This document shows, one piece after another, positions 1-42,336 of a DNA stretch of 42,336 nt. The stretch's first letter is position 1, and every line of letters starts with the position of its first letter. The notes under the pieces were generated by a model, which worked only from the letters and a program-made list of their open reading frames with translations, had not been told where the DNA came from and made no database searches. The DNA comes from a virus. Where the stretch lies: positions 1-42,336 of the IMG/VR virus record IMGVR_UViG_3300025162_000090; one strand, 5' to 3'. Position numbers and translations under genes: made by a program.

Positions 1-696
1 GGCGGAATGGTCGCTTCGGGTTCTGTAACTGACGGTCATCTAGCCGTTTGGAATGGTACAAGTGGATCATCTCTCAAGGATGGCGGCACTCCTAGTTCAT
101 CTTCTTATTCCGCCACCGCTCCCATCCACGTATCAGGCTCAGTCATCTCTCACGACACGACCACGGTTGTTTCGGGCAGTTACACCAATCTAAACGCTAC
201 GATTGACGAATTCGGTCATATCACCGCAGCGAGCAATGGCACGAGCGGATCGGGGGGAGGGTCGGGAATTTACCCCCAACGGGCGACCATGTGGCACGAT
301 GAATTATTGGTTATATCTGGTGGTTCTTATAGTACATACTATAGGTCAGGGCAATTTCATGGATTTAACACAGAACCGGACTCTGCAAGTAATGGAGACA
401 CGTTTACAAATGGGTTTATTGCTTCTTCAGGTTCTTATACATTGTCTACATTGGGTGTTGCCTATAGTGATGGTGGGAAATTAGATTGGTATGTAGACAA
501 TACATTAGTTTCTTCTGGTTTGGACTTTCATGGTAGTGGTCTAGTTTTGAATGTTAAATACTCAAATTCAATATATATACCAACATCGGGTAGACACGTT
601 TTAAAGGGAGTAACAAATGGGACTAATGCATCAGGATATAATATTAGACTTACTTCATATTGGCTCTCTCCCGCCACGGACACAACGAGCGTATAA
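1..696 (+). CDS. Tail fibre / receptor-binding protein, C-terminal part
   Basis: Open at the window's left edge in the same frame as the first in-frame ATG at 7, so this is the C-terminal 231 residues of a longer protein. The first ~90 residues are Ser/Thr/Gly-rich with phrases typical of phage fibres, such as SGSVTDGHLAVWNGTSG. A Gly/Ser hinge (GTSGSGGGSG) then leads to a ~135-residue head rich in Ser, Tyr and Gly, with an alternating beta pattern and a GRHVLKGVTNGTNASGYNI stretch. I infer a trimeric fibre tip that binds the host surface. The DNA encoding the head domain is visibly more AT-rich than the stalk, as expected of a swapped adhesin tip. It lies just upstream of the lysis genes, the usual place for a fibre gene. 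No close family is named with certainty. Confidence 0.7.
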   Translation, partial: GGMVASGSVTDGHLAVWNGTSGSSLKDGGTPSSSSYSATAPIHVSGSVISHDTTTVVSGSYTNLNATIDEFGHITAASNGTSGSGGGSGIYPQRATMWHDELLVISGGSYSTYYRSGQFHGFNTEPDSASNGDTFTNGFIASSGSYTLSTLGVAYSDGGKLDWYVDNTLVSSGLDFHGSGLVLNVKYSNSIYIPTSGRHVLKGVTNGTNASGYNIRLTSYWLSPATDTTSV

Positions 697-744
697 AAAG
701 ATTATTTAAATCCGTAGATACAACACAATTATAAGGAGAATAAA

Positions 745-891
745 ATGTTATTCACGCCGAAAGAAAAATGACAGGGGTTAGTTGAGTATGCACTCATACT
801 CGTCTTGGTGGCCGTGGTCGTGATTGTTATTCTGGCGTTGCTCGGCCCGGCTATCGGGCAGATATTCAGTAACGTGGTGGAGTCAATATGA
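745..891 (+). pseudogene. Flp-type pilin ORF interrupted by one in-frame TGA
   Basis: A 49-codon frame with a good ribosome site (AAGGAG at 733-738) and ATG at 745. It reads MLFTPKEK, then TGA at 769-771, then QGLVEYALILVLVAVVVIVI and ends with a GPAIGQIFSNVVESI tail. This is the full length and layout of a Flp/Fap type IVb prepilin: short leader, QGLVEYAL start of the mature pilin, then one hydrophobic helix. The TGA sits exactly where such pilins carry the Gly before the prepilin peptidase cut (GGA to TGA is one base). No other frame damage is seen. Its final TGA overlaps the ATG of the endolysin (ATGA), so the frame is locked into the lysis operon. It may be a recent null allele, a readthrough gene, an assembly error, or a hydrophobic helix reused for lysis. 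Confidence 0.75.
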
Positions 892-2045
892 ACCTTTTTC
901 AGAAGGCACTTGTAGCCGTTGGTTTAACTAAAGTTTATCCTCTTGGTGACAGGGTTCTGATTGTCGATCTGAGCCATTACAACGAAAAGGATATGACTCA
1001 GGCAGACATGGACTACCTGTATGCTAAAGGGGTGAGGATGGTGATTCATAAATGTTCGGATGGATTCCAGCTTATCCGACCCGGTAATCCGATGGACCAT
1101 GCAAATTACAAAGATGTGCAGTTCGATAAACGCTGCACACTTGCATATAACTGCAAGCCAAACCGCATGTTGTTTGGTGCTTACCACTACTTCGAACCGG
1201 GAAACTATCAGGCTGGAAAAGACGACCCGGAACACGACTTCGAATTTCAGACGCTGAAACAGGCTCTGACCAGTGGTGGAAAGCTGAAGAAGATTGACGT
1301 AATCTCGCTCGATCTGGAAGACCACGGGAACTTGACAGGCGGAAACGAAACGAACACCAATATCTCAGACCGTTCTCGAACCTTCTGGGAGTGGATGCAA
1401 AAAGACCCGATTCTGAATAAAGTAAAACAGATTATTTACACCCGGTATTCTTACATGGTGGATTATTCACCTTCTATGATTACATGGTTAGGACGTGAAC
1501 AGAATCCATTCGACCTATGGTGCGCTCATGGTGCTGGCTACTCTAATTCTTGGAAGTGGGATAATCTGCTTTACCCGAACCCGGCAATAAAGGTTCCTGT
1601 ACCCGGTTGGGCGAAGTGCATTATGAGGCAGTATGCTCTGGACACCGTGATAACTGATGCAGCTGGTCAGACACATTATGGTGGTGGTGGAATTGATTTA
1701 TCTGTCTGGACAGGGAGCAAGCAGAGTTTTTATGACTATTTTGGGGTGACAAATCCAGATACGATTATCGAGGACATCCCCGCGCCAGTTGATCCTATCC
1801 CTGTGGTAGTACCACCTGTAGTGCCATCTCCCGAACCATCCACCGCGCTGACAGTCACCCTGTCAACCAGCATGAACATCCGCACAGGGCCGGGCACAAC
1901 TTACAGCAAAACAGGCGCCATTCTCCAGGCTGGCACAGTTATATCCATTATCAACATCAGCATTCAGCCATCATCCGTCTGGATTGAGTTCTCACCCGCG
2001 CTGTGGGTGTGCGCTCAGCTCAACGGCACAAAATTTGTAAAGTGA
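888..2045 (+). CDS. Endolysin: GH25 muramidase with C-terminal SH3 domain
   Basis: Cuts the glycan strands of host peptidoglycan at the end of infection. Residues ~20-270 match a GH25 lysozyme fold: VLIVDLSHYN near the start, GAYHYFEP, then VISLDLEDHG with the acidic pair expected of the catalytic site, IIYTRYSYM, and a terminal MRQYALD...GGGGIDLSVW strand. A Pro/Val-rich linker (about 292-318) leads to a bacterial SH3-like domain with the NIRTGPGTTYSKTGAIL signature, which should bind the cell wall. There is no signal peptide, so release should need a holin. The start overlaps the stop of the upstream pilin frame. The linker and SH3 layout is common in phages and in secreted proteins of Gram-positive and Chloroflexota bacteria. 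Confidence 0.9.
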   Translation: MNLFQKALVAVGLTKVYPLGDRVLIVDLSHYNEKDMTQADMDYLYAKGVRMVIHKCSDGFQLIRPGNPMDHANYKDVQFDKRCTLAYNCKPNRMLFGAYHYFEPGNYQAGKDDPEHDFEFQTLKQALTSGGKLKKIDVISLDLEDHGNLTGGNETNTNISDRSRTFWEWMQKDPILNKVKQIIYTRYSYMVDYSPSMITWLGREQNPFDLWCAHGAGYSNSWKWDNLLYPNPAIKVPVPGWAKCIMRQYALDTVITDAAGQTHYGGGGIDLSVWTGSKQSFYDYFGVTNPDTIIEDIPAPVDPIPVVVPPVVPSPEPSTALTVTLSTSMNIRTGPGTTYSKTGAILQAGTVISIINISIQPSSVWIEFSPALWVCAQLNGTKFVK

Positions 2046-2060
2046 CGAGGTAAATAATCA

Positions 2061-2462
2061 ATGACCGCTGAAACATTCACGTCCCTTATCAATCTCGGCG
2101 CAGCCGGGGCCGTCATCGTCGTGGTAATGATCTTCTTGAACTACATTGCAAAAAGGGATCAGGAGTGGCGGGATTTTTTTACAATATTGAACGCTCAAAA
2201 CACCACCGATATGCGCGTGGTAACGGAAAGCCTGAAGCAACTGACCCAGGGAATACAAGTGTTATCCGAAAAAATTGAGAGCCACGATAGCACTATGACA
2301 AAAAAGGTGGGCGAGCTGGAAGAAGCCGCCATTACGCTGCATGCTGTTACCAAAACAGTATTTGACCTAAACGAAGATTTTCAAGAACACGATAAACTGC
2401 TGAGCGAATCATTGCGCAAAATGGCAGATGCAAAACGTAAAACAAAGAAAGAAGGTATCTAA
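2061..2462 (+). CDS. Small membrane protein with coiled coil, lysis cassette
   Basis: 133 residues. There is one transmembrane helix near the N-terminus (about residues 12-29, GAAGAVIVVVMIFLNYIA). A long charged helical region follows, with heptad-like spacing from ~45 to 125. The predicted topology is a short outside N-terminus with a cytoplasmic coiled coil, or the reverse. It lies between the endolysin and a two-helix holin candidate, so a lysis role (holin partner, antiholin or spanin-like) is the natural guess. No family signature proves it. Hypothetical phage membrane proteins of this shape are frequent next to GH25 lysins. Confidence 0.65.
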   Translation: MTAETFTSLINLGAAGAVIVVVMIFLNYIAKRDQEWRDFFTILNAQNTTDMRVVTESLKQLTQGIQVLSEKIESHDSTMTKKVGELEEAAITLHAVTKTVFDLNEDFQEHDKLLSESLRKMADAKRKTKKEGI

Positions 2463-2464
2463 TC

Positions 2465-2803
2465 ATGAAACAATGGTACGAATCAAAAACTATTTGGTTA
2501 GGGATCGTCATGATCCTGGTCGGAATTCTCCCCCTCATTCAACCCCTGATGGCCGCGTTTCTTTCTCCTGATAACGTAGCCAAAGTTCAGGCGGTCACGG
2601 TGTTTCTCGGTGGGTTCGCCGCGGTCGTTCTGCGCATCCTATTCACGGATACCACGATTGACACCGGCGGCAATACCACTCCCATCGCGCCCGATACTCC
2701 CATTGTGGCTAACGCCACCGGCTCACAGGCACAAATCAGCCAACTGACCGATGCGCATATTGGCGAAAAAACGCCCACAGACCCTGCCACGCCTGCCGGC
2801 TAA
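2465..2803 (+). CDS. Putative holin, two transmembrane helices
   Basis: 112 residues. It begins MKQWYESKTIWLGIVMIL, a pattern seen in many phage holins where a short basic/aromatic N-terminus leads into the first helix (about 11-32). A second helix lies at ~43-61 (AVTVFLGGFAAVVLRILF). The rest is a Thr/Pro/Ala-rich soluble tail without Cys. It would form the membrane lesion that lets the endolysin reach the wall. It starts two bases after the upstream gene stops, and it ends just before a strong terminator that closes the lysis operon. Confidence 0.7.
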   Translation: MKQWYESKTIWLGIVMILVGILPLIQPLMAAFLSPDNVAKVQAVTVFLGGFAAVVLRILFTDTTIDTGGNTTPIAPDTPIVANATGSQAQISQLTDAHIGEKTPTDPATPAG

Positions 2804-2810
2804 CAAGCCT

Positions 2811-2844
2811 AACGCCCCCTAAAAAACGGGGGCGTTATTATTTT
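2811..2844 (+). terminator. Rho-independent terminator after the lysis genes
   Basis: The stem AACGCCCCC (2811-2819) pairs with GGGGGCGTT (2828-2836) around a short A-rich loop, and is followed by ATTATTTT. It closes the tail fibre/lysis transcription unit. Confidence 0.9.
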
Positions 2845-2870
2845 GTCGTCCAAGAATAGATTAATATTAT

Positions 2871-2899
2871 CTTATGTTAATTAAAACTTATGTTACAAT
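2871..2899 (+). promoter_or_regulatory. Putative late promoter with CTTATGTTA direct repeat
   Basis: CTTATGTTA occurs at 2871-2879 and again at 2887-2895. The second copy runs into a TACAAT -10-like box at 2894-2899. No good TTGACA lies at the usual distance, so activation by a phage factor bound to the repeat is plausible. The predicted start (~2906) is the first base of the structured leader that follows. Confidence 0.4.
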
Positions 2900-2905
2900 G
2901 CGAAA

Positions 2906-2998
2906 GTCGAGACAATAGAGCTTTTTCCCGTTCAGATGTCCGTTGTCCTGCAAAGCTCTGGTCTCGACCGCCGGGAAAGCAGGACAACGGACATCTGA
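2906..2998 (+). promoter_or_regulatory. Interlocking inverted-repeat leader (pseudoknot or RNA switch)
   Basis: Three segments occur in order A-B-C and then their reverse complements in order A'-B'-C'. A = 2906-2924, pairing in two 8-bp blocks with A' = 2952-2968. B = 2924-2930, pairing over 7 bp with B' = 2972-2978. C = 2932-2951, pairing perfectly over 20 bp with C' = 2979-2998. C ends exactly where A' begins. If A/A' forms, C lies in its 27-nt loop; if C/C' forms, A' and B' lie in its 27-nt loop. All three cannot form as plain nested hairpins, so this is either an H-type pseudoknot or a set of exclusive folds. C/C' is followed by TTTTAT and then the ribosome site of the next gene (GAGG, 3005-3008). 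Confidence 0.75.
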
Positions 2999-3013
2999 TT
3001 TTATGAGGCCAAC

Positions 3014-4102
3014 ATGATTTTAACTTTTGTTTACGCTGATCTACCTCACGAATTGAACACATCAATTCACCGCTGCTTCACCCTGACCAAAGCTGTCAAT
3101 CACTCCGGCAAGGCCAAAGCCGCCCTGCTCCCCCTGCTGCAGTTCAATCAGCGATCTGAGATGGCTGAGAATTACTGCTCGCACTCGGATATTATCGTCG
3201 TGGAGCGCAATCTATTTGCCGATACCCTCGATACCATCCGCTACTGGAAAGACAAGGGCAAGATCATTGTCGCCAATTTCGATGATGCCTACGACCTGAT
3301 CAAGCCGAACAACATCTCTTATCGCCTGTGGAAAAAGGGCGAGTACCGTGCCATTGAGAACGGTCGCGAGGTGACAAAAGTCATGTCACCCGTTCCCCTG
3401 GAACAGTTCAAGCGGGGGCTGGGGTTATGCGATGCGGCGGTCATGCCCTCGCGCGTGCTCGTCCGCGACTGGGCTAAATATACGCCGACCCTTTACCTGC
3501 CCAATTACCTGGACGTGGCCCATTATCAGAAATTCCCCAAAGTGGAGAGCGACGATATCACCATCGGCTGGGGTGGCTCATTGGGTCATCTGCAGAGCTT
3601 TATGCAGATCGGCCTGCCTACAGTCCTCTCAAAAGTGGCCCGCGCGCACGATAACGTCAGGATCATGATTGCCGGCCCCAGGGCGCTTTACGACATGATC
3701 GACCTACCCGAAGGCAAAAAGATATTTCAGCCTTTCGTGCCTTTCGAGGATTGGCCCGGCGTCCTGGCGCGTTTCGATATTGGCATCGCTCCGCTGTGCG
3801 GCAGTTATGACAACCGTCGGTCATGGCTCAAGCCGCTGGAATATATGACCATGCAAATACCCTGTGTCGGGTCGAACGTGGAAGCCTACAGCGAACTAGG
3901 GACTTATGGCCGGCTGGTCAAAAACGATGCATCAGAATGGCTGATGGTATTGTCGGGCATGGTCGATCACATGGACGAGCATCGCGCGCACGCCGCCGGC
4001 GCGCCTTTCGAGTTTGCCATGCGGCAGAATGCAGACAATAACGCCGACGCCATTCTAGGTGTGTTTCAAGAGATTTACGATAACGCGAAAGTCGAGGCAT
4101 AA
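3014..4102 (+). CDS. GT4-like glycosyltransferase
   Basis: 362 residues. The C-terminal half has the GT-B layout: IGWGGSLGHLQSF for the start of the second Rossmann domain, then IMIAGPRALYDM, IFQPFVPFEDWPGVLARFDIGIAPL, and RRSWLKPLEYMTMQIPCVGSNV. The last corresponds to the E-x7-E type nucleotide-sugar site of GT4 enzymes, here in a reduced form. The N-terminal half contains a KGKIIVANFDDAYDLI strand. It would transfer a sugar from an activated donor to an unknown acceptor. It starts after the GAGG site at 3005. It is the only rightward glycosyltransferase here; the others lie across the terminator in the leftward operon. The structured leader upstream suggests tight control. Confidence 0.8.
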   Translation: MILTFVYADLPHELNTSIHRCFTLTKAVNHSGKAKAALLPLLQFNQRSEMAENYCSHSDIIVVERNLFADTLDTIRYWKDKGKIIVANFDDAYDLIKPNNISYRLWKKGEYRAIENGREVTKVMSPVPLEQFKRGLGLCDAAVMPSRVLVRDWAKYTPTLYLPNYLDVAHYQKFPKVESDDITIGWGGSLGHLQSFMQIGLPTVLSKVARAHDNVRIMIAGPRALYDMIDLPEGKKIFQPFVPFEDWPGVLARFDIGIAPLCGSYDNRRSWLKPLEYMTMQIPCVGSNVEAYSELGTYGRLVKNDASEWLMVLSGMVDHMDEHRAHAAGAPFEFAMRQNADNNADAILGVFQEIYDNAKVEA

Positions 4103-4103
4103 A

Positions 4104-4505
4104 ATGTCAGATCAGGATAGTTTCGAAGTCCCCAATTATGATGACCCTGCTGTCATGGCGGGGGTAAAAAACGGCAACGTCGCCGTGCCGACCCAACCCG
4201 AATCCAGCATGAGCCAGGTTGAGTTTATCGCCGGGCTCAGGGTCATTCCCGAAATACTCGAAAACATGTCCCACGGCAAGTCGCTGAGAATTGACGGCGA
4301 GCGCGGTGTCTACGGCATGGGGCCGATCGGCAACGTGGGCTTTGTCGTGAACGAGATAGGCGTTGTGGGTGATATTACCGTGTCGAAGCTGATCGAGCTG
4401 GCCATGCGATATAACATGGGGGTAGCTTCGGCAGCAGCCGCTCCGCCTGAACCACCCGTCGAAGTTCCCGCTGAGATACCCGAGCTCAAAGAATTCCCGG
4501 AATAA
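4104..4505 (+). CDS. Unknown protein downstream of glycosyltransferase
   Basis: 133 residues if translation starts at ATG 4104, right after the preceding stop. I do not recognise a family. The centre (about 40-105) has short beta-rich runs with Gly (GERGVYGMGPIGNVGFVVNE), and the end is a Pro/Glu-rich tail (EPPVEVPAEIPELKEFPE). There are no membrane helices or Cys pairs. Co-transcription with the glycosyltransferase is likely from the spacing and the shared terminator. Confidence 0.7.
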   Translation: MSDQDSFEVPNYDDPAVMAGVKNGNVAVPTQPESSMSQVEFIAGLRVIPEILENMSHGKSLRIDGERGVYGMGPIGNVGFVVNEIGVVGDITVSKLIELAMRYNMGVASAAAAPPEPPVEVPAEIPELKEFPE

Positions 4506-4509
4506 AATA

Positions 4510-4533
4510 AATCCCCTCTTTTGAGGGGATTTT
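4510..4533. terminator. Bidirectional terminator between convergent operons
   Basis: AATCCCCTC (4510-4518), loop TTTT, GAGGGGATT (4523-4531). A T run follows on the plus strand, and on the minus strand the hairpin is followed by TATTTTATT. It separates the rightward 3014-4505 unit from the end of the leftward early operon. Confidence 0.9.
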
Positions 4534-4561
4534 CAATTCTGCTGTTAGAACACTTGCTATT

Positions 4562-6148
4562 TTACGGGAAAGCCGCCGCATGTACGATTATTCTCTGAAG
4601 TAGATACTCCTGTTCGGCAAGCGTATTTCTGTCGGCATGCTTTGCATAGCGAGAATAGATCTTCTTATACAAATCTACCTTGACCGCATCGGTGATGATG
4701 TTGCGTGACTTTACGCCCCAGTTCTGGCGATATTCGCAGGTCGTCTTTTTGACATGGTGAAAAGCGCCCAACGTGGACAGGTGCATCAGGAATTCCCAGT
4801 CTTCTAGCGCTTCCAGGGTCTCGTCAAATCCTCCCGAATTTACAGCGAGTTCGCGTGTCGTCATGTAGCACAGGTTGGGAATGTAATTAGAGACAAGCAG
4901 CTTTTGCAGGTCGTAATCCTCAGACCAGACGACTGACCGACTTCGCTCCTGTGGGCCGTTATCCCCCATGATCAAATTGACCTGCACGGCATCCGAGTAA
5001 ACCCCGGCTATGCCCTTCGGCGCAGAGTTCCACGCATTGACCAGCGTTTCGATATGGTTGGGATAATAAATGTCGTCGTCATCGAGGAAGGCAATAAACT
5101 TGCCCGTGGAAGACAGCATGCCAATATTACGGGCGTGCGATGTGCCGAAGTTCGCGGTCAGCGGGATAAGATTTATATCCATTTTCACGCGGAATTCCTT
5201 GACCACATTGTATAACTCACAGCCGCCATCGTTGACCACGATCAGCTCGATGGACTTATAGGTCTGCTCGGAGACTGAGCGGATCGCCTCTCTCAGCTGA
5301 TCGGGGCGGTTATAAGTCGGCATAATCACCGACACGAGCGGCTCGGGCTCGGCTTCGCGTTTTTTGATGATTGCCGGCGCTTCAATCCTTCCACCCTGTA
5401 CAGCATAAGACCGACCTGTCCGGGCGTGGCTTTTGGGGAAGTTCCAGTAGCGCGCGCGGGCGATCTCGGACTCATCGAAGGACAGGGTAGCGTTGCGGTG
5501 CTCCACGGAACTAGCCGACCAATAATACAAGCCAAGCGGCTCGTTGATGTGTGTAAACATCACCTTCTCGGAGATGCGCAACCAGAATTCATAATCGCCG
5601 GCGGAGCGCATATTCTCATCAAATAAACCGTGGGCATAGTGCAGGCTCTTGCGCCACATGGGATGGGGGCCAATGATGCAGTTATTGAACAACTCTTTGC
5701 GGCTGAAGTCTGGCCACGCGAGACGCCCGGATACAGTCGCGGTATCGAATGTAGCGTTCATCTCATCAGTGATGTAGCTATCCGCATAAACCACGCCATA
5801 ATTGGTGTGTGCATCCAGCGTATCCGCCAGCCGTTCGATAGCATCAGTTCTGTGCCGGTCGTCTGTGTTGGCATTGGTGAGGTACTTGCCGCTGGCCATC
5901 TGAATGCCGCGGTTCCATGACTTATAAATGCTCTCGCGTTGAGGTGTGCGCAGGTAAAGGATATTGCCATATGTAGCCTGCAGCTGGAGCACGATATCCT
6001 TTTCATTCTGATCCGAGCAGGAGTCAATTACGATGATCTCGATTTTGTCGGATATGGTTTGGGCTTCCAGATCCTCGATGCAGCCTTTGATAAAGGCTTC
6101 GCTGTTGTACGTCGACACAATCGCGGATACTCTGTAATTATTGGACAT
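4562..6148 (-). CDS. Tandem GT2 glycosyltransferase (two domains)
   Basis: 528 residues with two GT2 (GT-A fold) domains. Domain 1 (about 6-230) begins VSAIVSTYNSEAFIKGCIED and has IIVIDSCSDQNEK and an NANTDDRHR metal/nucleotide site. Domain 2 (about 270-500) begins VSVIMPTYNRPDQLREAI and has LIVVNDGG and the DXD-like FLDDDDIYY, followed by an EALEDWEF motif. Such double-headed enzymes build repeating polysaccharide chains or add two sugars in turn. The start overlaps the end of the next upstream glycosyltransferase. It is the last gene of the leftward operon. The target may be a host surface polymer or a virion protein; the sequence does not tell. Confidence 0.88.
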   Translation of the reverse strand: MSNNYRVSAIVSTYNSEAFIKGCIEDLEAQTISDKIEIIVIDSCSDQNEKDIVLQLQATYGNILYLRTPQRESIYKSWNRGIQMASGKYLTNANTDDRHRTDAIERLADTLDAHTNYGVVYADSYITDEMNATFDTATVSGRLAWPDFSRKELFNNCIIGPHPMWRKSLHYAHGLFDENMRSAGDYEFWLRISEKVMFTHINEPLGLYYWSASSVEHRNATLSFDESEIARARYWNFPKSHARTGRSYAVQGGRIEAPAIIKKREAEPEPLVSVIMPTYNRPDQLREAIRSVSEQTYKSIELIVVNDGGCELYNVVKEFRVKMDINLIPLTANFGTSHARNIGMLSSTGKFIAFLDDDDIYYPNHIETLVNAWNSAPKGIAGVYSDAVQVNLIMGDNGPQERSRSVVWSEDYDLQKLLVSNYIPNLCYMTTRELAVNSGGFDETLEALEDWEFLMHLSTLGAFHHVKKTTCEYRQNWGVKSRNIITDAVKVDLYKKIYSRYAKHADRNTLAEQEYLLQRIIVHAAAFP

Positions 6149-7232
6149 GGAGCACCTCGCAGGCCTGACGTAACGTTCGGGCCATTTTGTACCAGGTGAA
6201 TTGTTGGGCCGCCTTCATTCCGGGGAAAACGGAACGCATGATCAGGCCGTCTCTCGTACCCAGGTCGCGGCGGGTCAATTCTTCAACCACACGCTCGAAT
6301 TCTTCGGGAATGGATATATCAGCATAAATCGGAATATCCCCGGCGAATTCTGGAATGGAAGAGGTGCGGTTCGCCACCACTACGCACCCGCAGGCCATCG
6401 CCTCCAAGACAGGCATGCCAAAGCCTTCGTAGAGGGAAGGGTAAATCAGGGCCAAAGCGCCAGAATATGCGGCGCGCAGTTCGGGCGAATTGTGGGGAAT
6501 GTTTCCGATAATAACCAGGTTATTCCCGGCGCAGTTGCGTTCCTCCTGGGAGGGGCCTCCACCGCCGGCGATGACAACCTGGAACTTATCCTTGTTCGCC
6601 AGTTTGGCGTAAGAGTTGAAAAACGCCTGTCCGTTTTTGTACCCGCCGCGATGGCCCATCATCAGGAAGTAGGGTTGGGTTAGGCCGTATTTCTCCGTGA
6701 AGTCGTCCACTTCCTTATTGCTCGCCTCGCGCACCTCAGGATCCACACCGCAGTAGGCGAGGAACATATCATCAATGTCGACATGATAATACTTTCGCAA
6801 ATCGAGCATTGTGTTTTTGGAGATGCAGATAAAACGCTCAGCCGCCTCGATGGCGCGGCGCTTGGCTACCCATTCGGGATAGGACAGGTCCATACCCATG
6901 ACCTCAGGGATCATGTCGTAGATCATCAGCAGGTTTTTGACGCCTGCCGCCCGGCTGTAATAGGTGCTGATAAATAGATCGGCTTGCAGTTCCGCGCATT
7001 TACTGCCAAGCATCGCATCGTCACGGTCCATGTCAAAGAGGGGATAAGCCGGTATTTCGATCTCTTCAAAGCCTCCGTTTAAACCCGTGGGATAACCTGC
7101 TCGCCGCAGCACTTTGACCTGGTCCCACGGCATGGATTTTGCCATCTCGCCGATCAGGTGCTGCCAGATGCGCGAGATGCCCAGCGGATTGCCGGCCTGC
7201 AGTTGGAAGATAACGCCGTCGATGAGTATCAT
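6138..7232 (-). CDS. GT4 glycosyltransferase
   Basis: 364 residues of GT-B fold. The N-domain has LGISRIWQHLIGEM and LLMIYDMIPEVMG. The C-domain has PYFLMMGHRGGYKNGQAFF, FQVVIAGGGG and LVIIGNIPHNSPELRAAYSGA. It then has the classic YPSLYEGFGMPVLEAMACG block, whose two Glu residues bind the donor sugar nucleotide. It closely resembles mannosyl/rhamnosyl transferases of the GT4 family. The start ATG at 7232 overlaps the end of the small membrane protein upstream. Confidence 0.9.
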   Translation of the reverse strand: MILIDGVIFQLQAGNPLGISRIWQHLIGEMAKSMPWDQVKVLRRAGYPTGLNGGFEEIEIPAYPLFDMDRDDAMLGSKCAELQADLFISTYYSRAAGVKNLLMIYDMIPEVMGMDLSYPEWVAKRRAIEAAERFICISKNTMLDLRKYYHVDIDDMFLAYCGVDPEVREASNKEVDDFTEKYGLTQPYFLMMGHRGGYKNGQAFFNSYAKLANKDKFQVVIAGGGGPSQEERNCAGNNLVIIGNIPHNSPELRAAYSGALALIYPSLYEGFGMPVLEAMACGCVVVANRTSSIPEFAGDIPIYADISIPEEFERVVEELTRRDLGTRDGLIMRSVFPGMKAAQQFTWYKMARTLRQACEVLHVQ

Positions 7233-7462
7233 TTGAGTACCTCGCCTAATTTCGATTTGAGATCCTTGAGCTGCTTCTTGCTCTCGTCGTCAGGAAACAT
7301 GCCATCGATGGTGCTTTCATAAACGGTGCGTTCAAACTCAGTATGGCGCAGCTGCCGGATAACCGCCTTGCAAAAGCCGTTTTCCATCCGCCAGAGGGCG
7401 AACAGGATGATGTTGGCAATCAACAATATAACCACAGCTATGGTCAGGTAAATCATATCCAC
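7229..7462 (-). CDS. Small single-helix membrane protein
   Basis: 77 residues. There is a hydrophobic helix at about 3-23 (MIYLTIAVVILLIANIILFAL), then a charged, helical cytoplasmic tail ending KDLKSKLGEVLK. It overlaps its neighbours on both sides (4 bases downstream, 10 upstream), so it is translationally coupled within the glycosyltransferase genes. It could anchor the enzymes at the membrane, but no function can be read from the sequence. Confidence 0.7.
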   Translation of the reverse strand: MDMIYLTIAVVILLIANIILFALWRMENGFCKAVIRQLRHTEFERTVYESTIDGMFPDDESKKQLKDLKSKLGEVLK

Positions 7463-8430
7463 TTCTCCATTTCCGCCAGGATCGGCGCTGTAAACTTATC
7501 CCAGTTGTAGGTCTTCTCGACATTGGCCCGCGCCCCTGTCGCCCATTTCAAGGGGCAGGTATCGGCGGTTTGTTTTTGCAATTCATCCAGCACGTGGAGG
7601 TTGTAGTCCATTTTTTGTAGGTCCATGCGGATGGACACCACGTCATTACCATAGCCGGATTCTTTGGTCGCCAAAACAGGCAGGCCAATAGCCGCCATTT
7701 CGATGATCGTGGTCGGATTGGCATCGGACACGCTCATGTTGATGAAGTAATCGCAGTGCTCGACAATATAAGGCGCCCATTCTGGCACGTTGATAAATCC
7801 GAGGTGCACCAGGTCGATGTCACGGAAAAGCGATAGGTCTATATCGCCGGCATAATACAGCGTCCATCCACTGCGGCGCACCAGCTCGGCCAGCTGAGCC
7901 GGGCCTTTCTCGGGAGAGTTGCGACCCATGTAAAACAGGGCGCGCTTACCGGGGCCGTTGAACTTCTCGCGTAAAAACGGGAAGCGTGACACGTCGATGG
8001 CATTATTGAGCTGGACCATCTTTGATGACCACATCTGGAATGGCGAGTGGTTAATCGTGTTCATCCAATAATCCCCGGTGATGGCGAAGTAGCGGTCACA
8101 GCTCATCACCAGCTCATTGAACGGCAGGTTTATTTCTGGCATGCCGTGGTGAAAGGGAAAGATCAGGTAGCGAGCGGCAGGTTTGGGTCTACCATAAATA
8201 TGCTGTCTGAATATCCACTGGATGATGGTATTTTCGTTCCAGTGCGGATGACCGAGAACAATATCATCCGGGCCAACATCGAAAGGGCCGCTGTACTGCC
8301 AGTCGTAATAGCGCATGTTGAAGTATGGTTCCAGCGCGCGGTAGACGTGGTTCGTGATCGTCGCAGGGGTCTGAATGGCTCCGTCGTTGAGTGGGTCGCC
8401 GGCATAAACAAAGTGAAGGGTGCGTTTCAT
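7453..8430 (-). CDS. GT4-like glycosyltransferase
   Basis: 325 residues. The C-domain shows the GT-B signature RALFYMGRNSPEKGPAQLAE, then GWTLYYAGDIDLS, WAPYIVEHCDYFINMSVSDA and NPTTIIEMAAIGLPVLATKE. That last block holds the donor-binding Glu. The N-domain has a DDIVLGHPHW strand and an FPFHHGMPEINLP loop. It should be soluble. It is the third GT4-type gene of the phage, coupled to its neighbours by short overlaps. Confidence 0.83.
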   Translation of the reverse strand: MKRTLHFVYAGDPLNDGAIQTPATITNHVYRALEPYFNMRYYDWQYSGPFDVGPDDIVLGHPHWNENTIIQWIFRQHIYGRPKPAARYLIFPFHHGMPEINLPFNELVMSCDRYFAITGDYWMNTINHSPFQMWSSKMVQLNNAIDVSRFPFLREKFNGPGKRALFYMGRNSPEKGPAQLAELVRRSGWTLYYAGDIDLSLFRDIDLVHLGFINVPEWAPYIVEHCDYFINMSVSDANPTTIIEMAAIGLPVLATKESGYGNDVVSIRMDLQKMDYNLHVLDELQKQTADTCPLKWATGARANVEKTYNWDKFTAPILAEMEKWI

Positions 8431-8939
8431 TTCTTGCCTGCCTTCTTCGAGCCCATAGAGTAACCATAAAACTTACCCTGTTTGATTTTCTTGAGCATCT
8501 TTTTACTTTGTTTGGGAAAAGTAAAATCGAACCGTGCGCCCGGCATGGGCGTCATGCGGTCGATAATGCTAACGGCGGTCATGTCCCCTATTCCAATGTC
8601 TACCCCAATATGATAACAACGAGGTTTTGTCTGATCTTTCGACTTGCGAAACAGGCGCGTGAATGAGGATATTTTCACCGCGGTGGGATCGTATGACCAT
8701 CTTTGTGGATCGATCGTTTTGTATTTCAACCAGCCTTCGCGCACATCAATTATCTCAACCCGGTCACGCTTTACCCACGGATGAGCCGTCTTGCGATCCT
8801 CCCAGACTTCGCCAACGTGGGGCAGATAACGTTTGAAAAGATCACGGATACTTTCCACCACGCCAACCACGAGAACGAGCAATAGCCACAGCGCTATCCA
8901 TATAAATACAGCCTCAACTACTACTTCAAGTGTGCTCAT
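8427..8939 (-). CDS. Membrane-anchored protein of unknown function
   Basis: 170 residues. There is one strongly hydrophobic N-terminal helix (about 5-29, VVVEAVFIWIALWLLLVLVVGVV with flanking residues). A basic soluble domain follows (about 40-150) with mixed beta strands (GWLKYKTIDPQRWSYDPTAVKI, YHIGVDIGIGDMTAVSII), ending in a Lys-rich tail (GSKKAGKK). The GVDIGIGDMTAVSII segment resembles an actin/RNase H-like beta strand, but that alone is not enough to assign a fold. It overlaps both neighbours. Confidence 0.65.
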   Translation of the reverse strand: MSTLEVVVEAVFIWIALWLLLVLVVGVVESIRDLFKRYLPHVGEVWEDRKTAHPWVKRDRVEIIDVREGWLKYKTIDPQRWSYDPTAVKISSFTRLFRKSKDQTKPRCYHIGVDIGIGDMTAVSIIDRMTPMPGARFDFTFPKQSKKMLKKIKQGKFYGYSMGSKKAGKK

Positions 8940-9703
8940 TACTTCCGCCTCCCGATGAAATAGATATCCTGGCGCTCGGCCTGCTCATACAGACCATAGA
9001 AGTCATGGACATAAACCGGATTGAAGTTTTCCATGAGGAAATCGACGACAAACTGATTTGACACGCGCAGGGGGTGGCCGGCGTCGTACTCATTGAGCGC
9101 CTTATCCTGAATGGCCTCGATGGGCCAGACGGGCTCAGAGAATACGAATGTGCCGCCCGGTGCGGTTATTTCGAGGATCTTGTCAAAGACTTTCTGAGCA
9201 TCCTGGCAGTGCTCAAGCACGTTGATCATGATGACCAGGTCGAATGTGTAAACAGCCTGATAATCCTCAATGGAGGATACCGTGAAGGTCGTTCGGGTCA
9301 TTTGGGCTATATCTGGATAGGCACAGCCTGGCAGGTCGATATATTTTGCCAGCAGGGGATCAAGGAGGTGCAGCTCGCGCGCCTTGATCAGCGGCAGGAT
9401 CAACCGCGCGTTGGTAAACATGCCGCATCCCAGCTCGATGGCACAGTTGAAGGATTTACCCTTCAGCGCCTCGTACCCGTCAAAGCGCTCCATGTGATCA
9501 ACGTTGCGGTCATCGCTCGCGCCTGCGTTCAGCTCTGACCAGGTGCGGCGTTCGTAACGTTGAGCCTGCTGCCAGCGCTCCGGGGAGACGGCAGTGATTC
9601 CGTTCTCTCCCAGGTACTGCAGGTCGGATGTGACCGATAGGCGATCCTCTGCCTGTGTGCCGATATATTTCTGTGTTGTTTCATCGATAAAGTATTTATC
9701 CAT
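8939..9703 (-). CDS. Class I SAM-dependent methyltransferase
   Basis: 254 residues from the ATG at 9703, chosen because GAGGAAAAG lies just before it; the longer frame back to 9733 lacks this. Motif I is CAIELGCGMFTNARLIL, followed by LHLLDPLLAKY for the acidic SAM-ribose contact. The motif IV region is VYTFDLVIMINVLEHCQDAQKVFDKI, and GGTFVFSEPVWPIE is the strand-5 region. These are the marks of the UbiE/glycan O-methyltransferase type superfamily. With glycosyltransferases directly downstream, methylation of a sugar (for example a chain-end cap) is the likely role, by inference. Confidence 0.85.
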   Translation of the reverse strand: MDKYFIDETTQKYIGTQAEDRLSVTSDLQYLGENGITAVSPERWQQAQRYERRTWSELNAGASDDRNVDHMERFDGYEALKGKSFNCAIELGCGMFTNARLILPLIKARELHLLDPLLAKYIDLPGCAYPDIAQMTRTTFTVSSIEDYQAVYTFDLVIMINVLEHCQDAQKVFDKILEITAPGGTFVFSEPVWPIEAIQDKALNEYDAGHPLRVSNQFVVDFLMENFNPVYVHDFYGLYEQAERQDIYFIGRRK

Positions 9704-9710
9704 CTTTTCC

Positions 9711-9920
9711 TCACATCTTGAGCCTGGCATCATCGGACGTCAGGATGGCGACGATCAGCTCCTTCGCCGACTTCTCCCCAAAGGGGCCGCGGCAGTCGCA
9801 GCGCAACTTCTCCACCCACCTGTCCAGGGTTTCCTTTTGCGCGCTCGTGCACTGCTCATAAAACCAGTCGTAAGCGGCGATGCGCTGCTCGGGTAGTTCC
9901 TTGATGGCCTGAGAGGTCAT
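9711..9920 (-). CDS. Small hypothetical protein
   Basis: 69 residues, helical, with two Cys (CDC) near residue 41 and many charged residues. It starts inside an ATGA overlap with the 29-codon membrane peptide upstream, which supports real translation. Not recognised. Confidence 0.65.
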   Translation of the reverse strand: MTSQAIKELPEQRIAAYDWFYEQCTSAQKETLDRWVEKLRCDCRGPFGEKSAKELIVAILTSDDARLKM

Positions 9921-10006
9921 ATCGCCACTCGCAGCAGTTTGATAATGATTAGCGCGGTAAACACGCCGACCATCAGAACAACAATTACGGTTTCCATTTT
10001 CTTCAT
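9917..10006 (-). CDS. 29-residue single-helix membrane micropeptide
   Basis: MKKMETVIVVLMVGVFTALI continues into a short hydrophobic run and a basic end. It is one transmembrane helix with two Lys in front and Lys/Arg after. Both ends are ATGA overlaps: its ATG uses the stop of the gene at 10003, and its stop overlaps the ATG of the gene ending at 9920. This perfect double coupling is strong evidence that it is translated. Function unknown. Confidence 0.7.
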   Translation of the reverse strand: MKKMETVIVVLMVGVFTALIIIKLLRVAI

Positions 10007-10545
10007 GATTTGATCCTTTCGAGACAGCTTTGCATATCGGCTAATTCGGTGTTCCACCACGGATCGAGTTCGAGCTTGGCGGCTTTATTGATGGCGCGCT
10101 GGAGGCTGGCAACGGCTTTGGCGCGCTGTTCTTTGGGGGTCAGGGGCGGCTTTGGCTTATCGTCGTTTTTCTTTTTATCGCACCTTTTCTTTGTGTGTAC
10201 CTCGCCGCATTCTGGACAAGCAGGGGCAAGCGCGAGCGGAGATAGACCGAGAGCCTTGCGATGCTTCTGGTTTTTCACTGGCCTGCCATGAGCGTAAGCG
10301 TCGAGGGTTCCACACGAAATTCCGTACTTTTTTGCCATCTCGCGCCAGGATAACCGGATATGTTCATTTGTCAAAAACGCCGAAATATCAACGTCAGTTT
10401 TGTAGGTCGGTTCGTTGTCGGGGGGCAAGGTGTACACTTTTTGTACACCCCATTTAGGGGCTTTTGTCTGCGCGTATTGGGTGAAGATCAATTCTGCTTT
10501 CAAGACGGAAATCAGTTCACCAGTGAAAGGTTCCTTAATAATCAT
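10003..10545 (-). CDS. HTH and zinc-ribbon protein
   Basis: 180 residues from ATG 10545. The central region (about 55-85) reads LSWREMAKKYGISCGTLDAYAHGRPV, a helix-turn-helix in which the protein would recognise DNA by its second helix. This is followed by a zinc knuckle-like CPECGEVHTKKRC and a Lys/Pro-rich hinge, then a helical C-terminal segment. A DNA-binding regulatory or structural role in the early operon is inferred. It overlaps the VRR-NUC gene by 11 bases. Confidence 0.65.
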   Translation of the reverse strand: MIIKEPFTGELISVLKAELIFTQYAQTKAPKWGVQKVYTLPPDNEPTYKTDVDISAFLTNEHIRLSWREMAKKYGISCGTLDAYAHGRPVKNQKHRKALGLSPLALAPACPECGEVHTKKRCDKKKNDDKPKPPLTPKEQRAKAVASLQRAINKAAKLELDPWWNTELADMQSCLERIKS

Positions 10546-10927
10546 TTTTCGCCTCGTCAATCGACAAGTATTTGCAAATAACGCTCTTGGCTTCCTCGAA
10601 AGACCAGCAGACATGAACGGCGTAATATTCCATTGTGAGTGCGTCAAGCCAAGCCTTCTGGTTCTCGGAGACTTTGCCGCCTTTGACTTTCATTTCGATA
10701 ATCAAGCCGTGATGGACGCCATTTGGAAAAGGCAGAAATATATCAGGTACGCCCGATTTCAAACCTTCGGCCTTATAGTACATTGCTGATCCGATTGACC
10801 GCTTACCAGCATTGGGGACGGCGAATAGCAATCTTAGTTCGGGGTGGTGATATTCCATCCTCGCGGCCCATGAAAACAAAGCGCATTGTTCGTCATGTTC
10901 GGTAGGTTTATTCATCGCTTTATTCAT
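10535..10927 (-). CDS. VRR-NUC domain nuclease
   Basis: 130 residues, the usual length of stand-alone phage VRR-NUC proteins. The PD-(D/E)XK core is visible: SGVPDIFLPFPNGVHHGLIIEMKVKGGK with D62, E78 and K80, followed by the helix SENQKAWLDAL. An upstream helix has NAGKRSIGSAMYYKAEGLKSG. Family members act as Holliday-junction or flap nucleases in phage DNA processing. The start overlaps the end of the phosphatase gene. A second in-frame ATG four codons later could also serve. Confidence 0.9.
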   Translation of the reverse strand: MNKAMNKPTEHDEQCALFSWAARMEYHHPELRLLFAVPNAGKRSIGSAMYYKAEGLKSGVPDIFLPFPNGVHHGLIIEMKVKGGKVSENQKAWLDALTMEYYAVHVCWSFEEAKSVICKYLSIDEAKNDY

Positions 10928-11516
10928 CGCGTTTCGCCTCCATCTTCTTTTTGTGCTCTTTCTGCTCGTCCTCTATCTGGTCGATGCGGCTTTCGGTGGA
11001 GCGTTTACTCTGCCAATAGCCGTTGCTATCCTGATAATGGCCTTTATGCTCATCCTGCTTTTTGTCGGTCATGAGTTCACCCCAGTTCTTTTCCCGCCGT
11101 GGAATACCTGACTGATGCAGCTTGTCCAATAACAGCTTGTAGCACCAGGGGTTAGGTATCTTCTTCTCGTAGAAGCGCACATTATCCCAGTAGAGATATT
11201 CTGATATTGCCGCGGCTACCCCGGCTGAGCGGCTCACGCCAGCTTCGCAGTGGATATAAATGTTGAATATCTTTTTGGGCATATCCCTGACAAATTCGAC
11301 AATCTTATCCGCATCGGCTTCGGTCATGGGGTTGAATGATTTCCCATCCAAAGTTGTTATGGTGGTGCAGATATCGTAGAAGGACAGGCGCAAAAGGTTA
11401 GTGGCTCTGATCTTCGCCGGGTCTGATTCCGGATCCGTGATGGAGATGACATAATCCAGGACAAGGAAGTGCATGCTCTCGGCCTCATCTCTTGAGAACG
11501 CATAAACGTAGCTCAT
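10920..11516 (-). CDS. Dual-specificity/tyrosine phosphatase-like protein
   Basis: 198 residues from ATG 11516, which overlaps the upstream stop (ATGA). The P-loop signature is IHCEAGVSRSAGVAAAI, with the CX5R motif C90 to R96 and the following Ser. Before it is a plausible general-acid loop (SFYDICTT, D48) in a small DSP-like core. Residues ~150-198 form a highly charged tail (KRSTESRIDQIEDEQKEHKK) not needed for catalysis. It would remove phosphate from proteins, or possibly from other phospho-substrates. Phage genomes with such DSP-like enzymes are known, but their targets are not. Confidence 0.85.
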   Translation of the reverse strand: MSYVYAFSRDEAESMHFLVLDYVISITDPESDPAKIRATNLLRLSFYDICTTITTLDGKSFNPMTEADADKIVEFVRDMPKKIFNIYIHCEAGVSRSAGVAAAISEYLYWDNVRFYEKKIPNPWCYKLLLDKLHQSGIPRREKNWGELMTDKKQDEHKGHYQDSNGYWQSKRSTESRIDQIEDEQKEHKKKMEAKRDE

Positions 11517-11794
11517 GATTTCACCGTCACATGATCCTGCGGGCCTTCTTCGTACTTTCCGCAAGCCTGCCAACCTGCCCGCCAGTCTGTCGAAGCTCCA
11601 TGTGTCTGTTTGGTCAGTTCGCACTTGAACCAATACGACCCGGCACGAAAACGGACAAGATGAGTACACTTCTTACAGGTCTGTCCCTCGACCTTGCCGT
11701 GGATGTTATGCATCGCGCGGATACGGGCGGGTAACAATGGATCGTCGCTTTCGTGGGCTTTGACCCATTCGGGAAATAAGGTAACTTCGCTCAT
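11513..11794 (-). CDS. Small Cys-rich protein, CxxC type
   Basis: 93 residues with CKKCTHLVRFRAGSYWFKC and a later WQACGKY. Four Cys are spaced to bind one metal ion or cluster. It resembles the 63-residue protein ending at 12057 in layout (CxxC, C, W..C.A/F), so the two look like distant paralogues. Start and stop both overlap neighbours in ATGA form. Function unknown. Confidence 0.7.
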   Translation of the reverse strand: MSEVTLFPEWVKAHESDDPLLPARIRAMHNIHGKVEGQTCKKCTHLVRFRAGSYWFKCELTKQTHGASTDWRAGWQACGKYEEGPQDHVTVKS

Positions 11795-12060
11795 TTCATC
11801 GCCTCGTTTTCCATGCCGACAAGATTTATCAGGTAAACAATAATTTCCCTCGGATTAAATACAACGGTATCGTACCCATCGAATCCCCACAAAATTATTT
11901 TTCCCATCGGGCCTTTGCCGCCGGGAGCTAAAACCATTTTGCGGCGTTTGCTTCCAGAGTTCCCTTCGGGTATCTTCAGAATTACTCCGGGCGTATATCC
12001 GCTCTTGTCAGCTTCTTCGATGGCGGTCTTGCATTGTTCGAATAATTCAAGTAGCGTCAC
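11791..12060 (-). CDS. Small hypothetical protein, GTG start
   Basis: 89 residues if it begins at GTG 12060, which overlaps the upstream stop in a GTGA arrangement. The longer ATG-started frame would run through the upstream gene in another frame. It has a mixed fold with basic SGSKRRKMVLAPGGKG in the middle and hydrophobic strands near the end (REIIVYLINLVGM). Not recognised. Confidence 0.6.
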   Translation of the reverse strand: MTLLELFEQCKTAIEEADKSGYTPGVILKIPEGNSGSKRRKMVLAPGGKGPMGKIILWGFDGYDTVVFNPREIIVYLINLVGMENEAMK

Positions 12061-12248
12061 AATTTCACCTCGTCCTTTTTGAAAGGATCGTCTTTGACTT
12101 CGACGAATGCACCGCACCAATTCCCGGATGAAACAGTCTGCGCGGTCAACTCCATTTGCCAGCATTTGCCACGACTTCTATCTATCGCCTTGAAAAATGC
12201 GCATTCTGAGCATCGACCTTCGTAGTCAGGGTTCACTTTTGGGTTCAT
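12057..12248 (-). CDS. Small Cys-rich protein, CxxC type
   Basis: 63 residues from ATG 12248 (ATGA overlap with the preceding small gene). CSECAFFKAIDRSRGKCWQM and NWCGAF place four Cys for a zinc or iron site. It resembles the protein encoded at 11513-11794. Function unknown; possibly a nucleic-acid or protein adaptor. Confidence 0.7.
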   Translation of the reverse strand: MNPKVNPDYEGRCSECAFFKAIDRSRGKCWQMELTAQTVSSGNWCGAFVEVKDDPFKKDEVKL

Positions 12249-12388
12249 TTCTTCACCGCCATTCTGCGATATTTCAGCGACTTGCGACCGCGCGTGTGCC
12301 AAACTGCATCAGGGCGTAACCGATATGTGGCAAACATAAAATCTTGCCATGACACAAAAACGCGTGATCCTTTGCGAATACTGCTCAT
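12245..12388 (-). CDS. 47-residue basic small protein
   Basis: Begins MSSIRKGSRVFVSWQDFMFA and ends in a Lys/Arg-rich stretch (GRKSLKYRRMAVKK). ATGA overlaps occur at both ends with the flanking Cys-rich genes, and it fills the only gap between them. Strongly basic and aromatic, so RNA or DNA contact is possible. Not recognised. Confidence 0.65.
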   Translation of the reverse strand: MSSIRKGSRVFVSWQDFMFATYRLRPDAVWHTRGRKSLKYRRMAVKK

Positions 12389-12588
12389 TTCGCACCCTCG
12401 TACCTTTCCCCGCAAAACGGGCAGAATGTAGCGGCCTCGCGTTTTGCATTACCGCGCACTTTGGGGTTTATCTTTTGGGTGGCAATAATCGCTTTGGGTT
12501 GCTTCGTCCCATCGAGATAAAACAGGAAAGTAATCTCGGTATTATGTTTCTCGAGTTCTTTGTTGGTGGTTTGGATGCAGTCGCACAT
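12385..12588 (-). CDS. Small zinc-finger-like protein
   Basis: 67 residues starting at MCDCIQTTNKELE, chosen because GAGG lies 6 bases before this ATG. The frame can be extended to 12660 without a ribosome site. The C-terminal half ends ATFCPFCGERY, and with the N-terminal CDC it makes a 4-Cys site. Proteins of this shape recur in phage early regions. It overlaps the DUF551 gene by 47 bases in another frame. Confidence 0.65.
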   Translation of the reverse strand: MCDCIQTTNKELEKHNTEITFLFYLDGTKQPKAIIATQKINPKVRGNAKREAATFCPFCGERYEGAK

Positions 12589-12946
12589 GGGGAACCTCGG
12601 CATTTTCGATCGGTGGCTCAGGAAGCGGGCGCCAATAAATAACCCTGACAAAATCGCCAATGAATAAATCTAACCACTGTGCGCCTTCCTCAAACGATTC
12701 ATGGATACCATGCGATACATTTCTGACGGTCGTGTCCAATACAATTTCAACATGCAATCCATCGCTCGGCATCCGTTCGGTTACCGGTATCCACCGCCCC
12801 GCATCACGCAGGCGGGCGATTTCAGCGGTCAGGTGGTCGAACTCGGCAAGAATACTATCTCGTATCGCCATTAGTTCCGGAGTGGCAACTGGCTCAATAT
12901 CGTCATAAACTATCGCTAATGCAAGTTCAAATTCATCCCTATTCAT
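12542..12946 (-). CDS. DUF551-type protein
   Basis: 134 residues. The second half has the DUF551 marks RWIPVTERMPSDG near residue 51 and VIYWRPLPEPP near its end. The N-terminal half is a helical coiled region. DUF551 proteins are common, small and uncharacterised in phages. It is coupled to the upstream gene by an 8-base overlap. Confidence 0.8.
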   Translation of the reverse strand: MNRDEFELALAIVYDDIEPVATPELMAIRDSILAEFDHLTAEIARLRDAGRWIPVTERMPSDGLHVEIVLDTTVRNVSHGIHESFEEGAQWLDLFIGDFVRVIYWRPLPEPPIENAEVPHVRLHPNHQQRTRET

Positions 12947-13343
12947 TCTGTCCTCCCAGCGCGTAATGCTCTTGAATAAACTTCACATGGTCCTCGATAG
13001 TTGGCATACGTTCGTAAATTCCCCCTTCGCGGGTGCGCTGGTGGAACAAAAACCGGAAGTACCTCGGCCCGGCTGGTTGAATTTCCATCCTGATACATGC
13101 GTTGTGGCATAGGACAATCATCACCATCAGGGTATCGTTGTCGAACGTGGACCAATCACGAAGAGCCGATATTGTGAACGTGATGTAATACGGGTTCGCC
13201 CAGTCTGCGCGCAATGCGTCCCGGTCGATGTGATAAATCCCCAGGAATGCTTGGCCCAATATGTCTGCCACCTTCACGCCGATGGGTGACAATTCTTTGT
13301 GCTGACTGATAAGCCATTCCGAACCACTATATTTACTGCTCAT
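12939..13343 (-). CDS. Hypothetical early protein
   Basis: 134 residues from ATG 13343 (ATGA overlap with the Lar-like gene). There are no clear motifs. A central hydrophobic strand or helix (DTLMVMIVLCHNACIRMEI) is too polar at its edges for a membrane helix. It has an aromatic-rich FRFLFHQRTREGG segment. Not recognised. Confidence 0.65.
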   Translation of the reverse strand: MSSKYSGSEWLISQHKELSPIGVKVADILGQAFLGIYHIDRDALRADWANPYYITFTISALRDWSTFDNDTLMVMIVLCHNACIRMEIQPAGPRYFRFLFHQRTREGGIYERMPTIEDHVKFIQEHYALGGQNE

Positions 13344-13963
13344 TCCCCACCTCCCACTTTCAGCGCTTCCTCGGCGATTTCCCAGCCGTTGCCAGACGGT
13401 TTGAATACACATTTTTCAGCGTCTGGCAACGTATATCCACCAGCGCACCAATTCCCCCTATCCGCATACTTCGCCAGCGCGGCAGCAAACTTCTCCACCC
13501 TGACAGCAAGACTGATTGCCAAATCAGCATCCCGCCCCTTCGCAATTTCAAGGTCGGAAAGTTCCTGCTCCAATTGGCGCATGGGATGTTTTTCACAAGT
13601 GCGAATATGATTAACAACCTGGGTGGCTTCAATGTCATCATATGGGAATCGTTGGCCACAAAACGAACAATAGGTGTAATCGTTCTTCTCGAGTAACTCC
13701 GCCACCCGATCCTCGGCCACCTTCCTCGCAGCAAACAGATCGGCGTTATCTCTCTCGATGTCGGCAACTTTCGCGGCAAGAGCGTCCTCGAGGGGACGGG
13801 TGTTCCATTGCGCAATTGCGCCGCTTACGCCTAAATCCGCAGGGCCTTCCGTCGAGAATTTAGGGCAATGAATAAAATAAAAAACAGTATCGGCGGGAAT
13901 AAGATCAATATCTAGTTTCTCTGTGTTTCCGCAAAACGGACATGGTTTTAATTCGTCGCTCAT
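13340..13963 (-). CDS. Lar-like restriction-alleviation protein, extended
   Basis: 207 residues. It begins LKPCPFCGNTEKLDI and continues to HCPKF and AIAQWNTRP near residue 55. This is the Lar family pattern (CPFCG...C...W NTR), known from Rac prophage Lar, which relieves type I restriction. Unusually, it continues with a coiled coil (about 58-85) and a second zinc finger (YCSFCGQRFPYDDIEATQVVNHIRTC, C2HC-like), then another helical part. It lies next to a C5 methyltransferase, which fits an anti-restriction role. The role of the extension is unknown. Confidence 0.72.
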   Translation of the reverse strand: MSDELKPCPFCGNTEKLDIDLIPADTVFYFIHCPKFSTEGPADLGVSGAIAQWNTRPLEDALAAKVADIERDNADLFAARKVAEDRVAELLEKNDYTYCSFCGQRFPYDDIEATQVVNHIRTCEKHPMRQLEQELSDLEIAKGRDADLAISLAVRVEKFAAALAKYADRGNWCAGGYTLPDAEKCVFKPSGNGWEIAEEALKVGGGE

Positions 13964-13972
13964 AATTCCTCC

Positions 13973-15394
13973 TCAGAAAATCAATGGTTGGCTAACAAAT
14001 TTATAGATTGATGTTTTGCATAAAGCCTTCGCTGTCAGTATCGCCCAGGCGTTCCCGATCTGTTTGACCTGCGCATCGCGGGGGCCAACGAATTGATAAT
14101 CAGCCGGGAATGACATGGCGGCGGCCAGCTCCTTCGGCATCAGCATGCGGAAGAGAATATCGATAATGGCCGACCGACCATCCGACATGGGCCACACCAG
14201 ACCAAAACGATCCTTTCCGGTGATCGTGTCAAGAGGATCATCCAGGCTCATGGCTCCGCCGGTAGAGTTGTATTTGACGAGGAAAGGCTGGACTATTCCC
14301 CAAGCGTCCACCTGGGTGATCGTTGGCATAGGTCGATCGATTGAATAAGATCGGCTGTCATCCTTGCCGTGGTTCAAGGTGACAATATAAGGCTCGCACA
14401 GATAGAGATGGTTAGACTTCGCCGTAACCGTTTGAACAGGTCGATCAATACTTCTGGCATCGGAATTGCCATACATCATCACAATATACGGGTCGATTAC
14501 CGCAAACCGGTTGGATGTGTCCTGTGTGGGCAAAGGTTCGTCAAGCGAGCGCACCCGCTCATTCCCGATCGTAGAGCCGTGATATTCGGAAAGGAAAGGT
14601 GCGCCTCCGAACTTCTCCAATCCCTTCATGATGCGCCGCATGGTGTTGTCCTTCAGCGGCTTTTTACGGTCAAAGATCGATGTGCCCTTGACTGACCAGT
14701 CGATGATGTCGCGCGCCGGCTTCCACTTCTTTGTCTTCGCCAGAAAACCGAGTTCACCCGTTTTGGAATGGCTGATCTCTGGCCACACAATTGGACCCGC
14801 GCCAGTTTTGCGCGCCTTGATGAACAGGCGCTCTCTGGTGGTGGCATCGCCGTAGTTGGCCGCGTTGATGATGCGGTACTCGACGTTGTAATCCAGGGCC
14901 TTGAGATGCTCGATGAAATTGAGGAACAACTGACCGCGCAATCGTTCAATCGGGCGTTTATTCTGGTCCAACGGGCCCCAGGTCATAAACTCCTTGACGT
15001 TTTCAACGAGAATGTCCTTGATGTAAAGTTTATTCGCCCATCTGACAACGAAGTCGGCCCCGGCTCGTGATTGCTCATCCATCGGCTTGCCGCCGCGGGC
15101 ATTGGAGTGATGGGTGCATTCCGGAGCCGCAATCAGCAGGTCCAGGTATCCGCTCGGAACGACCTTGAGCGGGTTGACATTGTCCAGGTCAGCGCAGAGA
15201 TGGGTGACACCCGGATTATTCAGGCTGTGCGTGGCGATCGCAATATCCCAATGATTGATGGCTGTCAGGTTCAGTCGATAGCCTAATTCGTCGCAAGCCG
15301 CAATCAAGCCGGCACTCGCTCCACCAGCGCCGCAGAATAAATCGACTGCGCTGATCTGGGTGACTTCTTCGTCAACAAAATTGGTGACTATCAT
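13973..15394 (-). CDS. DNA cytosine C5 methyltransferase
   Basis: 473 residues. Motif I is AVDLFCGAGGASAG (residues 16-29). The motif IV catalytic loop is AAPECTHHS with Cys93, the PEC variant of the usual PPC. Motif VI is LVENVKEF (E131-N132-V133), and motif VIII is the TTRERLF segment. Motifs IX-X are near the end (LTPEL-like MPKELAAAMSFP and QIGNA). All catalytic parts are present, so it should be active. It would put m5C in phage DNA and protect it from host restriction. The target site cannot be read from sequence. Confidence 0.92.
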   Translation of the reverse strand: MIVTNFVDEEVTQISAVDLFCGAGGASAGLIAACDELGYRLNLTAINHWDIAIATHSLNNPGVTHLCADLDNVNPLKVVPSGYLDLLIAAPECTHHSNARGGKPMDEQSRAGADFVVRWANKLYIKDILVENVKEFMTWGPLDQNKRPIERLRGQLFLNFIEHLKALDYNVEYRIINAANYGDATTRERLFIKARKTGAGPIVWPEISHSKTGELGFLAKTKKWKPARDIIDWSVKGTSIFDRKKPLKDNTMRRIMKGLEKFGGAPFLSEYHGSTIGNERVRSLDEPLPTQDTSNRFAVIDPYIVMMYGNSDARSIDRPVQTVTAKSNHLYLCEPYIVTLNHGKDDSRSYSIDRPMPTITQVDAWGIVQPFLVKYNSTGGAMSLDDPLDTITGKDRFGLVWPMSDGRSAIIDILFRMLMPKELAAAMSFPADYQFVGPRDAQVKQIGNAWAILTAKALCKTSIYKFVSQPLIF

Positions 15395-15969
15395 GAGATC
15401 GCCCCTTCCGGGTCCATAAGATCGATACCGTCAAATACTTTTATTTCGCTCCCAACCTTGAAACGTGTCCCTGGCGCGAAGTTGCGGTTTTTGATAACGT
15501 TTACGTTGCTCTTTTTGGGCAGCTCAGTTGTCTTGAATTTCATGCCTTCCGCGTACCATCCGCAAGGGTCATGGAGCAGTTCGCATTTACCCGAATGTTT
15601 GACTGCAACGTTTTTTACCTTAGCCAGGTCAGCGCGTTTTTCCTTCGCCGCCGCTTCACGCCGTGCGACAACCTCTTTGCGGTGCGCTGGATAACAGACT
15701 TTGCAGAACTTCGCGCGGTTGGATGTGCTCTCGAAGTGGACACCGCAGACTTCACAGGTGATATCGTAAGTGTGGCCTTCGGGACGGATGCATATTTTTT
15801 GCGAAGGCTCACGGCCAACTCGCTTGTAATATGACTTCAAAGCGCGGTTACTTTTATCTTGAGCGCGGCATTCGGGCTTATTGCAGACCGTGCGGTCTTT
15901 GCGCTCGGCTAAAAAATCCTCGGCGCAAATTTTGCAGATGATAACAAAGTGAGTTTGTGTATGGGTCAT
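15391..15969 (-). CDS. Zinc-ribbon protein
   Basis: 192 residues with two Cys4 sites: CKICAEDFLAERKDRTVC...C near residues 12-34 and CEVCGVHFESTSNRAKFCKVC near 74-94. A basic coiled helix follows (HRKEVVARREAAAKEKRADLAK). The two-ribbon start resembles double zinc-ribbon proteins found in phage replication regions. The downstream methyltransferase overlaps by 4 bases. Function not known. Confidence 0.7.
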   Translation of the reverse strand: MTHTQTHFVIICKICAEDFLAERKDRTVCNKPECRAQDKSNRALKSYYKRVGREPSQKICIRPEGHTYDITCEVCGVHFESTSNRAKFCKVCYPAHRKEVVARREAAAKEKRADLAKVKNVAVKHSGKCELLHDPCGWYAEGMKFKTTELPKKSNVNVIKNRNFAPGTRFKVGSEIKVFDGIDLMDPEGAIS

Positions 15970-16142
15970 GATTTCACCTCCGCCGCTTCGCGTTTGTGCA
16001 TCTCTGCCAGGTCGCGGTAATAACTTTTTGACATGTTAAACTTTCGCCACTCGTCGAGGATAGCTTGCCGGGCTACCTCGCGTAACGCGGGGTGATAGTC
16101 GGCAGTCTGCGCGAGTAATTTTTTAAAATCAAGTTCGTTCAT
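15966..16142 (-). CDS. 58-residue helical small protein
   Basis: Begins MNELDFKKLLAQTADYHPAL and continues as charged helices to EVKS. The start sits at the stop of the helicase gene (TGATG), with GGGAGGG just upstream. The stop overlaps the ATG of the zinc-ribbon gene. An ATG one codon earlier (16145) is also possible. Good evidence of translation from coupling; no family recognised. Confidence 0.7.
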   Translation of the reverse strand: MNELDFKKLLAQTADYHPALREVARQAILDEWRKFNMSKSYYRDLAEMHKREAAEVKS

Positions 16143-17428
16143 CATTCCCTCCCTTGCACATCTTGAAAATAAGCGTTCTCCTCACCAGGTGAAAAAAACC
16201 AATATTCAGCTGGCGCGTACCGTAGATAAATTAACTTGTTTCTTTTGGTTGACCGCGCTTTGGCGACAATAAGCTCTGTCTCGGATATTCTCTTGGGCGC
16301 AGGGTCCTGCTCGTAATAATCCTCGCGGTAGATAAACAGCACATAATCTGCGTTTTCTTCGATCTCTCCGCTGTCGCGCAGATCGGACATTTGCGGTCGC
16401 TTGTTGTCGCGCGTCTCTGTTCCCCGGTTGAGCTGCTGAAGGTAGATCCCGACGCAGTCGAGCTGTTTGGCAATCTCCTTGCCGCTCTGGGTAATCGCGC
16501 CCATGCGCTTGACCTCGTTGGGGTTCTTGTCTTTGACCAGGCGGCTATGATCCACCACAAAAATATCAGGGCGGATGCGGGCCACCACGGAATAAATCCC
16601 GGCGCTGTCCAGTTTGGGATCATCGATGAAAATCAGCCTGTCGCCGTACACGCTCATCATCTCGGCGCTCTTCTGGCTGTAGAATTCCATCTCTTCGGGC
16701 GTGCCTTCGTTATCCTGAACCTTCAGATAGTCCAGTCCGCACGCGCCGCATACCCACTTGGCCCATAACAGTTCTTTGCTCTCTTCAAGGCTTATAAACA
16801 GGGCTTTTTTGCCAGATTGAGCGGCGCTGCGCAGGATCGTTCCCGCGAGCGTTGTTTTTCCCACGGATGGCCGCGCAGCGATGATGGTAAGGGTCTTGCG
16901 TCCAAAGCCGCCCAGGTATTTATCCATCACGGTGATACCTGTTTTGACGGATAAATCTCCGCCGGCTATCATCTCGGCTGTTTTCATCGCCACGTCCACG
17001 CTGTCGTATGTCTTCAGACTGTTGGACACCACGCCGGATGTCATCCTGCCCAACACCTGCGCCACGCCGGCCATGTCGCGCTCGGAAGCCTTCGAGACTG
17101 CCTCGGTGGAACCCATGACCACGTCGATGTAATATTCGTCCTCCTGGATGGCTTCGGCGTAGCTGGCATAATGGATCGTGGTAATGATCTCTTGATAAGC
17201 GCCTAAAATTTCCGTGTAGCATTTGGCATCGATCGCCGCCTTCGTCGGTTCCTCACCGGCCAGAATGCCGCGCCAGAATTCGCCGTAAACCTGCATCGAG
17301 AATTGTTCGGGCTTGAGCCATCCGCAATCACGGATGCAGTCCGCCGGGCATACGAACGCACACGCCACGAACTTACGCTCGGCCTCGTATTTGTGTTGAA
17401 GGAGCTGCTGTTGCACATTTGCAGTCAT
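16142..17428 (-). CDS. DnaB-like replicative helicase
   Basis: 428 residues. The N-terminal ~100 residues resemble a DnaB N-terminal domain (ERKFVACAFVCPADCIRDCGWLKPEQFSM). The RecA-like core follows: KTGITVMDKYLGGFGRKTLTIIAARPSVGKTTLA with Walker A at about 183-191, then KKALFISLEESKE. The motif H2 region is DIFVVDHSRLVKD, and the H3 region is IYLQQLNRGTETRDNKRPQMSDLRDSGEIEENADYV, a strong DnaB signature. It unwinds DNA at the phage fork. The start overlaps the stop of the replication protein gene (ATGA), so loader and helicase are likely made together. Confidence 0.9.
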   Translation of the reverse strand: MTANVQQQLLQHKYEAERKFVACAFVCPADCIRDCGWLKPEQFSMQVYGEFWRGILAGEEPTKAAIDAKCYTEILGAYQEIITTIHYASYAEAIQEDEYYIDVVMGSTEAVSKASERDMAGVAQVLGRMTSGVVSNSLKTYDSVDVAMKTAEMIAGGDLSVKTGITVMDKYLGGFGRKTLTIIAARPSVGKTTLAGTILRSAAQSGKKALFISLEESKELLWAKWVCGACGLDYLKVQDNEGTPEEMEFYSQKSAEMMSVYGDRLIFIDDPKLDSAGIYSVVARIRPDIFVVDHSRLVKDKNPNEVKRMGAITQSGKEIAKQLDCVGIYLQQLNRGTETRDNKRPQMSDLRDSGEIEENADYVLFIYREDYYEQDPAPKRISETELIVAKARSTKRNKLIYLRYAPAEYWFFSPGEENAYFQDVQGRE

Positions 17429-18249
17429 GGATTTATCACCATCTTTTCGCCGCAGATTTCATAACCGGATAGATCATCTTTTTTCTTGGGTATTGGCTTC
17501 TGTCTGCGCCGGGACATCTGGATGCAAGTCGCATTGACCACCGACCAGGGGCCAATGATGGAATACCCGCCCTTTTCCAAAAGACTATCAATGGCATTGG
17601 TCATATCCTCGACCGTTGCGCCGGCCTCAACCATCTGATCGATGGCATCGCTTGCCTTTTGAGGGTTGATCCTGTTTTCGGGCAAATGTGTTCGCTCTAC
17701 GAAAGCGGTCATGAATTGAGAAAAAGGTGGAAGAGAAGATTCTTCTTCATGTTCATGTTCATGTTCATGTTCATGTTCATGTTCATGTTCCTGTTCCTGT
17801 TCCTGTTCCTGTTCCTGTTCTAGAGGGTGCTTGGTATCCCCTTGATAGGGGCTTGATAGGGGCTTGATAGGGGCTTGATAGCCCCTATAATATGAAGAGT
17901 ATGCCTTCCTGAGCTCATTGTCAGGAAGTTTATCGAGATCATTGCCAATGCTTTTGCGAGAATTCGGACTTTTGCTGTCGTTGTATTTGCGCAGGTTCTT
18001 GACCCATATCCACCGTTCCTCAATTTGAATTTTTCCATCAGCAATAAATTTATGGATGATGGCGTCAACCTTATCGGTTTCTATTCCCGTTTCCCTGGAA
18101 CAAATAAAATTATTGAACTCATACAATCCCGAAACGCTGGCGCGCCTATTGCTGAACAGCCAAAAGAAAACTACCTTCTCGTCGCTTTCGAGGCAGCAGA
18201 ACCAATCATCATCCCATATTGACGTGTGCACTTGTCGGTAATCTGCCAT
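17425..18249 (-). CDS. Replication initiator/helicase-loader-like protein with repeat tracts
   Basis: 274 residues from ATG 18249 (MADYRQVHTSIWDDDWFCCL). That start lies just after the upstream stop at 18260; the longer frame would overlap it. Residues ~5-105 resemble the winged-helix N-domain of phage replisome organisers: IWDDDWF, EKVVFFWLFSNRRASVSGLYEF, KVDAIIHKFIADGKI. The middle is low complexity, with an 11-bp DNA repeat followed by (Glu-Gln)5 and (Glu-His)7. The C-terminal ~100 residues (NPQKASDAIDQMVEAGATVEDM) are helical, DnaD-like in place. It probably recruits the DnaB-like helicase encoded next. Confidence 0.78.
   Translation of the reverse strand: MADYRQVHTSIWDDDWFCCLESDEKVVFFWLFSNRRASVSGLYEFNNFICSRETGIETDKVDAIIHKFIADGKIQIEERWIWVKNLRKYNDSKSPNSRKSIGNDLDKLPDNELRKAYSSYYRGYQAPIKPLSSPYQGDTKHPLEQEQEQEQEQEHEHEHEHEHEHEHEEESSLPPFSQFMTAFVERTHLPENRINPQKASDAIDQMVEAGATVEDMTNAIDSLLEKGGYSIIGPWSVVNATCIQMSRRRQKPIPKKKDDLSGYEICGEKMVINP
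17746..17817. repeat. Hexanucleotide microsatellite, 7 x TTCATG then 5 x TTCCTG
   Basis: Seven perfect TTCATG units (17746-17787) are followed directly by five perfect TTCCTG units (17788-17817). Read on the minus strand they encode alternating Glu-His and Glu-Gln. Unit changes would keep the frame and vary the length of an acidic, His-rich linker. Confidence 0.95.
17841..17881. repeat. 11-bp tandem repeat inside a coding region
   Basis: CTTGATA recurs at 17841, 17852, 17863 and 17874; the unit is GGGCTTGATAG. Because 11 is not a multiple of 3, successive units are read in different frames, and any gain or loss of one or two units would shift the frame of the replication gene. Confidence 0.92.
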
Positions 18250-18259
18250 AATTGGCCTC

Positions 18260-20485
18260 CTATGCGGTAGCGTTGGTGTAAGACAAAACATCAAACAGGG
18301 TCGGAACGTTTGAATTGAATTTTGCCTGGCGCAAATTACGAACGGCAATATCCCAGTATGATTTTTTTAGTTCAATGCCGATGAACTTGCGCCCCAGGCG
18401 GATGCTCTCATAGCCCTCTGATCCAATCCCGGCAAATGGGCTGAATACGGTTTCGCCTGGGTTTGACCACAATCTGACACAGCGCTCGATCGTTCCAAGC
18501 TGTAGCGGGCAAATATGCCGCTCATCGTTGGGGTCTCGCGCCGTGGTAAATTGCAGCGTGTCGCTCTCGCTGATACCGTACCAAATAGGCCGCGCTAACT
18601 GTATCCACTCGTTATTGTTCAAGTCGGGAATGATAGGCACCGCGTTATCGCCTGGTTTGCGGAATAACAAAATGATGTCAGATAAAGCGGGCCGCGACCA
18701 TGAGCTGTCTTTGTGCAGCTGTGCGAATAACAGCGCCTTTGACTTCGTGCGGATGGCTTGCGCTTGCGGGTCTTTGTCAATCACTACTTCGCCGTGCTGT
18801 ATCCATCCCGCGTCAATATACGCTTGAATGGTCTTCCCGCGAAAATCCTTCAACCCGATATAACCATCCCTGACCATCATTGCTGGAACCTGCGCCACAT
18901 GTACGGCGGTAATACGTCCCGGTTTGGTGATGCGCAATAGCTCAGCGATAATAAATGCGTACTGGTCAAAAAACTCTTTCTCGCCTTTGCTGTTGCCCAG
19001 GTCGCGTTCGGTTGGACTGTAGGTATACAGGCTCATAAACGGCGGGCTGTACACGCTGAAATCAATGGTCTCCGGGTCAATCTCTTTCATCCGTTCGCAA
19101 CTGTCGCCCAACATCATGCGAAAATCAGGCTCGATGACATCATCCGTCTGGTATTGAAAAGCGTCATTATCTTCGCCGCCGATCTCCGATTTTTCGAACT
19201 GCTGCACATTCTCAATCAATTTTGCGCTCATGGCATTGGCTTCCTTTTCCTTGCGTAAAACGTTCTGATAAATCTCGTCTTCGAATTCAGACAACACGAT
19301 TGATACATTCACCGGCTTTGTCTGTCCAAACCGATACGAGCGGCGGATACACTGGTAATAGGTCTCAAAACTGTCTGATAATCCAACGAACACCATCTCG
19401 TGTGCGTTCTGGAAGTTCATCCCAAACCCGGCTATTTTTGCTTTGGTGACGAGCACGCGGTATTTTCCATCCTGAAACGCCTCTAACATTTGGGCTTTTT
19501 CGTCTGGCGAATGAGATCCGTAAACGCTGACGCAATCGGGAATGAGGCGGGTCATCTCTTTTTGCTCATCATCCAGACCACACCACACAATCACCTGCTC
19601 GGTCGTTTTGTTGGCAATTTCAGCAGCCGCGGCGCATCGTTTTTCGATGGATGCACGGCGCACATCCAGCCTGCCTTTGATACCGTCCAATCCCAGGAAG
19701 AATAATTTATCGGATGGTCGGTAATCCTCGATCGTGACAAAAACCGGATTGATATCCAAACCTGGCAGAATATAACCATCATCGGGATAGCCCAGGTCTG
19801 ACGGTTTTCTGATCGACATACCCCAGCTGGCCATCCACTTGAAAAATGGTTCCTGTGCATGGCCCTTGAGGCGATAGCCGTTATCGTCATGGACAAAATA
19901 GGTCGCCAGTAAATCGGCGCGGCTCATAACGCCTAAAAACTCGGCATGGTTAGCGATCTCTGCAATGTCATTGGGCGCTGGTGTGGCTGTACAACATAAG
20001 CGAAACGGGACCACGTCACATAACTCTGTCAATTTCAGCCGCGTCTTTCCGTCCAAACTTTTGAGGATAGAGCTTTCATCGAGCACGACCGCGCCAATTT
20101 TAGAATAGTCAAAGTTCTCGGCCATCTCGTAATTGGTGATAAATATTGTCTGGTCGGGATGGTTGTCGATATCCGCCTGGTGGCGCACATAAATAACATC
20201 GATGTCAATTTTCTTTGCTTCCCTGACCGTTTGCCGCGTCACGGAAAGCGGCGCAATAATCAGCGCTCTGACACCCATCAACCGCGCCCACTCCAACTGC
20301 ATGAATGTTTTGCCCAATCCAGTATCTGCGAAAATGGCCGCGCGGCCCTTGAGAACTGACCATCGAATAAGATCCCGCTCATGCAGGAACATCTTCGGAT
20401 GAATGTCGCTAATCGCGCATTGTCTGCCATACGATTTTGATTTGATGCGCTTCGTTGATAAAAACTCTTGATAAGTTGTGTCCAT
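18260..20485 (-). CDS. SNF2-type helicase fused to DNA methyltransferase
   Basis: 741 residues with two enzymes. The N-terminal SF2 helicase has Walker A FADTGLGKT (about 52-60), motif II VVLDESS (133-139), motif III CTATPAPND, and motifs V-VI near 360-390 (GFGMNFQNA, QCIRRSYRFGQTKPVNV) as in SNF2/phage helicases. The C-terminal domain (about 455-735) is a beta-class amino-methyltransferase. It has FRMMLGDSCERMKEI, the catalytic SPPF at 480-483, and the SAM site FSPFAGIGSEG near 684-691, then GIELKKSYWDIA. SPP(Y/F) is usual for N4-cytosine and some N6-adenine enzymes. One chain may move along DNA and methylate it. Between the two is a helical linker. Confidence 0.9.
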   Translation of the reverse strand: MDTTYQEFLSTKRIKSKSYGRQCAISDIHPKMFLHERDLIRWSVLKGRAAIFADTGLGKTFMQLEWARLMGVRALIIAPLSVTRQTVREAKKIDIDVIYVRHQADIDNHPDQTIFITNYEMAENFDYSKIGAVVLDESSILKSLDGKTRLKLTELCDVVPFRLCCTATPAPNDIAEIANHAEFLGVMSRADLLATYFVHDDNGYRLKGHAQEPFFKWMASWGMSIRKPSDLGYPDDGYILPGLDINPVFVTIEDYRPSDKLFFLGLDGIKGRLDVRRASIEKRCAAAAEIANKTTEQVIVWCGLDDEQKEMTRLIPDCVSVYGSHSPDEKAQMLEAFQDGKYRVLVTKAKIAGFGMNFQNAHEMVFVGLSDSFETYYQCIRRSYRFGQTKPVNVSIVLSEFEDEIYQNVLRKEKEANAMSAKLIENVQQFEKSEIGGEDNDAFQYQTDDVIEPDFRMMLGDSCERMKEIDPETIDFSVYSPPFMSLYTYSPTERDLGNSKGEKEFFDQYAFIIAELLRITKPGRITAVHVAQVPAMMVRDGYIGLKDFRGKTIQAYIDAGWIQHGEVVIDKDPQAQAIRTKSKALLFAQLHKDSSWSRPALSDIILLFRKPGDNAVPIIPDLNNNEWIQLARPIWYGISESDTLQFTTARDPNDERHICPLQLGTIERCVRLWSNPGETVFSPFAGIGSEGYESIRLGRKFIGIELKKSYWDIAVRNLRQAKFNSNVPTLFDVLSYTNATA

Positions 20486-20492
20486 AATTTAC

Positions 20493-20915
20493 CTATATCA
20501 ATCTCGGTTGAATATCTGGGGCGCCAATGCGGGGAAGGGGAGCCGGCAGTCTGTCCACATTGGCGCGGATCTGTTTGGCCGATTTGAGTAGCTTCTCAGC
20601 GCGCCGTTCGCGTTCCTCTGCGGCTTTGATACCCTCTTCTTTGACCGCCGGCATCCACCTGCCTGCCACGCCGGAGCGCGAGCACACCGGATAGCCGTGA
20701 TCCTCGATCAACGTTTCGAGCAGGTTGCGTGTTTTGCGCATGTCGTTTTCGCGCACGTGGAATTCTTCATCCACGCCGTACATTTTTTCTGTCAGCGCGC
20801 CCAGACCGATGGCGTTTTCCTCGCCCACGTGATTTGACATAATCCGCGCACACTTGCGCAGGTCAAAGTCGTTGATCGTGGCAACAAGTTTTTGATAATA
20901 TTCTGATGGGTTCAT
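20493..20915 (-). CDS. Winged-helix-like early protein
   Basis: 140 residues. The central region, NAIGLGALTEKMYGVDEEFHVRENDMRKTRNLLETLIEDHGYPVCSRSG, has the helix spacing of phage wHTH proteins whose wing reads GxPI/VxS.xxGxW. A Lys/Arg/Glu coiled helix follows, then a Pro-rich end. It likely binds DNA near replication functions. It is coupled to the LexA-like gene by a 4-base overlap. Confidence 0.6.
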   Translation of the reverse strand: MNPSEYYQKLVATINDFDLRKCARIMSNHVGEENAIGLGALTEKMYGVDEEFHVRENDMRKTRNLLETLIEDHGYPVCSRSGVAGRWMPAVKEEGIKAAEERERRAEKLLKSAKQIRANVDRLPAPLPRIGAPDIQPRLI

Positions 20916-21151
20916 GATTGCGCCTCTACTGGCATCAAAATGACAATGCTCCTGGATGTATGCAAATCGCGCTTGATAATGCCGTGATCCTCAAGAATAT
21001 CGAGATAATAAGTCACCAAAGATGTTGACCCAATGCCCGTACCGTTTCCAATTTGACGGATGGATGGAGAATATCCGTTTTCCTTCTGAAATTGCGCCGT
21101 GTAATTTACGATTGACGCGCATCGTTCTGCTCTGTGGTTATTTGGGTTCAT
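20912..21151 (-). CDS. LexA-type winged-helix DNA-binding protein
   Basis: 79 residues. FQKENGYSPSIRQIGNGTGIGSTSLVTYYLDILEDHGIIKR closely follows the LexA N-terminal DNA-binding domain. There is no S24 protease part, so it cannot self-cleave. It could act as a small repressor or as an antagonist sharing operators. It sits deep in the early operon, not beside the main switch. Confidence 0.75.
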   Translation of the reverse strand: MNPNNHRAERCASIVNYTAQFQKENGYSPSIRQIGNGTGIGSTSLVTYYLDILEDHGIIKRDLHTSRSIVILMPVEAQS

Positions 21152-21525
21152 GCGTTCATCCCTTCACCGTCATTCCAATGGCGGATAGCGTTCGGGTCGT
21201 TTTCTAGGTCGCGGTCGCCGTAGGCGTCGATGCAGGCTGTGACGTTTTTATTGTGGTCATTGATGTATTTTTCCAGCTTAGCCACGCTCGCAGTAAGCTG
21301 CTCGATTTTCTGTTTGTCGCTCATCGGCACAGCGCCGCCGGCTTCCTGGATTTTCTTTTCAATCAGCGGCTTCATGCGATAGCATTCTGACAAAACATAA
21401 TGCGGCCTATTGAGGGTCGTCCAGTTGTTGGCTATCGCGTTTTCGCACATCGTAATATCACGTTCATTCGAGTGCCAATCAGCAAGTACAGCATCAAGGC
21501 TAAAATCGTTTGCGTCTGTTGTCAT
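21148..21525 (-). CDS. Hypothetical coiled-coil protein
   Basis: 125 residues, mostly helical, with a heptad-like stretch (SDKQKIEQLTASVAKLEKYINDHNKN) and an acidic end. Not recognised. It is coupled to the LexA-like gene downstream by an ATGA overlap. A strong hairpin (21537-21561) lies just upstream of its start. Confidence 0.6.
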   Translation of the reverse strand: MTTDANDFSLDAVLADWHSNERDITMCENAIANNWTTLNRPHYVLSECYRMKPLIEKKIQEAGGAVPMSDKQKIEQLTASVAKLEKYINDHNKNVTACIDAYGDRDLENDPNAIRHWNDGEGMNA

Positions 21526-21536
21526 GTGATCCTTTC

Positions 21537-21561
21537 GCCCCGGGCGGGGAATGCCCGGGGC
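21537..21561. promoter_or_regulatory. GC-rich intergenic hairpin
   Basis: GCCCCGGGC (21537-21545), a 7-base loop, then GCCCGGGGC (21553-21561). On the plus strand a TTTT run follows, as in a terminator against rightward readthrough. On the minus strand it lies in the mRNA between two early genes and could slow polymerase or protect a processed end. Confidence 0.7.
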
Positions 21562-21587
21562 TTTTCGATGAGAAGAAAGGAGATGAT

Positions 21588-22094
21588 TTAGAAGGGAATA
21601 TTGCTGTCGATATTACCAAGCTCTACCGCGGGCTCGGACTTTGGCAGCCAGTTGGACAGGTCGCTTGCGATCTGCGCCTCGATGCGCTCTTTCGTTTCGA
21701 TGGTCACGAATTCGACCGGGTTGACTTCGGCCACCTTTTTGGCGTAGTCCTCGAATTTCTTCTTGTCGAGAGCAACCAGCGCCGGGGCCAATGCCATCGC
21801 CCATGTCTTGGCCTGGGCAGGGTCATAAGTCAGGATCGCGTCAGTAAACACCTTGATCTTGACCGCGCCATCTTTGATCGATTTCTGCCTGAAAGCTTCG
21901 TAATCGATCAGCGCCTCGGATTTGATGGAGGCGGTCAATGTTTCAATGGCCCGTTGGTTGAAGTCGATAACATTGGCGGCGTTCTGATAATCCTGGGATG
22001 CGCAAAGGTCTAATTCCATGCGTTTGATTGTGTCTTTGGCCGCATCGCTTTCGGCCCGGAGTTTTGCGAGGGTAGTCAATAATTCGTCCATTAC
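21588..22094 (-). CDS. Early protein with SSB-like C-terminal tail
   Basis: 168 residues from ATG 22094, which overlaps the upstream stop (TAATG). The N-terminal half is a coiled coil (MDELLTTLAKLRAESDAAKDTI). The second half has a helical domain (AKTWAMALAPALVALDKKKFEDYAKKV). It ends NIDSNIPF, similar to the acidic DDDIPF tip by which SSB proteins dock partners. It is not an OB-fold SSB by its visible pattern. Its place next to the RecT-like gene suggests a recombination or replication helper. Confidence 0.65.
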   Translation of the reverse strand, partial: VMDELLTTLAKLRAESDAAKDTIKRMELDLCASQDYQNAANVIDFNQRAIETLTASIKSEALIDYEAFRQKSIKDGAVKIKVFTDAILTYDPAQAKTWAMALAPALVALDKKKFEDYAKKVAEVNPVEFVTIETKERIEAQIASDLSNWLPKSEPAVELGNIDSNIPF

Positions 22095-22324
22095 TTTTCC
22101 TCTGTTTCTGCGGGGATGGGTTCGCACATATTTTCCGCGTTTTCTAATCTCCACGCCTCAAGGTCAGCAGCCTTGATGGTGTGCTTGACTAGCTTGTCAA
22201 AGTCAATCGCTTCGATGATGGCGGCGTTTTCCTGGATGATTTCACTGACTTTCGTGTCGAGCATCAGCCTATGATTTTCGTCAATTTTGTAAACTGATAT
22301 TTCTACGTAAAATCCTGTTGCCAT
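22091..22324 (-). CDS. Small hypothetical protein
   Basis: 77 residues, a short beta start (GFYVEISVYKIDENHRLML) then helices and an acidic end (CEPIPAETEEK). It touches both neighbours, 1-4 base overlaps. Not recognised. Confidence 0.6.
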   Translation of the reverse strand: MATGFYVEISVYKIDENHRLMLDTKVSEIIQENAAIIEAIDFDKLVKHTIKAADLEAWRLENAENMCEPIPAETEEK

Positions 22325-22557
22325 TAGAATCCCTTCGCTTTCACGTCTGCGTCTCTCAAGGCCAGGCTTTCTTTAGCCCATTCGGGTAATTTGGCTTTGC
22401 TGAATAAATCCGTCTGAGCTTCCCGGTAGGTATTAGCCGAGCTATCGATTCTCTGTCCGGTGATATCGTTGCGGGCACTCATGTACCAAAAGTTCGTATA
22501 TGGCTCATAGTCCATCTGGGTGATTACCCACCCTTCGCGTAACATCTTCTCTAACAT
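22324..22557 (-). CDS. Small hypothetical protein
   Basis: 77 residues. Aromatic-rich start (YEPYTNFWYMSARNDITG) followed by helices (EAQTDLFSKAKLPEWAKESLAL). There are 114 bases between it and the upstream RecT-like gene, containing the palindrome GTGGGTACCCAC (22634-22645). Not recognised. Confidence 0.6.
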   Translation of the reverse strand: MLEKMLREGWVITQMDYEPYTNFWYMSARNDITGQRIDSSANTYREAQTDLFSKAKLPEWAKESLALRDADVKAKGF

Positions 22558-22671
22558 TTGGATTTCCCTTTCCCTTTCGGGGTAATTTGCTTAGTTGCCG
22601 CGCTGCCGTCAGATCGTTGGTGTTTCTCGGATGGTGGGTACCCACGGGCCACGAACAGCGCAGCGGACTTC

Positions 22672-23937
22672 CTAGAACAGTTCCTGCTGTCCGTGTTCGA
22701 TGGCGGATGCAGTCAAAACGATATAGGCCTCTTTGGCCGCGTCGGAATTGACCACATACGCACCGCCGCTGTCTTGGGTCGGATTGAGCCAATCAATCAG
22801 CGCCTTGACGTGCGCGCCGCTCATGTCCTTCGTGGATGCAAAGCCGGTCAAATAAAGCTGGCATTGTTTGCGGCGCGTGTCATCGCCCTCAAACACCTGG
22901 CGCAGGCACATAGCGAGCAGCTGGCGCTGTTTATCGGTGGCGACGGTCTGATTTTTCGAGATGTACTTCTCTACCTTTTGGGCCATGAATGAGCGCAGGT
23001 TTTCAGCGGATAACGGGCGTCCAGCCGGGGCAGAATTGACCGGGGGCGTAATGGGCGCGGTTAGGGGCGTAGGTTCGGGTTTATGACCGAAATCGGGAAT
23101 ATCATCGCCGTCGTTTTCGTCGCTGCCCATCATGAAGTTGTCAGGGTTATGGTCAATCCTTTCAGATTGCACTATTTCAGTGCCATAGCCTAATTTATTC
23201 AGGTATTCACTTTCGCTCAGACGCGGCGCGGTGGGCTGCTCGATGGAGATCATCGGCTCAGCATCGTTGAAGTTCTCAGGCTCGTGCAGGTTCAGGTCGG
23301 GGAAGCGGCGTTTGATAGCCTGCTTGCGTGCGCGTTTCTTCGCGCGTTCGTGCCTGTCCATCTTATCGCCGCCAAAGTTTTCAGCCAGGCGAACAACGCC
23401 CGTGCCCGTCCATGATGGGCGCTTGCCAACCATTGCCAGGGCCTCGCGGTAATAATCTGTTACGCCTGCCTCGCGCAGGATGCCCATCATTTCGTTGAGC
23501 GCCTTGCGCCAAGTTGCGGACGAAAGACTATCCGTCAGGATGACTTTATAGGCAATGTCTTTGCCGGGTTCGTATCCGCACTCGCTTATTTCGGGGGTGA
23601 CATATTCGATGTCAAAATAAACCACTTCGTTGATACCGTGCCGCGTCGCTTCGCGTTCGAGTTCTTCTTTCGCCTTGCGCTCATAGCCGACAATACCGGG
23701 CACGGGGCCGGTTCCGGGGAGGTAATAACTTTCTCCCGCGAACGGGTTGAGATCATTTGCGGCGCTGAATTGCGCCAGGGCAAAAACCTCATCCTGGGAT
23801 AATTTCTTACCGTTCACGATCATGAACTTGAGCCGTTCGGCCAGATCGTGAGCCACCTGGGCGGGGACAATGCCCGCGCCGCTTTGCTGTCTTACTGATA
23901 ATGCTGCTGATTGAATTGCTAAAGCTGTGTTTTCCAT
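22672..23937 (-). CDS. RecT/Bet-like single-strand annealing protein
   Basis: 421 residues. The N-terminal part has the RecT-superfamily pattern LSQDEVFALAQFSAANDLNPFAGESYYLPGTGPVPGIVGYERKAKE (about 46-91). A beta-rich core and the basic helix ERAKKRARKQAIKRRFPDL (about 196-214) follow. The C-terminal ~190 residues are a Pro-rich hinge and a helical tail not typical of the core. It would anneal complementary single strands during recombination-dependent replication. No matching 5' exonuclease is seen beside it; the VRR-NUC and SNF2 genes are further down the operon. The fold assignment is by motif, not search. Confidence 0.65.
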   Translation of the reverse strand: MENTALAIQSAALSVRQQSGAGIVPAQVAHDLAERLKFMIVNGKKLSQDEVFALAQFSAANDLNPFAGESYYLPGTGPVPGIVGYERKAKEELEREATRHGINEVVYFDIEYVTPEISECGYEPGKDIAYKVILTDSLSSATWRKALNEMMGILREAGVTDYYREALAMVGKRPSWTGTGVVRLAENFGGDKMDRHERAKKRARKQAIKRRFPDLNLHEPENFNDAEPMISIEQPTAPRLSESEYLNKLGYGTEIVQSERIDHNPDNFMMGSDENDGDDIPDFGHKPEPTPLTAPITPPVNSAPAGRPLSAENLRSFMAQKVEKYISKNQTVATDKQRQLLAMCLRQVFEGDDTRRKQCQLYLTGFASTKDMSGAHVKALIDWLNPTQDSGGAYVVNSDAAKEAYIVLTASAIEHGQQELF

Positions 23938-24232
23938 TCTCGCCTCGTGATATACTTGTGGGTGTCAGTTCCACCCCTTCTGCCCCTGAGTTCTCGGCTC
24001 TCGGGCAGGCTTTTTATCAGGGCCGCGCCCTGTAAATGACGTCATTGCCGGTGGTTGTGAAATCCGTTAGGGGTAACCATCCCCTGAGGCAAAGAAGCCT
24101 CCTTTCGTTACGCTACCGGGGCCGAATGTATCACCGACTGACTGCCCCTTATGTGTCCGAGTTTGAAGTGGTCTCCCTCGGACGAGACTAACCAGATTGT
24201 TATAGAGCCTGACCAGGTGTAACTGGCGTCTG
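23938..24232. other. Gene-free structured intergenic region in the early operon
   Basis: 295 bases with no supported ORF on either strand. Several stems follow one another: 23980-23985/24003-24008 with a T run at 24011-24015 (terminator-like on the plus strand), CAGGG/CCCTG at 24018-24032, the palindrome AATGACGTCATT at 24035-24046, AGGGG/CCCCT at 24069-24085, GAGGC/GCCTC at 24086-24101, and GTCCGAG/CTCGGAC near 24155-24182. It could be an untranslated RNA, an origin, or an operon control site. Confidence 0.6.
23980..24015 (+). terminator. Terminator-like hairpin on the plus strand
   Basis: CTGCCC (23980-23985) pairs with GGGCAG (24003-24008), with a GAG/CTC inner stem, followed by GCTTTTT. 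No plus-strand gene precedes it, so it may end a short RNA starting after the TATACT-like box near 23950, or block antisense transcription. Confidence 0.55.
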
Positions 24233-24754
24233 CTAACTCCTCTCCTCGTATTGATTTGCTAATCTGTCCAACTGTTCCCCGGTCAGTGATACGACCTTGC
24301 CTTTGTATTCGATTTGCATCTCTGTTTCACCAAAGGGCACGCGCAGCTGTCTGACCGCATTAGCCATTCTGACAAGATCCTTTTTCCACATGCCGTGACG
24401 CTCGATGATGTCGTTGAACTCCTCGATGTCATGCTGGCGCATATACCAGCCGTGGCGGCTGTCGCCAGCGCAGTGCATCAGTTCGTGATCGATCAGCGCT
24501 TCTTTCTGGTCGGAGGTGATCCGCGTCCAGCTGTCCTCTGCAATCCAGATGAGGAAGTCGTATTCCATCAGGGTCTGATTGATTGCTGTGACCTTCGAGG
24601 CCTTCGCCATTGTCTCGCGCCCGTTGGTGACCGGCGCTTCGTTGCGCATGACAAAGGCGATACGGGCATCCTGCAAATGCGGGTGATACTGGCTGATCAA
24701 CTGCTCGGCGGTGTGGATGACGGATGATGGCGCTTCGGTATAATTTGTTGACAT
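24233..24754 (-). CDS. Putative phage metallopeptidase
   Basis: 173 residues. Zincin motif LIDHELMHCAG: H90, E91 and H94 give the HExxH site. A downstream WYMRQHDIEEFNDIIERHGMW region supplies possible further ligands. The rest fits the family annotated as putative phage metallopeptidase: short, soluble, with FVMRNEAPVTNGRETMAKASKV before the site. The substrate is unknown. The gene precedes the lipoprotein in the early operon when read leftward after it. Confidence 0.8.
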   Translation of the reverse strand: MSTNYTEAPSSVIHTAEQLISQYHPHLQDARIAFVMRNEAPVTNGRETMAKASKVTAINQTLMEYDFLIWIAEDSWTRITSDQKEALIDHELMHCAGDSRHGWYMRQHDIEEFNDIIERHGMWKKDLVRMANAVRQLRVPFGETEMQIEYKGKVVSLTGEQLDRLANQYEERS

Positions 24755-24770
24755 GGTGACCTCTATTCGA

Positions 24771-25244
24771 TTACGATTGTTTTGAGCAATCCACGCCGTC
24801 TGTTACGCTGCACCCGTTGATTTGGATAAACGATGGATCGAGCATAAAAACGGGGATTGGGACTTCCATAATTGCGGCGGCGTTGACAATTTCTTCTACC
24901 TGCACCAGGATTGCGGTCTGCATGGCTGCGGGGATAGACGCCCAAGAAATGTACCGCCACCCTTCGCGGGCAATGGCCGTGGTAACTGTCACAGTTTCTT
25001 CGGGTGATGCAGTGCCAACCGATGTACCATTCTGAGTTATGGTTCCGATGATTTCCTGTCCGGTGGGCGCGGCGCCGAAGCCGATGATGCGCGTGCCGTC
25101 GGGTGAGATAAAGAATGACCCAAACGTTTCAACCGATATTTTGACATTTTCGGGAGAGCAGCCTGTCTGTGATATAAGCATTGCGATTGCGACCAGGGCG
25201 ACAAGCCCGTACTCAAAAAACTTGCGTGCGTGTAAAGATTTCAT
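24771..25244 (-). CDS. Early-operon lipoprotein
   Basis: 157 residues from ATG 25244, with a GGAAGGGAAA ribosome site just before it. The N-terminus has KSLHARKFF, a hydrophobic core (YGLVALVAIAMLIS) and a lipobox-like QTGC, so it should be lipid-anchored outside the cell membrane. The mature part (FISPDGTRIIGFGAAPTGQE, then a Thr/Val-rich beta segment) is not recognised. Surface display early in infection suggests superinfection exclusion, but this is inference. Confidence 0.72.
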   Translation of the reverse strand: MKSLHARKFFEYGLVALVAIAMLISQTGCSPENVKISVETFGSFFISPDGTRIIGFGAAPTGQEIIGTITQNGTSVGTASPEETVTVTTAIAREGWRYISWASIPAAMQTAILVQVEEIVNAAAIMEVPIPVFMLDPSFIQINGCSVTDGVDCSKQS

Positions 25245-25257
25245 GATTTCCCTTCCC

Positions 25258-25545
25258 TTATTCATCAAAATCTGTAAATACGCCGTTTGGGTTCAGGGCC
25301 ATATCCAGCAGGCGACCATCCTGTCCCAAATCGTGTAAAACCAATGCCAGGTGTTTATTGCGCTCCGCGTCGGTAATGTTGGCTTCCATGCAGTAGACGA
25401 TCTCCTCGGCGATATTGTCCAGCGAGCGGTTCGCGCGTTTGACTAACTTTTGTGCTTCAGTGGCCAGCTCTTTTTTATTGCTCATTTCCCCTGCGTCTTT
25501 CTGCCCTAAATGTTCCGTAAGTCGCCCACAAAATAACCGGCTCAT
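25258..25545 (-). CDS. Small hypothetical helical protein
   Basis: 95 residues from ATG 25545, overlapping the upstream stop (ATGA). A second start at MSNKKEL, 20 codons in, has its own AGGGGAA. Mostly helical and charged, ending acidic (GVFTDFDE). Not recognised. Confidence 0.6.
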   Translation of the reverse strand: MSRLFCGRLTEHLGQKDAGEMSNKKELATEAQKLVKRANRSLDNIAEEIVYCMEANITDAERNKHLALVLHDLGQDGRLLDMALNPNGVFTDFDE

Positions 25546-25871
25546 CGCATGGCCTCAGATGTTTGAATTACCATTGACTGATGGAAAACAACCGGATGCC
25601 CGCCAGATTGCCAGACGTCGTACAGTTCGAACGAGCGTTTCATGCACTCGATCTCATGCGCCTGAGCGGAAAAGATAGCCGACTGGATGTCGAGATAGCG
25701 CGACGTGCCGTATTCGACATCCTGCAAGCCGTCAAATATCTCATGCATCCGGTTGGTCATTTCGACGGCGTCGCGGTAGTTGGCATCTGCTTCGAGGAGC
25801 CATGCGGGGCGCAGTTGACCTTTGAGATATGTCCATCCTGGGCGAAGTTCTTCGGCACGGTAATCAGTCAT
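25542..25871 (-). CDS. Hypothetical protein
   Basis: 109 residues. Begins MTDYRAEELRPGWTYLKGQLRP, then long helices. One Cys, no motif known to me. Its stop overlaps the next start. Confidence 0.6.
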   Translation of the reverse strand: MTDYRAEELRPGWTYLKGQLRPAWLLEADANYRDAVEMTNRMHEIFDGLQDVEYGTSRYLDIQSAIFSAQAHEIECMKRSFELYDVWQSGGHPVVFHQSMVIQTSEAMR

Positions 25872-25874
25872 GGG

Positions 25875-26111
25875 TTAATCTCCGCTGTCACAAAAGTCGG
25901 GCATGAATATTTCCTGATCGATGCCAGCGGGCCAACTCTCGGCGATGGACTTCTGTTTGTCTGCTTCGGCCAATGCGTTGAGCGCGGCGATGTAGGTGCT
26001 CCACGCGTTTACCTGCTCGAGGTAGCTTTCAGCGGTCGGATGCTTGCAGTAGGCTTCCAGCGCGGTGTTCCATTTTTCAAAGAGCTGTTGTGTGGGCGCG
26101 AGTTCGGTCAT
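25875..26111 (-). CDS. Small hypothetical helical protein
   Basis: 78 residues, helical (TQQLFEKWNTALEAYCKH, YIAALNALAEADKQKS) with an acidic end. Not recognised. Second gene of the leftward operon. Confidence 0.6.
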   Translation of the reverse strand: MTELAPTQQLFEKWNTALEAYCKHPTAESYLEQVNAWSTYIAALNALAEADKQKSIAESWPAGIDQEIFMPDFCDSGD

Positions 26112-26117
26112 GGGTTT

Positions 26118-26408
26118 TTACTCCCTGGTTGTTTCGTCGGTAAGGATTTCGAATTCTTCCGGGCTGAGGCAAGCTGCGGTGGGAATGCCGTCTATGCCCT
26201 GCTTGGCGATCATGCGCCGGTGGTCGGCAATGACCACGCGCCCTGATGGTTCGATGGTGCCGACGACCGGCACGGTGACGGTAGCGGCTTTTTCGGCAAT
26301 TAGCTTTTCGACAACGTTGGTCATGGAATTGTGTTCGCTCTCAGCTACGACTTTCAGGAGTTCGTGGTACTCCTGTTCGATTTGCACGTTTTTGTAAATC
26401 TTTTCCAT
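26118..26408 (-). CDS. Ribbon-helix-helix-like protein, first gene of early operon
   Basis: 96 residues. KNVQIEQEYHELLKVVAESEHNSMTNVVEKLIAEK fits a short strand followed by two helices, as in Arc/CopG-type DNA-binding proteins. The second half (VPVVGTIEPSGRVVIADHRRM) is beta-rich and unassigned. As the promoter-proximal gene beside inverted boxes, autoregulation of the early promoter is a reasonable guess. Confidence 0.6.
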   Translation of the reverse strand: MEKIYKNVQIEQEYHELLKVVAESEHNSMTNVVEKLIAEKAATVTVPVVGTIEPSGRVVIADHRRMIAKQGIDGIPTAACLSPEEFEILTDETTRE

Positions 26409-26421
26409 ATGGGGTTCCTTT

Positions 26422-26477
26422 CTACAAATTTATTATTTATTAACTAACTTATTACTATTTTACAACTATATTTGTAG
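26422..26477. promoter_or_regulatory. Inverted operator-like boxes CTACAAAT / ATTTGTAG
   Basis: CTACAAAT at 26422-26429 and its exact inverse ATTTGTAG at 26470-26477, in a very AT-rich region. The second box sits between the -35 and -10 of the leftward promoter and at the -35 of the rightward one. This suits a repressor that controls both. Confidence 0.6.
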
Positions 26478-26485
26478 ATTGTCAA
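26457..26485 (-). promoter_or_regulatory. Early leftward promoter
   Basis: On the minus strand TTGACA (26480-26485), a 17-base spacer, then TAAAAT (26457-26462). This is a near-consensus sigma-70 promoter placed about 45 bases before the first gene of the leftward operon. Confidence 0.85.
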
Positions 26486-26500
26486 TAGATAATATATAGA
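26472..26500 (+). promoter_or_regulatory. Putative rightward promoter for the HTH regulator
   Basis: TTGTAG (26472-26477), a 17-base spacer and TATAGA (26495-26500), overlapping the leftward promoter head to head. It predicts a start near 26507, just before the regulator. Weaker than its partner. Confidence 0.45.
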
Positions 26501-26512
26501 AAATGGGTTTTA

Positions 26513-26905
26513 ATGTACAATAAATTAATGGACTTCAAAACGTGGATAAACGAAAAGTTTATAATTTGGCGCGGAAATTCCCGCGCGAGCATAACCGATT
26601 TCGCGCGGTATTTAGACGTCAGTCAGCAGACGCTTGACAAATGGATGAACCAGAGTTTCACGCCAAGCACCAGGTCTTTACCTAAAGTTGCTGCTAAATT
26701 TCCAGACGTTTATTCTGTTTTGGGATTATCCGGGCCTGTTGTACCCGTGTCAGTATGGTTGTCTGAATTGCCCCCGGATAAACGGCGTGTGTTTGCCGAA
26801 GCGTGGGAAGAGGCGCTCGGATATATATCGGATGCTGGTGTAGAGATCGATACTCCTAAGGGAGCCGACATAATCAATAAGGTGCTTGCCAGGTATGGGT
26901 TGTAA
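26513..26905 (+). CDS. HTH transcriptional regulator (candidate repressor)
   Basis: 130 residues from ATG 26513, or 125 from ATG 26528, which begins MDFKTWINEKF and leaves a more normal leader. Residues ~22-60 have a Cro/CI-type helix-turn-helix: ASITDFARYLDVSQQTLDKWMNQSFTPS, then KVAAKFPDVYSVLG. The C-terminal half is a short helical region with no protease motifs. It lies next to the divergent early promoter with paired operator boxes, so it is the best candidate for the lysogeny or early repressor. An antisense promoter faces it from 26947-26975. Confidence 0.78.
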   Translation: MYNKLMDFKTWINEKFIIWRGNSRASITDFARYLDVSQQTLDKWMNQSFTPSTRSLPKVAAKFPDVYSVLGLSGPVVPVSVWLSELPPDKRRVFAEAWEEALGYISDAGVEIDTPKGADIINKVLARYGL

Positions 26906-26922
26906 ATTGCTCGTATGGTCAT
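26710..26922 (-). CDS. Possible 70-residue protein antisense to the regulator
   Basis: On the minus strand a TTGCCA-17-TATAAT promoter is followed 18-20 bases later by AAGGGGG and ATG at 26922. The frame runs 70 codons, with a hydrophobic N-terminus (MTIRAIYNPYLASTLLIMSA) and a Ser/Thr/Asn-rich remainder. Nearly all of it is opposite the HTH gene, so the frame may be an accident of that gene's codons. The promoter and ribosome site are the evidence, not the protein. Confidence 0.35.
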   Translation of the reverse strand: MTIRAIYNPYLASTLLIMSAPLGVSISTPASDIYPSASSHASANTRRLSGGNSDNHTDTGTTGPDNPKTE

Positions 26923-26946
26923 GTATCCCCCTTTGAGGATAGAACA

Positions 26947-26975
26947 ATTATAGAACGTTAATTTTATATTGGCAA
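26947..26975 (-). promoter_or_regulatory. Strong antisense promoter facing the regulator gene
   Basis: Minus strand TTGCCA (26970-26975), exactly 17 bases, then TATAAT (26947-26952). It points into the 3' end of the HTH gene and would make RNA antisense to it and possibly run on into the early operon. Confidence 0.75.
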
Positions 26976-27019
26976 GAGGGGAAAATAGATAGTGGGGAAA
27001 TTGAGAAAGGGGTGAAGAT

Positions 27020-27271
27020 GTGTCAACACTACAAGAAGTAATCGATAAAAGCGATATCCTGAACGCAGAGCGGTTGAGAATTATAGATTTGATGCTCGGC
27101 ACGAACGGAAAGAAGCCCACCCAATCTGAGCGGGATAAATTAGACAAGCAACTAGCGGAGGTGATAAAGCAACTTACTGAGCTAGATGCGGAGTATCCCC
27201 GTTTGACGAATGGGGACGTTCGCATTGACCGAAAGACAAATAAAATCTTTCTCCGCTATAAGAAGCCCTGA
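27020..27271 (+). CDS. Small helical protein, GTG start
   Basis: 83 residues from GTG 27020, with AAAGGGGTGAAG before it. A charged helical hairpin (EVIDKSDILNAERLRIIDLMLG, ERDKLDKQLAEVIKQLTELD) then a short beta end (GDVRIDRKTNKIFLRYKKP). Its 3' end overlaps a convergent minus-strand frame. Not recognised. Confidence 0.62.
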   Translation: MSTLQEVIDKSDILNAERLRIIDLMLGTNGKKPTQSERDKLDKQLAEVIKQLTELDAEYPRLTNGDVRIDRKTNKIFLRYKKP

Positions 27272-27500
27272 GCGTATCCTCTATTTCGTCGATGTATATG
27301 ATTTCAGGCATGTTCAAATATAAAATATCGACGATATTGAGGAAGTTTTCTTCGTTTTGGGTTAGATAGCAAAAATAGACATGGTCCAATTGGTCTAAGG
27401 TAGGCTTGAAAATTCTGCTAAACAACCAGCGGGCCATCCTCCTGAGCTTCGGATGATAAGCCAGAAAGCATATGAGTTTAGATGATCTTATGAAATCCAT
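27174..27500 (-). CDS. Possible small protein, head-to-head with the lipoprotein
   Basis: 108 residues from ATG 27500, with GAAAGGAG about 10 bases before it. The first ~75 residues (FIRSSKLICFLAYHPKLRRM, then VYFCYLTQNEENFLNIVDIL) have natural composition, and the region 27272-27489 has no other gene. The last 33 codons run opposite the gene at 27020 and may be a fortuitous extension. It overlaps the start of the divergent lipoprotein by 11 bases. Not recognised. Confidence 0.5.
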   Translation of the reverse strand: MDFIRSSKLICFLAYHPKLRRMARWLFSRIFKPTLDQLDHVYFCYLTQNEENFLNIVDILYLNMPEIIYIDEIEDTLRASYSGERFYLSFGQCERPHSSNGDTPHLAQ

Positions 27501-28065
27501 ATCGTTTACACTCCTTTCGCCCATTATACCTATCGTTGCATTACTTCTTGCAGCATGTAACATCAACGCGACTGCGACTATAACCCCAACTGCAATGATC
27601 GCATCTACCGCCACGATCACCCTGACGCCGAAGGATACATCCACGCCCTTTGTCATGCCGGCTACCTGGACAAAAGAGCCGACCGCTACCAGACGGCCCA
27701 CGCAGACAGCGACAGTAAAGCCAGACGTGACGCCCACCAGGTTATTTACCCTGAAGGCGTACAAGTCACCACGGCCAACCGTTGACCCGATAAAAGCCTA
27801 TAACCAGGCGGTTCAGGCCTACAATGCTGCCATCAGCGCGTGCCCCAACGCATACCAGCAGGCGAACCATAACAACTACATCGATTATCTAAACAGTGTA
27901 TATTCGGCGCAGATCGCCAGAGATAAAGATTTAGTTCACCAGGCAATGGGTAATGGGAATGCTCTGATTTACGCGGACGCCTTGCATATCCTTAAACAAG
28001 CAGAGGCCGATTACCAGAATGCAATCGACCAGGAGAACGCCAGCTATGCCAATTTATGCAAGTAG
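27490..28065 (+). CDS. Lipoprotein with Thr/Pro-rich linker
   Basis: 191 residues from ATG 27490 (a start six codons earlier at 27472 is possible). Signal peptide MKSISFTLLSPIIPIVALLLAAC, with LAAC a good lipobox. It is followed by ~60 residues of TATITPTAMIASTATITLTP-type Thr/Pro/Ala repeats, as widely seen in secreted proteins of Anaerolineae. The C-terminal ~100 residues are a helical domain with two Cys (ISACPNAYQQ and the final NLCK) that could form a disulfide. It is beside attP in the expected place for lysogenic conversion or superinfection exclusion genes. It may be host-derived. Confidence 0.8.
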   Translation: MKSISFTLLSPIIPIVALLLAACNINATATITPTAMIASTATITLTPKDTSTPFVMPATWTKEPTATRRPTQTATVKPDVTPTRLFTLKAYKSPRPTVDPIKAYNQAVQAYNAAISACPNAYQQANHNNYIDYLNSVYSAQIARDKDLVHQAMGNGNALIYADALHILKQAEADYQNAIDQENASYANLCK

Positions 28066-28066
28066 C

Positions 28067-28543
28067 TTATACCACCCTGATCAGAAAGGAGGCGGCGACG
28101 GATACCACGAAAAGGAAAAAGATAATTTGCACGGCAAATGTCCATTTTTCAAAACGGCGGATGACTGGCTTGTTATCGCCAATAGCACCCAGGTATGCAG
28201 AGATGGATCGATGGATGACTGTCTTTTCTTCTTCATCGCAGAAGTATTGAAATAGGGCGTCCCATTCCATCGCGATCGGATAGATGATATTGATCGGTCG
28301 ATATAGATAGGCGGACATGCCAATAATAAGCACATAGAAAGCGGTCGCCGCCAATATGGGCCAGTTGTTCGCAGCCGGTTTCCATACGTTTACGAAAATC
28401 AGGACGGAGAATATGAGAGACGAAAAGCTAACAATAGTTTTGAGCGCTTCTTTACAAACAGTGATGTTTTCAGGATGTGTTCTGTAAAAATACTCAGTCA
28501 ACCGAACCGCCATTCTATCGCCGTGCAATTTATCATCTTTCAT
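28067..28543 (-). CDS. Three-helix membrane protein near attP
   Basis: 158 residues. Two adjacent transmembrane helices lie at about 38-54 and 62-84 (SFSSLIFSVLIFVNVW, ILAATAFYVLIIGMSAYLY). A soluble segment (EWDALFQYFCDEEEKTVIHRSI) and a third helix at the C-terminus (VQIIFFLFVVSVAASFLI) follow. The layout resembles small membrane effectors of some nucleotide-signalling defences, but no diagnostic motif lets me claim that. The gene stands alone and convergent to the lipoprotein, 1 base from its end, which fits a gene expressed in the lysogen. Confidence 0.7.
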   Translation of the reverse strand: MKDDKLHGDRMAVRLTEYFYRTHPENITVCKEALKTIVSFSSLIFSVLIFVNVWKPAANNWPILAATAFYVLIIGMSAYLYRPINIIYPIAMEWDALFQYFCDEEEKTVIHRSISAYLGAIGDNKPVIRRFEKWTFAVQIIFFLFVVSVAASFLIRVV

Positions 28544-28562
28544 TTCGACCTCCCGAGGCTAT

Positions 28563-28703
28563 ATGTCAAAAACAGAGAAAAAACCAAAGAAGCAGGGCCA
28601 GGGTTCCAAAGAACCAAAGGTTATCCCGATACGACCAGCGCAACCCGAAAAGAAGGATTCTAATTTGAGAAAAAACGATCCTTCGGTAACCAAGAAGGGA
28701 TAA
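28563..28703 (+). CDS. 46-residue Lys-rich small protein
   Basis: Begins MSKTEKKPKKQGQGSKEPKV and ends NDPSVTKKG. A CCCGAGG site precedes ATG 28563. The start is 19 bases from the start of the divergent membrane protein. Likely disordered and nucleic-acid binding. A second Lys-rich frame without a start continues to 28791 in the +1 frame, suggesting a longer ancestor. Confidence 0.5.
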   Translation: MSKTEKKPKKQGQGSKEPKVIPIRPAQPEKKDSNLRKNDPSVTKKG

Positions 28704-28877
28704 CGCGGTCAAGGTCATTTTACCATCACCGGAAACATTTGAAACAGAGAAAAAACTTACAAAAGCCGACAAGGCAGAGAAGAAAGGATAGGAAGTCCGA
28801 AATTGCCTAATTGTTAAAGAATTGATACACAGCAGACCAGGCCCAAACACACCAGATTTACACCCCCCATAGGTACG

Positions 28878-28899
28878 AAAAAAGCGTCCAAAAGGACGC
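28878..28899 (-). terminator. Terminator reading leftward beside attP
   Basis: AAGCGTCC (28882-28889), AAAA, GGACGCTT (28894-28901 edge) as an 8-bp stem; on the minus strand it is followed by a T run. In the bacterium this would lie just after the tRNA gene rebuilt by integration. Confidence 0.8.
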
Positions 28900-28910
28900 T
28901 TCTCCCCTAC

Positions 28911-28958
28911 AGCTGAGGCACCTGGAGTCGAACCAAGATCCACAGATCCAAAGTCTGA
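28911..28958 (-). other. attP core: 3' half of a tRNA-Gln(TTG)-like gene
   Basis: Read on the minus strand: an anticodon arm with loop CTTTGGA (anticodon TTG at 28949-28951), a T arm with TTCGACT loop and paired 5-base stems (28921-28937), and an acceptor strand TGCCTCA (28914-28920) with discriminator G. No D arm or 5' half follows on the other side. A tRNA 3' half next to an integrase is the classic phage attachment site, which would restore the host tRNA on integration. Confidence 0.85.
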
Positions 28959-29053
28959 AAGGTAAAATTAGATGACTGTAAACAACGAAAATACCCGCCA
29001 CCTGTGCTGTTGTGCCGTGCGATTTACTAAAATATATCCACATACGGAGACTT

Positions 29054-29983
29054 ATGGAACACAACAGATCGGATCAACCACAGCAGATCATGATTACCGA
29101 TGGAATCAGCGCCTTTGTGCGGAGCCGGCGGGTCAAGGGCCTTTCGCCTCGCACGATAAGTTATTACACAGACGAACTCGGGCAGATGCGTCTATTCTGC
29201 GCCTCGATCAGCGTTTACGCTATAACAGATCTCACAGCAGATGTCCTTAGAAAATACATTGAGCACATGCAGGAGAAGCGCAATCGTAACGGTGTCCATG
29301 CCAATTACCGCGCCGTTCGTTCTTTCCTTCACTGGGTGGATATTGAGTATGAGCCGCAGTGGACAAACCCTCTCAGGCGCGTTCAAATTCCATCCCCATC
29401 AAAAGATGTTTTGCCACCGGTAAAATTCGACACGATCAAGGCCATGCTGGACGCGTGCGATACGAAGACGTTTATCGGTGTACGCGATTACGCCCTGATT
29501 TTATGCCTGCTCGATACGGGCGCCAGGGCCAATGAATTCTTGAGTGTCGACCTGGCGGACATGGACACGGCCACTGGATCAATCCAGCTACATAAGGAAA
29601 AAACTAAATCAGGCAAGGCGCGTACAACATTCTTAGGCCAGAAGGCGCGCATTGCACTCAAGCGGTACATCAGGACGCGCAAGGACAACTGCCCTGCCAT
29701 GTGGGTAACTGCGCACGGAACCAGGCTAAGATACCAGGGGATGCGTGCGATATTTGACAAGATCGCTGAGACAGCCGGCATTGAGAAGCCGAAGATACAT
29801 GCCTTCAGGCGAACCTTCGCCATTACCTTACTCAGAAAGCATGTTGACATTTACAGGATCATGGAGCTGGGAGGTTGGCAGTCGATGGAAGTCCTCAGGC
29901 GTTATTTGGCCGTGAATGAGGACGATGCGCGAGAAGCCCACGAGGAAGGTGGACCGGTCGATCTAGGATTGTTTGGCGAGTAG
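29054..29983 (+). CDS. int: Tyrosine recombinase integrase
   Basis: 309 residues from ATG 29054, chosen for the CGGAG site just before it. The N-terminal SAM-like domain (about 12-100) has RVKGLSPRTISYYTDELGQ. The catalytic domain has TGARANEFLSVDLADMD (first Arg), a Lys-bearing hairpin KTKSGKARTTFLG, and HAFRRTFAITLLRK (HxxR). Near the end, GGWQSMEVLRRYL carries the second His/Trp position and the nucleophile Tyr. It drives integration at the adjacent attP. The order int then terminator, with attP just upstream, is standard for tRNA-targeting phages. No excisionase was recognised nearby. Confidence 0.95.
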   Translation: MEHNRSDQPQQIMITDGISAFVRSRRVKGLSPRTISYYTDELGQMRLFCASISVYAITDLTADVLRKYIEHMQEKRNRNGVHANYRAVRSFLHWVDIEYEPQWTNPLRRVQIPSPSKDVLPPVKFDTIKAMLDACDTKTFIGVRDYALILCLLDTGARANEFLSVDLADMDTATGSIQLHKEKTKSGKARTTFLGQKARIALKRYIRTRKDNCPAMWVTAHGTRLRYQGMRAIFDKIAETAGIEKPKIHAFRRTFAITLLRKHVDIYRIMELGGWQSMEVLRRYLAVNEDDAREAHEEGGPVDLGLFGE

Positions 29984-30010
29984 ATAACCTTATATTCACG
30001 TTACGCATAC

Positions 30011-30036
30011 AGCCTGTCGCAAGACGGGCTATTTGT
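30011..30036 (+). terminator. Terminator after integrase
   Basis: AGCCTGTC (30011-30018), GCAA tetraloop, GACGGGCT (30023-30030), one G-U pair, followed by ATTTGTGTT. Confidence 0.75.
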
Positions 30037-30043
30037 GTTACCC

Positions 30044-30090
30044 TAAACCGTTGACAAGGTTATAAACGTTAAAAACGTTGTAAAATATGG
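30044..30090 (+). promoter_or_regulatory. Putative operator/promoter before terminase genes
   Basis: TTGACA at 30051-30056 flanked by AACC/GGTT, two AACGTT palindromes 9 bases apart (30065-30070, 30074-30079) and TAAAAT at 30081-30086. TTGACA to TAAAAT is too far (24 bases) for a normal promoter. The spaced palindromes suggest a bound regulator. Confidence 0.4.
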
Positions 30091-30111
30091 GTGTGGAGTG
30101 CAATACCAACA

Positions 30112-30735
30112 ATGACCCTGACGAATAAAGAAAAAGCTTTCTGCAAGCGATACGTTCAAGATTTCAATGCTACCCAAACTTGTATTGATATGGGTTACTC
30201 TGAACGCTCGGCGCGTTCAATTGGTTCTGAAAACCTAACAAAACCTGACATTAAAGCAGAGATCGCGCGATTGGTCGATGAAAAGATCATGAAGCCGGAC
30301 GAGATCAATATGCGTCTGGCTGATATTGCAAGGGGAGATATCAAGGATCTGATGGACATTACTACAACCGGACACACGATCAACCTCATGACCACCGATG
30401 AAAATGGCAATAAGATCATTCGGCCTCAAACCAAACTGATCAAGAAAATCAAGAGCAAGGTAACAACTCACATTGGCAAAAAAGAGACTGATGAAGACGT
30501 GGAGATTATCGAAACAGAACTAGAACTCTACCCAGCTGATAGCTCACTTCAATTCCTGGCTAAACTCAGCGGCCTTGTCACAGAGAAGGTCGATGTCACT
30601 ACTAAGGGCGAAAAGGTAAATGCAGATGCAGATGACCGATATGATCGATCCATATCTACACTCGCGGATGCTCTCCGAGAAATCCTATCTGGAGAAGGTA
30701 CAGGAACGGACAGCGATCTGGCTGCCTCAAAGTAA
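30112..30735 (+). CDS. Terminase small subunit
   Basis: 207 residues from ATG 30112. The N-terminal LTNKEKAFCKRYVQDFNATQTCIDMGYSERSARSIGSENLTKPDIKAEI is the Terminase_2 DNA-binding HTH pattern. The middle (ARGDIKDLMDITTTG) and acidic tail follow the family layout. It recognises the packaging site and recruits the large subunit, whose gene overlaps its 3' end by 116 bases in another frame. Confidence 0.9.
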   Translation: MTLTNKEKAFCKRYVQDFNATQTCIDMGYSERSARSIGSENLTKPDIKAEIARLVDEKIMKPDEINMRLADIARGDIKDLMDITTTGHTINLMTTDENGNKIIRPQTKLIKKIKSKVTTHIGKKETDEDVEIIETELELYPADSSLQFLAKLSGLVTEKVDVTTKGEKVNADADDRYDRSISTLADALREILSGEGTGTDSDLAASK

Positions 30736-32173
30736 AACGCAGTGGAAGGCTCTCGTTTCGAGAGCTGACGAACTGTTCTTTGGGGGTGCAGCCGGCGGTG
30801 GAAAGTCCGATTTGATTATCGGCCTTTCTGTTTCCTGTCATCAGCACGCCGCGATATTTCGCCGAACCTACCCCAACTTGACAGAAATCATGCGCCGCGC
30901 GCGCGAGGTCATCGGAGATGGTGCACGTGAAAACAAGTCTGAGAAGATATGGACCTTTCCCGACGGTCACACATTGGAATTCGGAGCCGTGCAATACGAA
31001 GCAGATAAGTCCAACTGGCAGGGCCGACCACATGATCTGAAAGCATTTGATGAGCTACCCGAATTTTCCGAGAGTCAGTATGAATTTATCTGCGGCTGGA
31101 ACCGCTCCGTAGATCCTGGCCAGCGTGTGCGCGTGGTATCCACGGGCAACCCTCCCCTGGATGAAGCCGGTAGTTGGATCATTCGCCGTTGGGCAGCATG
31201 GCTTGACCCAAACCACCCCCATCCTGCTGCAGATGGTGAACTCAGATATTACGCCACGGTAGACGGAACCGAAGTTGAATGTAAAAACGGAGATCCTTTC
31301 GAGCACAAAGGTGAAATTATCTACCCGCGCTCACGCACATTTATCCGGTCCCTGCTGGCAGACAATCCCTTTTATGCCCATGACAGCCATTACATTTCCG
31401 TGCTACAGTCGCTGCCTGAGCCGATGCGCTCCCAACTGCTGCACGGCGATTTTGCCGCTTCCCAGGTGCCCAACCCCTGGCAGGTCATACCCTCCGAGTG
31501 GGTACGTGCGGCACAGCGGCGGTGGGAAGAACGCGAGAAGCCGGCCACGCCCATCACAGCGGTGGGTATCGACCCATCCCGCGGCGGCCACGACAAGACG
31601 GCCCTATCCGAACGCTATGATAACTACTTTGCCCAGCTGCACACCTGGGCAGGCGCCGAGGCTGTGGATGGGCCAGCCGTCGCCGGCCTGACCTTTGGCG
31701 TACTCCAGGATAAGCGCCCCGGATACATCAACGTGGACGTCGTCGGTATTGGATCGTCTGTTTATGATTCACTCAAGACAATGTACGAGGATGTTTTCCC
31801 CTTTAACGGTGCAGAGGGTTCCGAATATCGCGACCGGAGCGGCAAGCTAAAGATGCGCAACCGTAGAGCTGAAATGTACTGGCAGATGCGCGATGCGCTC
31901 GATCCTGAGCTTGGTGATGATCTCGCCTTACCTCCAGGTAATGAGCTTCTGGCTGATTTGTGCTCAGCGCGGTACGAAGTCTCCGCCGCCGGCGTGCTGA
32001 TTGAAGACAAAGAAAAAATCAAGGAGCGGATCGGTCGCAGCCCTGATATGGGAGAAGCGCTGATGATGTCGAACTTCTTTGACGTCAACCGCGGCCCCTC
32101 CCCTCAAGCCTGGATAGCCGCAATCAAAAAGCGGAACGAAGAACGGAAACAAGGAGTCAGACATGGGAATTAG
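30620..32173 (+). CDS. Terminase large subunit
   Basis: 517 residues. ATPase: FFGGAAGGGKSD (Walker A, about 53-64), LKAFDELPEF (Walker B with catalytic Glu), then VVSTGNPPLDEAG for coupling. Nuclease: TAVGIDPSRGGHDKTAL holds the first acidic residue, with VVGIGSSVYDSLK and later acidic residues. It pumps DNA into the prohead and cuts it. Starts at 30620, 30626 or 30632 are all in frame behind an AAAGG site; the choice is open. The 3' end overlaps the portal start by 11 bases. Confidence 0.95.
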   Translation: MQMQMTDMIDPYLHSRMLSEKSYLEKVQERTAIWLPQSKTQWKALVSRADELFFGGAAGGGKSDLIIGLSVSCHQHAAIFRRTYPNLTEIMRRAREVIGDGARENKSEKIWTFPDGHTLEFGAVQYEADKSNWQGRPHDLKAFDELPEFSESQYEFICGWNRSVDPGQRVRVVSTGNPPLDEAGSWIIRRWAAWLDPNHPHPAADGELRYYATVDGTEVECKNGDPFEHKGEIIYPRSRTFIRSLLADNPFYAHDSHYISVLQSLPEPMRSQLLHGDFAASQVPNPWQVIPSEWVRAAQRRWEEREKPATPITAVGIDPSRGGHDKTALSERYDNYFAQLHTWAGAEAVDGPAVAGLTFGVLQDKRPGYINVDVVGIGSSVYDSLKTMYEDVFPFNGAEGSEYRDRSGKLKMRNRRAEMYWQMRDALDPELGDDLALPPGNELLADLCSARYEVSAAGVLIEDKEKIKERIGRSPDMGEALMMSNFFDVNRGPSPQAWIAAIKKRNEERKQGVRHGN

Positions 32174-35100
32174 AAACGCAGTCAAGGGATTTATGACCGG
32201 GCTTGTCAATAACGGCACATCGCCCGTTGCTCAATCCGCACACGATATACGGGTCATTAAGCCGGGAGACACACCAGGGATAGACAGCTTTCCCAAGCGC
32301 TATACCAATACCTGGATGGGACCAGGGCGACCGCCGATGTCCGCGGAGGATAAAAAGTATGATGCCATTCGCAGCGCGGAGCCCACCGAGCCGCGCGCAT
32401 TCCAGTACATCCCCAACGTCAACACGACGATGGTGCCGCGCGCATCTTACAATCGCATGCTGTTTGCCGACCTGTACATGTTCGCTACCACCGTGCCGGA
32501 GATACCGATGTGCATCGACCTGATCATTGATGAGATGTGCGCCTTCGAGCTGACCATCAAGGACACGCGCGGCAATGTGGTGCACGGCAGTCCTTACCAG
32601 TGGATGATTGACAGCCCAGATGGGTACAATGCACATGATACCTGGTTGTCGCTGTTCATGTATAACAAGCTGATGTACGATGCAGCCTGCTCCTACCTGC
32701 GGCGCAATATGAGCGGCAAGATCGTTGCCTCGCGTCCCGTGGATGGGTCGACCATCTTTGTGATGATCGATGACCGCGGCAATCCTCCCGAGCCTCCCAC
32801 GCCAGCTTTCCAGCAGTACCTTTGGGGCACACCGCGCACGCTGCATACTACCAAAGAACTTTGGTACAAGCCTTCCAAGCGTGACACACAGTCGCCGTAT
32901 GGATACACTGCCATCGAGAAGTCCATCGAGGCAGTGACACTACTCAAAAACCTGTGGGGATACGAAGGGGCGAAATACATCAGCGGTAACTTCCCTGAGA
33001 TGTTTATGGCCCTGCCCGAATCCTTTGGCAAGGGCGACAAGACCGAAGCCATCCTTGAATTTGAAGATACCTACAACGACAGGATGATCGGCGGCGCGCA
33101 GGAACGCGCGGGCCGGTTGCGCATGGTGCCATTCGGTACGCAGGTGTTGGTTACCAAAGAAATCACCTTCAACCAGGGATCATACGACGCCGCGGTAAAC
33201 ATCGTTCGTCAGAATTTCGGCATTGTGCAATCTGAAGTCGGAGAAGCTCCAGGAGAGGGTCTGGGCGGCAAGGGCTACCAGGATGTGATGACCAGCAGCT
33301 TTTATCGCCGTGGCCTGCGTCCCAACTTGCGTTATGTAGCCAGTCACTTCAACGACATTATCAAGCTCAATGGCGACAGCGACAAATACGTTACCTCATA
33401 TGAATTCCCCAAGACATCCATCGACCCAGCCGAAGAGGAAGGGCGCATCATCGCCCGCTTCGTGCAGGGCGTGTCCACCCGCGATGAAACCCGCCAGGAT
33501 CTGGGCAAGAAGCCGCTCGGCGGCGAGCAGGGCAATTATATTGTCACGCCTGGTAGTAAGGGCGCAGACGATGGCACGATGGGCGGTCTGGGTATCAATA
33601 CATCCGCGCTCATCCCCGTAAAGAAGATGATCAAGGTCAAGGCGGTTGATCCTTTGCAGAAATCGCTGCCCGGATTACTGGACACCGATGCAATCACCCT
33701 GGAACAGGCGCAAACCATCGCCAAGAAGTATAAGCTGCCCGTAGAGGATTACGCCCAGTTTACCGCCGGGCTGAATGAAGAGATGGAGCACGCAGAGACG
33801 GTCAATTATGACGTCAAGACCATCGCCTGCATTGTCATGGACCACCTGGCCGAAGATGACCGCTATTACAGCAAACTGGATGCAGTCATGCAGAAATTCC
33901 AGTCGCTGAGGAAGTTCATCGGCGTGGATCCTGGCGACGATCAATACTACGGCGCGGCGATCAGCGCGGATGCGGCCATCTCCATGCCCCATGAAGGCGC
34001 CAACGAGAGCCTGATTGTGTCCATCGGTGGCAACGGTATGCCCTCCCGCCCTGCTGTGTGGAAGCCGGCATCTGGCGAGAAGCTCTCCCTCAAGACGTGG
34101 GTGGGCGGCGATCTTTACCGCCGCGCTGAAGCGGCTTATCTGCTCGATCGAGAATTAGCCACCGATCAGGATAGTTACCTGGTCCCGGTCGCATATGTTG
34201 CTGAGCACGACGATGAAACAGGCAGCATCCAGATGTATGTCACCGGGCGCAAGGGGCGCAAGAAAGTTGATACCTACAAAGAAAAGTGGATTGAACGCGC
34301 CGCTGTGCTCGATTATGTCATGGGGCAGATGGACCGCGACCGCAATAACTGGCTGACCAACTCCTACGATGAGAAGCGGCCTGTGCTGATCGATAACGAC
34401 TGCTCCTTCCCGGTTGATCCTGATCAAAAGGTCCATTCCCAGTTCGTAGACGGGATGCGCGGCAAGAAGTTGAGCAACGCGGTGCTGGATAGTCTCTTCC
34501 TCCTGTTGGGCAACGTGGCTATCTGGGACGACCTGCAGCAGGTTCTGGGCGATGCGAAGGCAGTCGAGAATGCCAAAGCGCGCGCACAGAAAATCTATGA
34601 CGAGAAGATGCTCCCGGCAATGTGGGTCAAGGTCAAGCGCTCCGGGGATATCGATGTTGGCCACCATGTAGAAGTCGTGAACAATGTCCCGGTCAAGTTG
34701 GACAAGGCCGAGTCTGTTCCTTTCCGGTCTTCATCCAGCCGGCTGTCAGATTACATCAAGGGCGTGGTGCAGAAAAACCACGAGCTGGAGCTGGAAAAGA
34801 TAGACCTTCTCAAAGCACAGGAGACAGCGCCAACCTTACCTGATGCGCAGGTGTCAAATCCGTCTCAATCGGCCATTTCAGACCTGGTCAAAGAAATCAG
34901 CAGACAGAATGACCTGCGCGAGCTGGAGAAGGCTTCATCCAGTGGCATCACCAAATATCAAGGAGAAAACGATATGCAAAGAGTAGTGCTGGAATTCCCG
35001 GCTCCGATCGTAAACGTACCCCAGACGATCGTCAATGTTCCCGAGCAACCGGCTCCGGTCGTAAACGTAGCAGCTCCCATCATCAACTTCCCGGAACAAA

Positions 35101-35339
35101 AAGCGCCGATTGTCAACGTGCCGGCTCCGATCGTGAATGTGGCCGCGCCCATTGTCAACATCCCGGAAACGGTCGTCAACGTCGAGGCTCCGGTGGTAAA
35201 TGTCGCCGCACCTGATATCAAGGTCGATGCACCCGTGACAGTCAATATGCCCGAAGGAAACAAGAAGGGCAAGGCCAAGAAGATGGTTATCACCCGGGAT
35301 ATTGACGGGAAAATAAGTGGAATGGAGGAAGAAAGATAA
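32163..35339 (+). CDS. Portal protein fused to PI3/4-kinase-like domain and VNV-repeat tail
   Basis: 1058 residues, about twice a normal portal. Residues ~1-475 are the portal: LYMFATTVPEIPMCIDLIIDEM, GYTAIEKSIEAV, EVGEAPGEGLGGKGY. Residues ~500-600 carry a helical segment with IACIVMDHLAEDDRYYSKLD, DUF5661-like. Residues ~615-760 look like a PI3/4-kinase-type domain. AVWKPASGEK would be the ATP-Lys strand; LYRRAEAAYLLDREL and LVPVAYV follow, then the catalytic loop GQMDRDRNNW (about 722-730) and metal loop PVLIDNDCSFP (about 738-748). After a coiled coil, residues ~938-1040 are PxVNV repeats ending in a basic tail. An internal start (34974) can make the repeat tail alone. The kinase would be carried in the virion. 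Confidence 0.85.
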   Translation: MGIRNAVKGFMTGLVNNGTSPVAQSAHDIRVIKPGDTPGIDSFPKRYTNTWMGPGRPPMSAEDKKYDAIRSAEPTEPRAFQYIPNVNTTMVPRASYNRMLFADLYMFATTVPEIPMCIDLIIDEMCAFELTIKDTRGNVVHGSPYQWMIDSPDGYNAHDTWLSLFMYNKLMYDAACSYLRRNMSGKIVASRPVDGSTIFVMIDDRGNPPEPPTPAFQQYLWGTPRTLHTTKELWYKPSKRDTQSPYGYTAIEKSIEAVTLLKNLWGYEGAKYISGNFPEMFMALPESFGKGDKTEAILEFEDTYNDRMIGGAQERAGRLRMVPFGTQVLVTKEITFNQGSYDAAVNIVRQNFGIVQSEVGEAPGEGLGGKGYQDVMTSSFYRRGLRPNLRYVASHFNDIIKLNGDSDKYVTSYEFPKTSIDPAEEEGRIIARFVQGVSTRDETRQDLGKKPLGGEQGNYIVTPGSKGADDGTMGGLGINTSALIPVKKMIKVKAVDPLQKSLPGLLDTDAITLEQAQTIAKKYKLPVEDYAQFTAGLNEEMEHAETVNYDVKTIACIVMDHLAEDDRYYSKLDAVMQKFQSLRKFIGVDPGDDQYYGAAISADAAISMPHEGANESLIVSIGGNGMPSRPAVWKPASGEKLSLKTWVGGDLYRRAEAAYLLDRELATDQDSYLVPVAYVAEHDDETGSIQMYVTGRKGRKKVDTYKEKWIERAAVLDYVMGQMDRDRNNWLTNSYDEKRPVLIDNDCSFPVDPDQKVHSQFVDGMRGKKLSNAVLDSLFLLLGNVAIWDDLQQVLGDAKAVENAKARAQKIYDEKMLPAMWVKVKRSGDIDVGHHVEVVNNVPVKLDKAESVPFRSSSSRLSDYIKGVVQKNHELELEKIDLLKAQETAPTLPDAQVSNPSQSAISDLVKEISRQNDLRELEKASSSGITKYQGENDMQRVVLEFPAPIVNVPQTIVNVPEQPAPVVNVAAPIINFPEQKAPIVNVPAPIVNVAAPIVNIPETVVNVEAPVVNVAAPDIKVDAPVTVNMPEGNKKGKAKKMVITRDIDGKISGMEEER
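34974..35339 (+). CDS. Internal-start product: VNV-repeat protein
   Basis: In frame with the portal gene, AGGAG (34961-34965) is followed 8 bases later by ATG 34974, giving a 121-residue protein MQRVVLEFPAPIVNVPQTIV and so on. The repeats, (A/P)P(I/V)(V/I)NV, recur about ten times in a likely beta-solenoid, ending GNKKGKAKKMVITRDIDG. Similar repeats follow portals in many phages as separate small proteins. The ribosome site suggests both a fused and a free form are made. Confidence 0.65.
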   Translation: MQRVVLEFPAPIVNVPQTIVNVPEQPAPVVNVAAPIINFPEQKAPIVNVPAPIVNVAAPIVNIPETVVNVEAPVVNVAAPDIKVDAPVTVNMPEGNKKGKAKKMVITRDIDGKISGMEEER

Positions 35340-35746
35340 TGGCCGTAAAAATGTCAGTTACCATTCGTAACGCAGAGCTGGATGCTCTCGAAACATCGAT
35401 CGGCGCCGCGGCTGTGCTCAAGATCCGCTCGGGAGACCCTCCCGCCAACATTGCTGATGCCGACAGCGGTACAGTCCTCGCCACCATGACTTTGCCCACG
35501 GATTGGATGACCGCCGCGGCTAACGGGGGCAAGACAATCGCTGGGTTATGGCAGACAACCAACGCAGACGCCGCCGGCACGGCAGGACATTTCCGTATCT
35601 ATGCCACAGGCGGCACAACCCAGCATATGCAGGGCACCGTCACTGCCACAGGGCAGGGCGGGGATATGACTATTGATAATGCGGTTATTGCCGCAGGGCA
35701 AACCGTAACCGTCACCGCGTTCGCACTGACCGCGGGCAACGCATAA
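35339..35746 (+). CDS. Virion structural protein
   Basis: 135 residues. SVTIRNAELDALETSIGAAAVLKIRSGDPPANIADADSGTVLATMTLPTDWM is a widely shared phage protein type found near head genes, ending in a beta domain (GGDMTIDNAVIAAGQTVTVTAFALTAG). Probably a decoration or head-tail component. The ATG overlaps the portal stop. Confidence 0.75.
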   Translation: MAVKMSVTIRNAELDALETSIGAAAVLKIRSGDPPANIADADSGTVLATMTLPTDWMTAAANGGKTIAGLWQTTNADAAGTAGHFRIYATGGTTQHMQGTVTATGQGGDMTIDNAVIAAGQTVTVTAFALTAGNA

Positions 35747-35764
35747 ATATTAAGGAGTTTTATC

Positions 35765-36316
35765 ATGCCAGTTCAAGTAATCGCTTCGGCCTATTCTGAT
35801 GGGCCAACCCTGACAGCCGCCGCTACCGCGTCTGCGCTGCCAACTTATGTTCTTACCACCCTGCCGGCTGGTTATTGGCAGATTGGCCGCACCTGGCGTA
35901 TCACTGCATCAGGACGAGTATCCTTTGCAGTCACTACACCAGGCGTTTTCCGCTTTGACCTGCGCATGGCCGCCGTCACAGTGTTCGACACCCTGGCGCT
36001 GCCCGGTAACATCGTTGCTCAAACCACTGTTCCCTGGTGGATGGAAATTCTGCTGACCTGCCGATCTGTAGGGTCTGGTACGTCCGCAACCCTCTTTGGT
36101 CAAGGTCTGGTGACTAGTACCGCATTCCTCAACACTGCTGCTGTAGCGACAGGCCCGTGGGCAGGTGGCATCCCTGTGCCATACAATACCGCACCGGTGG
36201 TAGGTACCGGATTTGACAGCACGATAGCTAACGCCATCGATTTCCGCTTCACTCAGACCGCTGCAACAGGCAGCATGACGATGCACAACTTTCTGATCGA
36301 GCAGCTCACACCATAA
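35765..36316 (+). CDS. Virion beta-sandwich protein
   Basis: 183 residues. Beta-rich with alternating hydrophobics (YWQIGRTWRITASGRVSFAVTTPG, FRFDLRMAAVTVFDTLAL, IDFRFTQTAATGSMTMHNFLIEQL). This is the jelly-roll type pattern common among phage decoration proteins. It has its own AAGGAG site 35751-35756. Role by context. Confidence 0.65.
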   Translation: MPVQVIASAYSDGPTLTAAATASALPTYVLTTLPAGYWQIGRTWRITASGRVSFAVTTPGVFRFDLRMAAVTVFDTLALPGNIVAQTTVPWWMEILLTCRSVGSGTSATLFGQGLVTSTAFLNTAAVATGPWAGGIPVPYNTAPVVGTGFDSTIANAIDFRFTQTAATGSMTMHNFLIEQLTP

Positions 36317-36325
36317 GAGGTACGA

Positions 36326-37132
36326 ATGCAAATCATATTACCGCCCCTGCCTGATCCTACCGATATCGTCATTCAAGGCGACAAACTTACCCCAGTCGAC
36401 GTCTTTACGCGTCCTACGGGATACTGGCCTATTCTGCAAGGCGAGATAACGATCGCTGAAATTGGCGGTCAGCCTGTGCCCAGAGCCATGATTGGCCAGC
36501 ATGATTGGTATGGCATCAAGCCGCGCACCATTGGACCGATGGTTTTATCGGGAGGGGCGGTAGTTATGGTTCAGATTGGGGATATCCCGGCGAACCCGAT
36601 TATTGACCCTATTCAATCATGGCTCAACTCTCAGATACAGCTGGACACAACCGGGGCGATGTGGTGTCTGTACGAGATACTCCCTGTCAATGGTGATCCT
36701 GGCTTTTCATGGATTACCCAGGGCGATGACGTTATGGACGATCCCGCTTCACCAACTTTGCCAAGAGCGGAAGTAGCCATGAGCCGGGGCGTCAATATGC
36801 CGACCAGTCCGGTACTGCCATCAAGTTTTATGCAGGTAATGCAAGAAACGTTCAACGACAGTGCAACGCGCTGGGCTATCACTGGCGTAACGCGGGATAA
36901 AGCCGGCAATCCAATTGCCGGCGTGCGCGTCATGGCATTTGATTACGATAAGTTCAACCTGAAATACCCGCTCAATTCCATCGTAGGAGATACCATTTCA
37001 GACGCCAATGGCAGCTATTCCATGCAAATTGCCTACATGAGCCCGCATTATATGGTCATTGCTTACCTTTCGGGATCCCCTGATGTGGTCGGTGTAACCA
37101 CTGATGATATTCAGCCTATGGCAATAGGATAA
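36326..37132 (+). CDS. Virion protein with Ig/carboxypeptidase-regulatory-like domain
   Basis: 268 residues. N-terminal region (about 1-180) is unassigned and beta-rich. Residues ~183-265 (WAITGVTRDKAGNPIAGVRVMAFDYDKF, then GDTISDANGSYSMQIAYMSPHYMVIAYL) fit a CarboxypepD_reg/Ig-like surface domain, common on capsids and tails where it binds glycans weakly. Gene spacing puts it in the head operon. Confidence 0.7.
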   Translation: MQIILPPLPDPTDIVIQGDKLTPVDVFTRPTGYWPILQGEITIAEIGGQPVPRAMIGQHDWYGIKPRTIGPMVLSGGAVVMVQIGDIPANPIIDPIQSWLNSQIQLDTTGAMWCLYEILPVNGDPGFSWITQGDDVMDDPASPTLPRAEVAMSRGVNMPTSPVLPSSFMQVMQETFNDSATRWAITGVTRDKAGNPIAGVRVMAFDYDKFNLKYPLNSIVGDTISDANGSYSMQIAYMSPHYMVIAYLSGSPDVVGVTTDDIQPMAIG

Positions 37133-37135
37133 CTT

Positions 37136-37663
37136 ATGCCAAATATTTATTTACGACAAGGCACAGCGGCCAACGCGGATGTTACCCTGAGAAATACCAC
37201 TCAGGTTGATGCGTCGGCGGCGTTGAGCGTTACCCTGGACAGCATGATGTTATCCAGCGCGGCGCAGGAGCTTACCAAAGCGCAGGCGTCCATCACCCTG
37301 GCCGATGTCACTCTTTCGGCTACCGCAAAAGAAATATCCCATGCTCAGGCGTCCATCACCCTGGCCGATGTTTCACTGGTATCTACGGCAAAAGAAAAGT
37401 TACAGGCTCAAGCCAGCATCGCCCTGGGAGATATCAGCCTCGCGTCAACCGTCACGAGCAAGATCAAAGCCCAGGCGAGCATTACGCTGGGCGACGTTTC
37501 CCTGACAGCCACAGCGACCAACGGCTCAACGCCTACCCCCACACCTATGCCCGAACCAACGCCCCAACAAAGGCGCTTTGTCGCCGCCCAGGCGCAAAAA
37601 GCCCAGGATGAATTCGAGATGATGCTGATTATGATGGCTTACGAAGAAATGGAAAACAGATGA
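37136..37663 (+). CDS. Repeat protein with 21-residue units
   Basis: 175 residues. Four clear units of the type AQASITLADVTLSATAKEIS begin at codons 37280, 37343, 37406 and 37469, exact 63-base spacing, with a degenerate one before. A Thr/Pro hinge (NGSTPTPTPMPEPTPQQ) leads to a helical end (FVAAQAQKAQDEFEMMLIMMAYEEM). Probably a beta-repeat virion protein; the Thr/Pro hinge matches the style of the lipoprotein. It overlaps the next gene by 4 bases. Confidence 0.7.
   Translation: MPNIYLRQGTAANADVTLRNTTQVDASAALSVTLDSMMLSSAAQELTKAQASITLADVTLSATAKEISHAQASITLADVSLVSTAKEKLQAQASIALGDISLASTVTSKIKAQASITLGDVSLTATATNGSTPTPTPMPEPTPQQRRFVAAQAQKAQDEFEMMLIMMAYEEMENR
37280..37531 (+). repeat. 63-bp tandem repeat, four units
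   Basis: Repeat starts at 37280, 37343, 37406 and 37469. The second and third units still share long identical runs (the first two match over about 25 bases), so expansion was recent. Confidence 0.85.
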
Positions 37664-38436
37664 CACCTCAAACCGTCCACCTCCGCAGATTAGCCCGCGA
37701 GCAGGCGCGCATCGAAGCAGAACTTCAATCCGTGGCGCTCGCTGAATTACAGCGAGCCTGGCGCGACGTGCGCATGCGGCTCAAGCAACTGGATGATCAG
37801 CGGCCCAAGACAGGACAGAAAACACGCCTGCGAAAGGAAGCTTATTTTCACGCGGATCTGTGGTCGACGGTGACAGAACGGCTCAAGTCGCGGCTGCTGG
37901 AAAAGATCAAAGGCGGCGCATTGTCTCTTGTGGCCATCAATAACGAATATCTGCTTTCGGTCATGGGCGACGGTATCGAACTGGACACAGAAGCCTTTGC
38001 CAACACGTACAGTGAATTGTTAGGTCAGAGAATTACCAAGACCACCGATGTAATCCGCAGCTCGACTTCACGAAAGATCGTATCCTGGTACAACACGCCA
38101 GGGCGCACGCTGGGAGATATTACCGGGGAGTTATCCGCTGACTTTGGTGACACACGCGCTGAGCGCATCGCGCGCACTGAGATCGCCTACCTTGACGATA
38201 ATGTGCAAAACGAGGTCGCTGAGCAATTAGGCATCAAAGCATGGTGGTGGAGTTCCAAGCAGGATTCCGAGGTTTGTACCCGTAAGCTGATCGGCCCGGA
38301 TGGCCAGGAGTACAAAGGCTGCCGAGAATTGCACGGCAAACGTTTTACGATGGACCAGCCAGGCCCACCTAAAGGAAGCCACCCAAATTGCCGGTGCGAT
38401 AAAATTTTGATCCTCGAATCCAGGGACAAACCATGA
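37660..38436 (+). CDS. Mu gpF-like minor head morphogenesis protein
   Basis: 258 residues. The C-terminal Phage_Mu_F domain is clear: ERIARTEIAYLDDNVQNEVAEQLGIKAWWWSSKQDSEVCTRKLIGPDG, then FTMDQPGPPKGSHPNCRCDKILI with the conserved HPNCRC. The N-terminus is helical. Such proteins bind the portal and help assemble the prohead. Order portal - gpF-like is standard, though several virion genes intervene here. Confidence 0.9.
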   Translation: MTPQTVHLRRLAREQARIEAELQSVALAELQRAWRDVRMRLKQLDDQRPKTGQKTRLRKEAYFHADLWSTVTERLKSRLLEKIKGGALSLVAINNEYLLSVMGDGIELDTEAFANTYSELLGQRITKTTDVIRSSTSRKIVSWYNTPGRTLGDITGELSADFGDTRAERIARTEIAYLDDNVQNEVAEQLGIKAWWWSSKQDSEVCTRKLIGPDGQEYKGCRELHGKRFTMDQPGPPKGSHPNCRCDKILILESRDKP

Positions 38437-38621
38437 ACGGACAGATACCCGTGAAAAAGAATCCTATCCAAATGGACGTGACCCCGGTCGAATATAAGCT
38501 GATTTGCCGGCTGCGCATGCTGATCAACAACGGGCGTGTCAATACGGTCGTAGTCAACCTCAAACCGGTCTCCATTTCGGTGATTGAGAAGATGGAAGAA
38601 TTGGACGTCAAGAAGGAATAA
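38433..38621 (+). CDS. Small hypothetical protein
   Basis: 62 residues, basic, ATGA overlap with the gpF-like gene. DVTPVEYKLICRLRMLINNGRVNTVVVNLKPVSISVIEKME has the look of a small regulatory or adaptor fold. Not recognised. Confidence 0.6.
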   Translation: MNGQIPVKKNPIQMDVTPVEYKLICRLRMLINNGRVNTVVVNLKPVSISVIEKMEELDVKKE

Positions 38622-38626
38622 CCGCC

Positions 38627-39583
38627 ATGCTGATACCTGTCAAACCCAATACGTTTATTCCCGTTCTCAAAAAGAGGATGATTCCCATTTTGAGAAAGTC
38701 CGACTTTGTCGAGGATGAACATCCACGTAAGGGCGATGGTAAATTCACGAGCGGTGCCGGCGAGGGAAAGAAGGCCGAAAGCAAAGAGGCCCAAAAGCCG
38801 GGGAAGCTGGTCGAAGTCAATCCGAATGAGAAATCCGCACCTGCAAAGACTAAATTCAAAAATGCCAAAACGATCCAGGAAGCCGAGCAGTATTTACGGG
38901 ACACTCATGGAATTCAGAATGTTGATTATGGTAAACTGGATATTGAAATTGCAAATGAATGCAATAGAGTTCTCGGAGAATATTTCAAAAATTATCCTCA
39001 ACTCAAAAAACGACATGATATGATTGGAAGCACGCAGGCCAGATTCAGACAGCAGTTCGAAGAAGAAAAGAAAAATGCTCTTGCTGGAGCCAGTGAAATA
39101 CTTAGGAATATGGGGTACAGCGAAGATCAAATCAATAAATATGCATATTCGTTTGCGAGAGCTCATGCCAAGAAAACCCCAAGAAATTCTTACGCGTATG
39201 CTGATTTCGACGATAACCGTAAAAGGAAAGGCATTTTTATTTCAGAAAAATTCAATAGAACCGAATTGGAAATACGGTTAAATCACGATGTCAATACAAA
39301 TTTTCACCCTGTTGGGTGTAACACTACTAAGTTCATTGTTGACCACGAAATGGCGCATTGCATTGATAAATATTACAACATCAGTTCCCTTCCGGAGGTT
39401 ACCAAGCTCTATTCAACGTTGCGCAAAGCAAAAAAAATCAGCGACCAGTTATCTGTTTATGCCGGTAAAAATATCAAAGAGTTTGTAGCAGAAGCGTGGG
39501 CTGAATATAAAAATAACCCAGACCCTCGCCCAGTCGCAAAAGCAGTTGGTACCTTAATTGCAGAAAAGATTAACAATCATTAA
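38627..39583 (+). CDS. Putative zincin-domain minor virion protein
   Basis: 318 residues. A tag-like N-terminus (EDEHPRKGDGKFTSGAGEGKK, about 29-48), of the HPR..GKF type seen on minor capsid proteins of many phages, precedes a linker. The C-terminal domain (about 85-318) contains FIVDHEMAHCIDKYYN: H240, E241, H244, and EFVAEAWAEY about 45 residues later, which could give the third metal ligand. This is the pattern of phage zincins and toxin-like metallopeptidases. From about 38925 on, the DNA is clearly more AT-rich than the neighbouring head genes, suggesting acquisition. It may travel in the virion. Confidence 0.7.
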   Translation: MLIPVKPNTFIPVLKKRMIPILRKSDFVEDEHPRKGDGKFTSGAGEGKKAESKEAQKPGKLVEVNPNEKSAPAKTKFKNAKTIQEAEQYLRDTHGIQNVDYGKLDIEIANECNRVLGEYFKNYPQLKKRHDMIGSTQARFRQQFEEEKKNALAGASEILRNMGYSEDQINKYAYSFARAHAKKTPRNSYAYADFDDNRKRKGIFISEKFNRTELEIRLNHDVNTNFHPVGCNTTKFIVDHEMAHCIDKYYNISSLPEVTKLYSTLRKAKKISDQLSVYAGKNIKEFVAEAWAEYKNNPDPRPVAKAVGTLIAEKINNH

Positions 39584-39599
39584 TCGAAGGATGGGCAGG

Positions 39600-40037
39600 A
39601 TGAAAGGCTTCAAAATCGATTGGAACGATTTGCCTAATAAGAAATTAACACCTGAGCAAATTAAGGATCTTAAAAAGAGACTAGAAGACTTCGAGAAAGA
39701 CGGCATGGATCGGTTAGCCGCGAGCTTGCCAGAATTTCCGCCTTTGAAGCCCGGTGGAGATGTTTGCGTCAGGGAAATATTATCGGATAATTTCACCGAT
39801 GAAGAAATAAACTATATTTACAGTAAATATAAGGGAACAATGCTATTGGATCAACCCGAGGACGTCGAGAAAGGCAAGGAGGTAAAGGTGAGCGGACGCG
39901 AGGAACTTAATAAATCTGATACGGATAAAGGGAAGGTTGTCTTCTCAATTCTTCCCAAAGATCCGACTGATGAAGAACTCCAAGACTTTATCAATAATCT
40001 GACCGGAAAAGATCCGGCAGACAACGATAAAAAATAA
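39600..40037 (+). CDS. Acidic partner of the zincin gene, unknown
   Basis: 145 residues from ATG 39600, chosen because AAGGA lies 8 bases before it; an ATG at 39591 is nearer and less likely. Helical and highly charged (WNDLPNKKLTPEQIKDLKKRLEDFEKDG, then NFTDEEINYIYSKYKG). It shares the AT-rich composition of the zincin gene and ends at a terminator, so the two were likely acquired together. It might inhibit or chaperone the enzyme. No family recognised. Confidence 0.65.
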   Translation: MKGFKIDWNDLPNKKLTPEQIKDLKKRLEDFEKDGMDRLAASLPEFPPLKPGGDVCVREILSDNFTDEEINYIYSKYKGTMLLDQPEDVEKGKEVKVSGREELNKSDTDKGKVVFSILPKDPTDEELQDFINNLTGKDPADNDKK

Positions 40038-40045
40038 GAAAATAT

Positions 40046-40081
40046 AAACCGCCAACCGCAAATCATGGTTGGCGGTTTTTT
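40046..40081 (+). terminator. Strong terminator after the zincin pair
   Basis: AAACCGCCAACC (40046-40057), 9-base loop, GGTTGGCGGTTT (40067-40078) followed by TTT. A perfect 12-bp stem. Confidence 0.92.
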
Positions 40082-40112
40082 GCAATAGAGGTAGATCGAA
40101 AATAATAATCTG

Positions 40113-40144
40113 TTGTATAATGTTTTTGTACGTTCGAAACGTAC
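40113..40144 (+). promoter_or_regulatory. Late promoter with TATAAT box and palindromic start
   Basis: TATAAT at 40116-40121 without a good TTGACA upstream. The predicted transcript start coincides with the palindrome GTACGTTCGAAACGTAC (40128-40144), which is either an operator or a 5' hairpin. The same arrangement is seen at 2894-2906. Confidence 0.6.
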
Positions 40145-40188
40145 GTAATTTTAGGACGTGACCCGGTAGTTATAACCACTACGACACA

Positions 40189-40230
40189 CGGCCAGACAGA
40201 GAGCAATCTCAGGTCTGGCCGTTTTCGTTT
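40189..40230 (+). terminator. Leader attenuator hairpin before the protease gene
   Basis: CGGCCAGAC (40189-40197) pairs with GTCTGGCCG (40213-40221). An inner GAGA/TCTC stem closed by a GCAA tetraloop lies within. TTTTCGTTT follows. It sits between the promoter and the ribosome site (AAGGAG, 40231), so it could stop most transcripts unless antitermination occurs. Confidence 0.75.
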
Positions 40231-40244
40231 AAGGAGCTTTTGAC

Positions 40245-41447
40245 ATGACTGATAATAAAAAATCACCCTGGCCAATGCAAACATTTATCCCCTTGAAAAA
40301 GGTGGAGGTGGACGGCGACAAAGTCACCCTGTGGGGTTATGGCGCCATCGAGGAACCGGATCATGCCGGCGAAATAATGGATTACCTTACCTCGAAGCCG
40401 AAGTTTGTCGGATGGTCAAACAAAATATTCAAAGCGACAGGTGGAATTTCCAAAGGCAACGTGCGCGCCCAACATGGCGATATCGTCGCCGGCCACCTGA
40501 TCGAATTCCGCCCTGACGACGATAACAAAGGCTTCTGGGTTGGCGCTGAAATTGACGATGCCAACGAGAAGGAAAAGGTCAAGAAGGGCAATTACACCGG
40601 ATTCTCCGTGGGCGGCTCTTACGCCAACCGCTGGCTGGACGCTACTCACCCCGGCTATTTCCGCTACACCGCCAACCCGGTCGAGATTTCCATCGTGGAT
40701 AGTCCCTGCGCCCCTTCGGCCACCTTCCAGCTGACCAAAGCGGACGGAGCTGAACCGGTCGACATGCAATTCGAGCCGGCTAACAAGGGCGGTGAAATTC
40801 GACTGGGCGAAACCAGCACCGAACTCTACACGGCGATTAGCGTACGGTTGAACGAAGTCTATCCGGCAACACACACCAACACGAACACGGGTCTTGTCGC
40901 AGTCTCGCTCTATTCGAATTACTACATCGACACCTTCGACGGCAAACAGGTCGTCTGTAACGCCGAAGGAAAAAAGTACGTCATTACCTACTCGAAAGAC
41001 GAAAGCGGCGTGATCCAGTTCGGCGACCCCATCGAAGTGACCGAGCACAGGGTATACACCCCGGTCCCGGCTTCTACCGATCTGGCCAAAGCTGTACCAG
41101 CCGCGCCAATCTCCACCTCTGAAATCAGGCTGGATGCTAACAAGCAATCCAACCCTGACCCCATCTCGATGGAACAGATGCCCATGCCGAATATCACCCT
41201 GGAGCTGACGCCGGGAACCACGCCGGCAACTGAAACCCTCGAAACGCACGCGGTCAATACCCGCGATTTGAGCGCTGACTTTGAAGCGATGCTGCCCAAA
41301 ATGGGCGCGTTGATCAAAGCCGAAGTAAAGGCGGCTGTCAGTGAACTGATGGCCGAACTCAAGAAGGCAGACACATCCCTGGATAACCAATCCCATCGGA
41401 TGATCCCCGTCAAAAAACCAAATCGTTTGAAAGTGAACAAGGAGTAA
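40245..41447 (+). CDS. Prohead protease fused to scaffold-like region
   Basis: 400 residues. N-terminal ~170 residues resemble the XkdF-like head maturation protease: KVTLWGYGAIEEPDHAGEIMDY, GNVRAQHGDIVAGHLIEFRPDDDNKGFWVGAEIDD, GNYTGFSVGGSYANRW, and NPVEISIVDSPCAPSATFQLTKA. His in RAQHGDI and Ser in FSVGG are candidate catalytic residues. The rest is a beta-containing insert followed by a long helical/acidic region (DFEAMLPKMGALIKAEVKAAVSELMAELKKAD) fit for a scaffold. The gene precedes the capsid as usual, and has its own promoter and attenuator. Confidence 0.82.
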   Translation: MTDNKKSPWPMQTFIPLKKVEVDGDKVTLWGYGAIEEPDHAGEIMDYLTSKPKFVGWSNKIFKATGGISKGNVRAQHGDIVAGHLIEFRPDDDNKGFWVGAEIDDANEKEKVKKGNYTGFSVGGSYANRWLDATHPGYFRYTANPVEISIVDSPCAPSATFQLTKADGAEPVDMQFEPANKGGEIRLGETSTELYTAISVRLNEVYPATHTNTNTGLVAVSLYSNYYIDTFDGKQVVCNAEGKKYVITYSKDESGVIQFGDPIEVTEHRVYTPVPASTDLAKAVPAAPISTSEIRLDANKQSNPDPISMEQMPMPNITLELTPGTTPATETLETHAVNTRDLSADFEAMLPKMGALIKAEVKAAVSELMAELKKADTSLDNQSHRMIPVKKPNRLKVNKE

Positions 41448-41454
41448 AAATATC

Positions 41455-42336
41455 ATGGCTACACCTATTCTGAAAAAGGCAGATGCTTCTGGGATCATCA
41501 ACTCAGCCCAGGGACTGGCTTCCAAACTCAAAGACCAGGCCGGCGACGGTCAGGTCGACGAAAGCACCATCGATCAACTGCTGGCCGTGCTGAATGTGGC
41601 CGGAGATACCGTCTCTGACGAGACCTCTCCCTCCACGGTTGCCGGCACCGGCACCACCGAATCCACCGGCTCAACCTCAGCTTCAACCGAGACCTCCACC
41701 GGTGCTCCTTCCGATGGGATCAGCTCCGTACCCACCGATATGCAGAAAAGCAATGAGCCGGCTTCTATTCGCCCGCCCGTTCCCACCCTGCTGTTCGACA
41801 ACCAGGAAGACGTCAATTCCAAAGTCCCCGAATTCGTCAATGCCCTGCTGACCGAAGACCTGCATAAAGCGCAGATGATCGCCGGCAAGGACCAGGTGAA
41901 ATTCGACGCCCTGTTTTCAGCTGCTCAGAAGGCGATTATCGGTCGCATCGGCACCGGCAAGGAAATCATGCGCAAACTGGAAAGCTCGGAAATTCCAGTC
42001 GAAGAAGGTATCAAGACCTTGAAGAAGGCTGCTACCTCCGGCTACGTCGCTTCCACCGTCCCCGGTATCAACCTGATCCAGCTCGCCAAGCTCATGCTCC
42101 CGGTATACGCCGGTTTGACCATGCGCCTTCCCGCTGAAGCCCCCAAAGCGATGGGATCAACCACCGCCACCTGGCGCGCTATGCTCGGCTTCGGCACGCT
42201 CGACTTCTCCGACTTCATGTACGGGTCCCATGCCACCGAAGGCGATCCTGGCGTCAATCCCATGTCCGATTACCTGACCTTCGACAGTCCGTACAACGAT
42301 CTGTCCGTGACCGACAACATCACCCTCAAGGCGATT
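41455..42336 (+). CDS. Major capsid protein, partial (runs off the window)
   Basis: 294 codons open at the right edge, from ATG 41455 behind AAGGAG (41439-41444). Residues ~1-100 are acidic, Ser/Thr/Gly-rich and helical in part, with scaffold-like character that the upstream protease probably removes. From ~105 the HK97-type arm and body begin: FVNALLTEDLHKAQMIAGKD, ATSGYVASTVPGINLIQLAKLMLPVYAGLTMRLPAE, TTATWRAMLGFGTLDFSDF. Placement right after the prohead protease supports this. Confidence 0.85.
   Translation, partial: MATPILKKADASGIINSAQGLASKLKDQAGDGQVDESTIDQLLAVLNVAGDTVSDETSPSTVAGTGTTESTGSTSASTETSTGAPSDGISSVPTDMQKSNEPASIRPPVPTLLFDNQEDVNSKVPEFVNALLTEDLHKAQMIAGKDQVKFDALFSAAQKAIIGRIGTGKEIMRKLESSEIPVEEGIKTLKKAATSGYVASTVPGINLIQLAKLMLPVYAGLTMRLPAEAPKAMGSTTATWRAMLGFGTLDFSDFMYGSHATEGDPGVNPMSDYLTFDSPYNDLSVTDNITLKAI

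Follow-up and report, generated by a model that had tools for sequence, protein, structure and literature searches.

The portal gene of an uncultured phage, contained in a stretch of 42,336 nt (the whole of which is called the window here), continues beyond a complete portal into a predicted PI3/4-kinase-like domain at aa ~585–820, which confirms what an earlier note on this DNA had described. Judged by its carriers in viral contigs, the predicted kinase recurs as a module on portals and MuF head proteins and is not peculiar to the portal of the window. We put the probability at about 0.6 that the portal-tethered kinase is a head-packaged effector that phosphorylates a host protein early in infection. 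The virion-borne enzymes that act on the host in earliest infection are known mainly as ADP-ribosyltransferases, nucleases and peptidases. A PI3/4K-like kinase recurring on portals and MuF proteins, as a module exchanged between phages, would add phosphorylation to this set. It has defined catalytic residues available to test, and bears on whether portal C-terminal extensions work inside the head or are delivered.

Genome Context of the Fusion Gene

The fusion gene (32163–35339, + strand) is a single unbroken ORF of 1058 aa that begins 11 nt within the 3′ end of the large terminase gene. The two terminase genes lie upstream, encoding the small subunit (30091–30735, +; PF03592, E = 1.3e-24) and the large subunit (30620–32173, +; phrog_979, E = 8e-40). 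Downstream are genes for a virion structural protein (phrog_3758), a MuF-like minor head protein (37660–38436, +; phrog_324, E = 1e-12; TIGR01641, E = 2.5e-7, below the cut-off of that family), a head-morphogenesis protein and a probable prohead protease (40245–41447, +; phrog_80, E = 1.2e-5; PF14550, E = 8e-4). The phage also encodes an integrase (29012–29983). The sole genome match pointing to a host was a contig in an Anaerolineales MAG, which is a binning clue and not proof.

A second assembly (L072, 99.6% DNA identity) carries the same fused ORF, and three diverged relatives (L047, L074 and L077) retain the domain order at 44–48% overall identity, so the fusion is not a product of assembly, and a frameshift or assembly artefact is ruled out for the ORF of the window.

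Several other genes of the window were noted. At 10920–11669 (−) is a gene for a dual-specificity phosphatase-like protein with the motif HCEAGVSRSAG (PF00782, E = 3.4e-7, just under the cut-off); this phage may code for a protein phosphatase as well as for a kinase. The haloarchaeal tailed virus HSTV-2 has an annotated dual specificity phosphatase alongside a kinase. An SNF2/DEAD-type helicase and an N6/N4 DNA methylase are joined in one chain at 18260–20485 (−), and the region 3014–9733 holds several glycosyltransferase-like genes and a methyltransferase gene (8939–9733).

Domain Organisation of the Fusion Protein

The portal domain occupies aa 67–476 (32361–33590, +), the span of a local portal HMM match, and is matched by phrog_2662 over aa 59–474 (E = 1.8e-33). 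In an AlphaFold2 (AF2) model of aa 1–870, Foldseek aligned this part with the solved portals of phage 812, HK97 and GTA. Both the fold and the position behind the large terminase identify a portal, complete as the earlier note had read it. In the same model the protein falls into separate parts: portal, disordered linker, DUF5661 helices and kinase. The linker, predicted to be flexible, comprises aa 461–508 (33543–33686, +) and has a pLDDT of about 25–34, while the DUF5661 helical part at aa 516–577 (33708–33893, +) has a pLDDT of 76–89 and matches PF18905 above the Pfam cut-off (E = 7.5e-11), bearing out the helical region previously assigned there. Next is the PI3/4-kinase-like domain, placed at aa 585–820 (33915–34622, +) by a viral profile, AF2 and Foldseek. 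Nearer the C-terminus, a repetitive VNVP/VNVA tail (aa 946–1032; 34998–35258, +) can be read from the sequence.

Fold and Family of the Kinase Domain

On its own, the window protein scores 19–22 bits against PF00454 (aa 703–754, E = 1.4e-3), under the cut-off of 27.1, and PHROGs and NCBIfam return no kinase family for it. An alignment (A3) was made of 16 natural viral relatives found by probe searches of viral contigs. The first probe (A2) consisted of the real sequence with three synthetic motif-alternative rows and served only to recruit candidates; alignments A3, A4 and A5 contain natural sequences only. The A3 profile matches aa 609–819 of the window protein with an E-value of 2.6e-68, the window being itself a member of A3, and in the PDB it finds PI4K-IIbeta (2e-15), PI4K-IIalpha (4e-14), FAM20C (5e-6) and Vps34 (3e-5). 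All 16 A3 members match PF00454 at E ≤ 1 (best 2.6e-13), and its cut-off is exceeded by each of the 19 other kinase ORFs scanned outside the clade of the window.

The AF2 model of the kinase domain (pLDDT 85.3, pTM 0.85) has the predicted fold of the PI3/4-kinase superfamily, including C-lobe helices after the metal loop. Its top solved match by Foldseek is PI4K-IIbeta (E = 1.7e-6, probability 1.00, TM 0.48 by query length), with Vps34 next. Structure prediction with a fold search had been suggested in the earlier note as a check, and it returned a kinase.

Other kinase families fit the window protein poorly. The FAM20C family (PF06702) gives 12–14.4 bits against a cut-off of 26.8, and neither HipA_C nor HipA_2 is among the window's own matches; HipA_C is matched weakly by four of the 16 relatives (best 0.0017). 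The kinase region has no match in the 50,697 phage records of INPHARED even at E ≤ 10, and only chance-level matches among plasmids.

Catalytic Residues

The residues of the superfamily active site are present: the ATP-binding Lys K634 in the motif AVWKP (codon 34062–34064, +), the Asp and Asn of the catalytic DRxxxN motif in the loop D724-R725-D726-R727-N728-N729 (34332–34349, +), which is directly followed by W730, and the metal-binding Asp of the loop D744-N745-D746 (34392–34400, +), which follows I743. The Lys and the motifs DRDRNNW and IDND had been recognised before, with the metal Asp numbered D743; it is D744.

K634, D724, R725, N729 and D744 are among the invariant columns of A3, and all 57 domains that can be aligned retain them, a count biased by the recruitment of most loci through patterns spanning the catalytic loop. 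The sample comprises 58 distinct domains from viral contigs, from which L016, misaligned by an insertion, was left out of the motif counts. All five residues are also kept in nine loci without the loop pattern (L074, L080, L084, L086, L087, L088, L090, L092 and L093), which were recruited through an N-lobe pattern. The catalytic Asp and Asn are thus retained in relatives, as would be expected were the initial assignment right.

The window departs from the majority at two positions. Residue 726, a His in 43 of the 57 domains, is Asp (DRH to DRD), and residue 746, a Gly in 51 of them, is likewise Asp (IDNG to IDND), where most relatives have IDNG or IDHG. Synonymous sites are near saturation between the window and its nearest relatives, and no weight is placed on the dN/dS values.

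Distribution among Head Proteins

A search of viral contigs for the same fusion recovered 19 distinct portal-kinase ORFs with the window-type portal, the window included, two loci (L084 and L090) sharing one portal. The nearest group consists of the window, L047, L074 and L077, and portal, DUF5661 part and kinase are common to all four. Portals of the PF04860 type are one family of carriers. The kinase also occurs on lambda-type portals (L013, L039), Mu-type portals (L035, L048), a PF04860 portal-MuF fusion (L038) and a dozen MuF proteins (L015, L021, L040, L053, L055, L060, L062 and others), and is found in one chain with ART-PolyVal (L050) or with an inorganic pyrophosphatase (L064). Altogether, 36 of the 58 distinct domains are fused to a portal or MuF protein and eight more lie within 2.4 kb of one, in a sample partly recruited with the portal-fused clade; without that scan, 24 of 44 are fused and six of 44 nearby. 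L086 was not counted as a portal fusion. In a phylogenetic tree, where L086 wrongly bears the label of a portal fusion, the clade of the window (22 rows) is separate, with support of 100/100, and the other carriers fall elsewhere, which indicates repeated attachment of the kinase to portals, or its movement from one portal to another.

Five loci (L020, L042, L051, L064 and L066) have tandem kinase genes. Two cultured viruses are carriers: HSTV-2, in which the gene for gp16 is close to that of the major head protein, and Myxococcus phage Mx1, which has an annotated kinase (profile E = 3e-20). A weaker match (E = 8e-9) is to a minor capsid/ART protein of Mycobacterium prophages.

Some of these loci have unusual arrangements. 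Four tandem kinase-domain genes of about 500 aa each occupy 4870–11903 of L020, a 156-kb viral contig. Behind the portal-kinase fusion of L047, a gene at 6465–8930 encodes a second, diverged kinase-like domain (NRDRNPGNW...VDNG). The MuF match of the MuF-kinase protein of L015 (ORF 1175–4312) is split by a Hint/intein-like insertion at aa ~254–645. In L023, an ORF of more than 3000 aa (3085–12132) includes MuF and two kinase domains, and further stretches of it look by eye like ADP-ribosyltransferases and metallopeptidases.

Module Exchange and Rearrangement

By DNA, with 100% identity over more than 10 kb, L084 and L090 represent one phage, yet their kinase C-lobes differ. Divergence starts at the hinge, beyond which DNA identity per 60 nt is 43–75% (L084 5210–6273, L090 8330–8741). 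The C-lobe has evidently been replaced through recombination. Directly behind the kinase gene, L084 contains additional DNA whose minus strand has an HNH-endonuclease-like ORF, and co-conversion by a homing endonuclease is one possible cause of the swap. A diversity-generating retroelement was considered and rejected, as synonymous sites differ (pS 0.41) and all substitution types are present.

Other relatives differ in how the parts are joined, and gain or lose additional domains at this site, a 2H phosphoesterase among them. L010 and L032 share 91–93% DNA identity and differ by about 1.2 kb that separates kinase from MuF in L032; L010 lacks this DNA, so its portal, kinase and MuF form one chain. 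Portal and kinase are consecutive overlapping genes in L079. A 2H phosphoesterase sits between DUF5661 and the kinase in L027, and in L028 a 2H domain is divided over two overlapping frames, likely through a frameshift or assembly artefact.

Possible Roles of the Portal-Tethered Kinase

Portal C-termini face into the capsid. The portal C-terminus would therefore hold a kinase with a complete active site, on a flexible linker and the DUF5661 part, inside the head, so that each particle would contain roughly twelve kinase domains next to its packaged DNA. The kinase would be released or exposed at infection, and its target would be a host protein, a lipid or small molecule being less likely. Location inside the head, catalysis, substrate and delivery are all steps that we infer. 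Unrelated head proteins act as carriers, the substrate lobe is exchanged, and 2H and ART domains keep it company, all of which favours a packaged effector; the occurrence of the kinase on the portal or a neighbouring head protein in many unrelated phages likewise suggests that it is probably a packaged anti-host enzyme. The weakest step of the effector model is the exit of a portal-tethered domain from the head. No portal is known to be ejected, so the kinase domain would need to be released by cleavage, extend outwards or work within the particle. No site for such cleavage was seen in the fusion protein, and the kinase may instead have as its target whatever goes through the portal. A fuller picture is offered tentatively, as less likely than not: the portal ring of tailed phages would itself carry a kinase that can be exchanged, recombination swapping its substrate lobe, and the dozen or so kinase domains at the DNA gateway would phosphorylate host targets during genome entry.

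The kinase might instead serve assembly or packaging and not be aimed at the host. It would then phosphorylate the scaffold, the capsid, the protease or the terminase while the head matures, or regulate DNA exit. Its inclusion in the portal, within a head gene cluster that also encodes MuF and probably a prohead protease, would suit such a role, as would a domain order maintained at the identity noted above. We regard it as unlikely all the same. A housekeeping step of assembly would not predict a C-lobe that is swapped between otherwise identical phages, attachment to unrelated portals and to MuF proteins, paralogues in tandem, or the company of 2H and ART effectors. Of the two roles that the earlier note offered, the packaged effector is favoured over the assembly enzyme by the modularity of the kinase and the exchange of its C-lobe.

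Somewhat less probable still is a pseudokinase, its fold kept for binding a partner or a nucleotide and its catalysis slight or absent in the branch of the window. The His of DRH is lost there and the position is variable (D, N, F, K, G, S or R): the three nearest relatives of the window have N, F or K in its place, and they share with the window D or E for the Gly after IDN. Activity of the window kinase, given its DRD, is possibly weak or lost. Against a pseudokinase, all five catalytic residues listed above are invariant, and type II PI4Ks, the closest enzymes by profile, have DRG and not DRH at the same position, so loss of the His does not of itself mean loss of activity.

The closest solved relatives by profile and fold, type II PI4K and Vps34, might suggest a true phosphoinositide kinase that works on a membrane lipid during DNA entry. 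This we consider very improbable. The profile that finds them extends to a protein kinase, FAM20C, and HipA is matched by some of its members; likeness to phosphoinositide kinases does not give the substrate. Chance similarity or misannotation, with no kinase present, could appeal to the single-sequence Pfam score and to the empty search of phage records, and is already refuted by the profile match at 2e-15, the agreement of AF2 with Foldseek and the motifs kept in all alignable domains.

Comparison with Known Systems

The viral domain resembles type II PI4Ks (PI4K2A and PI4K2B) in its N-lobe Lys, its DR...NW loop, its IDN metal loop followed by FP, and its overall predicted fold. It differs from them in an identity of only about 18%, in being much shorter and without the long eukaryotic inserts, and in its tether to a portal. 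The SCO1664 family of bacterial PI3/4K-like proteins (TIGR03843) is matched by 14 of the 16 members of the viral alignment (best 7.9e-20), whereas the window's own domain gives no match to it at E ≤ 0.01. HSTV-2 gp16 (BFVD L7TJZ0) has the same kinase domain (A3 profile, E = 2.5e-15) but, unlike that of the window, as a gene of its own with no fusion to the portal (gp8).

For the 2H, PBECR, Nudix and ART domains found on MuF proteins and portals, packaging and injection have been proposed (PMC5512222, PMC9503650). The window protein is like these polyvalent and portal-MuF enzymes in having an enzyme domain C-terminal to a head protein, an arrangement that is one mark of the polyvalent class, and 2H and ART are mixed with the kinase in its relatives. 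The kinases reported among polyvalent proteins belong to the Ser/Thr/Tyr superfamily and are without the C-terminal subdomain (PMC5512222), whereas the enzyme of the window is predicted to be PI3/4K-like, with modelled C-lobe helices after the metal loop.

MuF proteins of temperate phages bear toxin domains (PMC5576092), and the main text of that study does not contain the word "kinase". The likeness to these polymorphic toxins lies in an enzyme that varies at the C-terminus of a head protein associated with the portal, and some relatives of the window are MuF-kinase proteins. The window protein itself falls outside that group, its carrier being the portal and its MuF a separate gene. In BFVD, some proteins of uncultured phages already bear names such as PI3K/PI4K or head morphogenesis. 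A full-text literature search, mostly of papers outside subscription, turned up no such kinase on a portal or MuF protein, in agreement with the earlier note, which knew of no described portal with this function. From these comparisons, the PI3/4K-like kinase appears to be a new enzyme type in a known class of enzymes built into head proteins.
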